A stretch of 64,000 nt of DNA, from the NCBI RefSeq assembly GCF_010093385.1, contig NZ_PDWV01000015.1, forward strand, positions 1 through 64,000, read 5' to 3'. Numbering within the stretch: position 1 is the first letter of the stretch; each line of letters opens with the position of its first letter. This stretch comes from Pseudoxanthomonas mexicana (GTDB lineage: Bacteria; Pseudomonadota; Gammaproteobacteria; Xanthomonadales; Xanthomonadaceae). Of this stretch, positions 1-64,000 are shown one piece after another. The notes under the pieces are model-generated. The model was not told the origin of the DNA, did not search any database, and saw nothing but the letters and a program-made list of their open reading frames with translations. The position numbers and the translations under genes were made by a program.

Positions 1-186
1 CTGCCTGGAGGCACCCCCGCCACGCCGGCGCACCTGCGTGAGACGGTGCCCACGCGGGCCTTCCGCAACTGCACCGAAGCCCGCGCCCGGGGCGCGGCGC
101 CGGTACGACGGGGAGATCCGGGCTACGGCCCCCATCTGGACCGCGACGGCGACGGCGTGGGCTGCGAACCCTACCGGGGGCGCTGA
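1..186 (+). CDS. Excalibur calcium-binding domain protein, C-terminal part
   Basis: This is the 3' end of a gene that starts before the window. Frame 1 is open from the first base to a TGA at 184-186. The last ~40 residues read FRNCTEAR, then a Gly/Asp stretch with DRDGDGVGCEP, which is the Excalibur domain pattern: two conserved cysteines around a DxDxDG calcium-binding loop. In Xanthomonads this domain often forms the C-terminus of small DUF1294 or cold-shock membrane proteins, but the N-terminal part is not visible here, so the full architecture is unknown. The fragment is too short to appear as a stand-alone ORF. The domain call is firm; any function beyond calcium binding is inference. 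Confidence 0.8.
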   Translation: MPGGTPATPAHLRETVPTRAFRNCTEARARGAAPVRRGDPGYGPHLDRDGDGVGCEPYRGR

Positions 187-289
187 CACCCGGCATTTCA
201 GCCGCTTTCGCCGGCGCCGCCCGCCCCGAAGGCGATCGCAACGCGCGCCACAGGCGTCGGCCGCTTTCCAGCCCGGCATGGGCGTGCGC

Positions 290-295
290 CATAAT
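290..295 (+). promoter_or_regulatory. -10 element for leaderless plsB
   Basis: A CATAAT hexamer ends 7 bases before the ATG at 303, which would place the transcription start at or next to the start codon. No Shine-Dalgarno sequence precedes the gene. The -35 region is not obvious. Confidence 0.45.
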
Positions 296-302
296 GCGGC
301 CG

Positions 303-2981
303 ATGCCTGAACAGAATTCCCTGCCGTTCCCGGACGCCCCGAAACCCCCGACGCCGGCACAGAAGCCCGCGACGACGGATGCGCCCGCGCCCGACGCGGC
401 GGCGCCCCCGGCGACCGACCACGACAATGCCGCGCCGACCGCCGGCGTCCCGATGGCCCCGCCGTTGCCCACCCGCCAGGCCAAGCGGCCGCTGTGGGCG
501 CGCCTGCTCGGCCGCGTGGCCGATCCGTGGCTGGCGCTGAACATCGAACCCGAGGCGCCGGTCGGCCTGCTGGACGGCCGTCCGGTCTGCTACGTGCTGG
601 AAGACTACGGCCTGTCCAATGCACTGATCCTCGACCGCGCCTGCCGCGACGCCGGCCTGCCCTCGCCGCTGGTGCCCCTGCCGGTGGGCGGCAATCCGCT
701 CGGCCGCAAGCGGGCCTACGTGGCGCTGTCGCGCCGCAACGCCAGCACGCTGATTCCCGACCAGGTCAGCGCCAAGACCCATTCCGGTTCCCTGGCCCGG
801 CTGCTGCAGGCGCACCGCGGCAATCCGGCGCTGGACGTGCAGCTGGTACCGGTCTCGATCTTCGTCGGTCGCGCGCCGGACAAGCAGAGCGGCTGGTTCT
901 CGGTGCTGTTCTCGGAAAACTGGGCCATCGTCGGCCGTTTCCGCCGCCTGCTCGCCATCCTGCTCAACGGCCGCGGCACCATCGTGCGCTTCGCGCCGCC
1001 GGTCTCGCTGCGCGATACGGTCGATGAGGGCCTGGAACCCGAACGCACCGTCCGCAAGCTCTCGCGCGTGCTGCGCACGCATTTCCACCGCATCCGCGAG
1101 GCCGTCATCGGCCCCGACCTGTCCACGCGCCGCCTGCTGGTGGACCAGGTGCTGGCCGCCGAGCCGGTGAAGGAAGCCATCGCCGAACAGGCCCGGCGCG
1201 ACAAGTCCAAGCCCGAGGACGCCTGGAAGAAGGCCCACGCCTACGCCTGGGAGATCGCCGCCGACTACTCCAACCCCGTGGTGCGGTCGGCCAGCTTCCT
1301 GCTGAGCCATGTGTGGAACCAGATCTACGACGGCGTACTGGTCCACCACCTGGACAAGTTCAAGGACGCCGCGCCCGGCCACGAAGTGGTCTACGTGCCC
1401 TGCCACCGCAGCCACATGGACTACCTGCTGCTGTCGTACCTGCTGTACGAGCGCGGCATCGTGCCCCCGCACATCGCCGCCGGCATCAACCTCAACCTGC
1501 CGGTGGTCGGCACGCTGCTGCGCAAGGGCGGCGCGTTCTTCATGCGTCGCAGCTTCCGCGGCAACCCGCTGTATTCGGCGGTGTTCACCGAATACGTGGC
1601 GCAGCTGGTATCCGGCGGCTACTCGCTGGAGTACTTCATCGAGGGCGGACGCTCGCGTACCGGCCGGCTGCTGCCGCCCAAGGGCGGCATGATCTCGATG
1701 ACCGTGCGCGCCTTCCTGCGCCAGCCGCGCAAGCCGGTGCTGTTCCAGCCGGTCTACATCGGCTACGAGAAGCTGCTGGAAGGCACCAGCTACCTGGACG
1801 AACTCAGCGGCCGCCCGAAGGAGAAGGAATCCATCTGGGCCGTGCTGTGGGGCATCCCCAAGGTGCTGCGGCAGAACTACGGCCAGGTGGTGGTGAACTT
1901 CGGCGAGCCGATCCCGTTGAACGACGCGCTGGCCAAACACGCGCCGGAATGGGATGGCGCGCCGGTCGGCGAAGAGGAGAAGCCCGCATGGCTCTCCGAT
2001 ATCGTCGATGCGCTGGCCCAGCAGATCCAGGTCAACATCAACCGCGCCGCCGACGTGAACCCGATCAACCTGCTGGCGCTGGCGCTGCTGTCCACGCCGA
2101 AGCACGCGATGGGCGAAGCCGACCTGGTCGCGCAGATCGAGCTGTCGAAGACGCTGCTGGCGGAACTGCCGTACTCCGACCGCGTGACCGTCACCCCGCA
2201 CTCGCCCGACCGCATCATCTCCCACGCCGAGGAGATCAACATGCTGCAGCGGATCAAGCATCCGCTGGGCGATGTGCTGAGCGTGGACGACGACACCGCG
2301 GTCCTGCTGAGCTACTACCGCAACAACGTGTTGCACCTGTTCACGGCGTCGTCGTGGATCGCCTGCTGCTTCCAGAACAACCGCCGCATGAGCCGTGCCG
2401 GCGTGCTGCGGCTGGGCCGCACGCTGTATCCGTTCCTGCAGGCCGAGCTGTTCCTGCCGTGGAGCGAGGACGAATTCGCCGAGCGCATGGAACGCACCAT
2501 CGAGGTGTTCGTCCGCGAAGGCCTGCTGCAGCAGGTCAACGAGGACGACGGCGGCATCCTGGCGCGCAGCGCGGGGCAGACCGACGAAGTGTTCCGCCTG
2601 CGTGCGATCGGCCATTCGCTGCAGCAGGCCTTCGAGCGCTACTACATCGCCATCTCGGTGCTGGTGAAGAACGGCCCGGGCACGCTGGGCGCGGCCGAAC
2701 TGGAGAGCCTGTGCCAGCAGGCCGCGCAGCGCCTCAGCCTGCTGTATGCGCCGGCCGCGCCGGAGTTCTTCGACAAGACGCTGTTCCGTGGCTTCATCCA
2801 GAAGCTGCGCGAACTGAAGCTGGTCTGGCCCGACGAGAACAGCAAGCTGCTGTTCGACGAGCGCCTGGACGCCTGGGCGCGCGACGCCAAGGCCATCCTG
2901 GGGCGCGAACTGCGCCACACCATCGAGAAAGTCAGTCCGGAAGCCGCGCGCCCGGCGGAACTGCCGCCCGCGCAGGACTGA
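303..2981 (+). CDS. plsB: glycerol-3-phosphate 1-O-acyltransferase PlsB
   Basis: PlsB acylates sn-glycerol-3-phosphate at position 1 with acyl-CoA or acyl-ACP, the first step of phospholipid synthesis, at the inner membrane. The product is 892 aa, close to the usual 800-890 aa. The four acyltransferase blocks are visible: HRSHMDYLL near residue 368 (the HX4D catalytic motif), GAFFMRRSFRGN near 410, EGGRSRTGRLL near 447 and a PVYIGYEKL block near 480. The first ~60 residues are a Pro/Ala-rich tail typical of Xanthomonad PlsB. An ATG at 294 is also in frame, but 303 fits the -10 element at 290-295 better and gives a leaderless start. The gene stands alone, convergent with the acyltransferase gene that follows. 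Confidence 0.95.
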   Translation: MPEQNSLPFPDAPKPPTPAQKPATTDAPAPDAAAPPATDHDNAAPTAGVPMAPPLPTRQAKRPLWARLLGRVADPWLALNIEPEAPVGLLDGRPVCYVLEDYGLSNALILDRACRDAGLPSPLVPLPVGGNPLGRKRAYVALSRRNASTLIPDQVSAKTHSGSLARLLQAHRGNPALDVQLVPVSIFVGRAPDKQSGWFSVLFSENWAIVGRFRRLLAILLNGRGTIVRFAPPVSLRDTVDEGLEPERTVRKLSRVLRTHFHRIREAVIGPDLSTRRLLVDQVLAAEPVKEAIAEQARRDKSKPEDAWKKAHAYAWEIAADYSNPVVRSASFLLSHVWNQIYDGVLVHHLDKFKDAAPGHEVVYVPCHRSHMDYLLLSYLLYERGIVPPHIAAGINLNLPVVGTLLRKGGAFFMRRSFRGNPLYSAVFTEYVAQLVSGGYSLEYFIEGGRSRTGRLLPPKGGMISMTVRAFLRQPRKPVLFQPVYIGYEKLLEGTSYLDELSGRPKEKESIWAVLWGIPKVLRQNYGQVVVNFGEPIPLNDALAKHAPEWDGAPVGEEEKPAWLSDIVDALAQQIQVNINRAADVNPINLLALALLSTPKHAMGEADLVAQIELSKTLLAELPYSDRVTVTPHSPDRIISHAEEINMLQRIKHPLGDVLSVDDDTAVLLSYYRNNVLHLFTASSWIACCFQNNRRMSRAGVLRLGRTLYPFLQAELFLPWSEDEFAERMERTIEVFVREGLLQQVNEDDGGILARSAGQTDEVFRLRAIGHSLQQAFERYYIAISVLVKNGPGTLGAAELESLCQQAAQRLSLLYAPAAPEFFDKTLFRGFIQKLRELKLVWPDENSKLLFDERLDAWARDAKAILGRELRHTIEKVSPEAARPAELPPAQD

Positions 2982-2984
2982 GCC

Positions 2985-3704
2985 TCAGCCGGCCACGTTG
3001 AAGCTGCGCGTCAGCCACGCCTTGGCGGGCATCGCGCGCGCCGGGTCGCGGACCAGGTGCAGCAGCGGCGAACCGCACTCGGACAGGTGCGGCTCGTCGT
3101 CCAGCACCAGCACCATGCGCAGCAGGTCCACGCCGCCGGGCAGGATCGCCGGCGGCAGGTATTCGCGGAAGCCGTAGTGCTCGAACACGCCGTGCAGGAA
3201 CGGCTCGCAGGCCAGCAGGCAGAACTGGATGCGCGACTCCTGCGCCCAGCGATAGGCTTCTTCCATCAGCCGGTCCACGACCGGTTCGCTGCGCTGGTCG
3301 GCCTGCACCGCGAACCGCGTACCCACCGCCACCTGGGCCAACGGCCAGGTCCGCGCGAAGGCGTCGATCTGGAACAGGCTGCCGTACTCCACCTGCACCG
3401 CCAGCGGCGAAAAGTCGTGCAGGCGCAGCGTCGCGACCGCCTGCGCGCCCTTCTCCACCGCCAGCGTGGTGCCGCAGACATCCAGGCCGTCGGTGACACG
3501 CTTGCTGCGGTCGCCGAACTGGCCCTGTTCGTGGAAGTACACCTCACGGCGCAGGCGCGGCACGTCGCCCAGCGGGTCGCCGGGCGCGATGCGCCGCATG
3601 CGCAACCCCATGCCCGCCGTCGCTTGGTCTGCCGAGCCCGCAGCCGCCAGCGCATCGCGCAGGCGCGGTTCCATGCGGGGATTGAAGGATGTGTCCTGCT
3701 GCAT
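2985..3704 (-). CDS. FeeM-like/GNAT-fold N-acyltransferase
   Basis: A 239-aa protein resembling the PEP-CTERM/exosortase-associated acyltransferases and N-acyl amino acid synthases (FeeM-like), which share the fold of acyl-homoserine-lactone synthases. Supporting stretches are RLRREVYFHEQGQF near the N-terminus (the xxR-x-VY-x-E entry motif of this superfamily), a central beta-rich part with VAVGTRFAVQ, and CLLACEPFLHGVFEHYGFRE, which is a typical GNAT C-terminal strand-helix. The upstream open frame continues to 3824, but the ATG at 3704 begins the conserved part. The substrate is unknown: it could make a long-chain N-acyl amino acid or modify an exported polymer. It converges on plsB with 3 bases between stop codons. 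Fold call good, substrate not determinable. Confidence 0.65.
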   Translation of the reverse strand: MQQDTSFNPRMEPRLRDALAAAGSADQATAGMGLRMRRIAPGDPLGDVPRLRREVYFHEQGQFGDRSKRVTDGLDVCGTTLAVEKGAQAVATLRLHDFSPLAVQVEYGSLFQIDAFARTWPLAQVAVGTRFAVQADQRSEPVVDRLMEEAYRWAQESRIQFCLLACEPFLHGVFEHYGFREYLPPAILPGGVDLLRMVLVLDDEPHLSECGSPLLHLVRDPARAMPAKAWLTRSFNVAG

Positions 3705-3999
3705 GCCGCTCCCTCGCCACGGCGCACAGCGCGCATGGCTCGTCGTTGGGGACCGCGGCGCCGGCAGGACGGCATGCGGTCGGGTCGTCGGGGAAACCCC
3801 CACACCCGGGACTGAAGCAAGCATCGGGCCAACTCGGCGAAACCAGGGCCAGGGTACAAGCAGGAGCTTCGCGCGCCACAGGTTTCAGGGAGTTGGCTCC
3901 CTCGTCGGCGGAATGTGGCCGTGGCTGCGCCGACGGCGGGTGACGCCCCGCGTCAGATTCGGCCGACCGTGGCGCGGCACCGTGATCCCGGGGAACCGG

Positions 4000-4203
4000 T
4001 CAGGCGGGCTCGTCCGGGATCAGCGCGCTTTCCAGCCGGGCGATGCAGTCCTTCAGCCACAGCTTGCGCTTCTTCAGGCGCTTCACCGCCAGTTCGTCGG
4101 CCTCGGTGTCGCCGGCCAGGCGCGCGATGGTCGCATCCAGATCGCGGTGCTCCAGCCGCAGCGCGGCGATCTTCTCGGCGATGTCGGCAGGGTCGGCGTC
4201 CAC
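4000..4203 (-). CDS. YdcH/DUF465 family small coiled-coil protein
   Basis: A small protein of 67 aa whose central [13 protein letters not shown] and following [18 protein letters not shown] helices match the DUF465/YdcH pattern: an antiparallel helical hairpin of unknown role. I chose the GTG at 4203, giving [11 protein letters not shown], because conservation appears to begin there. In-frame GTG and TTG codons at 4218, 4239 and 4254 are alternatives that would run into the ttcA promoter. No Shine-Dalgarno precedes any of them. It is divergent from ttcA. Function is not known for the family. Confidence 0.7.
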
Positions 4204-4249
4204 CTGGCGAGCGTACACCGCCCGCGGCAAGGCCGTCACCGCACCCCGG

Positions 4250-4255
4250 TACAAT
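4250..4255 (+). promoter_or_regulatory. -10 element for leaderless ttcA
   Basis: TACAAT ends 7 bases before the ATG at 4263, the same arrangement as at plsB, so transcription should start at or beside the start codon. Confidence 0.45.
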
Positions 4256-4262
4256 GACGGCC

Positions 4263-5174
4263 ATGAGCACCGTCCTACCCCTGCCCGACCCCGTCCTGCG
4301 CCGTCCTGCCGCCGATCCGCGCCGCAGCGCGCACGAGCAGGGCAAGCTGGCCAAGCGCCTGCGCCGGCAAGTGGGCCAGGCGATCGCCGACTTCGGCATG
4401 ATCGAGGAAGGCGACAAGGTGATGGTGTGCCTGTCCGGCGGCAAGGACAGCTACACGATGCTGGACATCCTGCTGCAGCTGCAGAAAAAGGCGCCGGTGC
4501 GCTTCGATCTGGTGGCGGTGAACCTGGACCAGAAGCAGCCGGATTTCCCCGAACACGTGCTGCCGGAATACCTGGCGCGTGTGGGCGTGCCGTTCCACAT
4601 CATCGAGCAGGACACCTATTCGGTCGTAAGCCGCGTCATTCCGGAAGGCAAGACCATGTGCTCGCTGTGCTCGCGCCTGCGCCGCGGTGCGCTGTACAGC
4701 TACGCCGAGGAGAACGGCTTCACCAAGATCGCGCTGGGCCACCACCGCGATGACCTGGTGGCCACGTTCTTCCTGAACATGTTCTTCCACGCCAAGCTCT
4801 CCGGCATGCCGCCCAAGCTGCTGTCCGACAACGGCAAGCACGTGGTGATCCGCCCGCTGGCCTATGTGCGCGAGGACGACATCGCGCAGTACGCGGAAGC
4901 GAAGGCGTTCCCGATCATTCCCTGCAACCTGTGCGGCAGCCAGGAGAACCTGCAGCGCAAGCAGGTCAAGAAGATGATGGACGCCTGGGAGCGCGAGTCC
5001 CCCGGCCGCATCGAGACCATCGCGCGCGCGCTGGGCGACATCCGCCCGTCGCAGTTGAGCGATCCCAAGCTGTTCGACTTCCTCGCGCTGGGCCATCGCG
5101 ACGGCGCCACGCTGCCGGATGCACACGCCTGGCTGGCGAGCGAGCCGCACGCCGACAGCGAGACCCAGCCTTAA
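4263..5174 (+). CDS. ttcA: tRNA 2-thiocytidine biosynthesis protein TtcA
   Basis: TtcA is an ATP-dependent, [4Fe-4S]-containing enzyme that thiolates cytidine 32 of certain tRNAs. The 303-aa product has the PP-loop [10 protein letters not shown] near residue 58, the CSLCSR cysteine pair near 136 and a later CNLCGS pair near 223, which together supply the ATP site and cluster ligands. The alternative ATG at 4254 adds MTA and would overlap the -10 hexamer TACAAT, so 4263 is preferred. The first 30 residues are a variable Pro/Arg-rich lead. No partner gene follows in the same transcript; rdgC starts 65 bases later. Confidence 0.95.
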
Positions 5175-5239
5175 CCTTCACTCCTCCCCTCGCCTTCGCC
5201 TGCATGGGCGGAGCGGTCTTTCTTCTTTCTGGATAGTCG

Positions 5240-6142
5240 ATGTTCTTTCGCAATCTCACGCTGTTCCGCTTCCCCACCTCCCTCGATTTTTCCCAGCTCG
5301 ATGAACTCCTCCCCGAGGCCGCACTCAAGCCCGTCGGCCCGCTGGAGCTGTCTTCACGCGGCTTCATCTCGCCGTTCGGCCGTGGCGAAGAGGCGCTGTC
5401 CCATCGCATCAACGGCGCGATCTGGCTGAGCGTGGGTGGCGAGGACAAGATCCTGCCCGGCGCCGTGGTCAACGACCTGCTGCAGAAGAAGCTGCAGGAG
5501 ATCGAGCAGAAGGAAGGCCGCAAGCCCGGCGGCAAGACCCGCAAGCGCCTGAAGGACGACCTGCTGCACGAGCTGCTGCCGCGCGCGTTCGTCAAGCCTT
5601 CGCGCACCGATGCACTGATCGACCTGGAGCACGGCTTCATCGCCGTCGATGCGTCCTCGCGCAAGACCGGCGAGAACGTGGTCTCGGAAGTGCGCCGCGC
5701 GCTGGGCAGCTTCCCGGCGCTGCCGCTCAATGCCGAAGTCGCGCCGCGCAGCGTGCTGACCGGCTGGATCGCCGGCGAGCCGCTGCCCGAAGGCCTGTCG
5801 CTGGGCGAGGAATGCGAGCTGAAGGACGCGATGGAAGGCGGTGCGGTAGTCAAATGCCAGAACCAGGAACTGCAGAGCGACGAGATCGCCAAGCACCTGG
5901 AAGCCGGCAAGCAGGTCACCAAGCTCGCGCTGGTGCTGGACGACCACGTGTCGTTCGTCCTCGGCGAGGATCTGATCGTGCGCAAGCTGAAGTTCCTCGA
6001 CGGCGCGGTCGACCAGTTGGAGAACACCGAGCACGACGACCTGCGCGCCGAACTCGACGCGCGCTTCGCCCTGATGGCCGGCGAACTGAAGCGGCTGTTC
6101 CTGGTGCTGGAGCACGCGCTGAAGCTCAGCAAGGCCGATTGA
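5240..6142 (+). CDS. rdgC: recombination-associated protein RdgC
   Basis: RdgC is a ring-shaped DNA-binding protein that restrains RecA-dependent recombination. The product is 300 aa, the normal length, and begins MFFRNLTLFRF, the family's conserved N-terminus. Other hallmark stretches are SSRGFISPFG, the KKLQEIEQKEG helix and DLEHGFIAVDASS in the middle. It lies between ttcA and a metallopeptidase gene on the same strand, with a short pyrimidine-rich leader upstream. Identification is secure. Confidence 0.95.
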   Translation: MFFRNLTLFRFPTSLDFSQLDELLPEAALKPVGPLELSSRGFISPFGRGEEALSHRINGAIWLSVGGEDKILPGAVVNDLLQKKLQEIEQKEGRKPGGKTRKRLKDDLLHELLPRAFVKPSRTDALIDLEHGFIAVDASSRKTGENVVSEVRRALGSFPALPLNAEVAPRSVLTGWIAGEPLPEGLSLGEECELKDAMEGGAVVKCQNQELQSDEIAKHLEAGKQVTKLALVLDDHVSFVLGEDLIVRKLKFLDGAVDQLENTEHDDLRAELDARFALMAGELKRLFLVLEHALKLSKAD

Positions 6143-6165
6143 GCCGCGCCCCGGGGCGCCGCCGC

Positions 6166-6171
6166 TATGAT
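6166..6171 (+). promoter_or_regulatory. -10 element for leaderless metallopeptidase gene
   Basis: TATGAT ends 6 bases before the ATG at 6178, again implying a leaderless or nearly leaderless mRNA. Confidence 0.4.
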
Positions 6172-6177
6172 GCGCGC

Positions 6178-6966
6178 ATGCCGTCCGTGTTCCACCGCCT
6201 GATCGCCCGTACGCCCCGCAGCGTCGAACGCGACCCCGTGGCGCTGGAACTGGACGATGGCCGGCGGCTGGAGGTGCAGCGCGTCCGCGACCCGCGCGCC
6301 AAGCGGCTGAAACTGAGCGTCGACGAGCGCGGTGCGCGACTCACGCTACCTTGGCGCGCCAGCCTGGTCTCCGGGGATCGTTTCTTGCAGCAGCACCGCG
6401 ACTGGCTGGCCGAGCAACTGGCGCGCCATGCGCCGGACGATGACATCGTGGCGCTCGTTCCGGGCGTCGCCACGCACCTGCCGCTGCGTGGCGAGAACCT
6501 GCCGCTGCACTGGCACGAAGGCCGCTTCGCCCGCATCACGCGGCAGGACGACGGCGTCCATGTCGACCTGCCCGCACGCGCGAGCGCTGCATCGCTGCGG
6601 CGGACGCTGCGCGCGTTCTACGAAGCCGAGGCACGTACCGACATCGGCCGCTGGCTACCCGGCTATCTCGCGGGGCTGCCACGCGCGCCACGCCAGATCC
6701 GGCTGAAGGTGATGTCGTCCCAATGGGGTTCGCTGGCGCCGGATGGCACGCTCACCCTGGACCTCGCGCTGGTCCTGGGCCGCGCTTCGGCGTTCGAGTA
6801 CGTGCTGGTCCACGAGCTGTGCCATCTGCTGCAGGCCAACCACTCGCCGGCGTTCTGGCATGAAGTCGAGGCCCGCTTCCCGGCCTGGCGCGATGAGCGC
6901 GCCTGGTTCCACGCCGAGGGGCGCCGGCTGAAGGCCCGTCTGCGCGGCCTGCTGGCCGAGGACTGA
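6178..6966 (+). CDS. YgjP/DUF45-type zinc metallopeptidase
   Basis: A 262-aa SprT-like, WLM/DUF45 (M48-clan) metallopeptidase. The zinc site is YVLVHELCHLLQANHSPAFW: HELCH gives the HExxH motif and the later His in NHSPAFW is the third ligand. Upstream the KVMSSQWGS stretch (residues ~179-187) is the usual conserved strand before the zinc helix. The cellular substrate of YgjP proteins is unknown. It is 35 bases downstream of rdgC but has its own -10 hexamer six bases before the start codon. Confidence 0.85.
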   Translation: MPSVFHRLIARTPRSVERDPVALELDDGRRLEVQRVRDPRAKRLKLSVDERGARLTLPWRASLVSGDRFLQQHRDWLAEQLARHAPDDDIVALVPGVATHLPLRGENLPLHWHEGRFARITRQDDGVHVDLPARASAASLRRTLRAFYEAEARTDIGRWLPGYLAGLPRAPRQIRLKVMSSQWGSLAPDGTLTLDLALVLGRASAFEYVLVHELCHLLQANHSPAFWHEVEARFPAWRDERAWFHAEGRRLKARLRGLLAED

Positions 6967-7102
6967 CGGGGCCTCTCCCCGCATCGTCCGGCCCTGTCCG
7001 GAATGAGACGCACATCACGATTTCTCATGGCAAGCCTCAGGGCGCGCCAGCAGGGACCGCAGGCGCGGCCTGGGGCCTCCCTCCTCCCGATACGACGCTG
7101 CC

Positions 7103-7693
7103 ATGTCCCTATCGCTGCGCGCCAGCGCTCCGCCCGCATCTTCGTTCACCGGCTCGCCCCAGCCGGTGGTCCGCTCGCTGAAGGCGTTCTCCCTGTATGC
7201 ATCGCCCCACGAGGAAACGGCGGCCATGGTCGCCGCGCGTCGCGCGCTGATGAGCCGCAAGAGCCTGTCCGTGGAGGAAGCGAGTGAGCGGGCGCGCGAG
7301 CGCCGGCGGGCGGCCAGCCAGATCCAGCGGTTCGACCGGCCCGCACGCTGGCTGGCATTGGCGCTGCCCGCCGCGGGCGCCCTGGCGTGGTCCGGCAGCA
7401 CGCAGGGCTCCATCGCCATCCTCGCCACCGGGTACGCCCTGCTGGCCGTGGCGACGGTGGCCCTACTGGCACGGGTCACCCGCACGCCCGGGGCCGCGCG
7501 GATGCCGCTGGAGCACTACCATCTGCCCGACGAACAGCTCGCCAGCGCTGAGGACATCGCCCTGCTCCGGCGCCTGGCGCAGCAGGACAGCGAGCTCGAC
7601 GCCGCCACCACGGCCTGGTGGCGCAGTACCGCCCCCATACGCAAGGGCGACATCCGCCTGGCGCTGGATTTCCACCACGCCCGGCAGGACTGA
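7103..7693 (+). CDS. conserved hypothetical membrane protein
   Basis: A 196-aa protein without a recognised domain. Residues ~75-95 (WLALALPAAGALAW) and ~103-122 (IAILATGYALLAVATVALLA) form two membrane helices flanked by Arg-rich cytoplasmic segments. The C-terminal 60 residues are helical and end in a short amphipathic tail. Codon use matches the core genome, which supports it as real. It converges on the hydrolase gene, whose stop codon abuts its own. Confidence 0.6.
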   Translation: MSLSLRASAPPASSFTGSPQPVVRSLKAFSLYASPHEETAAMVAARRALMSRKSLSVEEASERARERRRAASQIQRFDRPARWLALALPAAGALAWSGSTQGSIAILATGYALLAVATVALLARVTRTPGAARMPLEHYHLPDEQLASAEDIALLRRLAQQDSELDAATTAWWRSTAPIRKGDIRLALDFHHARQD

Positions 7694-8539
7694 TCAGGCC
7701 CGCAGGAACGGGCCTATCAACATCGCGACGCGGGCCGGGTCCTCCATGTGGAGGTGGTGGGTGCCGGCGATGACGTGCAACTGGCCATCGGGCAGCAGAC
7801 TGGCCCGCCGGCTGCGCAGCGGCTCCGGAAAATACGGCTGCGGCGGATCGGCGTAGACCACGGTCGTCGGGCAGCCGATGCCGGCCACCAGGGCCGCCAG
7901 CTGCGCCTCGTCCAGGCGCTGCGGCGTGGGCAAGGTCAGGCGCGGGTCGCTGCTCCACACGAAGCCGCCCTCCACCGGCCGCACGCCCCGTTCGACCAGC
8001 AGCCGTGCGGCCGCTTCGCTCAACTGGTTGGCCTGCATGCGCGCCCGCACCGGCGCGGCCAGATCGGCGAATACCCGCAACCGCTTGCCCGGCAGCGCGC
8101 GCGCCGCGGCGATGGCTTCGCGCCAGCGGTCCGCCGTGCGTTCGACCGTTTCGGCCAGCCCGCCCAGCGCCTCGATCACGACCAGCCGCTGCACGCGGTG
8201 CGGCACGGCGGCCGCCATCAGGCTGGCGATGCCGGCCCCCATCGAATGGCCCAGCAGGCAGAACGTCTCCCAGCCCAGCGCGTCGGCGATGTCGAGCACC
8301 GCGTTCACCGCCACGCCGCTGGTGTATTCGGCGCCCGGCGCGAGATGCGCGCTGCGGCCATGGCCCGGCAGGTCTGGGGCGACCAGCTGGATACCCGCAA
8401 GATGGTCGGCCAACGGTACGAAGCTGGCCGCATTGTCCAACCAGCCGTGCAGCGCCAGCACGCGCGGACCGTCGTGGCCCGCGCGCAGGCCGGTGATGCG
8501 CCCGAGCGGGATATCGACCTCGAATTCGCGCAACGTCAT
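7694..8539 (-). CDS. alpha/beta hydrolase
   Basis: A 281-aa alpha/beta hydrolase. The oxyanion region is LALHGWLDNAASF, the nucleophile elbow is LGHSMGAGIA, and the catalytic His lies in AGTHHLHMEDP near the C-terminus. The ATG at 8539 overlaps the hemH stop codon by the ATGA arrangement, so the gene is translationally coupled to hemH. The substrate cannot be told from sequence; the pairing with hemH is common in Xanthomonads and may only reflect shared transcription. Confidence 0.85.
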   Translation of the reverse strand: MTLREFEVDIPLGRITGLRAGHDGPRVLALHGWLDNAASFVPLADHLAGIQLVAPDLPGHGRSAHLAPGAEYTSGVAVNAVLDIADALGWETFCLLGHSMGAGIASLMAAAVPHRVQRLVVIEALGGLAETVERTADRWREAIAAARALPGKRLRVFADLAAPVRARMQANQLSEAAARLLVERGVRPVEGGFVWSSDPRLTLPTPQRLDEAQLAALVAGIGCPTTVVYADPPQPYFPEPLRSRRASLLPDGQLHVIAGTHHLHMEDPARVAMLIGPFLRA

Positions 8540-9501
8540 GCCGCTTGGTCTGCGCCCCGGCGCGCCAGCGCAGCCAGCGCGTCGGCATGCGCGGGCGCGT
8601 CGTTGAGGCATGAGATGTAGCGCAGCGCCTCACCGCCGGCCGCGTGGAACAGCTCGGCGTTCTGCATCGCGATCTCTTCCAGCGTCTCCAGGCAATCGAC
8701 CGCGAAGCCGGGGCAGACCACATCGACCCGCCGCACGCCGCGCGCGGCCATGGCCTGCAGCGTGGCATCCGTGGCGGGGTCCAGCCAGCGCTCCTTGCCG
8801 AAGCGCGACTGGTAGGTCAGCGTCCCCTCGCCATCGCGCGGGCCCAACGCCTGCACGATGGCCCGCGTGCTGGCTTCGCAACGCTGCGGGTAGGGGTCGC
8901 CGTTGCGCGCCAGCCGCTGCGGCAGCCCGTGGTAGGAGAACAACAGGTGCTCGCCCGCCCCGTGTTCCGCACGCCAGGACCGGATGGAGCCGACCACGGC
9001 CGCAACCCAGCCGGGATCGACCGGATAGTCCTCGATGAACCGCACGTCCAGGCCCCGGGCCTCGCGCGTCACCACATCGCGCACCGACTCGGTGGTCGTG
9101 GTCGAGTACTGCGGATAGAGCGGCAGCACCACCACCTTTTGCACGCCTTCGGCCCGCCATGCCTGCAGGCGCGAGCCGATGGAAGGCTCGCCGTAGCGCA
9201 TGGCCTCCTGCACACGCCATCCCGGCAGGCGGTCCTGCACCGCCCCGGCCAGCCGCCGCGTGTATACCGCCAGCGGCGAACCTTCCGGCATCCAGATGCT
9301 GGCGTACTTGGCGGCGGCCTTCGGACCGCGCAGCGGCAGGATGATGAAGTGCAGCAGCGGGCACCACAGCCATCGCGTCAGCTGCACCACGCGATGGTCG
9401 GGCAGGAAGTCGGCCAGATAACGCCTGACCGCGCGCGGCGTCGGCGCTTCGGGCGTTCCCAGGTTGACGATCAGCAGGGCGGTGGAGGATGTGTCGGTCA
9501 T
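8536..9501 (-). CDS. hemH: ferrochelatase HemH
   Basis: HemH inserts ferrous iron into protoporphyrin IX, the last step of heme synthesis. The 321-aa product shows LLIVNLGTPEAPT at the N-terminus, LPLYPQYSTTTTESV, the active-site LFSYHGLPQR with its catalytic His, LTYQSRFGKERWL and VVCPGFAVDCLETLEEI near the C-terminus. All are canonical ferrochelatase motifs. A CACAAT hexamer lies six bases before the ATG, so the mRNA may be leaderless. The following hydrolase gene overlaps by four bases. Confidence 0.95.
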   Translation of the reverse strand: MTDTSSTALLIVNLGTPEAPTPRAVRRYLADFLPDHRVVQLTRWLWCPLLHFIILPLRGPKAAAKYASIWMPEGSPLAVYTRRLAGAVQDRLPGWRVQEAMRYGEPSIGSRLQAWRAEGVQKVVVLPLYPQYSTTTTESVRDVVTREARGLDVRFIEDYPVDPGWVAAVVGSIRSWRAEHGAGEHLLFSYHGLPQRLARNGDPYPQRCEASTRAIVQALGPRDGEGTLTYQSRFGKERWLDPATDATLQAMAARGVRRVDVVCPGFAVDCLETLEEIAMQNAELFHAAGGEALRYISCLNDAPAHADALAALARRGADQAA

Positions 9502-9648
9502 CAGCGTATTGTGGCAGAGCGGACCGACCCCACGACCTGAAGACCTCCCTCGTCGCGACAGCGGCCGGCGTCAGCACCGATTCATCCGTGCCCGCCTACT
9601 TTCAATCGCTTGCAGCGTGTTGCTGCCATATCGCTTCCGGAGCCCGCC

Positions 9649-10506
9649 ATGAACCGCACCTCCCGCCGCCTGCTGACGCCCACCGCGCTCGCGCTGACCG
9701 CCGCCCTGTTCGCCGGCCAGGCCATCGCGGGGCCGAAGGAGGACGAGCGCGCCACCAACGCGGTACGCGTGCTCAACGAGATCCAGCGCATCCCCGAGAA
9801 CGGCATCCCCGACAAGCTGCTGGACGAAGGCAAGGCGATCATCGTCATCCCCGACACCCTGAAGGCCGGGCTGGTGATCGGCGGTCGCCGCGGCCACGGC
9901 CTGATGTCGGTGAAGAACCCCGACGGCAGCTGGTCGCAGCCGGTCTTCGTCAAGCTCACCGGTGGCAGCATCGGCTTCCAGGCCGGCGTGCAGTCCTCGG
10001 ACGTGGTGCTGGTGTTCCGCAACGACCGGTCGCTGGATTCCATCGTCAACGGCAAGGTCACCCTGGGCGCCGATGCCGGCGTGGCCGCGGGGCCGGTGGG
10101 CCGCAACGCCAGCGCGGCCACCGACGGCCAGCTGAAGGCCGAGATCTGGTCGTGGTCGCGCGCGCGCGGCCTGTTCGCCGGCGTGGCCCTGGATGGCGCC
10201 GTGCTGCAGATCGATGACGAGGCCAACACCGCGGTCTACGGCAGCGCCGCCCCCCCGCGCGCCATCTTCGAGAGCCGCGCCGGCCAGCCCTCCGATGCCG
10301 TGGTCGGCTTCCGCGACCAGCTGGAGGAAGTCACCGAGCTGGCCCGCGGCAATCGCGGTACCGGCGGCGCCGTACCGTCCGCCACCACGCACGCACCGGC
10401 ACCCGCGGTGGCGCCGGTGGAGGTGGAGGCGCCCGCGCAGACGCAGGGCTTCGAGCCGGTGCAGGACGGCGAAGGGCGCACCGAGCCGCTGGACGGCACG
10501 CCATAA
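9649..10506 (+). CDS. SYLF-domain lipid-binding protein, exported
   Basis: A 285-aa protein with a signal peptide (MNRTSRRLL then a hydrophobic run ending AGQAIAG). The SYLF/YSC84 domain spans about residues 35-205: GIPDKLLDEGKAIIVIP, GLVIGGRRGHGLMSV, GSIGFQAGVQSSDVVLVF and WSWSRARGLFAGVALDG are the conserved stretches. SYLF domains bind phosphoinositides in eukaryotes; the bacterial role in the periplasm is unknown. The last 60 residues are a Pro/Ala/Glu-rich low-complexity tail. It sits just upstream of tatABC but seems to be a separate gene. Confidence 0.85.
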   Translation: MNRTSRRLLTPTALALTAALFAGQAIAGPKEDERATNAVRVLNEIQRIPENGIPDKLLDEGKAIIVIPDTLKAGLVIGGRRGHGLMSVKNPDGSWSQPVFVKLTGGSIGFQAGVQSSDVVLVFRNDRSLDSIVNGKVTLGADAGVAAGPVGRNASAATDGQLKAEIWSWSRARGLFAGVALDGAVLQIDDEANTAVYGSAAPPRAIFESRAGQPSDAVVGFRDQLEEVTELARGNRGTGGAVPSATTHAPAPAVAPVEVEAPAQTQGFEPVQDGEGRTEPLDGTP

Positions 10507-10587
10507 CGGAAGTCATGGCGCGCGGGCGTCATCCTCGCCCCCCGCCTGCGCTATCCTGAGCGCCCCAACTTTTCCTGCGAGCACACC

Positions 10588-10806
10588 ATGGGCGGTTTGA
10601 GCATCTGGCATTGGATCATCGTGCTGGTGGTCGTGCTGCTGGTCTTCGGCACCAAGCGCCTGCGCAGCGCCGGCAAGGACCTCGGCGAGGCCGTGAAGGG
10701 CTTCAAGGAAGGCATGCGCGACGACAAGCCGGCCGGCCAGCTGGACGACCAGTCCCGCAGCGACGAAACCAGCGCCTCCAAAGAGCGCGACCGCGACGCC
10801 CGCTGA
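10588..10806 (+). CDS. tatA: Sec-independent translocase subunit TatA
   Basis: TatA forms the protein-conducting part of the twin-arginine translocase in the inner membrane. The 72-aa product begins [20 protein letters not shown], the single TatA membrane helix, followed by the FGTKRLR hinge and an amphipathic helix ([15 protein letters not shown]). The C-terminal half is charged and disordered as usual. First gene of a tatABC operon, 24 bases before tatB. Confidence 0.95.
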
Positions 10807-10830
10807 TCCGGCGGGGCTCCCGCCGCGACC

Positions 10831-11337
10831 ATGTTCGATATCGGCTTCAGTGAACTGCTGGTCATCGCGGTCGTCGCGTTGATCGTGCTCGGCCCCGAAC
10901 GCCTGCCGAAGGCGGCGCGGTTCGCCGGGCTGTGGGTACGCCGCGCGCGCGCGCAGTGGTACTCGGTCAAGGACGAACTGGAACGCGAGCTCGCCTCCGA
11001 AGAACTCAAGCGCAACCTCAAGGACGCCCAGGACGCCCTGCGCGACACCGAGCAGCGCATCCGCGACAGCGCGCGAGAGACCGAACGCCAGTTCGAGGAA
11101 GTGCGCCAGGCGGCGCGCGATGATGCCAAGGCCCTGCGCGAGGACGTCGAGTCCGCGATCACGCCGCCCGCGCTCGCCAGGCCGCCGGTCGCCTCGCCCG
11201 ATCCGGCGCCGGCGATCGAAGAGGAAGGCCACCTGGCGTCGACGACCGACACGCATGACGATGCGGCAGCGGATGACGCGCAGGCGTCCGATGTCGGCAC
11301 GACCGCGGACCTGTTCCCGCCGAAGGAGCCGCGATGA
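10831..11337 (+). CDS. tatB: Sec-independent translocase subunit TatB
   Basis: TatB partners with TatC as the receptor for twin-arginine signal peptides. The 168-aa protein starts [20 protein letters not shown] with the conserved Glu in the membrane helix, then [10 protein letters not shown], followed by long charged helices (residues ~45-105) and an acidic Pro/Ala-rich tail. It overlaps tatC by four bases (ATGA), supporting translational coupling. Confidence 0.95.
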
Positions 11338-12092
11338 ACCGCGAGGCGCCGGGGCAGGATGCCGAAAGCAGCCTGATGGAGCACCTGCTGGAGCTGCGCA
11401 CGCGGCTGGTCCGCGGACTGGCGGGCACCGGGCTGATCCTGCTGGCGCTGTTGCCGTTCGTGCGCCAGCTGTACGACCACCTCGCCCGGCCGCTGATCTC
11501 CCAGCTGCCCGCCGGCCAGGCCACCCAGATGATCGCCAGCGACCCGACCTCGGGCTTCTTCGCGCCGATCAAGCTGGCGTTCTTCCTCGCCCTCTTCCTG
11601 TCGTCGCCCTGGCTGCTGTTCCAGGCCTGGAGCTTCGTCGCGCCCGGCCTGTACAGGCACGAGAAGCGGTTGGCCATGCCGCTGCTGGTCTCGGCGATCG
11701 TGCTGTTCTACGCCGGCTGCGCGTTCGCCTACTTCCTGGTGCTGCCCAGCGTCTTCCACGCGCTGACCGTGTTCACGCCGGACATCGTGACGCTGGCGCC
11801 GGACCCGGCGAAGTACCTGGATTTCGTGATGGTGATCTTCCTGGCCTTCGGTGTCAGCTTCGAGCTGCCGGTGGCACTGGTGATCATGGTGCTGCTGGGC
11901 TGGGTGACCCCGCAGCAGCTGCGCGAAGGCCGCGGCTACGCCATCGTCGGCGTGTTCGTGGTGGCCGCGCTGATCACCCCGCCGGACGTGGTCTCGCAGC
12001 TGATGCTCGCCATCCCGATGTGCCTGCTGTACGAGCTGGGCATCGTGGCGGCAGGATGGTTGAAGCCGCGCCCGCGCCCCGACAGCGCCTGA
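11334..12092 (+). CDS. tatC: Sec-independent translocase subunit TatC
   Basis: TatC is the six-helix membrane core that recognises twin-arginine signals. The 252-aa product has the family signature [15 protein letters not shown] near residue 13, the [20 protein letters not shown] segment, the [12 protein letters not shown] loop and [17 protein letters not shown]. Last gene of the tatABC operon; the next gene is convergent about 90 bases away. Confidence 0.97.
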
Positions 12093-12180
12093 GCGCACTG
12101 CCGCAGCGGGAACTATCGCTTGATTCCCTGCCGGTTCCGCAGGCGTACCGTGGCCCGCCCTGTCGCGCGATACAGACGGC

Positions 12181-13059
12181 TCAGACTTCGATGCGGGTGG
12201 CCGCCGCCGATGCGCCCGCCGCCGGGCTTCCACCCAGCATCTGCCGCCACGCCGCGTAAGCCGCGCCGGCGAGTACCGGCATGACGACCGCCATCAGCAC
12301 GAACTGCCACAGCCCCATCGCAAGGGCGGGCCCCAGCACCAGCGCCAGCAGCGACGCCACCAGCAGCGATCCCATGCCGACGGCGAAGATCGCGATGCCC
12401 GCCAGCAGGTAGAACACCAGCATCGCGGTCCAGTTGTGGGCGCACGCGCGCAGGCTGTTGCGCATGGCATGGACCACGTGCGTGTTCGAGAACAGGATCT
12501 GCGGCGAGGCGATGAAGGTCATCCACTTCACCGCAACGAAGACCACCGCCACCAGCAGCAGCCACAGCAGCAGGCGTCCGGCCGGCAGACCTTCCACCAG
12601 CGAAGGGTCCGGCTGTCCGCCGGCCGCCGCGACGGCCTGCATCTGCTGGTAGACATCCGCCAGGCGCTGCAGCTGTTCGGTGCCCACCATGACGAACAGC
12701 AGCGCCCCCATCACCAGGGCCGCCAGCAGCTGCGGCAACAGCGTGGCCAGCAGCGCAGGCGCATGGCCGTCGCGCACGGGTTGCAGCAGGTTGGACGGCG
12801 TCGCAGGGCGACCCTCATCGACCTCGCGGACCGCCCACAGCATGCCGGCGAAGAACAACGGCCCCGCCAGCACCAACAGGAACTGCATGGCCAACGTCAT
12901 GGCAGGCAGCGTCACCGCCCCCAGCAGCACGCCCATGGAGAGCAATCCCCACAGCACGGACAGCGTGGCCAGCGGCACCGGCGCACGCTTCAGCAGGGCG
13001 AAGCCCGCCAGCAGCCATTCCGCGCCGGCACGGGCCGGCACCTTGTTGATCGTCGACAT
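12181..13059 (-). CDS. BPSS1780-family integral membrane protein
   Basis: A 292-aa multispanning membrane protein. The N-terminus (VPARAGAEWLLAGFALLKR) and the VKWMTFIASPQILFSNTHVV and RNSLRACAHNWTAM stretches in the middle match the BPSS1780 family, which has no assigned function. About six to seven hydrophobic segments can be counted (residues ~30-75, 100-125, 160-182, 215-260). It is co-directional with, and 31 bases upstream of, the glutamine amidotransferase gene, so the two may share a transcript. Confidence 0.75.
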   Translation of the reverse strand: MSTINKVPARAGAEWLLAGFALLKRAPVPLATLSVLWGLLSMGVLLGAVTLPAMTLAMQFLLVLAGPLFFAGMLWAVREVDEGRPATPSNLLQPVRDGHAPALLATLLPQLLAALVMGALLFVMVGTEQLQRLADVYQQMQAVAAAGGQPDPSLVEGLPAGRLLLWLLLVAVVFVAVKWMTFIASPQILFSNTHVVHAMRNSLRACAHNWTAMLVFYLLAGIAIFAVGMGSLLVASLLALVLGPALAMGLWQFVLMAVVMPVLAGAAYAAWRQMLGGSPAAGASAAATRIEV

Positions 13060-13090
13060 CGGGATTCTCTGGGGGGGGTGCAGCGGTGGA

Positions 13091-13840
13091 TCAGCGCGCG
13101 TGCTGTCCGCGCGCGTGGCGGACGAACCGCCGCAATAGTTTGCGGGCTTGCGGCGCCGCCGTCACGTTGCGGGCGATGGTGCCGGGGCAGTGCCCCTCGC
13201 TACGCAGGTGCTCGGCGCGGGCATGCACGTAGCCGCGCATGTGGTGGGTGGCGAATTCGGGGTGGAACTGCACGCCCCAGGCGCGGTCGCGCCAGCGGAA
13301 GGCATGGCAGTCGTCCTGCGCCGAGCGGGCCAGCACCGTGGCGCCCTCCGGCGGCCGGGCCACCGTCTGCACGTGGGTGGCGTGGGCGGTGAACTTCAGC
13401 GGCAGCGCCGAGAACAGGGGGTCGTCCTGGGCGTGCGGGTGCAGGTCGATGTGGACGGTGCCCGATTCGCGCCCGGCCGGGTTGTACGCCACCTCGCCCC
13501 CCAGCGCATGCGCCAGCAACTGGTGGCCGTAGCAGATGCCCAGCAGCGGCAGGCCTTCATGGGCCGCCTCGCGCAGCCATTCGGCGCTGCGCTCGCTCCA
13601 GTCCGCACGGTCGGTGACCATCGCGGCCGAGCCGCTGACGATGACGCCGGCGAACCCCTCGCGTCCCGGCAGCGCATCGCCGCGCTCCACGTTCGCCACC
13701 ACCGTCTCGCCGGCCTCCAGGCCGGCGGCCACGCGGATCCAGTGGGGGAAGCCGCCATAGCGCCGCATCGAGCGCACCGGCTGGCCGGTTTCGACGATGA
13801 GGAACGGGGCTTTCACGCGGGCATCCACGGCGGCAAACAT
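13091..13840 (-). CDS. class I glutamine amidotransferase-like protein
   Basis: A 249-aa stand-alone GATase1 protein. The nucleophile elbow is LPLLGICYGHQLLAHALGG with the catalytic Cys, the oxyanion-side GVIVSGSAAMV lies upstream, and the catalytic His/Glu pair is in WGVQFHPEF. It resembles the GMP synthase-like amidotransferases of unknown acceptor. The ATG at 13840 is preferred; the upstream open frame to 14218 is antisense to glyQ and is discarded. It diverges from glyQ with about 60 bases between them. Confidence 0.88.
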   Translation of the reverse strand: MFAAVDARVKAPFLIVETGQPVRSMRRYGGFPHWIRVAAGLEAGETVVANVERGDALPGREGFAGVIVSGSAAMVTDRADWSERSAEWLREAAHEGLPLLGICYGHQLLAHALGGEVAYNPAGRESGTVHIDLHPHAQDDPLFSALPLKFTAHATHVQTVARPPEGATVLARSAQDDCHAFRWRDRAWGVQFHPEFATHHMRGYVHARAEHLRSEGHCPGTIARNVTAAPQARKLLRRFVRHARGQHAR

Positions 13841-13862
13841 CGGCGGAATAAGGGCTTGCCCG

Positions 13863-13868
13863 TATACT
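13863..13868 (+). promoter_or_regulatory. -10 element upstream of glyQ
   Basis: TATACT sits about 30 bases before the glyQ ATG in the divergent intergenic region. No clear -35 hexamer at 16-18 bases is visible. Confidence 0.4.
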
Positions 13869-13899
13869 AGCCCGCTTTTCCGCAGTGCACGATAACGCC

Positions 13900-14814
<915 letters not shown>

Positions 14815-14816
14815 AG

Positions 14817-14960
14817 CCCCTCTCCCCTCGGCGACCGCAGGAAGTCCCTGTGGGAGAGAGGGGTTGGGGAGAGGGGCAATGGAGTCCCGATGGTTTGACC
14901 GTCATGACTCCGCTCGCCCCTCATCCGCCCTTCGGGCACCTTCTCCCGAGGGGCGAAGGG
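14817..14960 (+). repeat. Xanthomonad-type intergenic palindromic repeats
   Basis: The glyQ-glyS spacer contains a C-rich block (CCCCTCTCCCC, 14817-14828) whose complement GGGGAGAGGGG follows at 14866-14877, and a second hairpin-like block CCTTCTCCCGAGGGG at 14940-14955. These are the boilerplate palindromes often found between Xanthomonad genes; they could fold in the mRNA between the two subunit genes. Confidence 0.6.
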
Positions 14961-14984
14961 AAACGCACCACAAGGCTTGACGAC

Positions 14985-17216
14985 ATGAGCGAACAAAAAT
15001 ACCTGCTGGTCGAACTCGGCACCGAAGAGCTGCCGGTCAAAGCGTTGCCCGGCCTGGCGCAGGCCTTCTTCGATGGCGTGATCACCGCATTGGAGAAGCG
15101 GGGCATCGGCTTCGAGCGTGGCGATGCCAAACCGCTGTACACGCCGCGCCGCCTGGCGGTGCTGCTGCCGGCCGTGGATGTGGAACAGCCCGAGCAGAAG
15201 TCCGAAGTACTGGGCCCGTATCTCAACATCGCGCTGGACGCGAACGGTGCGCCGACCAAGGCACTGGAAGGCTTCGCTGCGAAAGCGGGGATCGACTGGA
15301 CGGCGCTGGAGCGCACCACCGACGGCAAGGGCGAGCGCTTCGTCCACCGTGCGGTGAAGCCGGGCGCGAAGACCGCCGACCTGCTGGCCGACATCGTGCG
15401 CGAGGCGCTGGCCGGCATGCCCATTCCCAAGCCGATGCGCTGGGGCGCGCACGAGTACGCGTTCGCGCGCCCCGTGCACTGGCTGGTGCTGCTGCTGGGC
15501 AAGGACGTGGTGCCGGCCCAGGTGCTGGGCGTGACGTCCGACCGCATGAGCCGCGGCCATCGCTTCGAACACGACAAGCCGGTGTGGATCAACGACCCGG
15601 GCGATTACGTGATGGCCCTGCAGGGCGCGAAGGTGCTGGTCGATCCCGACGCCCGCCGCGCGCGCATCGTCGCCGAAGTCGAGAAAGCGGCCGCACAGGC
15701 CGGTGGCAGCGCGCGCATCACCGACGACAACCTGGAGCAGGTGGTCTGCCTGACCGAGTGGCCGGCGGCGGTGCTGTGCAGTTTCGAATCCGCCTTCCTG
15801 GCCGTGCCGCAGGAAGCGCTGATCGAGACGATGGAGATCAACCAGAAGTTCTTCCCGGTGCTGAGCGATGGCGGCAAGCTGACCGAGCATTTCATCGGCA
15901 TCGCCAACATCGAGTCGCAGAACGTCGATGAAGTCCGGAAGGGCTACGAGCGCGTGATCCGTCCGCGTTTCTCCGACGCCAAGTTCTTCTTCGACGAGGA
16001 CCTGAAGCAGGGCCTGGTGTCGATGGGCGACGGTCTGAAGACCGTCACCTACCAGGCCAAGCTGGGCAGCGTCGCCGACAAGGTCGCGCGCGTGGCGGCG
16101 CTGGCGGAAACCATCGCCACGCAGGTCGGTGCCGATCCCGCCCAGGCACGCCGTGCCGCCGAGCTGGCGAAGAACGACCTGCAGTCGCGCATGGTCAACG
16201 AGTTCCCCGAACTGCAAGGCATCGCCGGCCGCCACTACGCCCTCGCCGCGGGCGAGCCGAAGGAGATCGCCCTGGCCATCGACGAGGCCTACCAGCCCCG
16301 TTTCGCCGGCGACGACATCGCGCTGTCGCCGCTGGGCAAGGTGCTCGCCATCGCCGAGCGACTGGATACGCTCGCGGGCGGTTTCGCCGCGGGCCTGAAG
16401 CCGACGGGCAACAAGGACCCGTTCGCGCTGCGTCGAAATGCGCTGGGACTGGCGCGGACGGTGATTGAGAGTGGCTTCAATCTGGACGTGAAGACATTGC
16501 TCGCATCCGCCGTGGGCCAAGCATCGCTCGCGATCGCCGAAACCAGCCCGCAAGATGCCAGCAAGGTAAAGGATCATTTCAAGGGCACCGGAATCTCCGT
16601 CGCCGATGCGCCAGGTGCCGAACAAGGATGGGTCGCGTCGCACCTCGGTAAGTTTTTCTCCGAGAAAGGTCAGACCTTGCACTTCCTGGAGTCTGGCTCG
16701 ATCACCAATGACCTCTACGACTTCATCCTCGACCGCCTGCGCGGCTACTATGCCGACAAGGGCGTGCCTGCCGCGCACTTCAACGCGGTTGCCGAACTGA
16801 AGCCGGGCTCCCTGTACGATTTCGACACGCGCCTGGATGCCATCGGCACGTTCGCCACGCTGCAGGAGGCCGAGGCGCTGGCCGCGGCGAACAAGCGCAT
16901 CGGGAACATCCTGAAGAAGGTCGACATCGCCATTCCGCATGCCGTGGACCGCGCGCTGCTCACCGACCCGGCCGAAAGCGCGCTGGCCGAAGCGGTGGAA
17001 GCCGTGCTCGGCGAGACCGACGAAGCCCTGCACCACCACGACTACGTCACCGTGCTGAACCACCTCGCCCGCCTGCGACCGCAGGTGGACGCGTTCTTCG
17101 ACAGCGTGATGGTCAACGCCGACGATCCGGCCGTGCGCGCCAACCGCCTGGCCCTGCTCAAGCGCCTGGCCGACCGCTTCCGCGCGGTGGCGGCCATCGA
17201 GCATCTGTCCACCTGA
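14985..17216 (+). CDS. glyS: glycyl-tRNA synthetase beta subunit
   Basis: The beta subunit binds tRNA-Gly and is needed for aminoacylation. The protein is 743 aa, longer than the ~690 aa typical of the family. Conserved segments are [17 protein letters not shown] at the N-terminus, [19 protein letters not shown]-like [54 protein letters not shown] and the C-terminal anticodon-binding-like [14 protein letters not shown]. An insertion with relaxed codon bias lies around 16450-16710, inside the region before the [10 protein letters not shown] block. The start is set at the ATG giving [10 protein letters not shown]. Confidence 0.95.
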
Positions 17217-17238
17217 GTCCAGCGCCGCACGTCCTGCC

Positions 17239-17335
17239 GTCGTCCCGGCGCAGGCCGGGACCCATTGGCTCTGGAAGGGTCGATTCGGATGCGACGGAGG
17301 GAAGTCGCGGGGTCCCGGCTTTCACCGGGATGACG
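17239..17335 (+). repeat. REP-like inverted repeat between glyS and tamA
   Basis: A CGTCCCGGCGCAGGCCGGGA hairpin near the left end is matched by GGTCCCGGCTTTCACCGGGA near the right end, in inverted orientation. This is the common REP pattern of Xanthomonad genomes (each arm is itself a short hairpin with CCCGGC/GCCGGG). Confidence 0.65.
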
Positions 17336-17449
17336 AGCATCGGCACGCAGGGCGACGTGCCATTTCACATTTGGCATGTACCCGCGTTTCGCGTGAACGA
17401 TGTTGCACAGGACCGCGGCTGACCTTCACCGCGTTTAACCCGCACCCGG

Positions 17450-17455
17450 TATCCT
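17450..17455 (+). promoter_or_regulatory. -10 element for leaderless tamA
   Basis: TATCCT ends six bases before the tamA ATG at 17462, with no Shine-Dalgarno between them. Confidence 0.4.
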
Positions 17456-17461
17456 GCCCGC

Positions 17462-19246
17462 ATGCGTCGACTCCCCCGCCTCGCCACCTTCGTCGTCCTG
17501 CTTGCCTCCACGGCGCCTGCCTGGGCGGCGGCCATCGTCGACAAGGTGAACATCGAGGGCCTGGACGACGAACTGATGGTGGAGAACGTCAACACCGCGC
17601 TCTCCCTCAACGACTCGCTGGGCAAGCGGCTGGCAGAGTCGCGCCTGGAATACCTGCTCGACGAAGCGGTCGCCGAGACACGCGAGGCGCTGGAGCCGTT
17701 CGGGTACTACTCGCCCACCATCACCGTCGACGCGCCGCGCACCGAAGCCGCCGACGATGAACGCCTGACGGTCACCGTGCGGGTGCAGCTGGGCGAACCG
17801 GTGCGCGTGCGCCGGCGGGACCTGTCCATCGAAGGCGAGGGCGGCGACGACCGCTACCTGAAGGAGGATCTGGAGGCCTTCGCGCCCAAGGTCGGCGACG
17901 TGTTCGACCACACGACCTACGAAGCCAGCAAGCTGACCATCGTGCGCCGCCTGGCCGACCGCGGCTACTTCGACGCCGACTTCACCCACCGCCGCGTGGA
18001 AGTCACCCGCGCGGACCACGCCGCCGACATCGCACTGGGCTGGGTCAGCGGCATCCGCTACGACATGGGCCCCACCACCTTCCTCCAGGACAAGTTCGAT
18101 CAGGGCCTGCTGGACAAGCTGGTGTACTGGGAGGAAGGCAGCTACTTCCACCAGGGCAAGCTGGACCGCCTGCGGGAATCGCTGGTGGGGCTAGACTACT
18201 TTTCCAGCATCGACATCCAGGCCAACCCGGACAAGGCCGAGGACGGCCGCGTGCCGATCGATGTCAAGCTGGAGCTGGCCAAGCGCGACATCTACACCGC
18301 CGGCGTCAGCTACGGCACCGAGAGCGGCCCCGGTATCCGCCTGGGCCTGGACCGGCGCTACGTCAATTCGCGCGGGCACAAGCTGTCCACGCACCTGGAC
18401 TACGCGCAGAAGCGCAAGACGCTGCTCACCCAGTACCGCATCCCCGCCTTCAAGTGGCTGGATGGCTGGTACACCGTCGGCCTGCAGGCCAGCGACGAAC
18501 AGACCGACTACATCGACCTGCGCCATGTCGAGTTCACGGGCAGCCGCAGCGGGCAGGTCAGCGAGGACTGGACGGCAGTCGCCTCGATCCACGCGCTGCG
18601 CGAGCGTTGGCGCTATGTCGAGAACGATCCGCTTACCGGTCTGCCCGACACCGCCGTGCAGTACGCCACCTTCACCTATCCCTCGCTGCGCGCGGACTAC
18701 ACCAACTCGCCGGTCGGCTCGAACCGACCCGACCAGCTGGCCGGCTCCATCCTGCTGCGCGGCGGCGTGGAAGGCGCGGGCTCGGATGCCAACTTCCTGC
18801 AGTTCCACATGCGCGCGCGCTGGTCGCAGCAGTACAAGACCAACAGCGCGCTGATCGTGCGCGGCGAGTACGGCCACACCTTCACCAGCTCGCTGGTGGC
18901 CATGCCCCCGTCGCTGCGCTTCTTCGCCGGTGGCGACCGCAGCATCCGCGGCTATGCGTGGCGCGAAGTCGGACCGCGCCGGGGCGACTACGCGCTGGGC
19001 GCGAAGAACGTACTGACGGGCAGCGTCGAGTACGAGTTCTATCCCAAGGGCGGCCCCTACGGCGGTGCGGTGTTCGTGGACACCGGCAGCGCCTTCGACG
19101 GCACTCGCCCGCAGCTCAGCACCGGCATCGGCGTCGGCCTGCGCTGGCGTTCGCCGGTCGGGCCGGTGCGGCTGGACATCGCGCATGGACTGGATGATCC
19201 GGATTCCAGCTTCCAGCTCTATCTCAACATCGGGACCGACCTGTGA
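17462..19246 (+). CDS. tamA: autotransporter assembly outer-membrane protein TamA
   Basis: TamA is an Omp85-family barrel that works with TamB in moving proteins or lipids to the outer membrane. The 594-aa product has a signal peptide (VVLLASTAPAWAAA), POTRA-like repeats over residues ~25-260 (VDKVNIEGLDDELM, RRRDLSIEGEGG), and a C-terminal barrel with the lid motif FFAGGDRSIRGYAWRE near residue 483 and a terminal strand LYLNIGTDL. It overlaps tamB by four bases (GTGA), and the pair is the standard tamAB operon. Confidence 0.92.
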   Translation: MRRLPRLATFVVLLASTAPAWAAAIVDKVNIEGLDDELMVENVNTALSLNDSLGKRLAESRLEYLLDEAVAETREALEPFGYYSPTITVDAPRTEAADDERLTVTVRVQLGEPVRVRRRDLSIEGEGGDDRYLKEDLEAFAPKVGDVFDHTTYEASKLTIVRRLADRGYFDADFTHRRVEVTRADHAADIALGWVSGIRYDMGPTTFLQDKFDQGLLDKLVYWEEGSYFHQGKLDRLRESLVGLDYFSSIDIQANPDKAEDGRVPIDVKLELAKRDIYTAGVSYGTESGPGIRLGLDRRYVNSRGHKLSTHLDYAQKRKTLLTQYRIPAFKWLDGWYTVGLQASDEQTDYIDLRHVEFTGSRSGQVSEDWTAVASIHALRERWRYVENDPLTGLPDTAVQYATFTYPSLRADYTNSPVGSNRPDQLAGSILLRGGVEGAGSDANFLQFHMRARWSQQYKTNSALIVRGEYGHTFTSSLVAMPPSLRFFAGGDRSIRGYAWREVGPRRGDYALGAKNVLTGSVEYEFYPKGGPYGGAVFVDTGSAFDGTRPQLSTGIGVGLRWRSPVGPVRLDIAHGLDDPDSSFQLYLNIGTDL

Positions 19247-22200
19247 AGCGACGCGTACCCGACAACCTGACGCCCGAGGAGCGCGAAGCGCGCATCGCCG
19301 AGCTGCGCGCGCGCCGCCGTGCGCGCATGCGCACGCTGGCGATCCGCAGCGCGATCGGCACCGGCGTGCTGGTGGTGTTGCTGAGCATCGGCCTGTACTG
19401 GCTGCTGCAGACCGTCGCCGGCCGCGACGTGCTGCTGGCGCAGATCCAGGCGCGACTGCCCGCGGACGCCTCGCTGACGTACCGGTCGGTCGAGGGCCCC
19501 ATCGCCGGTCCGCTGACCCTGCGTGGCGTGGATTTCCGCTGGGACACGATCCGCTTCACCGCCGACGAGGTCTACCTGGAACCGGACCTGCGACCGCTGC
19601 TCGGCAAGCGCCTGCGCCTGGACGTGCTGAAGCTGCGCGGCGCGATGCTCGACGTGCCAAAGAGCGATGAGCCGTTCGAGCTGCCGCACTGGCCCGACCT
19701 GCTGCCGCAGATCGAAATGCCGCTGGCGATCCAGGCCGACCGACTGGAGATCGACCGCTTCCTGGTGCGCCAGAGCGGGCAGCCGGTCATAGACATTTCG
19801 CGCGCGACCGGCGCCATCGACATCGGCAATGGGTACGTGCACGCGGAGAAGCTGGCCATCGCCAGCGACCGCGGTGCGTTCGGCGTGCAGGGCGACTACG
19901 CACCGCGCGACAACTACGACATGGACCTGACGGCGACCGGCGTGTTTCCGGCCGCGATGGGCCGCACCCCGGCCCGCCTGGGCCTGGTGGCCCGTGGCAA
20001 TCGCGCACGGATGAACGTCGGCCTGGCCGGCGCCGCACCGGCGCCGCTGCGCGCCACGCTGACGCTGCGCGGCGAGACGAAGCCCACCTGGAACTTCGCC
20101 GCGAAAACCGAAGCGCTGGACCTGTCGCTGTTGGGCGTGATGGAGGACAGCACGCCGGTGGCATTCGACCTGGTGGCCAAGGGCGCCGGCGGTGCGGCGG
20201 ATCTGCAGGGCTCGGTGCAGCAGGGCGATATCGCCGTGGTGATCGAGCCCTCGCATGCGCGCATCGACGGCGAAGTCCTGACCGTGGAGCCGCTGGCCAT
20301 CCGTGCGTTCGACGGCTACGCCTCGCTGCGCGGGCGCGCGGATTTCACCGTGCCGGAGAATCCCGAGTTCCGCTTCGCGGTGAATGCCCGTGGTCTGCGC
20401 TGGGGCACGGAAGCGGACAGCATGATCGGCGCCGAGGGCGACTTCGGCCTGGCCGGCAAGCGGGAAGCCTGGGCCGCCATCGGCAAGGCCACGCTGACGC
20501 GCGGCGAGGACAGCGCGCTGCTGGAGTTCGACGGCCGCGGCAACGCCGAGCGCGTGCGACTGCAGACGCTGCGCGCCACCATGCCGACCGGCACGCTGGA
20601 TGCGACCGGTACCGTCGGCTGGTCGCCGGTGCTGGACTGGGACGTGAAGGCGACGCTGGCCGGTTTCGATCCCGGCTATTTCGCCGCGGGATGGAACGGC
20701 AGCCTCTCCGGCAACCTCACCTCCAAGGGGCGCCAGCGTGAGGACGGCCTGTTCCAGGGCACGCTGGACGTGCCGAAGCTCGCCGGGCGCCTGCGCGACC
20801 GACCGCTGGACGCGCGCGGCACGTTCGCGCTGGACGGCCACAACGGCCAGGGCGATCTCGCGCTCTCGCTGGGCGGCAGCCGGGTCACCGCCAAGGGCAA
20901 GGTCGGCGACACGCTGGACGTGGACGCGGATTTCCGTCCGTTGAATCTGGCCGACCTGGCACCGGGGGCCAGCGGCACGCTGGCGGGCTCGATCGCGCTG
21001 GCCGGCGCGCGCACCGCGCCGGACATCGAAGCCGACCTGGGGGGCGAAAACCTGCGCTGGAACGACTGGAGCGCCGGCGCGCTCAGCCTGCGCGGCCGCC
21101 TGCCCTGGCGCAGCGGCAATGGCGAACTCGCCCTGCAGGGCCGCGCTGTCGATGTCGGGACGGTACTGGACAGCGTGCAACTCGATGCTCGGGGTGCGGT
21201 GGAAGACCTGCGCTTCGACGGCGATGCGCGCAACGCCATGGGCGCGGTCGCGCTGTCGGGCGCTGCGCGGAAGCGCGGTGCCGACTGGCATGGCACGCTC
21301 GACGCGCTGCGCATCGCCCCATCGAAGGGGAACCCGTGGACATTGCGGCAGCCGGCGCGCTTCGCGCAGAACGGTGCCAACTGGACGCTGTCGGAAAGCT
21401 GCCTGGGCTCGGACATCGGCGGCGCGCTGTGCGCCACGGCCAACTGGCCGCGACAGGGTTTGGAAGTCCGCGGCGAAGCCCTGTCGCTGGCGCTGGTCCA
21501 GCCCTGGCTGCCGCCCAGCAACGGCCGCCCGCTGACGCTGCGCGGTGAGTTCACCCTCGATGCGACGCTGCGCCCCGCCGGCAATGCATGGCAGGGCGAG
21601 GTGCACCTGGCTTCGCTGGATGGCGGCCTGAAGATGGGCACCACGGCGCGTGGCGAGATCATCCGCTACGACAACTTCACCCTCGATGTCGATTTCACCC
21701 CGCAGCGCATCCAGGGCCGCTTGGGCACAGGTTTCAAGGGCGACGGCTACGTCGATGCCACCTTCAACACCGGGTGGGATGCGTTCACGCCGTTGAAGGG
21801 CGACCTGTACTTCCACAACTCGCGCCTGTTCTGGATGGAACTGTTCTCTCCCGACCTGGTACGCCCGCGCGGCAAGCTGGCCGGCCACATCGGCGTGGCC
21901 GGCACGCGCGGGCATCCACTGCTCAGCGGCGAGGCGACGCTGACCGAATTCACCGGTGAACTGCCGGCGCTGGGCGTGTCGCTGGTGGACGGTGGCGCCG
22001 AACTGGTCGCGCTGTCGGACGGCAGCGCGCGCATCGACGGCAGCATGAAGACCGTGTCGTCCACCGGCGGCACCGGCACCGGCGGCATCCTCAACGTGTC
22101 GGGCACGCTGGGCTGGAACAACGACACCACGCCGCTGCAGTTCCAGGTGCGCGGCGACAACGTGCTGGTCGCCGACCCCACCGACCTGCGCGCGGTGGCG

Positions 22201-23073
22201 TCGCCGAACATCCAGGTGGGCTTCGCCGACAACACCATCCAGGTCCGCGGCGAGGTGGGCATTCCCTCGGCCACCATCGACGTGGAGAAGCTGGACGAAG
22301 GCGTGTCCGCCTCGGAGGACGTGGTGGTGCTGGACCCGGCCGATCCCGAGCGTGCGCCCAGTTCGCGGCTGGACCTGGACCTGTCGCTGAAGGTCGGCGA
22401 TGAGGTCAAGCTGAAAGGCTATGGCCTGGAGGGCACGCTGGCCGGCACGCTGCACGTGCGTTCGCAGCCAGGCCGCGAGATGCTGGCCACGGGCCGGCTG
22501 GACGTGGATGGCCGTTACGAGGCCTACGGGCAGAAGCTGCGCATCACCCGCGGTGAGCTGACATGGAGCAACAACGCCGTCTCCGATCCGCGCATCAACA
22601 TCCGCGCCGAGCGTGAGGTGGTCAGCGCCAGCGTCACCGCCGGCATCGACGTGACCGGCCGCGCCAGCCAGCCGCGCGCACGCGTGTGGTCCAACCCGGC
22701 CATGTCCGAATCCGAAGCGCTCGCCTACCTGGTGCTGGGCCGCTCGCTCAATACCGCCAGCAGCGACGAAAGCCAGCGCATCAACGCAGCCTCGTCGGCG
22801 CTGGGGGCGGGCGCCGGCCTGCTGGCATCGCAGTTGGGCGCGAAGATCGGCCTGGACGATGCCGGCGTGCTGGAGTCGCGCACGCTGGGCGGCTCGGTGT
22901 TCGGCGTGGGCAAGTACCTCTCGCCCAAGCTATACGTCAGTTACGGCGTGTCGATGATCGGCTCCGGTTCGGCGGTGACGCTGAAGTACCTGCTGCGCAA
23001 GGGCTTCGACGTGGAAATCGAATCCAGCACCATCGAGACGCGCGGCTCGATCAACTGGCGCAAGGAGAAGTAG
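19243..23073 (+). CDS. tamB: translocation and assembly module protein TamB
   Basis: TamB is an AsmA-like, inner-membrane-anchored protein whose long beta-groove spans the periplasm, working with TamA in envelope lipid or protein transport. The product is 1276 aa, a normal length. Residues ~35-62 (LAIRSAIGTGVLVVLLSIGL) are the anchor, followed by about a thousand residues of repetitive beta-structure. The DUF490 C-terminal domain covers roughly 900-1276, with LKGYGLEGTLAGTLHV and SEALAYLVLGRSLN as typical stretches. The start is a GTG overlapping the tamA stop. Confidence 0.92.
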   Translation: MKRRVPDNLTPEEREARIAELRARRRARMRTLAIRSAIGTGVLVVLLSIGLYWLLQTVAGRDVLLAQIQARLPADASLTYRSVEGPIAGPLTLRGVDFRWDTIRFTADEVYLEPDLRPLLGKRLRLDVLKLRGAMLDVPKSDEPFELPHWPDLLPQIEMPLAIQADRLEIDRFLVRQSGQPVIDISRATGAIDIGNGYVHAEKLAIASDRGAFGVQGDYAPRDNYDMDLTATGVFPAAMGRTPARLGLVARGNRARMNVGLAGAAPAPLRATLTLRGETKPTWNFAAKTEALDLSLLGVMEDSTPVAFDLVAKGAGGAADLQGSVQQGDIAVVIEPSHARIDGEVLTVEPLAIRAFDGYASLRGRADFTVPENPEFRFAVNARGLRWGTEADSMIGAEGDFGLAGKREAWAAIGKATLTRGEDSALLEFDGRGNAERVRLQTLRATMPTGTLDATGTVGWSPVLDWDVKATLAGFDPGYFAAGWNGSLSGNLTSKGRQREDGLFQGTLDVPKLAGRLRDRPLDARGTFALDGHNGQGDLALSLGGSRVTAKGKVGDTLDVDADFRPLNLADLAPGASGTLAGSIALAGARTAPDIEADLGGENLRWNDWSAGALSLRGRLPWRSGNGELALQGRAVDVGTVLDSVQLDARGAVEDLRFDGDARNAMGAVALSGAARKRGADWHGTLDALRIAPSKGNPWTLRQPARFAQNGANWTLSESCLGSDIGGALCATANWPRQGLEVRGEALSLALVQPWLPPSNGRPLTLRGEFTLDATLRPAGNAWQGEVHLASLDGGLKMGTTARGEIIRYDNFTLDVDFTPQRIQGRLGTGFKGDGYVDATFNTGWDAFTPLKGDLYFHNSRLFWMELFSPDLVRPRGKLAGHIGVAGTRGHPLLSGEATLTEFTGELPALGVSLVDGGAELVALSDGSARIDGSMKTVSSTGGTGTGGILNVSGTLGWNNDTTPLQFQVRGDNVLVADPTDLRAVASPNIQVGFADNTIQVRGEVGIPSATIDVEKLDEGVSASEDVVVLDPADPERAPSSRLDLDLSLKVGDEVKLKGYGLEGTLAGTLHVRSQPGREMLATGRLDVDGRYEAYGQKLRITRGELTWSNNAVSDPRINIRAEREVVSASVTAGIDVTGRASQPRARVWSNPAMSESEALAYLVLGRSLNTASSDESQRINAASSALGAGAGLLASQLGAKIGLDDAGVLESRTLGGSVFGVGKYLSPKLYVSYGVSMIGSGSAVTLKYLLRKGFDVEIESSTIETRGSINWRKEK

Positions 23074-23074
23074 C

Positions 23075-24127
23075 GTGCCGCCGTCGCTGACGGCGCGGCG
23101 CCTGCATGCGCAGGGCATCAGCGCGCCCGTGGCGGCATCTCCCGCCGGTGCGGTGCGCCATCTGGGCGCCATGCAGGCGCAGGACTACCACGCGGCGCTG
23201 TGGGCCGTCGGCCTGCGCACCCAGGGCGCCACGCTGGCGCAGGTGGAGGAGGCGATCGAACGCGGCGAGATCGTGCGCACCTGGCCGATGCGCGGCACGC
23301 TCCACCTGCTGGCGCGCGAGGACGTGCGATGGATGGTGGCGCTGCTGGCGCCGCGCGTGCAGGCCGCGAATGCGGCCCGCATCGCCCGCGACCTGGGACT
23401 GGATGCGGCCGCACTGACCCGGGGCCGGCACGTGGTCGAGAAGGCGCTCGCCGCAGGCACCCCGGTCACGCGGTCCGCGCTGTATGCCTGCATGGACGCC
23501 GCGGGCTTCGCCAGCGCCCACCAGCGCGGCCTGCACCTGCTGAACTGGCTGGCGCACGAAGGTGCGATCTGCCAGGGGCCGCGGCATGGCAAACAGCCGA
23601 CATTCGTGCTGATGGATGCCTGGGTTCCGCCGAGTGCACCGCTGGGCCGCGACGAAGCCTTGCACCGGCTGGCGCTGCGCTATCTGCAGGGCCATGGACC
23701 GGCGACCGCCGCCGATCTTGCGTGGTGGTCGGGACTGACGCAGAAGGATGCGCTGCGGGCACTGGAGCTCGCCGGCCCCGCGCTGGAGAAGGAGACACGC
23801 GACGGTACGACGTGGTGGTGGCACGCCGACGCTCCCATCCCCCCACGGTCGCGCGCCATCCACTTGCTGCCCGCGTTCGACGAATACCTGATCGGCTACC
23901 GCGACCGCACGCCGGTACTGGACGCCCCGCATACCCGGCGCGTGATCGGCATCAACGGACTGGTCGCTGCCACGGCGATCGTCCAGGGCCGCGTGGTGGC
24001 GACGTGGAAGCGCGCCGGCGACGCCGACATCGCGCTCGCTCCGCTCCGCGCATTGGCGGACGCCGAACACGAAGGCATCCAGCGTGCGGCGCAACGCTGG
24101 CGACGCTTCCTTGGCGACGCACGCTGA
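23075..24127 (+). CDS. winged-helix DNA-binding protein, AlkZ/YcaQ-like glycosylase family
   Basis: A 350-aa HTH_42 (DUF1006) protein. The stretch HLGAMQAQDYHAALWAVGLR near residue 28 resembles the QxQ/QxD catalytic loop of the AlkZ and YcaQ DNA glycosylases that unhook interstrand crosslinks or alkylated bases. RTWPMRGTLHLL, GPATAADLAWWSGL and the C-terminal FDEYLIGYRDR are further family landmarks. Whether it is an active glycosylase is inference. The GTG at 23075 follows the tamB stop by one base, so it may be read from the tamAB transcript. Confidence 0.75.
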   Translation: MPPSLTARRLHAQGISAPVAASPAGAVRHLGAMQAQDYHAALWAVGLRTQGATLAQVEEAIERGEIVRTWPMRGTLHLLAREDVRWMVALLAPRVQAANAARIARDLGLDAAALTRGRHVVEKALAAGTPVTRSALYACMDAAGFASAHQRGLHLLNWLAHEGAICQGPRHGKQPTFVLMDAWVPPSAPLGRDEALHRLALRYLQGHGPATAADLAWWSGLTQKDALRALELAGPALEKETRDGTTWWWHADAPIPPRSRAIHLLPAFDEYLIGYRDRTPVLDAPHTRRVIGINGLVAATAIVQGRVVATWKRAGDADIALAPLRALADAEHEGIQRAAQRWRRFLGDAR

Positions 24128-24146
24128 CGACCCGACACGGGTCGTC
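24126..24146 (+). terminator. hairpin at the end of the tamAB-glycosylase unit
   Basis: GACGACCCG (24126-24134), a three-base loop, and CGGGTCGTC (24138-24146) form a perfect 9-bp hairpin overlapping the stop codon. There is no downstream T-run, so intrinsic termination is uncertain. Confidence 0.35.
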
Positions 24147-24204
24147 GTTGCCGCACCGCGGCCGAACCCGATATCGTGACTGTCTCCTCCGCTGGATCCG
24201 CACC

Positions 24205-26346
24205 ATGCGCCGCCGACTCACGACGACCGCCCTCGCCCTGGGCATCGCCTTCGCCCTGCCCGTCCACGCCGACGAAGGCATGTGGATGCCCTCGCAGCTG
24301 CCGCAGCTGGCCAAGCCGCTGCGCGACGCCGGCTTCAAGGGCGACCCGAAGACGCTGGCCGACGTCACCGCCGCGCCCTTGAGCGCCGTCGTGCGCGCCG
24401 GTGGCGGCACCGGCGCCTTCGTCTCGCCGGACGGGCTGGTGCTCACCAACCATCACGTGGCGTACGGCGTCATCCAGTACAACAGCAAGGCCGAGCGCAG
24501 CCTGATCGACGACGGCTTCATTGCCGGCGATCCTGCCGCCGAGCTGCCTGCCAATCCGGATTTCCGCGTGCTGGTCACGGTGGGCTACGACAAGGTGACC
24601 GACGCCGTGCTGAAGGATGCGGCCGGCAAGACCGGACGCGCGTACTTCGACGCCGTCGACCGCGCCAGCAAGGCCATCGTCGCCGACTGCGAGCAGGAAG
24701 CCGGCGTCCGCTGCAGCGTGGCGAACATGTACTACGGCACGGACTTCTACCGCATCAAACAGCTGGAACTGCGCGACATCCGCCTGGTCTACGCACCGCC
24801 CCGCGCGATCGGCAACTATGGCGACGAGATCGACAATTTCATGTGGCCGCGCCACACCGGCGATTTCACCCTGCTGCGCGCCTACGTGGGCAAGGACGGC
24901 AAGCCGGCCGCCTACAGCCCGGACAACGTGCCCTATCGCGCGCCCGCGCACCTGTCGCTGGCGAAGGACGGACCGAAGGCCGGCGACTACGCGATGCTGG
25001 CCGGTTACCCGGGCACGACGTACCGGCACCGCACCGCCGCCGAGTTCGACGAGCAGGTCAACTGGACGCTGCCGGCACGCGTGGCGGTATTCGACCAGCT
25101 GATCGACGTGATCGAAACGGCCGGCAGGCAGGATGCCGACGCGAAGACGCGCTATGCCGCGCAGCTGCAGTCGCTGAAGAACAACCGCAAGCGCGCCGCG
25201 GGCGAACTGGAAGGCCTGCGTCGCAGCGATGCCGTGCGCGTCCGCGCCGAGGACGAACGCGGCATGCTGGCGACCGACGTGGCGGCGAAGGAGCGGGCGG
25301 ACATCGACGCGCTTGCCGCTTCGATCGCCGGCGGCTCGGCCATGCGCGAGCGCGAACTGCTGCTGTCCCTGTTCGGTTCGCAGTCCCAGCTGATGCGCGC
25401 CGCGATCACCCTGGAACGGCTGCGCGTGGAATCGGCCAAACCGGACGCCGAGCGCGAGAGCGGCTACCAGGCTCGCGACCACGCCCTGATCGAAGGCGTC
25501 CTGAAGCAGGTGCAGCGCCGCTATGCGCCGGAGGTGGAGAAAGCCCTGCTCACGGCCTTGCTGACGCGCTACCAGCAGCTGCCGGACGCGCAGCGCCTGC
25601 CCGGCTTCGATGCCGCCTTCGGCCGCACGCCCGCCGCACTGAAACAGGCACTGGATGCGCTTTACGCGAACACGAAACTGGGCGACGAGGCCGAACGCCT
25701 GTCGCGCTTCGCCGCAGCCCGCGAAGGCAGGCCGATGGCGGCCGATCCCCTGATCGACCTGGCGGCGTCGCTGGTACCGGTGCAGCTGGCCCTGGAGCAG
25801 GAGCGCAAGACCCGCGCAGGCGAGCAGCTTCGTCTTCGCCCGGCGTACATGCGTGCGCTGTTCGCCTGGCGCCGGCAGCAGGGGCGCGCGCTGTATCCGG
25901 ATGCCAACGGTACCCTGCGCGTGAGCTTCGGTAGGGTGGACGGGTTCTCGCCCCGCGACGGCGTGCAGTACACGCCGGTGACCACGGTCGCCGGGATCGT
26001 CGAAAAGAACACCGGCCAGGTGCCGTTCGACGCGCCGAAACCATTGCTGGATGCGATCGCGAAAGGCGACTTCGCCGGCACCGAAGATCCGGCGCTGAAG
26101 ACGCAGACGGTCAACTTCCTCACCAACCTGGACACGACCGGCGGCAATTCGGGTTCACCGGTACTCAACGCACGTGGCGAACTGATCGGCCTGAACTTCG
26201 ACAGCAACTGGGAATCCGTCAGCGCCAGCTGGATGTTCGACCCGCGCTACAAGCGCGCGGTGCACGTGGACATGCGTTACCTGCGCTGGCTGATGGGCAA
26301 GGTGTATCCCGCGCCCCACCTGCTGAAGGAAATGGGCGCCCAGTGA
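24205..26346 (+). CDS. S46 family dipeptidyl-peptidase
   Basis: A 713-aa periplasmic serine peptidase of family S46 (DPP7/DPP11 type), which removes dipeptides from peptide N-termini. A signal peptide (LALGIAFALPVHA) precedes the mature start DEGMWMPSQLPQ, the usual S46 N-terminus. The triad is visible: His in GLVLTNHHVAYG, Asp in NYGDEIDNFMWPRHTGDF and Ser in TGGNSGSPVLNARGE. The specificity residue near the C-terminus could not be assigned, so DPP7 versus DPP11 is open. The following 56-aa gene starts inside its stop codon. Confidence 0.93.
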   Translation: MRRRLTTTALALGIAFALPVHADEGMWMPSQLPQLAKPLRDAGFKGDPKTLADVTAAPLSAVVRAGGGTGAFVSPDGLVLTNHHVAYGVIQYNSKAERSLIDDGFIAGDPAAELPANPDFRVLVTVGYDKVTDAVLKDAAGKTGRAYFDAVDRASKAIVADCEQEAGVRCSVANMYYGTDFYRIKQLELRDIRLVYAPPRAIGNYGDEIDNFMWPRHTGDFTLLRAYVGKDGKPAAYSPDNVPYRAPAHLSLAKDGPKAGDYAMLAGYPGTTYRHRTAAEFDEQVNWTLPARVAVFDQLIDVIETAGRQDADAKTRYAAQLQSLKNNRKRAAGELEGLRRSDAVRVRAEDERGMLATDVAAKERADIDALAASIAGGSAMRERELLLSLFGSQSQLMRAAITLERLRVESAKPDAERESGYQARDHALIEGVLKQVQRRYAPEVEKALLTALLTRYQQLPDAQRLPGFDAAFGRTPAALKQALDALYANTKLGDEAERLSRFAAAREGRPMAADPLIDLAASLVPVQLALEQERKTRAGEQLRLRPAYMRALFAWRRQQGRALYPDANGTLRVSFGRVDGFSPRDGVQYTPVTTVAGIVEKNTGQVPFDAPKPLLDAIAKGDFAGTEDPALKTQTVNFLTNLDTTGGNSGSPVLNARGELIGLNFDSNWESVSASWMFDPRYKRAVHVDMRYLRWLMGKVYPAPHLLKEMGAQ

Positions 26347-26513
26347 GGCCCGACGACGACCCCCGACCGGTCGAACCCGAGCCGCCGCTGCCCAGCGACT
26401 GCTGCAACAGCGGCTGCCCGATCTGCGTGCACGACCTGTATGCGGAGCAGCTGCAGCACTACCGGGAGCAGTTGGCGGCATGGAAGCAGCGGCATCCCGA
26501 AGAACCCCTGTAG
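26343..26513 (+). CDS. small Oxidored-like domain protein
   Basis: A 56-aa gene starting with a GTG that overlaps the stop codon of the S46 peptidase gene (GTGA), so it is probably translationally coupled. The sequence LPSDCCNSGCPICVHDLY followed by a helix (AEQLQHYREQLAAWK) matches the 'oxidoreductase-like' N-terminal domain (PF09791 pattern, CCxxxCxxC), a small cysteine-rich module known also as an N-terminal part of larger proteins and as a stand-alone protein of unknown role. The four cysteines suggest metal or redox chemistry. A REP pair follows directly. Confidence 0.7.
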   Translation: MRPDDDPRPVEPEPPLPSDCCNSGCPICVHDLYAEQLQHYREQLAAWKQRHPEEPL

Positions 26514-26627
26514 GCGCGACGCAAGTCGCGACCGCACGCTTTCCCGCGTGCAAGGCTTGCTCTCCTGCATGGATGGTGCGTCGTCGCTGAAAATCCACGG
26601 TCGCGACTTACGTCGCTCCTACAACAG
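26514..26627 (+). repeat. paired REP-like palindrome
   Basis: GCGACGCAAGTCGCGACCG near 26516-26535 is matched in inverted orientation by CGGTCGCGACTTACGTCGC near 26598-26617. This is the widespread Xanthomonad/Pseudomonad REP element family (a hairpin-forming 25-mer), present as a facing pair with a ~65-base loop between mnmG and the peptidase unit, which are convergent here. Confidence 0.75.
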
Positions 26628-26638
26628 CCGAGCGGCGC

Positions 26639-28528
26639 TTACGCCACCCGCGTACGCCGCGCCCGCTCCAGGTGCACCAGCAGCAGCGAGATGGCCGCAG
26701 GCGTCATGCCGGGAATGCGCTGGGCCTGGCCGATGGTTTCCGGTTGCACACGTTCCAGCTTCTGCTGCACTTCGGCCGACAGGCCGCGCACACTGGCGAA
26801 ATCGAAGCCCGCCGGGATCGGCGTGGATTCGTTGCGCTGCTGGCGTTCGATCTCGTCGCGCTGGCGGGCCAGGTAGCCGGCGTACTTCACGCCGATCTCG
26901 CCCTGTTCGGCGACCTGCGCATCGTCCACGGCGGGACCAATGGACGGCACCGCCATCAGCTTCGTGTAGTCCAGCTCCGGGCGCTTGATGAGGTCGAGCA
27001 CGTTGGTCTCGCGGCTGACCTGCACGCCCAGCGTGTCGGCGACCTCGCGCCCCAAGGCATTCGCAGGCGTGGCCCACAGCGCACGCAGGCGGCCGGTCTC
27101 GCGCGCGATGGCCTCGCGCTTGGCTTCGAAGCGCTGCCAGCGCGCGTCATCCACCAAGCCGAGCGCGCGGCCGGTTTCGGTGAGACGCAGATCGGCATTG
27201 TCCTCGCGCAGCTGCAGCCGGTACTCGGCGCGGCTGGTGAACATGCGGTACGGCTCCTTGGTGCCGTGCGTGATCAGGTCGTCGACCAGCACGCCGAGAT
27301 AGGCCTCGTCGCGGCGCGGCGACCAGGCCTCCTTCTGCTGCGCGAAGCGCGCGGCGTTGAGGCCGGCGAGCAGGCCCTGCGCCGCCGCCTCTTCGTAGCC
27401 GGTGGTGCCGTTGATCTGGCCGGCGAAGAACAGGCCGGCGACCGCCTTGGTTTCCAGCGACGCCTTGAGCCCGCGAGGATCGAAGAAGTCGTACTCGATG
27501 GCGTAACCCGGGCGCGTGATGTGCGCGTGCTCCATGCCACGGATGCTGCGCACCAGCGCCAGCTGCACATCGAACGGCAGCGAGGTGGAGATGCCGTTGG
27601 GATAGATCTCCGCGACATCGAGGCCTTCGGGCTCGACGAAGATCTGGTGGCTGGCCTTCTCGGCGAAGCGCACCACCTTGTCCTCGATGGACGGGCAGTA
27701 GCGCGGGCCGATGCCTTCGATCTGGCCGGAGTACATCGGAGAACGGTGCAGCGCGCCGCGGATGATCTCGTGCGTCTGTTCGCTGGTATGCGTGATCCAG
27801 CACGACACCTGGCGTGGATGATCGGCGGCGCTGCCCATGAACGACATCGCCGGCCGCGGATCGTCGCCTGGCTGCTCCTCCATCACCGAATAGTCGAGCG
27901 GGCGTCCGTCGATGCGCGGCGGCGTCCCCGTCTTCAGCCGATCGACCACGAACGCGCCTTCGCGCAGGCGCTGCGCCAGGGCGGTGGCCGGCGGATCACC
28001 GGCGCGCCCGCCGGCGTACTGCGTTTCGCCGACATGGATCTTGCCCGCGAGGAAGGTGCCGGCCGTCAGTACGACCGCCGGCGCATGGAAGGTCAGTCCC
28101 GTCTGGGTGACCGCGCCGCGGACGGCGCCGTTCTCGATGACAAGGTCATCGACGGCGGCCTGGAACAGTGTCAGGTTCGGCTGCGCTTCCCCCGCTCGCC
28201 GGATCGCGCTGCGGTACAGCGCGCGGTCGGCCTGGCAGCGGGTCGCGCGCACGGCCGGGCCTTTCGAGGCATTGAGCGTGCGCCACTGGATGCCGGCGCG
28301 GTCCGCCGCCCACGCCATCACGCCGCCCAGCGCGTCGATCTCCTTGACCAGGTGCCCCTTGCCGATGCCGCCGATGGCCGGGTTGCAGCTCATCGCGCCC
28401 GCGGTTTCCACATTGTGGGTCAGCAGCAGCGTGCGCGCGCCGGCGCGTGCGGACGCCAACGCGGCCTCGGTGCCGGCATGGCCGCCGCCGATGATGATGA
28501 CGTCGTAGTGGTGGAAGCTCGGGCTCAT
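26639..28528 (-). CDS. mnmG: tRNA uridine-5-carboxymethylaminomethyl(34) synthase MnmG
   Basis: MnmG (GidA) binds FAD and, with MnmE, builds the 5-carboxymethylaminomethyl group on wobble uridine of several tRNAs. The 629-aa length is exactly typical. The FAD-binding [17 protein letters not shown] is at residues ~14-30, followed by [19 protein letters not shown] and [11 protein letters not shown]; the C-terminal [17 protein letters not shown] is the MnmE/tRNA-interaction helix region. The ATG at 28528 begins [16 protein letters not shown]; open frame upstream runs into the sRNA region and is not used. Confidence 0.97.
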
Positions 28529-28599
28529 GAGGCGGTAGGTGGCGGAGGCCGGTGGGCTATCGGATGGGAGGGCGGCGTCCTGCATGAAGGCAGGGGAAG

Positions 28600-28618
28600 T
28601 TGGCACGCTTCCTGCTGT
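28600..28618 (+). promoter_or_regulatory. sigma-54-type promoter for candidate sRNA
   Basis: TTGGCACGCTTCCTGCTGT has GG at 602-603 and GC at 614-615 with exactly ten bases between, matching the RpoN consensus TGGCACG-N4-TTGC except for one base. It predicts a start near 28627. No enhancer-binding protein site was recognised upstream. Confidence 0.6.
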
Positions 28619-28625
28619 ATTCCCG

Positions 28626-28743
28626 TGCACCCGTCGTGGCAAGCGACCAGGGGCGCCGGGCTGGTAATTGGAACAGGGGCCAGCCATGCGCACGCCGGGG
28701 ATGCCGAGGGGCCGGTAGTCGGGGGACTGCCGGCCCCTTTTTT
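28626..28743 (+). ncRNA. candidate sigma-54-dependent small RNA
   Basis: Downstream of the sigma-54-type promoter, about 118 bases are bounded by a strong intrinsic terminator. The RNA could fold as: GTCG/CGAC hairpin (about 28632-28648), GGCTGG pairing with CCAGCC (about 28658-28686) and the terminator stem, whose loop contains a nested AGTC/GACT. Unpaired GGGG and GGA stretches could pair with C-rich targets or bind an Rsm-type protein. No plausible coding frame is present. I do not recognise it as a named RNA family; it lies antisense to nothing and upstream of mnmG on the opposite strand. Confidence 0.5.
28707..28743 (+). terminator. intrinsic terminator of the plus-strand sRNA
   Basis: GGGGCCGG (28708-28715) pairs with CCGGCCCC (28730-28737), followed by six T residues (28738-28743). 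Confidence 0.75.
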
Positions 28744-28767
28744 CTGCGCGCAGGATACCAGAGCAAG

Positions 28768-28795
28768 AAAAAAGCCCGGCTTGGCCGGGCTTTTT
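28768..28795. terminator. bidirectional intrinsic terminator
   Basis: AAAAAA-GCCCGGC (28768-28780), loop TTG, GCCGGGC-TTTTT (28784-28795). The A-run and T-run make it functional on both strands. On the minus strand it would end the structured RNA from 28860 and any read-through from the lipoprotein gene. Confidence 0.8.
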
Positions 28796-28860
28796 GTTAG
28801 GCGCCGACGTCCGGCAGGGCCGGAACAGGGGGGATCCAGATTTCCCCACCGGACGTCGAC
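28768..28860 (-). ncRNA. candidate structured small RNA, minus strand
   Basis: On the minus strand a perfect 10-bp outer stem (CGACGTCCGG 28849-28858 with CCGGACGTCG at 28805-28814 in plus coordinates) encloses a second hairpin of GGGGAAAT against ATCCCCCC, and is followed directly by the intrinsic terminator at 28768-28795. The whole unit is about 90 nt, compact and heavily paired, the typical build of a bacterial sRNA. A TTGACC stretch about 50 bases upstream might be part of a promoter, but no good -10 was found. It could instead be an attenuated leader of mnmG. Confidence 0.45.
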
Positions 28861-28975
28861 ATTGAACCTTTATTGCCGCTTACGTCAGAAAGCGACGCAA
28901 CCGGTCAACTGATGTTCGCAGCCTGCGACGACGGCAGGGGGAAAGCAACGGCTCGGACCGCTCCGAGGCCCCGGA

Positions 28976-29587
28976 TCAGGGTTCGCGCTGACGGATGGTG
29001 TTGTCCGAGCGGCCGGATGGACGCGGCGGCGGGGTCGGACGCTCGATCCGGGCAGGGGCCTGCCGCTCCATCCGCTCCATCCGCTGCGGGCGTTCGGTCG
29101 CACGGGGCGCCGAGGGCGCCGGCATCACCCGCGGCGGACGGTAGCCACCCCCGCCCACGCGCGGCTGGCTGGGCGACGGCAACGCCTGGCCCGCCCGGTT
29201 GGGGACCATCGGCTGTGAGCCGCCCTCACGCCAGCGACCGGTCGGGTCACGCCACGGGGGCGGACGGTTGCCGCCACCCGGCGGCTTGTCGCTGTCGCCG
29301 GGACGCGGCGGGCGCGGGTGATGGTGGGGCGGGTAATAGGGATAGTACGGGCCGTAGTACCCGTAATAGGGGTAATAGCCGCGATAGCCGTAGGGGCTGC
29401 CGTACCCGTAGCTGCCATAGACGCCGCCCCCGCCGTAATAGCCGCCGCCGTAAGGATCGTAGTACTGCGTGCTGGGCCGGCCGTGGTAGTAACCGCCCGG
29501 GGCGGTGTCGCCGACGTAGTCGTACGTCGCACAGCCGCCCAGGGACAGGCTGGCGACGGCAAGGGCGTACAAGGATGAGCGCTTCAT
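28976..29587 (-). CDS. Gly/Tyr/Pro-rich lipoprotein
   Basis: A 203-aa lipoprotein: MKRSSLYALAVASLSLGGCATYDYV gives a signal peptide with the lipobox SLGGC. The mature protein has a Tyr/Gly-rich block (GGGYYGGGGVYGSYGYG, repeated YYPYYGYYG) followed by a Pro/Arg-rich low-complexity tail. There is no recognisable domain; such proteins are common in Xanthomonads and probably sit at the outer membrane. The ATG at 29587 is the start that yields the signal peptide; the longer frame to 29620 lacks one. Confidence 0.7.
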   Translation of the reverse strand: MKRSSLYALAVASLSLGGCATYDYVGDTAPGGYYHGRPSTQYYDPYGGGYYGGGGVYGSYGYGSPYGYRGYYPYYGYYGPYYPYYPPHHHPRPPRPGDSDKPPGGGNRPPPWRDPTGRWREGGSQPMVPNRAGQALPSPSQPRVGGGGYRPPRVMPAPSAPRATERPQRMERMERQAPARIERPTPPPRPSGRSDNTIRQREP

Positions 29588-29735
29588 GTCGGGACCCCCC
29601 GGGGATTCTGCAGGCAGCATCGGCCCGATGCATTGAATCCGTGCTTAACCCGTCCGGACGGTGGCCGTTCGCGTCCTGCCGGTGCGGGCCCGCTTCAGCC
29701 GGCGGCGAACCGCGACGATGCGTTAACCTTTCGGC

Positions 29736-30698
29736 ATGTCGATGCCCCTGCCCACCTACGACGACGTCCTTGCCGCCGCCGCCCGTATCGCACCCCATGC
29801 GCACGCCACGCCCGTCCTGCGCTCGCGCGCACTGGATGCGCTGGCCGGCTGCGAGCTGCATTTCAAGGCCGAGCCGCTGCAGCGGACGGGCGCCTTCAAG
29901 TTCCGCGGCGCGTGCAACGCTGTATGGGCGCTGGACGAAGCGACGGCGGTCCGCGGCGTGGTCACGCATTCGTCCGGCAACCATGGCGCCGCGTTGGCCC
30001 TGGCCGCGCGTACGCGGGGCATCCCGTGCCACGTGGTGGTGCCGGAAGGCGCCAACGCCGCCAAACGGGCCAACATCGCGCGTCAGGGCGCCACCCTGCA
30101 CACCTGCGCGGCCACCATCGCCGCCCGCGAGGCGACGGCGGTGCGGGTGCAGGCGGACACCGGCGCCCGCCTGATACACCCTTACACCGATCCTCATGTC
30201 ATCGCCGGCCAGGGCACCGCTGCGCTGGAACTGATCAACGCGGAAGGCCCGCTGGACGTCCTGGTCGCACCGGTGGGCGGTGGCGGCCTGCTGTCGGGCA
30301 CGGCGCTCGCCGTGGCCGCCACGGCGTCCGGCTGCCGCGTGATGGGCGCCGAACCGGCCGGTGCCGCCGATGCCGCCGAATCCCTGGCCGCCGGTGAACT
30401 GCGCGTGGACTTCATCCCCGATACCCTCTGCGACGGCCTGCGCGGCACGCTCGGCGCACCCAACTTCGCCCTGCTGCGCGCGCACCGGGTGGAGGTGGTG
30501 ACCGTGCCCGATGCCGAAACGCTCATCGCGATGCGGCTGCTGTGGGAATGCCTGAAGCTGCTGGTGGAACCCTCCTCCGCCATCGCCCTGGCCGCCATCC
30601 TGCGCCAGCGCGAGCGCCTGGCCGGACAGCGGGTCGGCGTGATCCTGTCCGGCGGCAATGTCGACCTGGACGCCCTGCCCTGGAAGGCCGCGGCATGA
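29736..30698 (+). CDS. threonine dehydratase/serine racemase-like PLP enzyme
   Basis: A 320-aa fold-type II PLP enzyme. The Schiff-base lysine is in RTGAFKFRGA near residue 53, the substrate/phosphate loops are HSSGNHGAALA and VGGGGLLSGTA, and the C-terminal LSGGNVDL loop holds the pyridine-ring Ser/Gly region. The length lacks the regulatory ACT domain of biosynthetic IlvA, so catabolic threonine/serine dehydratase or serine racemase activity is more likely. It overlaps the YdcF gene by four bases (ATGA). Confidence 0.85.
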   Translation: MSMPLPTYDDVLAAAARIAPHAHATPVLRSRALDALAGCELHFKAEPLQRTGAFKFRGACNAVWALDEATAVRGVVTHSSGNHGAALALAARTRGIPCHVVVPEGANAAKRANIARQGATLHTCAATIAAREATAVRVQADTGARLIHPYTDPHVIAGQGTAALELINAEGPLDVLVAPVGGGGLLSGTALAVAATASGCRVMGAEPAGAADAAESLAAGELRVDFIPDTLCDGLRGTLGAPNFALLRAHRVEVVTVPDAETLIAMRLLWECLKLLVEPSSAIALAAILRQRERLAGQRVGVILSGGNVDLDALPWKAAA

Positions 30699-31303
30699 AC
30701 GCGCGTCGCAGGAAGCCCCGGCGCGGGGTGTTCGGCTGGACCTGGCGGCTGCTGCTGGTGGTCCTGTTCTGGCTCGCCGGCGTGGCCGCCTACATCACCT
30801 GGGTCGGCCAGCGCGACGACGCCCGGCCCGCCGATGCGATCATCGTGCTGGGCGCGGCCGCCTACGACGCCAAGCCGTCGCCGGTGTTCGAAGAGCGCAT
30901 CCGCCACGGCATCGACCTGTACAAGCGCGGGCTGGCGCCGAAACTGATCTTCACCGGCGGCTACGGCGGCGTCGGCGCACGCTTCTCCGAGTCGCAGGTC
31001 GCGCGCCGCTACGCGTTGCGCCAGGGCGTGCCCGACAAGGCGATCCTGATCGAATCGCTGTCGCGCAACACCCACGACAACCTGCGCCAGGCATCGCTGC
31101 TGATGCAGCAGCACCAGCTGCACGACGTCATCGTGGTCAGCGACCCGCTGCACATGGCGCGCGCGCTGCGCATCAGCAAGGAACTCGGCATCCGCGCGGT
31201 CGGCTCGCCCACGCCGACCAGTCGCTTCCGCACCTTCGCCACGCGCTGGCGTTTCCTGCTGCAGGAAGTGTATTTCTTCCACCGCGACCGCCTGCCGCGC
31301 TGA
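30695..31303 (+). CDS. YdcF/SanA-family (DUF218) membrane-anchored protein
   Basis: A 202-aa protein with an N-terminal membrane helix (WRLLLVVLFWLAGVAAYIT, residues ~17-36) and a periplasmic DUF218 domain: DAIIVLGAAAYDAKPSPVF, LIFTGGYGG, SRNTHDNLRQA and VIVVSDPLHMARA are its conserved motifs. Family members such as ElyC and SanA act in envelope or peptidoglycan/enterobacterial-antigen homeostasis, but the reaction is unclear. Coupled to the dehydratase gene by a four-base overlap. Confidence 0.85.
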   Translation: MNARRRKPRRGVFGWTWRLLLVVLFWLAGVAAYITWVGQRDDARPADAIIVLGAAAYDAKPSPVFEERIRHGIDLYKRGLAPKLIFTGGYGGVGARFSESQVARRYALRQGVPDKAILIESLSRNTHDNLRQASLLMQQHQLHDVIVVSDPLHMARALRISKELGIRAVGSPTPTSRFRTFATRWRFLLQEVYFFHRDRLPR

Positions 31304-31348
31304 AGGCGTGGCGTATCATCGCCAGCTCGCCCACCACCCGGATCCGCC

Positions 31349-31786
31349 ATGAAGATCGACGGCACGCGCCGGCAGGACCGCGCCACCGAACTCGTCCTCA
31401 GCTACTACGCCGCCTTCAACCGCGGCGACTGGGAAGGCATGCTGGCGATGCTGAGCGAGGACGTGGTGCACGACCTCAACCAGGGCGCGCGCGAAGTGGG
31501 GCGCGAGGCGTTCGCGGCCTTCCTGGGGCGCATGAACGCCAGCTACCGCGAACAGCTGCGCGACATCGTGGTCCTGGTCACCCAGGATGGCCTGCGCGCC
31601 GCCGCCGAATACGTGGTGCATGGCGAGTACCTGCATACCGACGAAGGCCTGCCACCGGCGGATGGCCAGACCTACGCGCTGCCGGGCGGCGCCTTCTTCG
31701 ATATCCGCGACGACCGCATCGCGCGCGTCACCAACTACTACAACCTGCAGGACTGGATCCGGCAGGTGCGCCGCGACAATCCCTGA
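31349..31786 (+). CDS. NTF2/SnoaL-like ketosteroid isomerase-family protein
   Basis: A 145-aa protein with the cone-shaped SnoaL/NTF2 fold: VLSYYAAFNRGDWEGMLAML is the opening helix pair and LPGGAFFDIRDDRIARVTNYYNLQDW the closing beta-sheet region. Such proteins isomerise steroids, act as polyketide cyclases or only bind small molecules; catalytic residues cannot be assigned with confidence. A TATCAT hexamer lies about 30 bases before the start. Confidence 0.75.
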   Translation: MKIDGTRRQDRATELVLSYYAAFNRGDWEGMLAMLSEDVVHDLNQGAREVGREAFAAFLGRMNASYREQLRDIVVLVTQDGLRAAAEYVVHGEYLHTDEGLPPADGQTYALPGGAFFDIRDDRIARVTNYYNLQDWIRQVRRDNP

Positions 31787-31844
31787 GCCGGCGCGACGCG
31801 TAGCGGGCCGCAGCGAGCCCGTGCGATGAACCTACGCGGTGAAG

Positions 31845-32744
31845 CTACTCGCCGCGTCGCCGGATCGGGATCTTCGACAGCGGCACCGCCGCGATGTCCT
31901 CCCCCTGCTCACGTATCGGCGCGCCCGCCGGCGGCGCCCAGGCATGGGCGTAGATGACGTCCCAGGTGCTGGGCAGCTTGCCGTCCGCGCGACGCAACGG
32001 CTCGTAGGCTGCCGCCGCGGCCGCGAAGCGCGCGCGACCGGTCAGCGTATGCCGGCGATGGTGCAAGGCGTTGGTCGCGCCCATCGCGCGCAGTTCGCGC
32101 ATCAACGCCGGCAGGTCGTCGTAGGTCAGCGTGAAGCGGTCACGGTCGAGCACCGGATCGCGGAAGCCGGCCAGCATCAGCGCATCTCCGAACTGGGCGA
32201 TGGTAGGGAACGGGCTGACATGTGGCGCATCGTCGGCCTGCGCGAACGCATCGCGCAGTTCCTGCAGCGTTTCCGGTCCGAACGTCGAGCACACCAGCAG
32301 GCCGCCGGGCTTCAGTACGCGGCGAAAGCCGGCGAACGCGGCCGGCAGGTCGTCCACCCACTGCAGGCTCAGGTTGCAGAACAGCACGTCGACGCTGGCT
32401 TCCGCCACGGGCAGTGCACGCAGGTCGGCGCAGACGCGCTGGAACGGCTTCCACCAGCCGGCCTGCTTCTTCGCCTCGCGCAGCATGGGCAACGCCAGGT
32501 CCAGTGCGACGACCTGCGCCTTCGGCCAGCGCTTGCGCATGGCGGCGGCCGCGTGCGCGGGACCGCAGCCCACGTCCAGCACCACCTTCGGATCGGCTGC
32601 ATCCTGGCCCTGCCGCAGGGCGAAGTAGTCCAGCGACTCCAGCAGGCGCTTCTCGACTTCGTGCTGCAACGCCGCCGCCGCATCGTAGCCGGCGGCCGAG
32701 CGCGAGAACGCACGGCGGATGTGGCGATGGTCGAACGTGCTCAT
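31845..32744 (-). CDS. bioC: malonyl-ACP O-methyltransferase BioC
   Basis: BioC methylates the malonyl-ACP free carboxyl so fatty-acid synthesis can build the pimeloyl moiety of biotin. The 299-aa product starts HIRRAFSRSAAGYDAAAALQ, the BioC N-terminal signature, and has the SAM-binding VVLDVGCGPAHAA near residue 55 and LFCNLSLQWVDDLPAAF. Last gene of bioB-bioF-bioH-bioC; its ATG overlaps the bioH stop by four bases. Confidence 0.93.
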   Translation of the reverse strand: MSTFDHRHIRRAFSRSAAGYDAAAALQHEVEKRLLESLDYFALRQGQDAADPKVVLDVGCGPAHAAAAMRKRWPKAQVVALDLALPMLREAKKQAGWWKPFQRVCADLRALPVAEASVDVLFCNLSLQWVDDLPAAFAGFRRVLKPGGLLVCSTFGPETLQELRDAFAQADDAPHVSPFPTIAQFGDALMLAGFRDPVLDRDRFTLTYDDLPALMRELRAMGATNALHHRRHTLTGRARFAAAAAAYEPLRRADGKLPSTWDVIYAHAWAPPAGAPIREQGEDIAAVPLSKIPIRRRGE

Positions 32745-33517
32745 GCCGTGGCTCCGAGCGGCAGCGCCTGCATGAAGCGGTCCACGTCGGCCGCCACGCG
32801 GTCGGCGTGACCCAGGAACGGCGCGTGGCCACCGCCGGCGATCTCGACGAAAGTGGCTTGCGGCGTGACGGCGGCAGACGCCTGCATCGCTTTCGTCGGC
32901 ACCAGCAGGTCGCGGCGCCCGGCCAGCCACAGCGTGGGTACGGACAGTGCCGGCAGCGTTGCACGCAGGTCGGACTGCTCGAGCAGGTGCAGGCCCTGCT
33001 GCAGGGCTTCGGGTGCCGGCTCGCCACGCGCGTACAGGTCGTGCTTCAGCGTGCGTAGTTCGCTGCGCGCGTGCTCGGAACCCATCGTGTCCAGCGCGAG
33101 GAACCGCTCCAGCGTGCCGGCGTAGTCGTTGCGCAGGTCGTCGCCGAACTGTGCGAACACGCGGCCTTCCACGCCATGCGGCCAGTCGCCGTCGCGCACG
33201 AAGCGCGGCGTCGCCGCGATCATGGCCAGCCCACGCACCTGCGACGACGATGCCGCCGCATGCAGCGCGAACAGCCCGCCCAGCGACCATGCCAGCCAGG
33301 CGGCCGGCGGCGTGCGGGCGAGGATGGCGGTGACAGTGGCGTCCAGCGTCAGCGGAACCTCGCTGTCACGGCTGAAGCCGTGCCCGGGCAGGTCGACGAG
33401 ATGCAGCGTGTAGCGGTCGGAGAGCCGCTGCACCAGCGGGGCGAATACGCCGCCATGCAGCGCCCAGCCATGCAGCAGCACCAGGGAGGGGCCGCTGCCG
33501 AGGGTTTCGATATGCAT
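32741..33517 (-). CDS. bioH: pimeloyl-ACP methyl ester esterase BioH
   Basis: BioH hydrolyses pimeloyl-ACP methyl ester to end the BioC-started chain elongation. The 258-aa alpha/beta hydrolase has LVLLHGWALHGGVF, the nucleophile LAWSLGGLFALHAA (WSLGG as in E. coli BioH), the Asp in WLAGRRDLLVP and the His in GGGHAPFLGH. A GACAAT hexamer seven bases before the ATG suggests an internal, leaderless start within the biotin operon. Overlaps bioC by four bases. Confidence 0.93.
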   Translation of the reverse strand: MHIETLGSGPSLVLLHGWALHGGVFAPLVQRLSDRYTLHLVDLPGHGFSRDSEVPLTLDATVTAILARTPPAAWLAWSLGGLFALHAAASSSQVRGLAMIAATPRFVRDGDWPHGVEGRVFAQFGDDLRNDYAGTLERFLALDTMGSEHARSELRTLKHDLYARGEPAPEALQQGLHLLEQSDLRATLPALSVPTLWLAGRRDLLVPTKAMQASAAVTPQATFVEIAGGGHAPFLGHADRVAADVDRFMQALPLGATA

Positions 33518-33571
33518 GCGGCGTATTGTCGCCGATCCCGCGTGCCCCGGGATCGCAGAAGGGGGTTCGCC

Positions 33572-34771
33572 TCAGGCCACGGCGCCATGCACGCGCTGCA
33601 CCGCTTCCCACGAGCGCGCCAGGGTGTCCATCAGACCGTCCACGTCCTGCGGCGAGTGCAGGGCCGACAGGGTCACCCGCAGCCTCGCCTTGCCGTCCGG
33701 CACGGTCGGCGGCCGGATTGCCGGCACCAGGTAGCCTGCACTGTCCAGCGCCGCCGCCAACGCGAGTGCGTTGCCATCGCTGCCGCACAGCACCGGCTGG
33801 ATCGGCGATTCCGAGGCCATCAGCTGCAGTCCGGCGCGCTGCGCGCCGCTGCGGAAGCGGTCCACCAGCGACTGCAGCTTCTCGCGCCGCCACTGGTCGC
33901 GGCGCGCGTGCTTCACCGCCACGCGGGTGGCCGCCGCCAGCGCCGGCGGCAGCGCGGTGGTGTAGATGTAGGGGCGCGCGGTCTCGGCCAGATGCTGGAT
34001 CAGCGTCTCTTCGCCCACGACGACGGCACCGTAGCCCCCCAGCGCCTTGCCCAGGGTGACCAGCTGCAGCGGCACGTCGGCCACACCCATGCGCGCTTCG
34101 GCCACGCTGCCACGACCTTCGGGTCCGCGCACGCCGACGCCGTGCGCGTCGTCCACGAAGAACAGCGCCTGCTGCATGCGCGCGACCAGGCTCAGCGCAC
34201 GCAACGGCGCGGTGTCGCCGTCCATGCTGAAGACGCCGTCGGTCGCCAGCATGGCGGCGCCGTCCGGCTGCAGCTTCAGCTGGCGCAGGGCGCCTTCGGG
34301 ATCCAGGTGCGGATAGCGGCGCAGCTTGGCGCCTGCCAGCCGCGTGGCGTCAAGCAGGCTGGCATGGTTGAGACGGTCCTGCACGCAGACATCGCCATCC
34401 TCCAGCAGCGCCTGCTGCACGGCCAGGTTGGCGAGGAATCCGCTGCCGAACAGCAGCGCACGGGGATAGCCCAGCCAGTCGGCGATGTCCCGCTCCAGCC
34501 CGTCGTGCGCCGCATGGTGGCCGCTGACCAGATGCGATGCACCGGCACCGGTGCCCTCGCGTGCAGCGGCGTCCTGCAGTGCGTTGGTGACTTCGAACTG
34601 CTGCGCCAGGCCCAGGTAGTCGTTGCTGCTGAACTCCGTGAGCCAGCGGCCCTCGACCTCCACCCGCACGCCATCGCGCCGGTTGACGGTGCGGCGCGTG
34701 CGCTGGCGCGCCAGGGCCACGCGCTGCTGGCGCTGGGCGAGGATGCGGTCGTGCAGGTCGGGGCGTGTCAT
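33572..34771 (-). CDS. bioF: 8-amino-7-oxononanoate synthase BioF
   Basis: BioF condenses pimeloyl-ACP with alanine using PLP. The 399-aa protein has [11 protein letters not shown] near residue 46, [32 protein letters not shown] and the PLP lysine in [14 protein letters not shown]. The ATG at 34771 begins [11 protein letters not shown]; an upstream in-frame ATG adds ten Pro-rich residues and seems less likely. Between bioB and bioH on the minus strand. Confidence 0.95.
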
Positions 34772-34895
34772 GGGTTCGGGACCGGGTACGGGAGCGCGCA
34801 TCGGCGGCGGCCGGGACGCGCCGACACCGACGCGCCGGGACGCGATGCCCGCGCCGGCGTGATGGCCTTCGTCCTGTCCCCTGTCGTGCCCCCGA

Positions 34896-35972
34896 CTACG
34901 CCGCCTGGCCGCAGCACGGCGCAGGATGGGTGATGTCGGCGTGCACCGTACCGCTGCCGGCGCCTTCCATTCTGTGATGGTCGTGCACGTTTTCCACCTG
35001 CACCTGCATGGGTCGCAGGCCCAGGCGCGCGAACAGGGCCTGGTCGCGCTCGGTGTCCGGGTTGCCGGTGGTCAGCAGCTTTTCGCCGTAGAAGATCGAA
35101 TTGGCTCCGGCCAGGAAGCACAGCGCCTGCAGTTCGTCGCTCATCGCCTCGCGGCCGGCCGACAGGCGCACCATCGAGGCCGGCATCACGATGCGGGCGA
35201 CGGCGATCGTGCGGACGAACTCGAACGGATCCAGCTCGGTGGTGCCGTGCAGCGGCGTGCCGGCCACCTGCACCAGGCGGTTGATCGGCACCGAATCCGG
35301 ATGCGCCGGCAGGTTCGCCAGCGCCTGCAGCAGGCCGGCGCGCTGGTCGCGCGATTCGCCCATTCCGACGATGCCGCCGCAGCAGGTCTTCATGCCCGCA
35401 TCGCGGACATGCGCCAGCGTGTCCAGACGGTCCTGGTACTGGCGGGTGTGGATGATGTCGCCGTAGAAGTCGGGTGCGGTGTCGAGGTTGTGGGTGTAGT
35501 AGTCCAGGCCCGCCTCCTTCAACGCCTGCGCCTGCGCGCCGCTCAGCATGCCCAGCGTGGCGCAGGTCTCCAGGCCCAGCGCCTTCACCCCGCGGATCAT
35601 CTCGGCGACCTTGGGGATGTCGCGGTCCTTGGGCGAACGCCAGGCCGCGCCCATGCAGAAGCGCGACGCCCCGGCGGCCTTGGCCTGCGCGGCCTTCGTC
35701 AGCACCTGCTCGGCGTCCATCAGCTTCTGCGCAGCCACGCCGGTGTCGTAGCGCTGCGCCTGCGGGCAGTAGGCGCAATCCTCCGGACAGCCGCCGGTCT
35801 TCACCGACAGCAGGGTGGAGACCTGGACTTCCGCCGGATCGAAATGCGCGCGATGCACGGTCGCGGCCCGATGCAGCAGGTCCGGGAACGGCAGGTCGAA
35901 CAGCGCCAGCAGCTCCTCCCGTTGCCAGTCGTGGCGCAGCAGGGAGGTATCGCTGGAAATGTGAGCGGACAT
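34896..35972 (-). CDS. bioB: biotin synthase BioB
   Basis: BioB is a radical-SAM enzyme that inserts sulfur into dethiobiotin. The 358-aa protein carries the radical-SAM triad [16 protein letters not shown] near residue 55, [15 protein letters not shown], the [18 protein letters not shown] stretch and a C-terminal [17 protein letters not shown] with the 2Fe-2S-binding Arg/Cys context. It leads the bioBFHC operon; a TTGACA/CAGACT promoter lies about 30-57 bases upstream. Confidence 0.97.
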
Positions 35973-36000
35973 CGCGGCCTCGGCGGATTACAGTCGCGGA

Positions 36001-36029
36001 AGTCTGGAAACCGGGCCCCGCCCTGTCAA
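36001..36029 (-). promoter_or_regulatory. promoter of the bioBFHC operon
   Basis: Read on the minus strand, TTGACA (plus coordinates 36024-36029) and CAGACT (36001-36006) are separated by 17 bases. This is a good -35 with a moderate -10, correctly placed for bioB at 35972. No BirA-type operator was recognised. Confidence 0.5.
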
Positions 36030-36632
36030 CCGCATGGATGCTCCGAAAGTTGACGGCTGGTGGCGCCGGGCCGGCCGGTCGCTGCTCACGCCATGTAGAA
36101 ACGGGCAAAAAGCAGGATTGATTGCGCCATAAGGCGAGACTCGTCCCATCAAAAGCTGGGATTTTTTTGATGAATGAAAAATGAACGGCGGCCGACAGAT
36201 GCACCAATCTTCCGTTATCTACAAGGAAATTGGCCGAATGTCGCCAAAAGTGCAGCTCGGATGTCGGCTTTTAGCCGCAGCCTTGCGACCTAACCGAGGC
36301 TGGATGCGATCAGTTGTGCTCTGAGACGCTGAATCCAGATTCGGGGCTGCTGGCGCTGAAGTTAGCTCGCTCACCTGATCGGGCCTGTTTCCAACCAACG
36401 CTTTAAGACGTGCCAACACGGCGCGGGCGTCCGACTTGCCGCCCAGCTTGACGAAAGAGATTCAGCTGCATGTTTCCCTCGGGCACTGAAGCGTGAGGCT
36501 CGCAGGCGTGTTGTGGTGACGCTCTGATCTGCCGCATACCGAGGGGTAAGTGCCCCTGCCGCCCCGTGCTCGCGTTCACTTGTTGGGCGGCCGAGGTCGA
36601 CCTAAGATCGCTCTAAATGGGGAGGCGACCCT
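36030..36632. other. junction from core chromosome to accessory DNA
   Basis: About 600 bases without a convincing gene. GC falls after ~36150. A weak + strand hairpin (TCCCA 36144-36148 with TGGGA 36157-36161) is followed by seven T residues. On the minus strand around 36219-36450 there is a short open stretch (including KLGGKSDARAVLARLKALVG) that may be a relic but has no convincing start. This is the likely left boundary of the island; no integrase or direct repeat was found. Confidence 0.5.
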
Positions 36633-37511
36633 GTGTCGCTATCGAGCACCGGGGGGGCGGAGCTCGACTTCAGGAGCTTTCTAGACATGGTGTCGTCGAC
36701 TGCGTTCTCGTTCTCTGTCGTGACCAATGCTGCCCACCTGGGCGCTGCGGGTCGCTCGGTCGGTGCGCACTTGGCCGCAAAGCTGGAATGCTTTGGATCA
36801 GACGAGCGGACCCTGACCGATGAACTCTGCGACATGTTGTGCCTCTGGCTTAACCACCCAGGACCACACTTCATATCGGGTGGCGCCCCGATCCACCTGG
36901 ATCTATCGAAGACGACAGCCAAGCAGGAAGCCAAAAATGGGGCGGATCTGCGGCTGGTGGTGAGCTCTGTCCATGGCGCCAAGGATTGCCTTCTCCAAGC
37001 CAAGGTGTTCGATACCTCCACCGGCAAGCTTCGCGGGAGCTATGAAAGGCTCAGGAAGCAACTGCTCAAGGCCAGAAATACTTGTGGCAGCCTGGCCTTC
37101 CTGCTTGTGTATGTTCCTGCCCAGCATCTGGATGGTGCCTCGCACGGTTATGGCAGTTGGGAGCAGGGGTTCTGCAAGGCCTCTCTGCCAGGGGTCTCTT
37201 CAGGCTTTGGTGGCACTGCCATCCCCGTCGACAAGCTGCTGGATGCGAAGGGCAGGTGGATAGACAAAGTAGACAAGGTGCCGCACTCCCACGGCCACTT
37301 CGCAAACGGACTTACCGTTGCGCAGCTCCTGCTGGAGCTGATGGTCTGCCTTCGAGGTAGCTGGCGACTACCTGGCAACGGATTGGTCTTAGCGCCCGAG
37401 GGGGATCGCGAGCATTTCATGACGCTCAGTGCCTTCGTATCGTCTGATGCATCCTGGGCGACCCTGCAGGATGAAGCACGTGCCGCCATCAATCCGCCGC
37501 GGGACGGCTAG
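36633..37511 (+). CDS. unknown protein, possible PD-(D/E)XK nuclease
   Basis: A 292-aa protein I do not recognise by name. It starts with a GTG preceded by GGGGAGG at good spacing. Residues ~60-70 (TLTDELCDMLCLWL), then NGADLRLVV and LLQAKVFD around residues ~107-132, reproduce the E...D...(E/Q)xK spacing of PD-(D/E)XK nucleases, with QxK in place of ExK. The rest has a central YERLRKQLLKARN helix and a Trp-rich C-terminal part. Codon use is unlike the core genome. It is the first gene of a cluster with a small membrane protein, a GNAT protein and another nuclease candidate; function in defence is inference. Confidence 0.5.
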   Translation: MSLSSTGGAELDFRSFLDMVSSTAFSFSVVTNAAHLGAAGRSVGAHLAAKLECFGSDERTLTDELCDMLCLWLNHPGPHFISGGAPIHLDLSKTTAKQEAKNGADLRLVVSSVHGAKDCLLQAKVFDTSTGKLRGSYERLRKQLLKARNTCGSLAFLLVYVPAQHLDGASHGYGSWEQGFCKASLPGVSSGFGGTAIPVDKLLDAKGRWIDKVDKVPHSHGHFANGLTVAQLLLELMVCLRGSWRLPGNGLVLAPEGDREHFMTLSAFVSSDASWATLQDEARAAINPPRDG

Positions 37512-37550
37512 CCGCCTGTCCCTTTCCAATCAGATCGGTCACAAATAGGC

Positions 37551-38042
37551 ATGATGATCCAAGCCCTCCTGACGTCGTCCGTTATCGCAGCACTTGTTGG
37601 TGCTTTCGTGGCGCTGCGTTCATCTGAGCGCAGGATTGCCATCGAGAACATCACTCAAGAGCGCGCCAAGTGGCGAGATAAGATTCGTTGTAGCGCCGCA
37701 GAGGTTGCCGCCGCGCTAACTTCCCAGGACGCCGCAGGCTTGGCAAAGGCCAAGCTTGCCTTGTCGCTATTGCTGAACCCGACGGACCCAGATGATCGCG
37801 CCATCATCAACGTTATCTCCGGCGACGACCTAGGAGCTACCCGGGCCGAAGAATTCCACATCCATGTTTCGCTGCTACTCAAGCACGACTGGGAACGCGC
37901 CAAAAAGGAATCCACGTCCTTGCTGCCGAGGCAGAAGGTAACCCGCCTTTCCTATCAGGCGTACTTGGCCACCCTGGGACCTAAGCCGGCGCCGGCTGGA
38001 AAATCGTCGACTGCCGTCGGGCCCGTACAGGAGCTGGCATGA
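37551..38042 (+). CDS. small membrane-anchored hypothetical protein
   Basis: A 163-aa protein. Residues ~4-25 (QALLTSSVIAALVGAFVAL) make a single N-terminal membrane helix; the remainder is a soluble helical domain with a charged QERAKWRDKIR segment right after the membrane. No domain is recognised. Such N-anchored, DUF-like proteins are common partners in defence loci. It overlaps the next gene by four bases (ATGA), so the two are co-translated. Confidence 0.5.
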   Translation: MMIQALLTSSVIAALVGAFVALRSSERRIAIENITQERAKWRDKIRCSAAEVAAALTSQDAAGLAKAKLALSLLLNPTDPDDRAIINVISGDDLGATRAEEFHIHVSLLLKHDWERAKKESTSLLPRQKVTRLSYQAYLATLGPKPAPAGKSSTAVGPVQELA

Positions 38043-38551
38043 GCGAACTAAGTTGCCAGGTGAAAGCGCCAGCCGAATTCAGCGACGAAGAGCTAAAGGA
38101 TTTCACTGCGTTCGTGCTGGCCGGCGGCGAGGTCATGGCCCAAGGCCTGCAGGGCCGGGTGGAGAACGCCTATGCGCTGGCCTTCCTGCGCTCCGGACGA
38201 GGCTTGATAGGCGTAGCCGGCCTGAAGCGCCCAAGTAACCGGCATCGTGCCGAGGTCTCGCAGGGTTCGGGGGTGCCTATCCCTGAGGCTGAATTCGAGC
38301 TTGAGATGGGATGGATTTTTGTACTGCCGAGTGCACGAGGTGGCAAGTCGCTTCCATTGTGCACGCAGCTCTTGCTAGCAGCGGGCGTCCGTAGCGTGTT
38401 TGCGACCACCCGAGCAGGCAACCCCGCCATGCACAGGACGTTAGCGAAATTGGGGTTTGCGCGGGTGGGTCAAAGTTGGCCCTCACGCGAGGGTGACGAT
38501 GAGCTTCTGCTTTTCGTCAGGGGCATCCAAAGAGCGACCGATGTTCCGTAG
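38039..38551 (+). CDS. GNAT-fold acetyltransferase-like protein
   Basis: A 170-aa protein with the second half of a GNAT fold: ELEMGWIFVLPSARGGKSL gives strand beta4 and the acetyl-CoA pyrophosphate loop (R/Q-x-x-G-x-G/A variant, ARGGKS), and FATTRAGNPAMHRTLAKLGF followed by VGQSW is the typical beta5-helix-'LGF' pattern. The substrate is unknown; it may be an antitoxin/toxin-like GNAT or a modifier of the neighbouring protein. Translationally coupled to the membrane protein gene before it. Confidence 0.6.
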   Translation: MSELSCQVKAPAEFSDEELKDFTAFVLAGGEVMAQGLQGRVENAYALAFLRSGRGLIGVAGLKRPSNRHRAEVSQGSGVPIPEAEFELEMGWIFVLPSARGGKSLPLCTQLLLAAGVRSVFATTRAGNPAMHRTLAKLGFARVGQSWPSREGDDELLLFVRGIQRATDVP

Positions 38552-38581
38552 TACAGCAGACTGACATCGAGCGGAGACGCA

Positions 38582-39178
38582 ATGGGCGACTGGGAATTCT
38601 TGTACGAAATGAACGATCGCGGCTACAGCCCGGAAGAAATTGCCGATGCCGCCAGCTGTGGTGTCGCGCCATGGGAATGGAAGTACCTCAGCAAGGAATG
38701 GATCGACTCACAGCTGGAAGGAGCACCCGAGGCTGCCTACGATGTCGAGCCTTATGAGCCTTTTCAGAGCAGAGAGGGATTCCCCTATAGCGTTGTGGAG
38801 CAAACAGAGATATTCCACGACCTCGTGGATTGCGCGCAGCGCCATCTCGAGAATACCGGTCGTTACCTGCAGGTTTGGGGAGAGCTGGGAGAGATATATG
38901 CCGAGATCAGATTCGGCCTACGTCGACACGCAACGCACCGCGCCGGTTCCGATGGGACTATTCAGGGCAAGCTTGTCGAGGTGAAGACGATTTCGCCCGA
39001 GAAGTCCAGCGATCGCGTGCTCGTAAAGAGTCAAGGCGACTTCGAGCAGTTGCTGATCATCCACATCGATCGGCAGTTTCAGTTTCAGGGAAAGCTGTTC
39101 GACCGAGCTGAGCTGAAAGGGGCTGAGGGAAAGTTCCTCCGTGGACGCCTGGAACCCGGCATCGGCGAGAGCGTGTAA
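38582..39178 (+). CDS. unknown protein, possible PD-(D/E)XK nuclease
   Basis: A 198-aa protein with a GGAGA ribosome-binding site. The N-terminal ~50 residues form an HTH-like region (RGYSPEEIADAASCGVAPWEW). The C-terminal half reads ELGEIYAEIRFG, then HRAGSDGTIQGKLVEVKTIS around residues ~119-140, matching a nuclease core with Glu, Asp and ExK, followed by VLVKSQGDFEQLLIIHI. This is the second nuclease-like protein in the cluster. Function unassigned. Confidence 0.5.
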   Translation: MGDWEFLYEMNDRGYSPEEIADAASCGVAPWEWKYLSKEWIDSQLEGAPEAAYDVEPYEPFQSREGFPYSVVEQTEIFHDLVDCAQRHLENTGRYLQVWGELGEIYAEIRFGLRRHATHRAGSDGTIQGKLVEVKTISPEKSSDRVLVKSQGDFEQLLIIHIDRQFQFQGKLFDRAELKGAEGKFLRGRLEPGIGESV

Positions 39179-39196
39179 ACAAGCGAGCCAGCCCTA

Positions 39197-39304
39197 ATGG
39201 TACAAGAGGTTGCCGTTGCCGCGATCACGGTCGCCATAGGGATGATAAGCCTCTGCGCCTGTGCCGCGTCCGCTTGGCCGTCCGCTCCTTATGGCACGAC
39301 CTGA
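39197..39304 (+). CDS. possible very small hydrophobic peptide
   Basis: A 35-codon frame beginning ATG at 39197, hydrophobic with a Cys-rich run (IGMISLCACAAS). It has no clear ribosome-binding site and no recognised relative. It could be a chance frame or a relic; reported only because the region is otherwise empty. Confidence 0.15.
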   Translation: MVQEVAVAAITVAIGMISLCACAASAWPSAPYGTT

Positions 39305-39867
39305 GATGGGGTAGCAATGTATTGGTCATTGCCACAGATACTTGCCGGCGCCGTGTCCGTCTCCCTCAGCAGGACAAATCGTGGCTTGGCCTGATGGCTG
39401 CCTTCACTCTTACTCTTACGGCAACATCGCCGATCCATTTCGCCGAAGTGAAGGCGTAGTACGACGTTGTTTATGACCACCATGCCCGTGAGATTTCGGT
39501 GATTCCATCCGCGAAGACGTTGTATTTATTCTCGTAGACTCTTCCGCCTACCGTGACATCTGCGATGCGATAGCTAACACAGTAAGTCTTCATGAATCGC
39601 CCCTGCGGACATCGTGGCCCGTCGAGCCCCCAGTTCCTCGCATTGCGCGCTGCCGATGACTCGGTTCGATTCTCAACAGCCAAAATCTATGATTCATGAT
39701 GCTCAGCAGCCAGGCATCGTGCCTGTGTGAGAAGATGCGTCCTCGGTAAATGCACTTACCTAAGCGATTCTATTGAGCGATAGTAGCAAGCGCCTCCAAG
39801 CGAGTCGGATCGAGTTTCGGACCCGTCATTGGCGTAGCATTGATTAGAGCTGACAAGGAGCGGTCTG
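39305..39867. other. intergenic stretch without a convincing gene
   Basis: About 560 bases. The only hint is a minus-strand frame at 39471-39593 whose first residues (MKTYCVSYRIADVTVGG) resemble a small conserved hypothetical protein, but it stops after 40 aa and is probably a truncated relic. No RNA gene or repeat was seen. Confidence 0.4.
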
Positions 39868-41304
39868 ATGGGACAAGCCAAGCGCAGGGGCAATTTCGAG
39901 CATCGCAGACGCGAGGCCATCAAGCGCAACAAGAGGCTCGCCATCGCAAGTCTGGGTGAAGGCGACACTCAGCGACAATCCGAGCTTAGACTTGCGTTAG
40001 ACCTCTTTCTCAAAGGCCTAGGCCCGGAGCAGTGGGCAGAGAGAAGGGCCGGCGTTATTGAAATGCTTAACGGCGCAGTGGCCGATATGGCGAACAGACC
40101 GTTTGTGCCCCTGCGCGTTCAGAAGGATGAGATTGCCTGGTATCTGCTGCTCGCAGAGCTCGCGCTGGATGATCCCTTCAGCCAAGAGATCAGCCAGGCA
40201 TCGCGCATCCTTCCCATCCTTACGGCCATTGGCATGCGGCTAGGCCACTTGCCCCGCGTTACCGGCATGGACGAGAAGGTCAATGATGCTCTCACTGACT
40301 ATAGATCTGACCCCGACGGAACCTTGTTCGAGATCCTCGTCGGCTTGTCCTACGCCGCAGCAGGCTGGGACGTAGAGTTCCTGGCATCCACTCCACTGGA
40401 AAAGAAGCCGGATCTTCGCGTGACCAAGGGTGGCCGGGTGCTGTTCGTCGAATGCAAGCGATTGCAACGTAGCTCGGAGTACGGCGAGAAGGAGAGACAG
40501 AAATTCCTGGAGATGTGGGATGGCGTGGCGGAGCTTCTGATCGAGAACCGTCAGTGGCTCTGGCTAAGAGCTGACTTCAGGACTGAAGTAAGTTCCCTGC
40601 CGAAGTCGTTCTTGACAGACCTATTGGCCTCGGCACTGCCAGCTCCCGCTGGGGAGACCACGATCTACGACGGTCCAGAAGCGAAGATCGACGTCCGCCA
40701 TATTGACCAAAGCAAGGTCGCCGAGCACATGGCAAAGTACTCTGTGAAGCTCAACTCGCCGGCATTGACGACGCTACTGGGGGGCGATTGGGCACCGCTC
40801 GACTCTGCCGTGAGCGTTGCGCATATGATCCAACCGGAATTCGTGAAGGACAGCCCTATCCCCTTTCTCGGCGCCTACGCCGATAAGATAGGCTGGGCGT
40901 CGGGTATCACGCGCAAGTTCAGCTCGGCTCGATCCATCGCAGGCAAGGCGCGCGACATACGCAAGCGCGTCGCGGACGCAGTCGCCCAGGTGCCGGCGGA
41001 CGTGGAGTCGGTCGTTCACGTTGCCTACGAAACCATGGATGGCCCTGAGGTCGAGCGACACAGGTTCGAGCGGGTGACCGAGACGTTGAAGCGATTCACT
41101 ACGGACAAGCGCCTCGTCAGTGTCAGGGTGCACATGATGCAAGCCCACCAAGTCCTGGACGGCATGTGGGATTTCGAGGAGACGGTACTTCCTTGGAACC
41201 GTATTCCAGATCATACCCACGATATTCCGGTACAGGTTGTTGTTGAGCCCGACGCAACAATGCGCGATGGAAGCCATTGGGAGCCGGGTTCGTTCTCGCG
41301 ATAG
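39868..41304 (+). CDS. large nuclease-like protein, PD-(D/E)XK core
   Basis: A 478-aa protein with a strong AAGGAGCGG ribosome-binding site. It opens with a basic segment MGQAKRRGNFEHRRREAIKR. Residues ~150-200 contain TLFEILVGLSYAAAGWDVEF, then KKPDLRV and RVLFVECKRL, an almost ideal PD-(D/E)XK core (Glu on the first helix, Asp, then ExK). The C-terminal ~250 residues are unrecognised. It stands between two defence-like operons, 151 bases before the ParB-like gene, and might belong to either or work alone. Confidence 0.6.
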   Translation: MGQAKRRGNFEHRRREAIKRNKRLAIASLGEGDTQRQSELRLALDLFLKGLGPEQWAERRAGVIEMLNGAVADMANRPFVPLRVQKDEIAWYLLLAELALDDPFSQEISQASRILPILTAIGMRLGHLPRVTGMDEKVNDALTDYRSDPDGTLFEILVGLSYAAAGWDVEFLASTPLEKKPDLRVTKGGRVLFVECKRLQRSSEYGEKERQKFLEMWDGVAELLIENRQWLWLRADFRTEVSSLPKSFLTDLLASALPAPAGETTIYDGPEAKIDVRHIDQSKVAEHMAKYSVKLNSPALTTLLGGDWAPLDSAVSVAHMIQPEFVKDSPIPFLGAYADKIGWASGITRKFSSARSIAGKARDIRKRVADAVAQVPADVESVVHVAYETMDGPEVERHRFERVTETLKRFTTDKRLVSVRVHMMQAHQVLDGMWDFEETVLPWNRIPDHTHDIPVQVVVEPDATMRDGSHWEPGSFSR

Positions 41305-41455
41305 TCGTTTACTGAGCTCGCCGCCAGTACGAACATGGATCTATTGAGATCTGCAGGTGATTGGCAGCAGTTCTTGTCGTTTGTGATCGGCTCGTCGTAC
41401 TGAAGGCGAGCTTCAACCGATACAACGGCGCCGGGGTGGCGCCAAGGGGAATGGA

Positions 41456-42787
41456 ATGAGCACTACGTTCAACGTTGTCGATCCTGAGCTTCGCCATGAA
41501 CAGATTGAGCTTCGTGTCGCCGAAGCCAGAGCCCACGGCAAGCTCCGTAAAGAGTACAAGTTCCGAAATGGGGAGGAGCTGCCGCTCATCTCCCTTCCGA
41601 TTGGCACGCCTATCTACCGACTTGAGAACTATCGCACCCGCGATAAGCAGTTGAGCCTGGAGGCGCAAACAGCGGTGCCGCCGGGCTTCTTCAACCCTAA
41701 AAGACGCGAAGACAGCTCAGTCCAGGCTAAGCAGCACCAGATCCTGCTTGATCAGGCGAAGACGGGAAGTGGCGAGACGATCAAGCCCATCTACGAAGAG
41801 CTTGAACGCGTTAGGCTGCAGACCGATGAGATCATCGTGTCCGCTGATGGCGTCGTGGTGAATGGGAACCGTCGCCTTGCAGCCATGCGAGAGCTTCATC
41901 GAGCTGACCCGAGTGCGTTCTCGGGATTCGCGCACGTCAACTGCATGGTACTGCCCAAGTCGGCCACGGTCGATGAGATCCGCAGCCTTGAGATTGCGCT
42001 GCAAATGCAGCCTGAAACGAAGCTTCCGTATGAGTGGACCGCTTTGGGGCGCGCCGTTAGGGACTTGCGCGACGCCAACGTCCCTGAACAGGAGATCATG
42101 AATGAGATGAATCGAAGCAAGTCGGAAATTCAACGCGCGGTCAAGATGGTTGAGGCCGCCGAGGCGTATCTGGACTCGTGGCTCGACAAGCCTCAGAACT
42201 TCGATTTACTGAAAGACACCGAGCAAGCGTTCATCCAGATTGCGACGCGAAACTTAGGCAAGCAGGACAATGTAGCCCAGCGAGAGGTCACACGACAGTT
42301 CGACTTCTTCCTTGTGGAGCATCGGACGCTTCTTTCTGACAGTGCTTATACGCTGATCAACACAATTGAAACGAACCCGGATGCATTTCTCACCGCCGTG
42401 GCGGTGGAGTTCGGAGTTACGCTGGAGGCAGCCGCTCCGGCGAGTGAGCCAAAGCCGGAGATCAACTTTGATGATGACGTCGGCGCCGGCGTTGACTATG
42501 GCCCATTGGTCGACCTACTCATTGCTGCGCGTGAGGATGACGAAGGTCGTGAACGCACCGTCCGCACTATTGAAGAGGTTTGTGATGTTGTAGCCGAGCA
42601 AGGCAAGAATAGAGACAAGGCCGCACTCAAGTTCGCGGTCAAAGCGGAGAAGAATCTCACACTTGTCGACTTGACCACGGCAGCACCATCTACTTACTAC
42701 GAGATCAATGCCGCGCTTGAGCGGTGTATTGAGAGAATTGAAAAACTGCAGCATCAGCTGCAGGAGCTAAATGAGTCGAGGGCCTAA
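41456..42787 (+). CDS. ParB/sulfiredoxin-fold protein of a putative defence operon
   Basis: A 443-aa protein with an AAGGGGA ribosome-binding site. Its N-terminal half has the ParB-like fold: GTPIYRLENYRTRD, IIVSADGVVVNGNRRLAAMREL around residues ~125-147 (the G-x-R-R-x-x-A box that binds nucleotide in ParB/CTPase proteins), and the helical DLRDANVPEQEIMNEMNRSKSEIQR region after it that resembles the ParB helix-turn-helix. The C-terminal 130 residues are acidic and unrecognised. It is not beside a parA gene, so a chromosome-partition role is unlikely. First gene of the ParB-SNF2-DUF3883 operon; the helicase GTG follows its stop by two bases. Confidence 0.75.
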   Translation: MSTTFNVVDPELRHEQIELRVAEARAHGKLRKEYKFRNGEELPLISLPIGTPIYRLENYRTRDKQLSLEAQTAVPPGFFNPKRREDSSVQAKQHQILLDQAKTGSGETIKPIYEELERVRLQTDEIIVSADGVVVNGNRRLAAMRELHRADPSAFSGFAHVNCMVLPKSATVDEIRSLEIALQMQPETKLPYEWTALGRAVRDLRDANVPEQEIMNEMNRSKSEIQRAVKMVEAAEAYLDSWLDKPQNFDLLKDTEQAFIQIATRNLGKQDNVAQREVTRQFDFFLVEHRTLLSDSAYTLINTIETNPDAFLTAVAVEFGVTLEAAAPASEPKPEINFDDDVGAGVDYGPLVDLLIAAREDDEGRERTVRTIEEVCDVVAEQGKNRDKAALKFAVKAEKNLTLVDLTTAAPSTYYEINAALERCIERIEKLQHQLQELNESRA

Positions 42788-42789
42788 CA

Positions 42790-44691
42790 GTGCCCTCGCC
42801 AACCCTCACGCTTTCGTATGTCGCGGATGCGAGCCGCGGACTGTTCACGCGCTCCGATGACGTGCCGATGCTTGCTTGGACTCGGTTGACGAGCTCGGCT
42901 CGCGACATTGATGACAGCGCGATTGCGCGGCGTAACGTGCTTGAGGTGTCTTGGCCCACTGCTTTGACCCTGATCCGCACGCTGGCACCTTTGCAACGCT
43001 CGTTAGGCTTCCTGTTTGAAACAGACGCGTCTTCGGACGCGCGTGTGAAGCAGTTCATGGTGGACTATCGGGCTGTCCGGGATGCTGGGACTCGGTCCCA
43101 GATCATTGCGCCTGAAGATATCCAACCTGCCCTGACGGCCATGGGATGGAATGAGGAGGATCACGGATTAAAGCCATACCAGGCGGCCAACCTCTCCGCA
43201 CTGCTGTCTCTGCGCAACGGCGCAAACTTCTCGGTACCCGGCGCAGGAAAAACCACAGTAACGTTTGCACTTCACCTGCTGAGCCGAGACCAGGCTGATC
43301 GTATTCTCGTGGCAGCCCCGAAGAACGCGTTTCCTGCCTGGGAGGAGATCATCGACGAGTGCCTGCTGCCAACAGCGTCAGGTGAGCTTCGTGCACCTTT
43401 TCAGACCTTGACCGGTGGTGAGGCGCGCATCCGCGAAAGCCTGCAGGCTGGGGGAAAGCGCTTCCTGATCTCCTATGATCAGTTGGTGAGAGTCGATTCT
43501 CTCATTGGCCACTACCTTGCCACCCGAGCCGTTCATCTGGTCCTTGATGAGTCGCACCGCATGAAGGCCGGCTATACCTCGCTGCGCGGCGCAAGCTTGC
43601 TCAGGATGGGACACCTGGCGATCCGCAGAGACATCCTGACGGGCACACCCATGCCCCAGTCCAGTAGCGACATGCAGTCTCAACTGGACTTCCTGTGGCC
43701 AGGCGCCGGGCTGGGATTCCGCATCAGTCGCGGGGAGGAGCCTCGCAAGGTGATGGACGGCTTGTACGTCCGCACGACCAAGTCGGACCTGCAGCTGCCG
43801 GAACGCAAGCGTGTCTTTGTGCCGGTCACGATTTCAGATGCACATTGTGCGTTCTACGCGGTGCTTAGAGACGATCTGAGGGCACAAGCAAGCAAGCTAT
43901 ACCGCGGCACGTCGGCCAAGGCCCTCATTGCTACGCGCCGGTCCGTGGTTCGCCTCTTGCAGGCAGCGGTCAATCCCGCGCTCGTCGCCCAGAGCCTGGA
44001 TGAGGTCGCCAGTCCCGAGAAATCTGGCCTGCTGCGCGCGGTTCTCCAAGAAGGGGCCACCGAAAGGGTTCGGCAGAGCGCTGCACTGGCGGAGCGCCTC
44101 GTTGCCCAAGGGAAGAAGGTGTTGCTCTGGACCATCTTCACCTCCACGGTCCATCAGCTGCGGGATCTCTTGTCTCATCTCAACCCGGCGCTTATCTATG
44201 GCCAGATTGATATGGGCGATGAAGACGATGACGAAAGCAGGCAAGGCCAACTCCGCCGCTTCAAGACGGACCCTAACTGCCATGTGATGATCGCGAACCC
44301 TGCCGCGGCGGCTGAGGGCATCAGCCTTCACCTGCAGTGTCATGATGCGATCTATGTGGATCGCAGCTACAACGCCACACACTTCCTGCAGTCAATTGAT
44401 CGAATTCATCGACTTGGCTTGCCCGACGAAGTAGACACGACGATCTACGTCATGCAGAACCGCCTGCCCTCCGGGATAGGCTCAATCGACGTCTCGGTAA
44501 GTCGGCGGCTTGGCCAGAAGATTCGCAATATGGAGAAGCTGCTGGACGATCGTGATCTACACGAGTTGGCCTTGGATGAGGAGAACGCCCCACTGTCTAT
44601 TGCCGATGAACTCGACGCGCGCGACATTGATGACATCGTTGCTGAAATCGAGAACCGTGCACCCCAGCTTTCGGATGAGGAGGCTGTGTGA
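42790..44691 (+). CDS. SNF2-type DEAD/DEAH helicase
   Basis: A 633-aa superfamily 2 helicase/translocase. Motif I is SVPGAGKTTVTFAL near residue 150, motif II LVLDESHRMK near 252 (DESH), motif III ILTGTPMPQS near 282, motif V ANPAAAAEGISLHL near 500 and motif VI FLQSIDRIHRLGLP near 535. The start is a GTG two bases after the ParB-like stop. The first 130 residues have no clear domain. It overlaps the DUF3883 gene by four bases (GTGA), so the two are made together. Probably moves along DNA to power a nuclease; that is inference. Confidence 0.85.
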   Translation: MPSPTLTLSYVADASRGLFTRSDDVPMLAWTRLTSSARDIDDSAIARRNVLEVSWPTALTLIRTLAPLQRSLGFLFETDASSDARVKQFMVDYRAVRDAGTRSQIIAPEDIQPALTAMGWNEEDHGLKPYQAANLSALLSLRNGANFSVPGAGKTTVTFALHLLSRDQADRILVAAPKNAFPAWEEIIDECLLPTASGELRAPFQTLTGGEARIRESLQAGGKRFLISYDQLVRVDSLIGHYLATRAVHLVLDESHRMKAGYTSLRGASLLRMGHLAIRRDILTGTPMPQSSSDMQSQLDFLWPGAGLGFRISRGEEPRKVMDGLYVRTTKSDLQLPERKRVFVPVTISDAHCAFYAVLRDDLRAQASKLYRGTSAKALIATRRSVVRLLQAAVNPALVAQSLDEVASPEKSGLLRAVLQEGATERVRQSAALAERLVAQGKKVLLWTIFTSTVHQLRDLLSHLNPALIYGQIDMGDEDDDESRQGQLRRFKTDPNCHVMIANPAAAAEGISLHLQCHDAIYVDRSYNATHFLQSIDRIHRLGLPDEVDTTIYVMQNRLPSGIGSIDVSVSRRLGQKIRNMEKLLDDRDLHELALDEENAPLSIADELDARDIDDIVAEIENRAPQLSDEEAV

Positions 44692-45503
44692 CCCCTGTCC
44701 TAGCACTCAAACCCTCCGCGATCAGCGGATTGGTTCGACTGCGAGCCCGGCTTCGGGATGACCCCGCGATGTCGGTGGATAAAGCGTGCAAGTTGCTGGA
44801 AGCCACCTACGATGGCGCGGGACTGGACCTGGAAGGTGCAATGCAGCTGCACGAGCTCATCGAGCCCACCCTCATCGACCGACAGGTCTTATATCGCCAG
44901 GTCATCGGGCTGACGGCCCGCACAGCTGCACCGACTTGGCTTCCACTGCTGTGCTCGGGGCGAGAGGCAATCCGCGCTGTGGATACGGATGTGGCCACCT
45001 GCTTCGAGCGAGCCGGAGCATTCGACCCCATCCCAGACCAATGCGTCATCGACTGGTGGGATGAGCTCGCCAGCCTGGGATATGCGGACGATGACCTTGC
45101 AAAGATGTCTTCAGGCCGGGAGGCTGAACGGCTTTCGCTTCGCCATGAGCAGGAGCGCCTAGCGAACGTCCCGGACGCTCCGGAGGTTGTCTGGAAGTCA
45201 CTTGACTCCAACGTCGCAGGATATGACATCCAGTCCTGGCAACTTCTGGGAGGATCGTGGTCGCCCAGGTATATTGAGGTCAAGGGATCCAAGCGTAGTC
45301 CCCCCATCCTGTTTCTGACACGAAATGAATGGAACACGGCGGTTCGGCACGGGGAGGCCTATGCGTTCCATGTATGGGATTTGCACCATCTACGTCTTGC
45401 AGAAGTCTCCGTCGAGCACATGGCCACTCACGTACCAACTGATAGCGGTAACGGAAAGTGGGAGCAGGTTCGAGTCCAGCTAGACGAAGTCGCTTTTACA
45501 TAG
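44688..45503 (+). CDS. DUF3883-domain protein, predicted nuclease
   Basis: A 271-aa protein with a C-terminal DUF3883 domain: GREAERLSLRHEQERL near residue 143, VAGYDIQSWQL, PRYIEVKGS near 193 and LTRNEWNTAVRHGEAYAFHVWDL. DUF3883 is a PD-(D/E)XK-related domain often fused to or beside helicases in restriction systems; Glu 146, Asp in GYDI and ExK in IEVK fit the active site. The N-terminal 130 residues are unrecognised. Starts with a GTG inside the helicase stop. Likely the cleaving component of the system. Confidence 0.75.
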   Translation: MTPVLALKPSAISGLVRLRARLRDDPAMSVDKACKLLEATYDGAGLDLEGAMQLHELIEPTLIDRQVLYRQVIGLTARTAAPTWLPLLCSGREAIRAVDTDVATCFERAGAFDPIPDQCVIDWWDELASLGYADDDLAKMSSGREAERLSLRHEQERLANVPDAPEVVWKSLDSNVAGYDIQSWQLLGGSWSPRYIEVKGSKRSPPILFLTRNEWNTAVRHGEAYAFHVWDLHHLRLAEVSVEHMATHVPTDSGNGKWEQVRVQLDEVAFT

Positions 45504-45516
45504 GACTTGTTCGCTG

Positions 45517-45532
45517 GGGGCCTGATGGCCCC
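45517..45532 (+). terminator. GC hairpin after the ParB-SNF2-DUF3883 operon
   Basis: GGGGCC (45517-45522), TGAT, GGCCCC (45527-45532). The downstream T-run is missing, so it may be a weak terminator or an RNA-stabilising hairpin that separates the operon from the methyltransferase promoter. Confidence 0.35.
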
Positions 45533-45548
45533 GGCCCGGAGGTCGGGC

Positions 45549-45576
45549 TTGCGCATCCGGACCGGAGATCTATAAT
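45549..45576 (+). promoter_or_regulatory. consensus promoter of the DNA methyltransferase gene
   Basis: TTGCGC (45549-45554), a 16-base spacer and a perfect TATAAT (45571-45576). The start would be near 45583, about 20 bases before the ATG. A separate methyltransferase promoter would let protective methylation be made independently of the effectors. Confidence 0.6.
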
Positions 45577-45602
45577 TCTCGAAGATCCAGCGAGACACCC
45601 CT

Positions 45603-46556
45603 ATGCTGTACCGACGAGCACCTTCGGCCTGGGCCCATATCAACGCCAACGGCGGGCGCGCTGCGCTGCTGAATGGCGACTGCAAGGCGCTGCTAGCTGC
45701 CATCCCCGACAACTCGGTGTCACTTGCCATTACGTCCCCGCCCTACTGCATGGGCAAGGAGTATGAGCCTGGCAACACGATCGAAGACTTCATCGCCGCG
45801 CACAAGATCGTATTGCCGGAGATTCTTCGCGTCGTCCGTCCTGGCGGCAGCATTTGCTGGCAGGTGGGCTATCACGTTGACAACAACAATGTCATGCCGC
45901 TGGACTACCTCATCTTCGATGCAATGAGGCAGCTGCCCGAGCCGCCGATCCTTCGCAATCGTATTGCGTGGACGTTCGGTCATGGCTTTCATTGCGAGCG
46001 CCGTTTCAGCGGCAGGCATGAAACAGTGTTGTGGTTCACGAAGGGCGACAACTACACATTCAATCTGGATGCTGTGCGTGTTCCCCAGAAGTATCCGGGC
46101 AAGACCGCGAACAAGGGTCCGCTCAAGGGGTTGCCCAGTGGGAATCCGCTTGGCAAGAACCCTGAAGATGTCTGGGACATTCCCAACGTCAAGGCCAACC
46201 ATGTGGAGAAACTCGACCATCCTTGTCAGTTTCCCGTTGCACTGGCACAACGACTCGTTGCCGCGCTGACAAATCCTGGCGATATCGTACTGGACCCCTA
46301 TGCCGGCGTGGCCAGTAGCGGCGTGGCCTCCCTGCTGGAGGGGCGTCGCTTTATTGGTTCCGAGTTGGAAGAATACTACGCGTCCCTGGGAACCGAGCGC
46401 TTGGAACAAACAGTGCGCGGCGATGTGCGTGTGCGCGCAGATAAGCCGGTGCATGTGCCGAACCCGGACAGCAAAGTGGCTCGACGCCCTGAGCATTTCC
46501 GAAACTTTGACAGCCCCCCGCAACATTCGGGCGCTGAATCGGCAGGCACTCTGTAA
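45603..46556 (+). CDS. beta-class DNA methyltransferase (N4-cytosine or N6-adenine)
   Basis: A 317-aa site-specific methyltransferase. The catalytic motif IV SPPYCMGKEY is near residue 45 and the SAM-binding motif I DPYAGVASSGVA near 231, i.e. the circularly permuted beta order. HETVLWFTKGDNY and LDHPCQFPVALAQRLVAAL are further beta-MTase landmarks. SPPY occurs in both N4-cytosine and N6-adenine enzymes, so the base is not decided. Target site is unknown. It has its own promoter and no restriction enzyme directly beside it except the ParB/SNF2/DUF3883 operon upstream, which it probably protects against. Confidence 0.85.
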   Translation: MLYRRAPSAWAHINANGGRAALLNGDCKALLAAIPDNSVSLAITSPPYCMGKEYEPGNTIEDFIAAHKIVLPEILRVVRPGGSICWQVGYHVDNNNVMPLDYLIFDAMRQLPEPPILRNRIAWTFGHGFHCERRFSGRHETVLWFTKGDNYTFNLDAVRVPQKYPGKTANKGPLKGLPSGNPLGKNPEDVWDIPNVKANHVEKLDHPCQFPVALAQRLVAALTNPGDIVLDPYAGVASSGVASLLEGRRFIGSELEEYYASLGTERLEQTVRGDVRVRADKPVHVPNPDSKVARRPEHFRNFDSPPQHSGAESAGTL

Positions 46557-46642
46557 GCCCTGCTCCGTACGTAGATCCACGACTCGTGGCCTAAGCATTC
46601 TTGGATCCCATGCGCGCCCTGGGCATGCTATCTCAGCTGTAG

Positions 46643-46975
46643 TCACGCGCTATCGAACGCGGCATTTGCAACCGGCCGCCCGTGGTTGGCGTGCGCGATC
46701 AGCACAGCTGTCACGATCGCCAGTACGCCCCCGAACCACATCGTCGCAGTAACTCCAAGCTGATCCACCGCTTGACGACCCAGCACCGCGTCCGCGCCGA
46801 TGGCAGCTTGTGCGATTGACACAAACAGGGCAGCCATACTTTCCAGGCGATTGGGTGCTGCGCTGAAGATCCAGGTCTGCACCACAATTGGAAGCATTCT
46901 TAATGTTGTGCCTGGCAAGGCGCGGGCAAACGCGGCGCCGACGCTGCCCGCACCGATGATGCAGATACCCTCCAT
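46643..46975 (-). pseudogene. chimeric relic: NAD-binding start fused to MFS transporter tail
   Basis: A 110-codon frame whose first ~20 residues (MEGICIIGAGSVGAAFARAL) look like a Rossmann NAD(P)-binding N-terminus, but from residue ~25 on it reads as the C-terminal helices of an MFS drug transporter (LPIVVQTWIFSAAPNRLESM, GQ/RQAVDQLGVTATMWFGG). The join suggests deletion between two genes. Neither part is complete, so no function is expected. Confidence 0.55.
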
Positions 46976-46999
46976 GGGTGCGTCCTCAGAGTTGACTCA

Positions 47000-47255
47000 A
47001 ATAACAAGGTGAAGTCGCCGTCAGCCAGAACCTTCGCGCCGGGGTCCAGCGAGGCGGCGGGCTGACGAGGACGGCGACAACGCTGGCGACTCCTTCGGAC
47101 TAGCCGTAACGCCCGATTGCCACGCCCGGGCTTACCGGCATGGCGACTTCGCCAGTGGCCGGGCTCATGTCTACGTCGATCGGGTCCTGGGAAGCGGTAG
47201 TCAAGGCGATGCCGCGCGGGCCCAGGTCACGCGCAAGACTTCGATGGATGGCCGC
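47000..47255 (-). pseudogene. decayed SDR-family oxidoreductase, C-terminal part
   Basis: On the minus strand from 47255, ARDLGPRGIALTTA, PIDVDMSPATGEVAMP and IGRYG are the end of a short-chain dehydrogenase, but an in-frame TAG follows GRYG at 47101-47103. The same frame then resumes with SEGVASVVAVLVSP, and the final GAKVLADGDFTLLFE is in another frame. So the gene has at least one nonsense change, one frameshift and no N-terminal half. Confidence 0.65.
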
Positions 47256-47287
47256 GAGTGGATCATCGTGACGGCCTTACTGACCTC

Positions 47288-47315
47288 TTGTTTTGTACGC
47301 AGAACTTGCTAAATT
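47288..47315 (+). promoter_or_regulatory. possible promoter of the tRNA-like gene
   Basis: TTGTTT (47288-47293), 16 bases, TAAATT (47310-47315), about 60 bases before the tRNA. Confidence 0.35.
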
Positions 47316-47356
47316 CGCTTCCGTGAACATCTTTTCCCGCTCGCTCCGAATACCTG

Positions 47357-47377
47357 GCTGATCAGCAACTGATCAGC
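47357..47377 (+). repeat. 9-bp perfect inverted repeat overlapping the tRNA 5' end
   Basis: GCTGATCAG (47357-47365), loop CAA, CTGATCAGC (47369-47377). Its last two bases are the first two of the mature tRNA, so the hairpin competes with the acceptor stem or marks the 5' processing site. Confidence 0.7.
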
Positions 47378-47465
47378 CCCTGTAGCTCAATGGGTAGAGC
47401 AGCGGTCTTATAACCCGTCAGCGCCAGATAAGCGGCTTGTGCCGGTTCGAGTCCGGCCAGGGGCA
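47376..47465 (+). tRNA. tRNA-like gene, anticodon UAU (Ile), long variable arm
   Basis: The acceptor stem GCCCCTG/CAGGGGC (47376-47382 with 47458-47464), D arm GCTC...GAGC, anticodon loop CTTATAA giving UAU, and T arm GCCGG-TTCGAGT-CCGGC are all present, followed by discriminator A and an encoded CCA (47466-47468). UAU would read the AUA isoleucine codon, normally left to the lysidine-modified CAU tRNA. The variable region is ~22 bases (47423-47444), class II length, which is wrong for isoleucine. The anticodon stem has a T/C mismatch next to the loop and a G/T pair. It may be a mobile-element tRNA, a degenerating tRNA or a specialised decoy. Confidence 0.7.
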
Positions 47466-47658
47466 CCACCGCCTGTGCATGAACAGTCGCACGGAAGATC
47501 CTTCGCCCGACGTAGGTGCCTGCCTCATCCCAAATTTGGGGGCATTACATGGCAGCAAGCGAGTTCATGCGCTAGAAATCAACCACTTAGTCATGCGCCA
47601 GAGCATCGTTTGCTCAATTGGCGCCTTTACGCATGACGTAGGCATATTCTTTCTCACC

Positions 47659-47901
47659 ATGCCCATCCTGGATCCTGATGACTACCTTTCGTTCATCGTC
47701 TATGACGAAGTGCGTGGTGGCTGGTGCCTAACCGAAGAAGGCCAATGGCTTCTTGTCCAGGAGATGATCGCTAGGACAAAAGAGCTCGATCGCCTTGATG
47801 TAATCGAGGGCCGAAAGCCGCCCACCTATACGCATTTCATCCAGCCGGAGATGATTAAGGGTGCAACAGTGATTTGGCCGAAGAAGTACACGCCAAGCTG
47901 A
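47659..47901 (+). CDS. small hypothetical protein before the exonuclease operon
   Basis: An 80-aa soluble protein starting MPILDPDDYLSFIVYDEVRGG, with a helical QWLLVQEMIARTKELDRLD middle. A longer frame begins inside the tRNA and is rejected; the ATG at 47659 is the first reasonable start. No domain is recognised. It lies five bases before the first exonuclease gene, in the same direction, so it is probably part of the operon and could be its regulator or antitoxin. Confidence 0.5.
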   Translation: MPILDPDDYLSFIVYDEVRGGWCLTEEGQWLLVQEMIARTKELDRLDVIEGRKPPTYTHFIQPEMIKGATVIWPKKYTPS

Positions 47902-47905
47902 AGCC

Positions 47906-48472
47906 GTGACCTACCTTTTCCTCGATACCGAATGGGCGGACCCGATTGGCTCCGAGCTAGTGAGCTTGGCGCTCATCACTGAAGATGGAATCCATCGGTT
48001 CTATGCTGAGCGCGATCCCTTGCCCGACGTGGCTACCGACTTCGTGCGATCGGTTGTCTATCCCCTACTGGAACGTGGCAAGTGCCGTATGACCGACCAG
48101 GCGATGACGACCGGCCTGCGCGCCTTCCTGAGCGCTGTCATAGAGCCGGTCGTGTTGGCTGACTATCCCAATGACCTGGCGCTCCTACAGTACGTGATCG
48201 CAGGGTTCGACCTTTCAGACGATCAGGCTGCGGCATGTGGGCCAATCCCGCAGCCCGTGATGACAAGAATGCTGAAGGAGGGCGCGATGGGCATGCTGGT
48301 CGAGGACTACTTTGCGGGACATCCGGCGGCCGCCGCCCGACGCCATCATGCGCTGGTTGACGCAGAGGCTTTGCGAATGGCTTGGCTGGTGGTGACTGGA
48401 AGGATAGACGTGCCTGAGTGGGCGAGAACCATGCACATGCTGCGTCTTCGACCCAAGCGGCCCTCCGGATGA
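47906..48472 (+). CDS. DnaQ-like 3'-5' exoribonuclease (Rv2179c-like)
   Basis: A 188-aa DEDDh exonuclease. The first two acidic residues are in YLFLDTEWADPIG (Asp 7, Glu 9), a middle Asp is in VLADYPNDLALLQ, and the His/Asp pair is in RRHHALVDAEALRMAW near residue 150. The pattern and length fit the Rv2179c-type 3'-5' exoribonuclease family. Starts with GTG; its stop overlaps the HAD gene's ATG. A paralogue follows two genes later, which is unusual. Confidence 0.75.
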   Translation: MTYLFLDTEWADPIGSELVSLALITEDGIHRFYAERDPLPDVATDFVRSVVYPLLERGKCRMTDQAMTTGLRAFLSAVIEPVVLADYPNDLALLQYVIAGFDLSDDQAAACGPIPQPVMTRMLKEGAMGMLVEDYFAGHPAAAARRHHALVDAEALRMAWLVVTGRIDVPEWARTMHMLRLRPKRPSG

Positions 48473-48972
48473 ACGCCGTGCTGTTTCTTGATTTCGACGG
48501 CGTGTTGCACCCGCTATGGGCTCCTGCTCCCTTCAATGACTGGCAGCTTGAGGTCACCTTTGGCCCAACGCCTTACGCAGGCCCATTCTTCCTGCATGCG
48601 CCTGCTCTGGCTGCAGTTCTCTCGCCCGTTCTGAAACACTTGGAGATCGTGGTCTCTTCCACTTGGGGGAAGAACCGCACGTTGGACGAACTGAGGCGGT
48701 TGCTTCCCGCGCCTGTCGCTGCTCGAGTCATAGATGCCGTGCATCACCATCTGCCGCCCACGACGAAGGCCAGGTCGCGCTGGGAGGAGATCTCCTGGTA
48801 TCTGCAGAACGTCCGTCCTTATCAGAGAGGCCACTGGCTAGCCCTCGATGACGATGACTCAGGTTGGCCGACCGGCATGAGGTCGCACCTTGTGCATTGC
48901 GAACGGGATTTTGGAGACGCCGTAACGCGCGAAAGACTGGAGGCCGCTCTGGCGGAGCGGTACAGATCGTGA
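48469..48972 (+). CDS. HAD-superfamily phosphatase-like protein
   Basis: A 167-aa HAD protein. Motif I is VLFLDFDGVLHPLW (DxD, Asp 8 and Asp 10), motif II is VVSSTWGKN near residue 60, and the motif IV acidic pair is LALDDDDSGWP near 125. It lacks a clear cap domain, so a phosphatase of nucleotides, RNA ends or a small protein is possible. The ATG overlaps the stop of the first exonuclease gene and its own stop overlaps the GTG of the second (ATGA and GTGA), so the three are strictly co-translated. Confidence 0.75.
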   Translation: MNAVLFLDFDGVLHPLWAPAPFNDWQLEVTFGPTPYAGPFFLHAPALAAVLSPVLKHLEIVVSSTWGKNRTLDELRRLLPAPVAARVIDAVHHHLPPTTKARSRWEEISWYLQNVRPYQRGHWLALDDDDSGWPTGMRSHLVHCERDFGDAVTRERLEAALAERYRS

Positions 48973-49616
48973 TCAGACTATTCCTGGACAGCGAATGGGC
49001 CAACGATGCGCTTCGTGAACTCGTCAGCTTGGCCCTAATAAGTGAGGACGGCGAGCGTGTCTTCTACGCGGAGCGCGACCCTCTACCAAGCATGCCGTCC
49101 AGCTTCGTACGCGAGAGTGTTTATCCGCTCCTCAATCGCGGGGAAGCGGCGATGAAGGACAACGTCATGACGGACGCGCTGCGGAGCTTCTTGGAGCCCC
49201 TGGGTGATTGCGAGATCTTTGCGGACGCGCCGCTCGACTTCTCGATGCTCAACCGGGTATGGAACGGGCCTGACCGGACACCGCCCGGAGCGCTATTCCG
49301 TACGAGGCTTGCACGCGAAGGCAATCTGATGCCAAGCGTTGAGCGCTACTTTGAGCTCAACCCTGACCAGAGGACGCTTCGACACCATGCTCTCGTAGAC
49401 GCCATGGCACTTCGATCGGCTTGGATCCTAGAGAACTACAGCTTCGACGGCGATGTGGGTGATGCGACATCATCCGACCCCCACTATGACGAGTGGCTTC
49501 AGGCAAAGGTAAGGGCCGCGAGAGCTGATCCGCGGCCGGCCATTCCTCACGAAGTCGTCATGGAGCAACTGACGAAGTGGCTTGAGGCCATGAGCGCTAA
49601 GGCAGCGGAAAAATAG
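48969..49616 (+). CDS. second DnaQ-like 3'-5' exoribonuclease
   Basis: A 215-aa paralogue of the exonuclease upstream. IRLFLDSEWANDALRELVSL matches the first protein's FLDTEW...ELVSLALI almost block for block; FADAPLDFSML supplies the middle Asp and LRHHALVDAMALRSAW the His/Asp. It has an extra ~35-residue helical tail (HEVVMEQLTKWLEAM). Having two diverged copies flanking a HAD phosphatase in one coupled transcript suggests a heteromeric enzyme or a functional split. Confidence 0.75.
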   Translation: MIRLFLDSEWANDALRELVSLALISEDGERVFYAERDPLPSMPSSFVRESVYPLLNRGEAAMKDNVMTDALRSFLEPLGDCEIFADAPLDFSMLNRVWNGPDRTPPGALFRTRLAREGNLMPSVERYFELNPDQRTLRHHALVDAMALRSAWILENYSFDGDVGDATSSDPHYDEWLQAKVRAARADPRPAIPHEVVMEQLTKWLEAMSAKAAEK

Positions 49617-50118
49617 TCGGTGAAACGTCGCCCTGCGGACGCACGAACACACACGTCCGAGGCAGGGGCACGCACTGCGCCGGCATCTTGACCTGGCCGC
49701 TACTTCAGGCAAGGCAACTATCGGCGCAATAGATATCTTGCCCCAAGCCGCCGATTGAGCAATCTCATCCATGGATCGACATGGCGGTGGGCCGTATAGC
49801 CATACGGGCTGAACGCAACGCGATAGGCGCCACGCTTTGCGCGCAGCTTCTAGTGCAGTCCGAGGCCCGAAATCGCCGCTTATCAAGACAGGCCGTTCCA
49901 ATTGGCGTCACTCAGGCTCGAGAACGACCACATGTTGCTCTGCAACCCTCTTGATCTCTTAGGCGGAAGGCTTTGAGCCATTAACCGGAGCCTGGCTGCG
50001 CCAGTTGGAGCGTGGCAGATACGATCCAGACTCCGGCCAGGGTTGGTACGCAACGACTCTTCAAGACCGACAGCAGTGCCTGGTTATCCAGCTTCGTCTC
50101 TGGACACGGTTCGGATAT
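49617..50118. other. 500-base gap between operon and divergent pair
   Basis: No convincing gene. A minus-strand frame near 49470-49901 overlaps the exonuclease end and contains only a vaguely protein-like stretch (PVLISGDFGPRTALEAARK). An 11-base match to the tRNA 3' end (TCCGGCCAGGG at 50033) is noted but is too short to be an attachment site. No terminator or transposon end was recognised. Confidence 0.4.
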
Positions 50119-51075
50119 CTACGTAGTCGGAGTTATTGCTTGCTTGCGCCCTGACGCCCAGATCTTCTTCCCTTGGCTTATCACGTCTTCTTCAACTGGC
50201 GTTCTCCTGACCTCTTTGGACAAGGCACCAGCTTCGTTCTCCTCGGCCATGGCTAGCACTTGTTCTGGGAACCATTCCCTCAAGCACTTTTCAGTGATAC
50301 CGCCAGGGACTGTGAAGATGGGCTTGAGTCGGCCCCCGATGCCCTCTACGTCCCAGATCTTCTTAGCGACTTCCTCTTGAAGTGTTCGCCAGCTCACCAG
50401 CAGCTGTGGCTGGTTCATGGCGGCGAACATGAATTCTTGCCTTGTAACATCGGCGGCGCGCCGGGCCACCTTGGGCTTGCGGTTACGTTTTGCAATGAAG
50501 TAGCACGCCATCGCGAACACAAATCGATCTTGCGCTCGCATCTCGCTGAAGTGCGGATCTGAAAAGGCTTCTTCGATGACACCCGTGTCCTGGATGATCT
50601 CGATGTTGGGGTTTCCCGAGCCAGGTTCGCTGCCACTATGGGCCCAGGGCCAGAAGCGCTCCCGCACACGCCCCCATACCGAATCCACGGCATAGGTCAT
50701 GACCGCACCGAACCTGGCGTCATGCTCGGTGCAATCGAGCATGTGGAAGATCGGGTGGTTCCCCCAGTAGATGGCGTCTATGTCAGGGCGGCCCTGCTCA
50801 ATACTGGACACCGTGATCCAGGTGGGACCATGGCCGTTGCGTAGATTGCGCATCGTGCCGTTGGTGGGATGGGTCCCGCCCGCTGCTTTGCGTAGCACCA
50901 GGTCCAGCCGGTCCGGCTCCCACACGCCCGCTTTCATGGCAGCTTCGCAGAAGACCGCCTTGCCTACGCATGGGCGCACCCCCTCTCCCCAACGCTTCTT
51001 GCCCCTGAGCGCCTGGGGCAACGGGATGGGCGTTACCACATAGCACGGGGCATCTTCCCGATAAATTCTGTACAA
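50119..51075 (-). CDS. unknown protein beside the Tn7-like genes
   Basis: About 318 aa from a TTG at 51075 (ATG at 50937 is an alternative, 272 aa). No domain is recognised. Distinct stretches are RPCVGKAVFCEAAMKAGVW, PTNGTMRNLRNGHGPTW, MLDCTEHDARFGAVMTYAV and FVFAMACYFIAKRNRKPKV; the last 80 residues are charged. It diverges from the 101-aa gene, with an operator-like palindrome between them. Two similar-sized unknown genes next to tns genes could be transposon accessory or regulatory functions. Confidence 0.5.
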   Translation of the reverse strand: MYRIYREDAPCYVVTPIPLPQALRGKKRWGEGVRPCVGKAVFCEAAMKAGVWEPDRLDLVLRKAAGGTHPTNGTMRNLRNGHGPTWITVSSIEQGRPDIDAIYWGNHPIFHMLDCTEHDARFGAVMTYAVDSVWGRVRERFWPWAHSGSEPGSGNPNIEIIQDTGVIEEAFSDPHFSEMRAQDRFVFAMACYFIAKRNRKPKVARRAADVTRQEFMFAAMNQPQLLVSWRTLQEEVAKKIWDVEGIGGRLKPIFTVPGGITEKCLREWFPEQVLAMAEENEAGALSKEVRRTPVEEDVISQGKKIWASGRKQAITPTT

Positions 51076-51106
51076 GTTTCGGCCCCGCGCGCGGATATCT
51101 TTCCCT

Positions 51107-51127
51107 ATCGTGCCTATACCGCACGAT
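51107..51127. promoter_or_regulatory. operator-like palindrome between divergent genes
   Basis: ATCGTGC (51107-51113), seven bases, GCACGAT (51121-51127): a perfect 7-bp dyad whose right arm touches the ATG at 51126. Position and symmetry suggest a binding site for a dimeric repressor controlling both divergent genes. Confidence 0.5.
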
Positions 51128-51431
51128 GCAGGACAGTCGGTTGTTGCCTGACAAAGATATTGCCGCGCGCGGCCAGGAACTGGAGCGCTGGCTGCTGACG
51201 GAGTTCGGACCGGTTCTGAGCGGCCTGCCCCTGAGCAAGCTGCTCGGCCACCCCTCTCCTGGAGCATTCAGGCAGGCGGTGCGCCGCCATGGTGCCCCCG
51301 TTGCCTTGTTCCAACAGGGCGGCCGGAAGGGCTGGTGTGCCGCTACCAAAGAGGTCGCCTTCTGGATTGCCCGTACCGAGGCCGCCGCCCAGGCGCTCTC
51401 CACCCAAACCCCGCCGGAGAAGACCCCATGA
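51126..51431 (+). CDS. small unknown protein, possible DNA-binding regulator
   Basis: A 101-aa protein. Residues ~36-52 (LSKLLGHPSPGAFRQAVRR) look like a helix-turn-helix, followed by a basic GGRKGWCAATKEVAFWIAR segment. The start ATG lies within the right arm of the palindrome, so the protein may repress its own gene. It lies 206 bases before tnsA in the same direction. Regulatory role is inference. Confidence 0.45.
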   Translation: MQDSRLLPDKDIAARGQELERWLLTEFGPVLSGLPLSKLLGHPSPGAFRQAVRRHGAPVALFQQGGRKGWCAATKEVAFWIARTEAAAQALSTQTPPEKTP

Positions 51432-51480
51432 CCTGACCCACATAGAGGCTTACACACTCTCCGGGCCAGAAACGCAGAAA

Positions 51481-51498
51481 GCCAGACTTTCGTCTGGC
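51481..51498 (+). terminator. hairpin after the 101-aa gene
   Basis: GCCAGAC (51481-51487), TTTC, GTCTGGC (51492-51498). The run of T residues after it is broken, so termination strength is uncertain. Confidence 0.45.
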
Positions 51499-51637
51499 CT
51501 TCCGGAATCGCTAACAAAAGCTTTGGCGGGCTTTGTAGCGATTCTGGACTGCGCGGCCGCCGCCTGTCAACGGGGTGAGCCCTCCTGCCCGGATCTTTCC
51601 TTTACCTGTGCCGCCATGCGGCACTAAGGATGATCCG

Positions 51638-52390
51638 ATGACCCTGTTTACCCCTGACTTGGGCGTATCGCGCCCAAGCTTCCCTGTGGTCCTGCCCCGC
51701 TGGCCGGCCCCCGATCTTCACGATGCCCTGATCACCTGGTGGTGGCCTCCCGCGGGGGAGGTGCGAGCACGCAACGTGCTCAGCCGTGGCGCCATGCGGG
51801 CCATCTACCGCTTCAGCAGCTGGAAACTGGCTCGAAGCGTTCACTTCGAATCTGCCCTTGAGGAGCAAGTCGCGCTGGCGCTGGATGCCTGTCCCACCGT
51901 GGGCGCCTACGCCGAGCAGCCAGTGCTCATGGAGTATGCGACGCCTTACGGCGGCTGGGCTCGCCACTATCCGGACTTCGCGGTGCTTCACCGCGGATCG
52001 CGAGCCTTTATTGAAGTGAAATTCGCGCGTGACGTGGATGCGTCGGTTCTGAAGCGCACTCAGCACCTGAGCACGCTGTTGGCGCCCCTGGGCATCGTGT
52101 ATCGGCTGGTGACCGAGGTCGACCTGCCTTCTCCTGCTCGTCTGGCCAATGCCTGGTCCCTGTTGTCTCGTGGACGTACTGCCATCACGGACCTCCAGGC
52201 CTTGCTGGTCCATCAACAGGCGCTAGACGGCGTATCGCTGGCTGATCTGGGCTGGGGACGAGTCGCTAGTGCACGGTCACTGGCTCGCCAGATCATGGAG
52301 GGTCGCATCAGTGTGGACCTGTCCCGGCCGATCGGCTTGGACACCATGGCCTACACCTCCGAACAAGAGGAGGGCTGGCTGTGGGCATAG
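51638..52390 (+). CDS. tnsA: TnsA-like transposon endonuclease
   Basis: TnsA cuts the 5' ends of a Tn7-like element, making transposition cut-and-paste. The 250-aa protein has the restriction-enzyme-like catalytic set: VHFESALEEQVALAL (Glu), WARHYPDFAVLHRGS (Asp) and RAFIEVKFARDV (ExK). Length and order fit TnsA. The ATG at 51638 is preferred over earlier in-frame starts. The reading frame overlaps tnsB by ten bases, starting the tnsABC-tniQ operon. Confidence 0.85.
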   Translation: MTLFTPDLGVSRPSFPVVLPRWPAPDLHDALITWWWPPAGEVRARNVLSRGAMRAIYRFSSWKLARSVHFESALEEQVALALDACPTVGAYAEQPVLMEYATPYGGWARHYPDFAVLHRGSRAFIEVKFARDVDASVLKRTQHLSTLLAPLGIVYRLVTEVDLPSPARLANAWSLLSRGRTAITDLQALLVHQQALDGVSLADLGWGRVASARSLARQIMEGRISVDLSRPIGLDTMAYTSEQEEGWLWA

Positions 52391-54411
52391 GACTCTTCAA
52401 GGTCGGCCAGAGGTTCGATCTGGATGGCAAGCGACAACACATCACCCGACTGCTCGATAAGGAGCGCATCGAGTTCGAAGATGCACAGTCGGCCCGTCGG
52501 CAGGAGCTGACGCTGACTGAAGCGCTGGAGCTTTACAAAAGCGGCAACTTCGTTTTTCGGCCCATCATTGATATCGAAGCGGACAAGCGGGCGCGCTCGC
52601 GGGTCATGAGCAACACCCTGCTCGCCTCTGTGCCACCCCTGCTGCGGGATCTGGCCAAGCTGCGACTGCACTTTGTTACAAAGCTTGCCCACTTCCCGAC
52701 GACGCGAGCTCGTCTGACGCCGCTGGTGCAAGCCTTGTGGGAAAAGCTCAAGCCAGCAGACCTTGCACTGATGCCTGAGTGTCCGCATGCCAGCAGTGTG
52801 GCTCGCTGGATGAAGCAGTACCGCGACGCGGAGAACAACATTGTCGCCCTGCTCGACCAGCATGCACTGAAGGGCCATCGCGATCGCATCCCGCAGAAGG
52901 TGCTGGACCTCATGGAGGACTGCGTTCGGGATGGCTATCTCACCCCTCATCGCAGAAACATCACCTCTGTACTAAGCGACATCAATGGTCTGATCGATGA
53001 CACCAATCTGATGCTAACCCCATCAGAGCAACTGTCTCCGATCAGCTACGAGCAGCTTCGCAAGTACATCAGCAAGCTTCCCGCCTATGAGGTCTATGCG
53101 GCCCGCTACGGCGAGCAAGCGGCGGACATGAAGTTTCGCAACACGGGCAAAGGGGCGTCCGCCGCCCTCCCCTTGCAGCGCGCTGAGATGGATCACTGCA
53201 GACTCGATCTGTTCGTGGTCGACATGGAGACGGGCCTGCCCTTGGGTCGCCCCTGGCTGACCGTGATCATCGATGCGTGCACCCGCATGATCTTAGGCTT
53301 TTCTCTGAGCTTCGATGCGCCCAGCAGCCTGACGGTGATGCGAGCGCTGCGGCATGCGGTGCTACCGAAGACAGAACTGGACGATGTCACCCAGCCGTGG
53401 CCTACCTGGGGGATCATGCGTACCTTGGTGGTGGACAACGGTGTTGAGTTCCACGGCGCCAGCCTGGACTACGCTGCCGGACAGTTCGGCATCACGATTC
53501 AGACCTGTCCTCGGCGCCAGCCTTGGTTCAAGGGTAGGATCGAGCGGTTCTTCCGCACACTTCAGACCGATCTGATCTCTCTGATCCCGGGGCGAACGTT
53601 CTCCTCCATCATCGAACGCGGCGATTACGACAGCTCCAAGCACGCCGCGATCACCTTAGAGACGCTGAATCGGGTGATCAACCTCTGGATTGCGGATATC
53701 TATCACCAGAGCACCCACTCCTCCATCAGACAAACACCCGCCCAGAAGTGGGAAAGCCTGATCGATAAGGTAGACCGCCACCTTCCCGACTCGGCCCAGT
53801 GGGTGGATGCGGCATTCGGAAAGCCGGAGACGCGCGTTGCTGGCCACGAAGGCATCTTGAAGGATTCGCTTTACTACAACTGCGCCGAGCTCGGCGTCAT
53901 GCGGCAACAACTGGGCGAAAGGATCACGGTCGACATCATTACCAACGATGAGGACGTGGGCTATCTGTATGTCGTACATCCCGAGACTGGCGACTACATC
54001 AAGGTGCCGGCGATTGATGAGGACTACGCGAGCGGCCTGACCCGCTGGCAACACACCAAGTGCAAGGAGTACGCCAGGTACCTGTCGGAGAAGGGCGAGG
54101 ATCGCGTCAGCCTGCGCGACGCGAAGCTGAAGATCGTCGAGATGATTGAAGAGGACATGGTGGTGAATCGCCGCAAGAGCCGCGCCGCGCAAAGCCGAGC
54201 CCGCAGCATGCGGAAGCAGAACTCTTCCAAGCCCGCTACCACTTCCGCACGGCTAACCTCGTCAGCTAAGCGAAAAGGCGGGGCCTCAGTGCGGCCTGCG
54301 GAACAGGACGCCATGCACTCGCCTCGCAACCCTTCAGTCGCTCGTGATGACGATCTTCTCGACCTCACCGTCACCGTTGCCGTGCCCTACACACAGGAGG
54401 CCGCCGCATGA
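52381..54411 (+). CDS. tnsB: TnsB/TniA DDE transposase
   Basis: TnsB binds the element's ends and joins the 3' ends to target DNA. The 676-aa protein begins with a GTG inside tnsA. The DDE core is visible: RLDLFVVDMETGLPLG near residue 276 (first Asp), RTLVVDNGVEFHGAS near 351 (second Asp) and FKGRIERFFRTLQTDL near 386 (Glu). Upstream helical DNA-binding domains span residues ~1-250, and a C-terminal beta-barrel-like region plus a Lys/Arg-rich tail follow. Overlaps tnsC by four bases. Confidence 0.92.
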   Translation: MGIGLFKVGQRFDLDGKRQHITRLLDKERIEFEDAQSARRQELTLTEALELYKSGNFVFRPIIDIEADKRARSRVMSNTLLASVPPLLRDLAKLRLHFVTKLAHFPTTRARLTPLVQALWEKLKPADLALMPECPHASSVARWMKQYRDAENNIVALLDQHALKGHRDRIPQKVLDLMEDCVRDGYLTPHRRNITSVLSDINGLIDDTNLMLTPSEQLSPISYEQLRKYISKLPAYEVYAARYGEQAADMKFRNTGKGASAALPLQRAEMDHCRLDLFVVDMETGLPLGRPWLTVIIDACTRMILGFSLSFDAPSSLTVMRALRHAVLPKTELDDVTQPWPTWGIMRTLVVDNGVEFHGASLDYAAGQFGITIQTCPRRQPWFKGRIERFFRTLQTDLISLIPGRTFSSIIERGDYDSSKHAAITLETLNRVINLWIADIYHQSTHSSIRQTPAQKWESLIDKVDRHLPDSAQWVDAAFGKPETRVAGHEGILKDSLYYNCAELGVMRQQLGERITVDIITNDEDVGYLYVVHPETGDYIKVPAIDEDYASGLTRWQHTKCKEYARYLSEKGEDRVSLRDAKLKIVEMIEEDMVVNRRKSRAAQSRARSMRKQNSSKPATTSARLTSSAKRKGGASVRPAEQDAMHSPRNPSVARDDDLLDLTVTVAVPYTQEAAA

Positions 54412-55502
54412 ACCACGTTCTTAATGTTCCGCCACAGCCCACCACTGACCTCACGCTCCACCTGAGCAAGATGGCTATGTTGAGGGTCGAGACACCGATA
54501 TTCGTCGAATCACACGACATCTTGGGTCGAGTGCTGAAAGAGGTTGGCACTACATGTACACCCGCCTTCAAGCATTTTGTCGGTCATTCAAAAGCTGGCA
54601 AGTCCTACATATTCCGGCAATTCGAGATGAAGTTCCCAGCCGAACGAACTCCAACCGGAATACGCAAGGAGGTGATCTACGTCCAGGTGCCTTCGCAGGG
54701 CACCATCACCGGCGTCGTTGAAGCGTTGCTTGAAGCACTCGGAGACCCCAAGTACGCCGAGGGGCCAGTCAACAAGAAGACGGCACGACTCAAGAAGCTG
54801 CTCGTCAAGGTCGGCTGCAAGATGGTGATTCTTGACGAGTTCCAGGAACTCGTGGACAAGAACCAGAACAGGTCGCTCAGTCTCACCACTAACTGGCTCA
54901 AAGAGCTGGCTGAGATGGGCACCTTGAGCGTCGTATGTGTCGGCTTGCCAAGCTCCAGTCGGATTGTTCGGCATTGGGAACAACTGCGCACTCGCTTCAG
55001 CCGCACCATCGAAATCCCCGTACACGACTGGACCGATGCGCGATCCAGGAAGGTCTTCCGCTCGGTGCTTCGCGGCGTCTACAGCTCCATGGCACCTTTC
55101 AGTGTCCCAGATCTGACTTCAGAAGAGCTCTCGCTTCGCTTTTTCATTGCATGCGGCGGTCGCCTCGGTTTGCTGTGGCGCATCCTCGACCAAGCAGTGA
55201 AAGATGCAATCTGGGAGAACCGGACCGAGATCTCGCTGGCGCACCTCGACGCGGCTTTCCAAGAGGCCATCTGGTATGCGGGCGAAATCCCCATGGAAGG
55301 CGGACCGTTCTATGGCTCCCTTTCTCCTGACCAGCAGCAGCGGCTATGCGGCGTCGCCATGTACTTGGCGCAAAGGCCACCCAAAGATCAGGAGGACGAA
55401 GAGCTGCATCTGGGATCCATGCAGAGGGATAAGGAAGAGGCCCCAGCCAAACCCTTGAGTAAGAAGCAGCTTAAGGCCGAGTTGAATCGGGCTCTGACAT
55501 GA
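54408..55502 (+). CDS. tnsC: TnsC/TniB AAA+ transposition regulator
   Basis: TnsC is the ATPase that couples target selection to TnsAB. The 364-aa protein shows a Walker A GHSKAGKSYIF at residues 59-66, a Walker B KMVILDEFQELVDK near 143 and sensor-like VVCVGLPSSSRIV. Lengths and motifs match TniB/TnsC of Tn5053- and Tn7-like elements. It overlaps tnsB and tniQ by four bases each. Confidence 0.88.
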   Translation: MNHVLNVPPQPTTDLTLHLSKMAMLRVETPIFVESHDILGRVLKEVGTTCTPAFKHFVGHSKAGKSYIFRQFEMKFPAERTPTGIRKEVIYVQVPSQGTITGVVEALLEALGDPKYAEGPVNKKTARLKKLLVKVGCKMVILDEFQELVDKNQNRSLSLTTNWLKELAEMGTLSVVCVGLPSSSRIVRHWEQLRTRFSRTIEIPVHDWTDARSRKVFRSVLRGVYSSMAPFSVPDLTSEELSLRFFIACGGRLGLLWRILDQAVKDAIWENRTEISLAHLDAAFQEAIWYAGEIPMEGGPFYGSLSPDQQQRLCGVAMYLAQRPPKDQEDEELHLGSMQRDKEEAPAKPLSKKQLKAELNRALT

Positions 55503-56992
55503 GCTTGCTCTCGGAGATTCAGGCAACCGATCCGGTTCGCCCCCTAGTGGTAACGCCGCTTCCCGATCCCCGGGAGGCGGCTATCGGCTACGCCCTAAGG
55601 TTGTGCGATGCAAATTCATACGACTCACCCACTATGTTTCTGGGCGGCATAGGCCTGGACCTCACACGTCAGGCGCTGGGAGGAACGGCGCCAGTCCTCT
55701 CCGCTTTGACAGTCAAGGATGACTCCACGTATGAGCGGATCGCTATCCGCAAGGCAGAGAATCACTCCTACTACCTGAAGGGGCAGCGTCTATCGGGGCG
55801 ACATGTGAGCTTCCACCATCACAAGATCTGCCCGATTTGTGTACACGCCGATGGCATCCATGACGCAAGCTGGCACCTCTCGCTGCTTACCCATTGCCCT
55901 GTTCATCGAGCGCCTCTGGTCAACGAGTGCCTACGGTGTGGCGCAGGCTATCGCATGAACCGGCCCGGCACGGATCGTTGCAAGTGCGGAGCACCGGTTT
56001 CCGAACACCCATCCGCGCCGCCGTGCAGCATTGAGGTAGCCACCCTCTTCGCCGCCATGAGAGCGAAGCTGTTCAATGACACAGGTATCGCCATAGCGCC
56101 ACGCGAGCTTTCCGCGTTTGAGGATGCGAGTCTCAATGAGTTCCTGAATCTCATCAATGCTATGCACAAGTTCGTAGTGCAGCACTGCCGAAGCCTGGGC
56201 ACGGACAAGCTGCTGACTCGTGAGCAGAGGGCCATGCATGTCGTCGCCACCGCGCTGCTCCTGCTAGAGCAAGGGGTTGACGTACTTCATGGAGCATTGA
56301 GGGGCAGACCTGTTGCGCCAGATGAGTACGTGCCTGCAGCAGCCTTCCGTTGGTTCAAGGTGCATCATGCGGGACTGATCAAGGCGGCTGGACTTTCGTT
56401 CTTGGCGGGCAGGATTGATGCATTTCTCGCCGATCGACGGAAGTTCAGACCCAAAAGTGAGACCCAACGTGGGCCGAGATCCCCAGAGGCGGCGCTGCGG
56501 CGGGAGGAAGCACTGCGAGACTCAGAGGCCTTCAACAGAAAGTGGGTGCTAGCCGACAAAGCAGGCTCTCTGACAGATTGTGACGACGACTATGTCAGAT
56601 GGGCAGCGCGCCTGAAGCTCTTCACTTGGGCGAAGGGCATTGGCAATCGCATGGTCGTGGCACGAGAGGAGATCTTGCGGCTGCGGCTCTCTGCCTCCAT
56701 CGGATTGCAGCCCGAGGAGGCTTCCGCTCTCGCGGACATCCCCGTCCAACTGTTCAATCGCCTGGCGCGATCTAGGATACATGTCGCGCAGTTCATCCCT
56801 TCGACGGGGGGGCCGCACTCAAAGGAGGATGTACTACGCCTTAAAGGTTCTATCGATGACGCACGTCACGTCGTCATTGAGGGGCTTGGGCAGACCGTCC
56901 AGCAGTTCCTCAATCGAACCCCGAAGTCGATGCTGAACTCCACAAAACCTTTAGTGGAGACAATGGCCAAGCATAGACGCAGCACTCAGTAG
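55499..56992 (+). CDS. tniQ: TniQ/TnsD-like target-selection protein
   Basis: TniQ proteins pick the insertion target. The 497-aa length is near that of Tn7 TnsD. The zinc-binding TniQ N-terminal domain is visible at residues ~105-165: KICPICVHADGIHDASWHLS, LTHCPVHRAPLVNECLRCG and RCKCGAPV. The C-terminal ~300 residues are probably the DNA-target-binding part. Which sequence it recognises cannot be told from the window. Its stop lies 25 bases from the convergent minus-strand gene, so the element's end is not between them. Confidence 0.85.
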   Translation: MSLLSEIQATDPVRPLVVTPLPDPREAAIGYALRLCDANSYDSPTMFLGGIGLDLTRQALGGTAPVLSALTVKDDSTYERIAIRKAENHSYYLKGQRLSGRHVSFHHHKICPICVHADGIHDASWHLSLLTHCPVHRAPLVNECLRCGAGYRMNRPGTDRCKCGAPVSEHPSAPPCSIEVATLFAAMRAKLFNDTGIAIAPRELSAFEDASLNEFLNLINAMHKFVVQHCRSLGTDKLLTREQRAMHVVATALLLLEQGVDVLHGALRGRPVAPDEYVPAAAFRWFKVHHAGLIKAAGLSFLAGRIDAFLADRRKFRPKSETQRGPRSPEAALRREEALRDSEAFNRKWVLADKAGSLTDCDDDYVRWAARLKLFTWAKGIGNRMVVAREEILRLRLSASIGLQPEEASALADIPVQLFNRLARSRIHVAQFIPSTGGPHSKEDVLRLKGSIDDARHVVIEGLGQTVQQFLNRTPKSMLNSTKPLVETMAKHRRSTQ

Positions 56993-57016
56993 GAGCTACG
57001 AGCTAGCTCTTTCGAC

Positions 57017-57496
57017 TCAAGCGCCTCCCGAGCCGTAGACAGCGAGTTTTAACTCGAGATATTGCCTTTCGACAGTACTGAAGTCCGCGCTATCTAGCCA
57101 CCGTCTGAAGTCGGTTCCCGGATCTGAGCTTGCTTCCCTCTCGACCTCCTTGACCAACCTAGGATCTCCGAACACGACAGAGAATCTGTTGGTTGAATCC
57201 TTGAACAGGAACAATTCAGCTGAAGCTTCGAGAACTACTGCCGCGTATGAGAACTCCGACAGATATGCCGTCAGAGCCAACTCGTTGGACTCCAGTGTCT
57301 CGACTGATATGAAATCCAGGCCATTGACGGCGAAAGCTTTAACGAGTTCGCCCCGTGTACAGCAAGATCGGACTAGGTCGTCGGAAGGGAAGTCGGGGAA
57401 TATCGCGCTGCTCCAGCGCCTTGCTGAGATGACATCAACAGAAGGCTGCCCCTTCGCATTCAGTAGCGCTGGATGCCCGCCTACCTTAATCATCAT
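57017..57496 (-). CDS. unknown protein, candidate RHS immunity protein
   Basis: A 159-aa soluble, acidic protein starting MMIKVGGHPALLN. Helical segments ELALTAYLSEFSYAAVVLE and a C-terminal RRWLDSADFSTVERQYLEL are visible; no domain is recognised. It lies downstream of the RHS gene in the same direction, the common place for an immunity protein. The low-GC composition matches the RHS region. Confidence 0.4.
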   Translation of the reverse strand: MMIKVGGHPALLNAKGQPSVDVISARRWSSAIFPDFPSDDLVRSCCTRGELVKAFAVNGLDFISVETLESNELALTAYLSEFSYAAVVLEASAELFLFKDSTNRFSVVFGDPRLVKEVEREASSDPGTDFRRWLDSADFSTVERQYLELKLAVYGSGGA

Positions 57497-57536
57497 TTCC
57501 TCAGGTCAACACGCCCTATAAAGGCACACGCCCCAC

Positions 57537-57881
57537 CTACCGTTCAAGCGACCACACTCCCATGGAGACCGCGATAACAACGATGGTTGCGACAACTACC
57601 CACAGAAGCAGTGTCGGTAAAGAACCAAATACGACGCCAACAAAGTCGCGATGCAAAGCTCCGACGAGCTCACTAGCGTCGTTGTTATACTTCTCTCGGA
57701 AGTAGCGCCACCTGTAGACAGAGTACAGCGTCGTCATCGCCCATGCGGCGGTTAGTCCGGCTGTTGCCGGACGCGAGCCATCTTGACTAAGGATTGCCGC
57801 TACCACAACTAACGGGCCCATCGCCATCAAATACATTAGGGCGAACCGACCCCAACTCAAGCTAAATGCGCTGTCCGACAT
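57537..57881 (-). CDS. small membrane protein, candidate RHS immunity protein
   Basis: A 114-aa protein with three membrane helices (residues ~13-31 ALMYLMAMGPLVVVAAILS, ~41-58, and ~84-108 FGSLPTLLLWVVVATIVVI). It starts MSDSAFSLSWGRF, 65 bases downstream of the RHS gene in transcription order. A membrane-bound immunity protein would fit the hydrophobic RHS C-terminal domain, which is inference. Confidence 0.4.
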   Translation of the reverse strand: MSDSAFSLSWGRFALMYLMAMGPLVVVAAILSQDGSRPATAGLTAAWAMTTLYSVYRWRYFREKYNNDASELVGALHRDFVGVVFGSLPTLLLWVVVATIVVIAVSMGVWSLER

Positions 57882-57945
57882 ATCGTCATCTCACCATTGA
57901 AGTAGGTGGTCGGCGCAGCGCGCCGACCACCGAGAAGAATAGCGT

Positions 57946-60900
57946 CTATTTATTGCATGGGCAGGGATCAGCGGCGTAGCGATCATTCAATGCCTTTCCT
58001 CCTTTGATAGCGTCCGCCGCATCTGACTCGTTGCCGATGCGCGACAGTATTCTCCGAACCCCTCGGAGCTTGCCACCCATCGTCATGCCGAATGACAGGA
58101 CTTCTCCAGCCTCGGCGCCATCTGCGCCAAGGAGCGCACCGCCGACTACGGCGTATGCAGAGTCTCTGGGCTGATGGTCGATAGCGGTCATAATTCCAGT
58201 GACACCATCGTAGGTTGTCATTCCACCGTTTGCGATAACCAAGCCTCCTGCGCCGACGACGAGAGGATTCAGAGCCGCTGCGCCCATAACTGAGGCGTCG
58301 GCACCCACTCCCATCTCTGCGATCCCGCCAGCTACGTCGATGACACCCACGGCCAAGCCAAGATAGTCGATGCACAAGCCCGTTGGGTCAGTATTCCACA
58401 GAGGGTTTCCTAGCGCGTACGCATAAGAATTCAATCCGCCACCGATGCCCACCGGATCACTCTGCAGGTACCGCCCGAGGCGGGCATCATAGTAGCGCTG
58501 GTTGTTGTACCAAAGATCGCTTTCTTGATCGTAGTACTGCCCGGGCAAACCGATATTCAAGCCACCAATCGCATCCAAGGTAACCCGTCTGTCGAACGGA
58601 TAGTTGGCGGCTCGCCAAACCACGGCTCTTGCCGTGTTGGTGACTACTTCGGGCCTGCCCAAAGCATCGTTGTGAACATAGTAAACGCTGGCGGCACGAA
58701 CCAGGCCGATAAGCTGGCCATCAAACCAAAGGTAGTTTGACCAAGCGCCGCTGTTGTCCGACCTTTCGGCCAACAAGTTTCCTTGGGCACCGTAGACAAA
58801 TCGCGACCCTTGACCATTCGCCGCAACTTTCCTGACGCGCCTACTCAATGCGTCGTTGGTATAGGTACTAACCCCGCCTACGAGGCTAACATTCGCGTAG
58901 TTTGGCTGCGTGAAGCTTACCGCTTGACCACGGCTAATGCTCGCCAATCCATTGAAAGCATCATATGCATAAGCTGCACTTGAACCAGACCATGAATGAG
59001 ATGCGACATTGCCCCTTGCATCGCTCGAGTACCCGTGACTACCCATACCGGAAACCCGATTGCTCTGGGCATCGTGTTGCAGGTATTCATCAAAGTTCCA
59101 TATATGGCGAGTCTTGTTGCCATTGACATCCCAAACGAACTGCTGATTTCCTGAAGGGGATGAGAACGACGCAAGGCGGCTTTGAACGTCATACGTATAT
59201 GTCTGACTTAAGGAAGAGTCAGTTGCGCTAGCGATTCCTGAAACGCGCGCATTAGCGTCGTAACTATACGTGAGACCTTGGACTACCTGGGCCCCATAGG
59301 CAACCTGAACACCTGTAAGGCGGCCATCCTGATCGGTGCCGAGAGTTCGAGTCAATCCATTACCAAGCGACATCTCCGCGATGCCGCCAAATGGCTCATA
59401 CAGACTTCCAGCGACGATATTCGTAATCGTGCCACCCACGTTGACTGTCATCGTCGTGAGTTTGTCAGAGGCATATCCGTAGCCCACCGCAATGCCACTC
59501 GGATATGAAATAGCATTCAACCGGCCGAACTGATCATATTGGTAGCCCGTCCAGAACTCGCTACCTCCGGCAGAAGTGATATCGCGCTGCACGGCCATAC
59601 GCCCGTCACTGAGGTATCCGAATATCGACGATGTCACCTCCACGCCGTTGGAAAACGACGCCACCCCACAGAGAAGTCCTTTCCCTGAGTTACACCAATC
59701 ATAGCTAAGCGTCCTACTCTCGGCGCCCCCAGACGCCTGAACAAGCCGCCCGATTGAATCGTAGGAGTACGAGAGCGAACTCCCATCTGCGCGCGCCATT
59801 ACACTCACGCGGCCGACGGCATCTCTCTGGTATGACGTGGCCCCCGTCTCTGCTGTGTATCGAGCCCACAGGCCACCAAAACCGTCATACACATAGGTCT
59901 GAACCCGGCCCAGTGGATCCGTCAGCTTGGTCAGCTTGTCGTTCTCGTTGTACTCGAACTGAATCACGCCTCCATCTGCATAGAGCGCGCTCTTCAGCCG
60001 ATTTAGCTCGTCATACGTGAAGCTCACGGCGTTGGAACCAGCAGAATTCCTGATGGTTTGTATGTTGCCATTCGGGTCATACGTGTATCGTATGTTCATG
60101 CCATAGCTTCCGCGGATGCCTCTTGGCCTGCTGAGCTCGTCGTAGTCCAACGAAGCTATCTTCTTCTGCACGTAACCCGGAATCCACTGCTCCTCCCAGA
60201 ATGGCTCCATGCACTCCTCTTCCGGAGCGCCTACCGGCCCCATGCACGTGAAGACGAATGTCTGAACTGTTTCGACGGATACGTCTTGGCTGAACTTCAG
60301 GTTGCCCGCTGAATCGTAGGTGTAGGACTGTTCTTCGTCCGTCGCAAAGTTGACCAGTGTTCCGCCCGACGCCCTTCTTGTCCTGAAAAGCCGCAGCGAA
60401 GACGTATAGTCGTAGTTGGTGGTAACTCCAGATGGCGACGTCACAGAAGCCAATGTCCCGTTCGGTCCGTACACATAAAGCGTATCCGCAGGATTGCTTC
60501 CATCCGGATATCTACGGAACCGTGTAACGCGGCCCTGAGCGTCATAGATGTAGTCGGTATGCGCGCCATTGACGCCCGTATGGCGCCCGGGGAGGCCAAG
60601 ACCATTGTGGTTACTGTAGGTCTCGATGTGTCCGAGCGAGTTTGCACGCGACGTCAGATTTCCCAAGCTATCATACGTGACCACGATGTTGTCACCGAGT
60701 CCCGCCATCGGCCCATCAACTTGTGCGGAGGCGAGCATGCCGCCTGCGAGCGCGCCACCGGATCCACCCCCGTAGTAGCTGTACGTGAAGTTGGTGGTCC
60801 TCACCTGGTTGGCAACGCCATTCGCGGAGATGTTCTTCTCCGATACGGAAGATAACGTTCCAAGCGGGTGGTAGTAGTACGTAGTTTCCAGCTGTCCGAC

Positions 60901-62406
60901 GACCGTCTTCTTGAAAACTTTGTCTTGAAGGTTGCCGCCATACCACTCGTAAGTAGTGGTACGCTGCCTCGGAGTTCCGTAGGCCTCGATCATCACTAGC
61001 AACTGACCTTTATCGCTGTATTGATAGGCTGTCTTGTTGCCATTGTGATCCTCCTGCATGGCCGGATGTCCATTCACGTCGTACTCGGTAAGCGCATATG
61101 TAGCGACCGGGCAGTTCGGACTTGCGTGCCCCACCGTGCTGATGTGGCGACCGTTTTCAAACGCGAAGGTGGTTTGCTTCCCTAGCGGGTTAGTTTGCAC
61201 CACGGACATTGCACCATTGGCGCCCGTTGTGTACTGAAAGGTGAACTTATCAAGCCCGTTGTGTTCGCTGCTCGTCGCACGGCGAGATGCGTCGTAGGTA
61301 AACTTTGAGTACCGTACGCCGTTGAAACTCTTACCAGTTAGCGCGGTGTTATCCGCTATTTCATAGTGGTAGGTAATTGTTGACGCTGGTACTCCCGGCT
61401 TTGCTGTAGCGACCAACCTGTTGTATCCGGCGCCAAATGTGTTCTCGTTGTAAGAGTAGCCATAGTAGTTGCCAGCGGGATCCCTAACAGCCGTCAGACG
61501 GTTTCCGGTCCAGCTAAATTCGACGTACCGCCCGGAAGTATGGGTGACTCGATAGGGGTAAGTCCCGTTGGTGTACGTGAATGTCCAGCCAACGTTAAAC
61601 CTGTTGTACCTGGATTGGATGTAGCCAGCGGACGAGTAGACCTCCGTTTCACCATCTTCAGTGAAGAGAATAAAGCTTCCGTTCGGCTGCTGTTCAATTC
61701 GAGCGATCGGTCCCGGTCGATCCTCGTAGAAGATTCCGTTAGCGTCACGATCAAACTTTAGCGTCCTTCCATCAGGGCGCCATGCATAGATCGTGGTTTC
61801 AGCGCCGATGCCACAAGCACCGCCTCCTGGGCGTGGGTGACATGAGTCCAGCGCGATTGTCCCAAATGTTAGCTTGTAATCGAAGTTGCTTATCCAGTGC
61901 TTGCCGAATAGGCCAACCCCCGTCCAGTAGTGGTTGTATGTTCTAGCCAGACTTAGGCTCATGTCGCCACTGGTGGAGAAGTCCAGCTCCGGTTCGATCT
62001 TGTTCCCCGTCGAAATCACGATCGGATTTCCACCGCATGGAGCTAGCGCCGCGGCGACAGTCTCACCTATCGATCTAAGTAGATCTGGAAGATCATCTAT
62101 TGGTGACATCGACTCCGATTCAACTAGGTCAGCTCGACTTCCTCCACCCGAGCTACCTAGCCCGCCCGCACCAGGGACACCAACGAAGCTGCACTCCTCC
62201 CTTACACCAACGACATTTCCCTGGTCATCTCGTACGGTTACGTAAGTCTTGACGTAGCCGACAGGGCATGCCGAAGCAACGAAGCTAGTACCAAGGATCA
62301 TTAGCCCCGCCAATGCTGCGGCCCAGCGTCGTCTCATAGGACGTTCGCCAACCAGAATTCTGCGCCGCACGAATCCACCGACAGTCAGATCTGACGCCAC
62401 TTCCAT
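57946..62406 (-). CDS. RHS-repeat polymorphic toxin protein
   Basis: A 1486-aa RHS/YD-repeat protein. An AGGGG ribosome-binding site precedes the ATG at 62406; the ATG at 62337 would give a cleaner signal peptide ([20 protein letters not shown]). A DUF6531 domain follows ([17 protein letters not shown]), then many YD repeats (YDALGN-type units) and the conserved RHS core end [20 protein letters not shown]...[11 protein letters not shown]. The last ~140 residues are variable: a hydrophobic, Gly/Ala-rich segment (residues ~1355-1430) and a short Cys-rich tail ending PCPCNK. Such C-termini carry toxins, but this one seems too short or truncated. Confidence 0.85.
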
Positions 62407-62783
62407 ATAGATTTACCCCTGGTCGCCTAAGCGAGCGCGTCACCCCTGACGCGCTTCGACTTCAGGCTAAACCCATTCGCTCAGTACACGCATTTATCAA
62501 GGCACGCTGAGGTTTGGGGCGCACTGGCTACGCTTGAATGGCGATCGAGTTGAAGTTCCAGTGATTCTACGCATGCTTAGGATGAGCCGAACTGATCGCA
62601 GCCCGCCCCTTGGCATCGCATTGCTTACTTCGGCGGCGCATGCTGACACGAGATGCTGGGGCGCACTTGGGGAGGTTAGCTAACTTCGCACTTAGGTATC
62701 GAATACAAAGGAACAATGGGCGGCCGTCGGCTTGCGGGAGGGAACGCTTTCCTTCCCGTACCGCCGGCGGGAATCCGAGAGCA
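62407..62783. other. RHS-S8 intergenic region
   Basis: About 380 bases with no gene. Apart from the hairpin at 62435-62454 nothing specific was seen; no -35/-10 pair of good quality was recognised for the RHS gene. Confidence 0.4.
62435..62454. promoter_or_regulatory. 8-bp perfect hairpin upstream of the RHS gene
   Basis: GCGCGTCA (62435-62442), CCCC, TGACGCGC (62447-62454), 29-48 bases upstream of the ATG at 62406. It could be a 5' UTR hairpin or a protein-binding site. Confidence 0.45.
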
Positions 62784-64000
62784 CTATCCCGCTCGAATCT
62801 CCACTGGCGGTTCGATCCGCTGGCGTATCTCTTGATACAGTGGAATTTCGGAGTTGATTGCTACCTCCAACGACACGCATATGCAGAAGCGGACGGGCTC
62901 TGAGAAGCCTCCGGCATCCTCAGCGCAGTTAACTTTGCAAGTGAATTTTGCCCCATCAACGTAGGCGAGAGCACGCTCGCCCTCGAAGATCTGATGCTGC
63001 ACTGTGCCTCGACGTGCAGCGTTATGCTCTGCTGAGTTCTCTCTTTCAACGCCAACTTCCGTACCGACGCCAGTCATCCATAGCCGGGCGCAGCGATAGC
63101 TTTGATGTGCGTGATTTGTTGGCGAGATCCAAGCAAGTGTCGCAGTCATTCGTCGCCACTCTGTTGTCCCAGCCAAACTGGGCGGTAATGGTGCTGAGAA
63201 CTCGAATGCATTGTCGGCGCTCAATGCCCCCACACCGATAATCGTTGCTCGCTGAGCTGTGGAAGCGAGTGACCGCTCAGGGTTCAAAGCGCCGTAACCC
63301 AGCCACCTCGCCAGGAAGTCTTTCTCCTTCCTACGCCTTGCAGCTGTGTCCTGGATCTCCGCTATATCGGCTCGGAGCGCCAAGAGTGCGTTTTGAAGGT
63401 CACCCCATGAAGTGCCATGCACTAGCAGCGCCTTGATTAACACCGCGTCGTATTGAGGCCCCGGGGCAGATGGGATGGTTCGCCTCAAATCCTCAAGGCC
63501 CTCGTAAATCTGTACTGCGAGCCGGCTCGTTAATGCCGCAGCGTTGCTGGTTCCACGAGTGTATCCCGTGGGATCTGCGGCATCTGAGAGAGGCGGTACG
63601 GCAACTCGCTGACCTGGTGACCGGCGAACGGAAACAGGCACTGCACGAGTGATGTTCGCATCTCCACCAAACCCCTCAGCGTGCAGACATCTACCTCCAG
63701 GAGCTAGTAGATCTGGCTTGATTGATCGCTTGTAGCCATGGCCTATTCTAGAAAGTGGACTTATACCCGGCGTGCTGAACAGATCGATGCGATCGAGCAC
63801 AGGAGTGATGTTTGCGGCATCGGCGTGCAGTGCTCCTATGGTCAGTGCATTCATCGCCTCTGCGGGCGATATAAGCCTGCGACGATCCGCTTGCTGGAGC
63901 AGAGTAGCCAATGCGAGATCACGCCTCTGCGTTTCGAGCATGCCGGACAAGCTTCCCCGAGGCACTGGCAACTCTAGCTCGCTAGCATCGTTCCCCGCAC
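62784..64000 (-). CDS. S8 (subtilisin-like) serine protease, C-terminal part, possible IetS
   Basis: The C-terminal ~405 aa of a protein whose frame remains open beyond the window edge. SIKPDLLAPGGRCLHAEG and YTRGTSNAAALTSRLAVQI (the GTSxA nucleophile Ser) are S8 peptidase motifs, with MNALTIGALHADA preceding. The catalytic Asp and His lie outside the window. The long tail with ATLAWISPTNHAHQSYRCAR resembles the proteases found with AAA ATPases in IetAS-type defence pairs; the ATPase, if present, would be upstream, off the window. The IetS link is inference from memory of the family. Confidence 0.65.
   Translation of the reverse strand, partial: AGNDASELELPVPRGSLSGMLETQRRDLALATLLQQADRRRLISPAEAMNALTIGALHADAANITPVLDRIDLFSTPGISPLSRIGHGYKRSIKPDLLAPGGRCLHAEGFGGDANITRAVPVSVRRSPGQRVAVPPLSDAADPTGYTRGTSNAAALTSRLAVQIYEGLEDLRRTIPSAPGPQYDAVLIKALLVHGTSWGDLQNALLALRADIAEIQDTAARRRKEKDFLARWLGYGALNPERSLASTAQRATIIGVGALSADNAFEFSAPLPPSLAGTTEWRRMTATLAWISPTNHAHQSYRCARLWMTGVGTEVGVERENSAEHNAARRGTVQHQIFEGERALAYVDGAKFTCKVNCAEDAGGFSEPVRFCICVSLEVAINSEIPLYQEIRQRIEPPVEIRAG

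Follow-up and report, generated by a model that had tools for sequence, protein, structure and literature searches.

A ParB-SNF2-DUF3883 gene set with a DNA methyltransferase: a candidate ATP-dependent restriction-modification system in Pseudoxanthomonas mexicana

In this study, we analysed a 64,000-nucleotide stretch of Pseudoxanthomonas mexicana DNA (the window), in which genes for a ParB-like protein, an SNF2-family ATPase and a DUF3883 protein are accompanied by the gene of a DNA methyltransferase. By sequence comparison, ParB, SNF2 and DUF3883 are a conserved unit. With moderate confidence, we favour the view that this cassette is an ATP-dependent restriction-modification system targeting RGATCY-like sites.

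Results

Gene content and genomic setting

All four genes lie on the forward strand. The first (41456..42787) encodes a ParB-like protein of 443 aa with a ParB N-terminal domain carrying a GNRR box, a helix-turn-helix (HTH) and a helical C-terminus. The second (42790..44691) encodes an SNF2-family ATPase of 633 aa (signature FSVPGAGKT / DESH / LQSxDRIHRLGL), and the third (44688..45503) a DUF3883 protein of 271 aa, a predicted PD-(D/E)xK nuclease with E147, D180, E197 and K199. The fourth (45603..46556) encodes a beta-class DNA methyltransferase of 317 aa with an ITSPPY motif. ParB and SNF2 are separated by 2 bases, SNF2 and DUF3883 overlap by 4 bases, and 99 bases lie between DUF3883 and the methyltransferase. 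Thus, the four genes that the first-pass annotation had proposed were confirmed from the window ORFs in order, spacing and motifs (GNRRLAAMREL, GAGKT, DESH, IDRIHRLG, YIEVKGS and ITSPPY). In Pfam, the SNF2 protein matched SNF2-rel_dom (9.5e-10) and Helicase_C (2.6e-5), the DUF3883 protein NOV_C (2.3e-11; NOV_C-type proteins carry the DUF3883 name in public annotation) and the methyltransferase N6_N4_Mtase (6.8e-46).

The ParB label was sub-threshold in Pfam (ddrB-ParB, 0.044). In its predicted structure (mean pLDDT 92.6), the 29 top Foldseek PDB matches were all ParB-family proteins (ParB, Noc, KorB, Spo0J), at modest E-values (top E 2.0e-3 with probability 1.00, no match at 0.001). The model therefore supports a ParB fold with N-domain and HTH for this protein, and with it the label. 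Its second nucleotide motif differs from ENLQR, the motif of ParB CTPase clamps. Potentially, the ParB-like protein could itself be the nuclease or nickase, merely assisted by SNF2 and DUF3883, since ParB/Srx proteins nick single-stranded DNA according to the sections consulted of PMC12839542. We consider this highly improbable, as the matched chains of ParB, Noc and KorB carry both N-domain and HTH, and the complete nuclease motif sits in DUF3883.

At 36 kb, the GC content of the window drops from roughly 0.71 to 0.59; from there up to the window end it stays at 0.54-0.61. A Tn7-like tnsA-tnsB-tniB-tniQ set is found at 51575-56992. Because of both features, the cassette seems to be located on a genomic island, which fits its scattered occurrence. 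The left flank has a genus-wide match. A PD-(D/E)xK-looking gene of 478 aa (39868-41304) was considered as an extra gene of the system and rejected, as it gave no significant tblastn match in the relatives L012, L013, L014 and L019.

Conservation of ParB, SNF2 and DUF3883

A search with the SNF2 protein gave matches in 79 plasmid records, and in all of the nine hand-picked records that were opened a ParB-like gene precedes SNF2. Alignments A1 and A2 were seeded by the window, these nine plasmid loci and L011, and A3 by seven of them, so that the seed loci's own matches are found by construction. A genome scan with the SNF2 alignment confirmed at least 554 relatives, of which the best 80 by similarity (L012-L091), none used as a seed, were taken further. 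Of these 80 loci, 79 contain ParB and 78 contain DUF3883. The only locus without ParB (L046) is on a contig that starts inside the operon; the two loci without DUF3883 are L014 and L019. In L030, L068, L069 and L072, ParB runs off the contig end, and SNF2 in L048 is divided between two ORFs. In the reverse direction, the ParB protein matched 5 plasmid records, and each of them also has an adjacent SNF2 relative. The best 80 of the at least 554 relatives include members of Pseudomonadota, Bacillota, Bacteroidota, Verrucomicrobiota, Planctomycetota, Spirochaetota, Nitrospinota, Armatimonadota, Ignavibacteriota and Thermodesulfobacteriota.

Across whole genomes the SNF2 family is rare: it was detected in 2 of 150 genomes of relatives (E<=1e-10) and in 3 of 397 genomes of the phylum (E<=1e-60), the window's genome counted in both, and in 6 of 387 genomes of the class of G306 (E<=1e-60). 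Eight other genomes form a less selected sample, found by SNF2 profile or protein and not ranked by closeness; four of them are probably the same genomes as L012, L023, L031 and L078. ParB lies beside SNF2 in all eight, DUF3883 and a nearby methyltransferase are each present in seven, and a fifth gene of about 153 codons, described below, in three; the genome that has neither DUF3883 nor methyltransferase (L105) is represented by a 4.4-kb contig.

Residue counts were made after rows cut short had been dropped by length, with the window as one row each. The SNF2 Walker A lysine, D-E-x-H and D-R-x-H-R are invariant in 80/80 rows, GNRR and E179 of ParB in 76/76, and E147, D180, E197 and K199 of DUF3883 in 78/78. 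Moreover, the pairwise distances of the five proteins correlate (r 0.79-0.94 over ten pairs, with 46 to 76 shared loci), and for each pair none of 500 permutations reached as high a value. As the distances agree, the set appears to be largely inherited together.

Methyltransferases of the cassette

Methyltransferases were counted in loci with at least 1.6 kb before ParB and at least 1.8 kb after the last core gene, which kept 61 of the best 80 loci (of at least 554) and dropped 19. A methyltransferase gene lies within 3 kb in 61/61 of them, including two doubtful partners, L014 (opposite strand, 2.7 kb off) and L052 (a weak match, 3e-7). Together with the counts for ParB (79/80) and DUF3883 (78/80), this answers the possibility that the four genes do not co-occur elsewhere. 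The conservation also supports the earlier suggestion of a restriction-modification set whose methyltransferase would mark self.

The kind and place of the methyltransferase vary among loci between short beta, long beta and C5 enzymes, the two beta classes being only distantly related to each other. In most close relatives the operon begins with the methyltransferase gene, after which come the genes of a BstYI/BglII-type protein and of ParB. Thus, a beta-class enzyme encoded by a separate downstream gene, as first annotated, holds for the window, whereas the position does not extend to most close relatives, nor the class to cassettes with C5 or longer beta enzymes.

TSPPY or SSPPY occurs in 55 of 58 beta methyltransferases of 283-420 aa. 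This type of motif, to which we also assign ITSPPY of the window, is presumably an N4-cytosine signature and suggests m4C as the product. The top PDB sequence match of the methyltransferase is M.RsrI (6e-48), an adenine enzyme, and for this reason m4C is only suggested. Distances of methyltransferase and SNF2 correlate with r 0.84 over 54 loci.

A fifth gene encodes a dead BstYI/BglII-fold protein

Many of the best 80 loci (of at least 554) contain a gene for a protein of about 153 aa directly 5' of ParB, with the methyltransferase before it. Of the 61 loci with enough flank, 52 have this gene, and it is missing in L012, L013, L014, L019, L052, L062, L073, L078 and L082. This fifth gene of many relatives, which is missing in the window, went unmentioned in the first-pass annotation. 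In Pfam the protein is assigned to Endonuc-BglII (8.7e-8), its profile matches BstYI, BamHI and OkrAI in the PDB, and with its predicted model (pLDDT 95) all 16 Foldseek matches at E<=0.001 were BstYI, BamHI, OkrAI or BglII, with BstYI first.

Catalytic roles are held by D119 and E128 in BstYI and by D94, E111 and E113 in BamHI. Residues were counted in 65 copies, after exclusion of two ORFs at least 230 aa long (L058 and L090), and the catalytic positions were assigned by profile and sequence alignment. In the column of BstYI E128/BamHI E111 the copies have Q (29), C (28), H (5) and A, G and S (1 each), and in the column of BstYI D119 they have T (33), F (23), S (5), A (2), N (1) and P (1). 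The third residue, Q, and the nearby T, G, N, R, D and K are retained in 65/65. In the sections consulted of PMC4081073, two acids hold the metal, and the lysine is replaced by E in BamHI and by Q in BglII.

As a control, the profile was run on the 387 class genomes and gave six matches, two in cassettes and four partial. The latter are stand-alone homologues of 203-250 aa, three of them from one genus, which keep the E (EIQ or EVQ) in 4/4. In each case the gene directly follows that of a cassette-family methyltransferase, and the 10-16 kb of sequence inspected gave no match to ParB, SNF2 or DUF3883. Among the four is an orthologue of BstYI, matched across its full length of 203 residues (5.9e-87). 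The methyltransferase beside it shares 68-70% identity with the L015 and L020 enzymes, 50% with that of the window, and 47-59% with the six others compared, the window included. In a quick tree, the four stand-alone methyltransferases group with 30 of the cassette (support 98).

The Pfam name would imply an active type II restriction enzyme. This was rejected, since both catalytic acids are lost in 65/65 copies, whereas the stand-alone relatives keep the E in 4/4. By alignment, the protein of about 153 aa is a dead enzyme. Because its acids are lost in all 65 copies counted and the DUF3883 residues are kept in 78/78, the dead enzyme is likely a DNA reader and the DUF3883 protein is likely the nuclease. 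The dead enzyme is most frequent close to the window's family and often absent further out, as in five of the eight less selected genomes. On plasmids it was found in 1 of 72,556 records (E<=1e-3, L015 query), the Paracoccus locus L002, which is also the only one of the nine plasmid loci that has it.

The clade of the window

In a quick SNF2 tree (SH-aLRT only), the window forms one clade with L012, L013, L014 and L019 (99). The dead enzyme is present in 32 of the 33 rows of its sister group, and the remaining one (L030) is truncated at a contig end. The gene is missing throughout the window's clade, and with 32 of the 33 sister rows carrying it, it was most simply lost there. A copy hidden elsewhere in the window's own genome was also considered; none was found, while the same search gave strong matches in 3/5 other genomes. 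Likewise, no active restriction endonuclease of the BstYI/BglII fold, with PD...(D/E)x(K/E/Q), was found in the window's genome.

Directly downstream, three of the four clade relatives encode an orthologue of the window's methyltransferase (74, 61 and 56% identity). L012 and L013 have retained the order ParB-SNF2-DUF3883-methyltransferase, and L019 has the same order minus DUF3883. In the methyltransferase tree, the window's clade and L062, which also lacks the dead enzyme, form a separate deep branch (99; the branches of L019 and L062 are long), so the target site of the clade could differ. Judging from these trees, the clade may have swapped methyltransferase and reader for a methyltransferase line that works without a reader.

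As the clade has no dead enzyme and DUF3883 is missing in L014 and L019, either not all parts are essential or these copies are decaying. The same absences, and that of a dead-enzyme copy in the window's own genome, would fit a window cassette that is itself a decaying remnant, its methyltransferase now an orphan regulator and the other genes on their way out. This seems rather improbable to us, because in the window all four ORFs are intact, closely spaced and conserved in their motifs, and the relatives named above have kept the gene order.

Promoter and candidate target site

A promoter-like element of the methyltransferase gene lies at 45549..45576 on the forward strand, with TTGCGC at 45549-45554 and TATAAT at 45571-45576, separated by 16 bases. 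A consensus promoter scan listed none in this stretch, which we attribute to the weak first hexamer (3/6). In L012, the nearest relative, both hexamers are found again at the 16-base spacing; the element is thus more than chance, and the promoter proposed in the first-pass annotation gains support. An AGATCT (45566..45571) overlaps the -10 box by one base, and an AGATCC (45583..45588) lies 17 bases after this first RGATCY. Neither of these sites appeared in the first-pass annotation. RGATCY is the site of BstYI and AGATCT that of BglII. The AGATCT is a candidate target and autoregulation site. An AGATCT pair is present at the same 17-base spacing in L012 and L019, and one at a 26-base spacing in L013.

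In the 100 bases upstream of the methyltransferase, RGATCY occurs in 24 of 74 cassettes, against an expectation of 4.9 (random windows drawn from these loci) or 3.8 (regions upstream of other genes); the other 50 of the 74 have none there, nor have three of three further cassettes. Among 32 R/Y palindromes, RGATCY has the top p-value rank in all three methyltransferase classes: it is upstream of 12/57 short beta (4.2 expected), 6/9 long beta (0.35) and 6/8 C5 enzymes (0.38). Weighted by 28 clusters at 70% identity, 14.9 were observed against 1.7 expected. The adjacent 100-base stretches have RGATCY in 3/74 and 2/75. Two coding stretches are also rich in it, one before DUF3883 (15/79) and one at +600..+700 of the methyltransferase (11/75), and it was found upstream of none of the four stand-alone methyltransferase systems. 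As RGATCY is recognised by BstYI, the fold of the dead enzyme, the kinship of the methyltransferases and the promoter site all point to RGATCY as the candidate target.

The variation in kind and place of the methyltransferase could also mean that ParB-SNF2-DUF3883 is an accessory defence module, e.g., a back-up nuclease against restriction-escaping phages, which travels with varied restriction-modification systems and ignores their mark. On plasmids, ParB-SNF2 adjoins type III mod/res genes in L010, Sau3AI/MutH and C5 genes in L008, and C5 with Vsr in L004 and L005, and beyond the near family the dead reader is often absent. We regard such a module as unlikely, since a methyltransferase accompanies 61/61 loci (two doubtful), its distances agree with those of SNF2 (r 0.84, 54 loci), and RGATCY is found upstream of beta and C5 methyltransferases alike, as if the mark must fit the rest.

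Discussion

At the level of sequence, the cassette links a methyltransferase to a nuclease, i.e., restriction-modification in the broad sense. In an ATP-dependent restriction-modification system of this kind, the methyltransferase would mark the cell's own RGATCY-like sites. In most close relatives, the dead BstYI/BglII-fold protein would recognise unmarked sites in entering DNA; in the window's clade, where it is missing, reading would probably be done by the methyltransferase or the ParB-like protein. A ParB-like clamp might then be loaded at the unmarked sites, the SNF2 ATPase would move or remodel DNA, and DUF3883 would cut it. Gating of the helicase-nuclease by the ParB-like protein, as put forward in the first-pass annotation, is a putative role. 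A motor is the natural reading of the SNF2 protein. In the plasmid locus L008, DUF3883 was not found and the SNF2 protein has an N-terminal PLD nuclease domain (2.5e-8), as would be expected of a motor that depends on a nuclease. It is tempting to speculate that, through RGATCY in the methyltransferase promoter, the state of the target controls methyltransferase expression. Such a system may serve in phage defence.

The closest known systems are the BstYI/BglII type II systems. They share with the cassette the methyltransferase family (two cassette enzymes are 68-70% identical, and that of the window about 50%, to the enzyme of the BstYI orthologue), the fold of the dead enzyme and the candidate site RGATCY. 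However, the BstYI-fold protein of the cassette has lost both acids (65/65) and is absent in the window, whose genome has no active restriction endonuclease gene of this type; in addition, the cassette has three extra genes, ParB, SNF2 and DUF3883. In general, type I, III and ISP restriction-modification systems link recognition and cutting by ATP-driven DNA movement. The cassette would likewise use such movement, but with separate SNF2, ParB and DUF3883 proteins and no HsdR or Res.

DISARM comprises an SNF2-like helicase, a nuclease and a methyltransferase, a combination also present in the cassette. In PADLOC, run on 8 ORFs between 36.6 and 46.6 kb (for the methyltransferase, matches to 25 of 59 families were listed), the window SNF2 protein scores 33 bits against a DrmD cut-off of 610, none of the 8 ORFs matches DrmB or DrmC, and the DrmA model is touched only by the SNF2 protein, via its helicase core (7e-6). 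Likeness to ZorD of Zorya is limited to the helicase core, with no ZorA or ZorB among the matches listed for the 8 ORFs, and PglZ and BrxC of BREX are likewise absent from these matches. Membership in DISARM, Zorya, Dpd, Hma and BREX was therefore rejected, as the likeness is confined to the helicase core, and the caveat in the first-pass annotation that the set may already be modelled, e.g., as a DISARM or BREX subtype, does not apply to these systems. With PADLOC 2.0.0, the SNF2, DUF3883 and methyltransferase proteins match generic or partial models, the best match of three ParB proteins (window, L015 and L062) was 0.0062 with no fitting model, and one dead reader (L015) had no match.

SNF2 fused to DUF3883 has been described in restriction-modification operons, with DUF3883 as a novel restriction endonuclease domain (PMC3710099). 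In the sections consulted of that paper, the fused protein occurs with a HEPN-AAA protein, whereas the cassette has separate proteins and ParB, and the ParB-SNF2-DUF3883 set is not described there. Nor is it described in the consulted parts of PMC8011034 and PMC12839542, and those of PMC4260502, PMC6098607 and PMC7337904 contain nothing on it. In open-access full-text literature, we found no description of the gene set.

Considered as restriction-modification, the cassette has a fair chance of being a type of its own. Tentatively, we propose a new type in which a dead type II enzyme acts as the reader that loads a ParB-family clamp and the SNF2 motor, directing DUF3883 to unmethylated RGATCY, and in which the window's clade would be a derived form with reading by methyltransferase or ParB. 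The cassette spans many phyla, yet PADLOC 2.0.0 has no fitting protein model for the ParB and reader proteins tested. If this proposal is true, ParB-type proteins, which are known from chromosome and plasmid partition, would be joined to DNA restriction, and the family would provide a clear case of a restriction enzyme that appears to have given up cutting while being kept as a reader. It would also offer a named candidate site, RGATCY, and separate catalytic or binding sites for each protein. Finally, active BstYI-type systems, cassettes with dead reader and motor, and cassettes with a motor and no reader would form a natural series for the origin of motor-driven restriction.

Genomic context of the cassette

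The GC content of the window drops at 36 kb, from about 0.71 to 0.54-0.61, and the low-GC stretch (about 36000-64000), which includes the ParB-SNF2-DUF3883-methyltransferase cassette, is apparently an island whose right end lies beyond the window. Its left flank has strong matches in all 13 genomes of the genus that were searched, the organism's own genome being one of them. Within the stretch, tRNA-Ile(tat) is located at 47376-47468, four consecutive Tn7-like transposition genes (TnsA-like, integrase-core TnsB, TniB/TnsC and TniQ) occupy 51575-56992 on the plus strand, and an RHS-repeat protein of 1486 aa is encoded on the minus strand (57949-62406).

Two plus-strand genes upstream of the cassette encode nuclease-like proteins. 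The 478-aa protein (39868-41304) had no match in Pfam and PADLOC searches, and by its PD...ECKR stretch (PDLRVTKGGRVLFVECKR) looks like another PD-(D/E)xK nuclease. Likewise, the 198-aa protein (38582-39178), with a DUF6998 match slightly below the Pfam cut-off (1.5e-5), appears nuclease-like, with an LVEVKT stretch.

In front of the ParB gene, at 41337-41352, we observed GGATCT and AGATCT at a spacing of ten bases. Both conform to RGATCY, the candidate target site of the cassette, and the pair is a possible further control site. No RGATCY site was found 5' of the ParB gene of L019, a locus of the window clade in the SNF2 tree.

Unusual arrangements in related loci

The window-clade relative L014 has no DUF3883 match. 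At 10866-12632 (minus strand) it encodes a protein with a DndB match slightly below the Pfam cut-off (7.9e-6), adjoined by a second kind of methyltransferase. In L090, another genome locus, a single 352-aa ORF (5493-6551) matches both the methyltransferase and the BglII-like protein that has lost its catalytic acids; this ORF is either a fusion or a reading error. On a Lactococcus plasmid (L010, 417-8431), type III mod and res genes are followed by a ParB-SNF2 pair in a single run. Therefore, restriction-modification systems of other types may also make use of such a pair.
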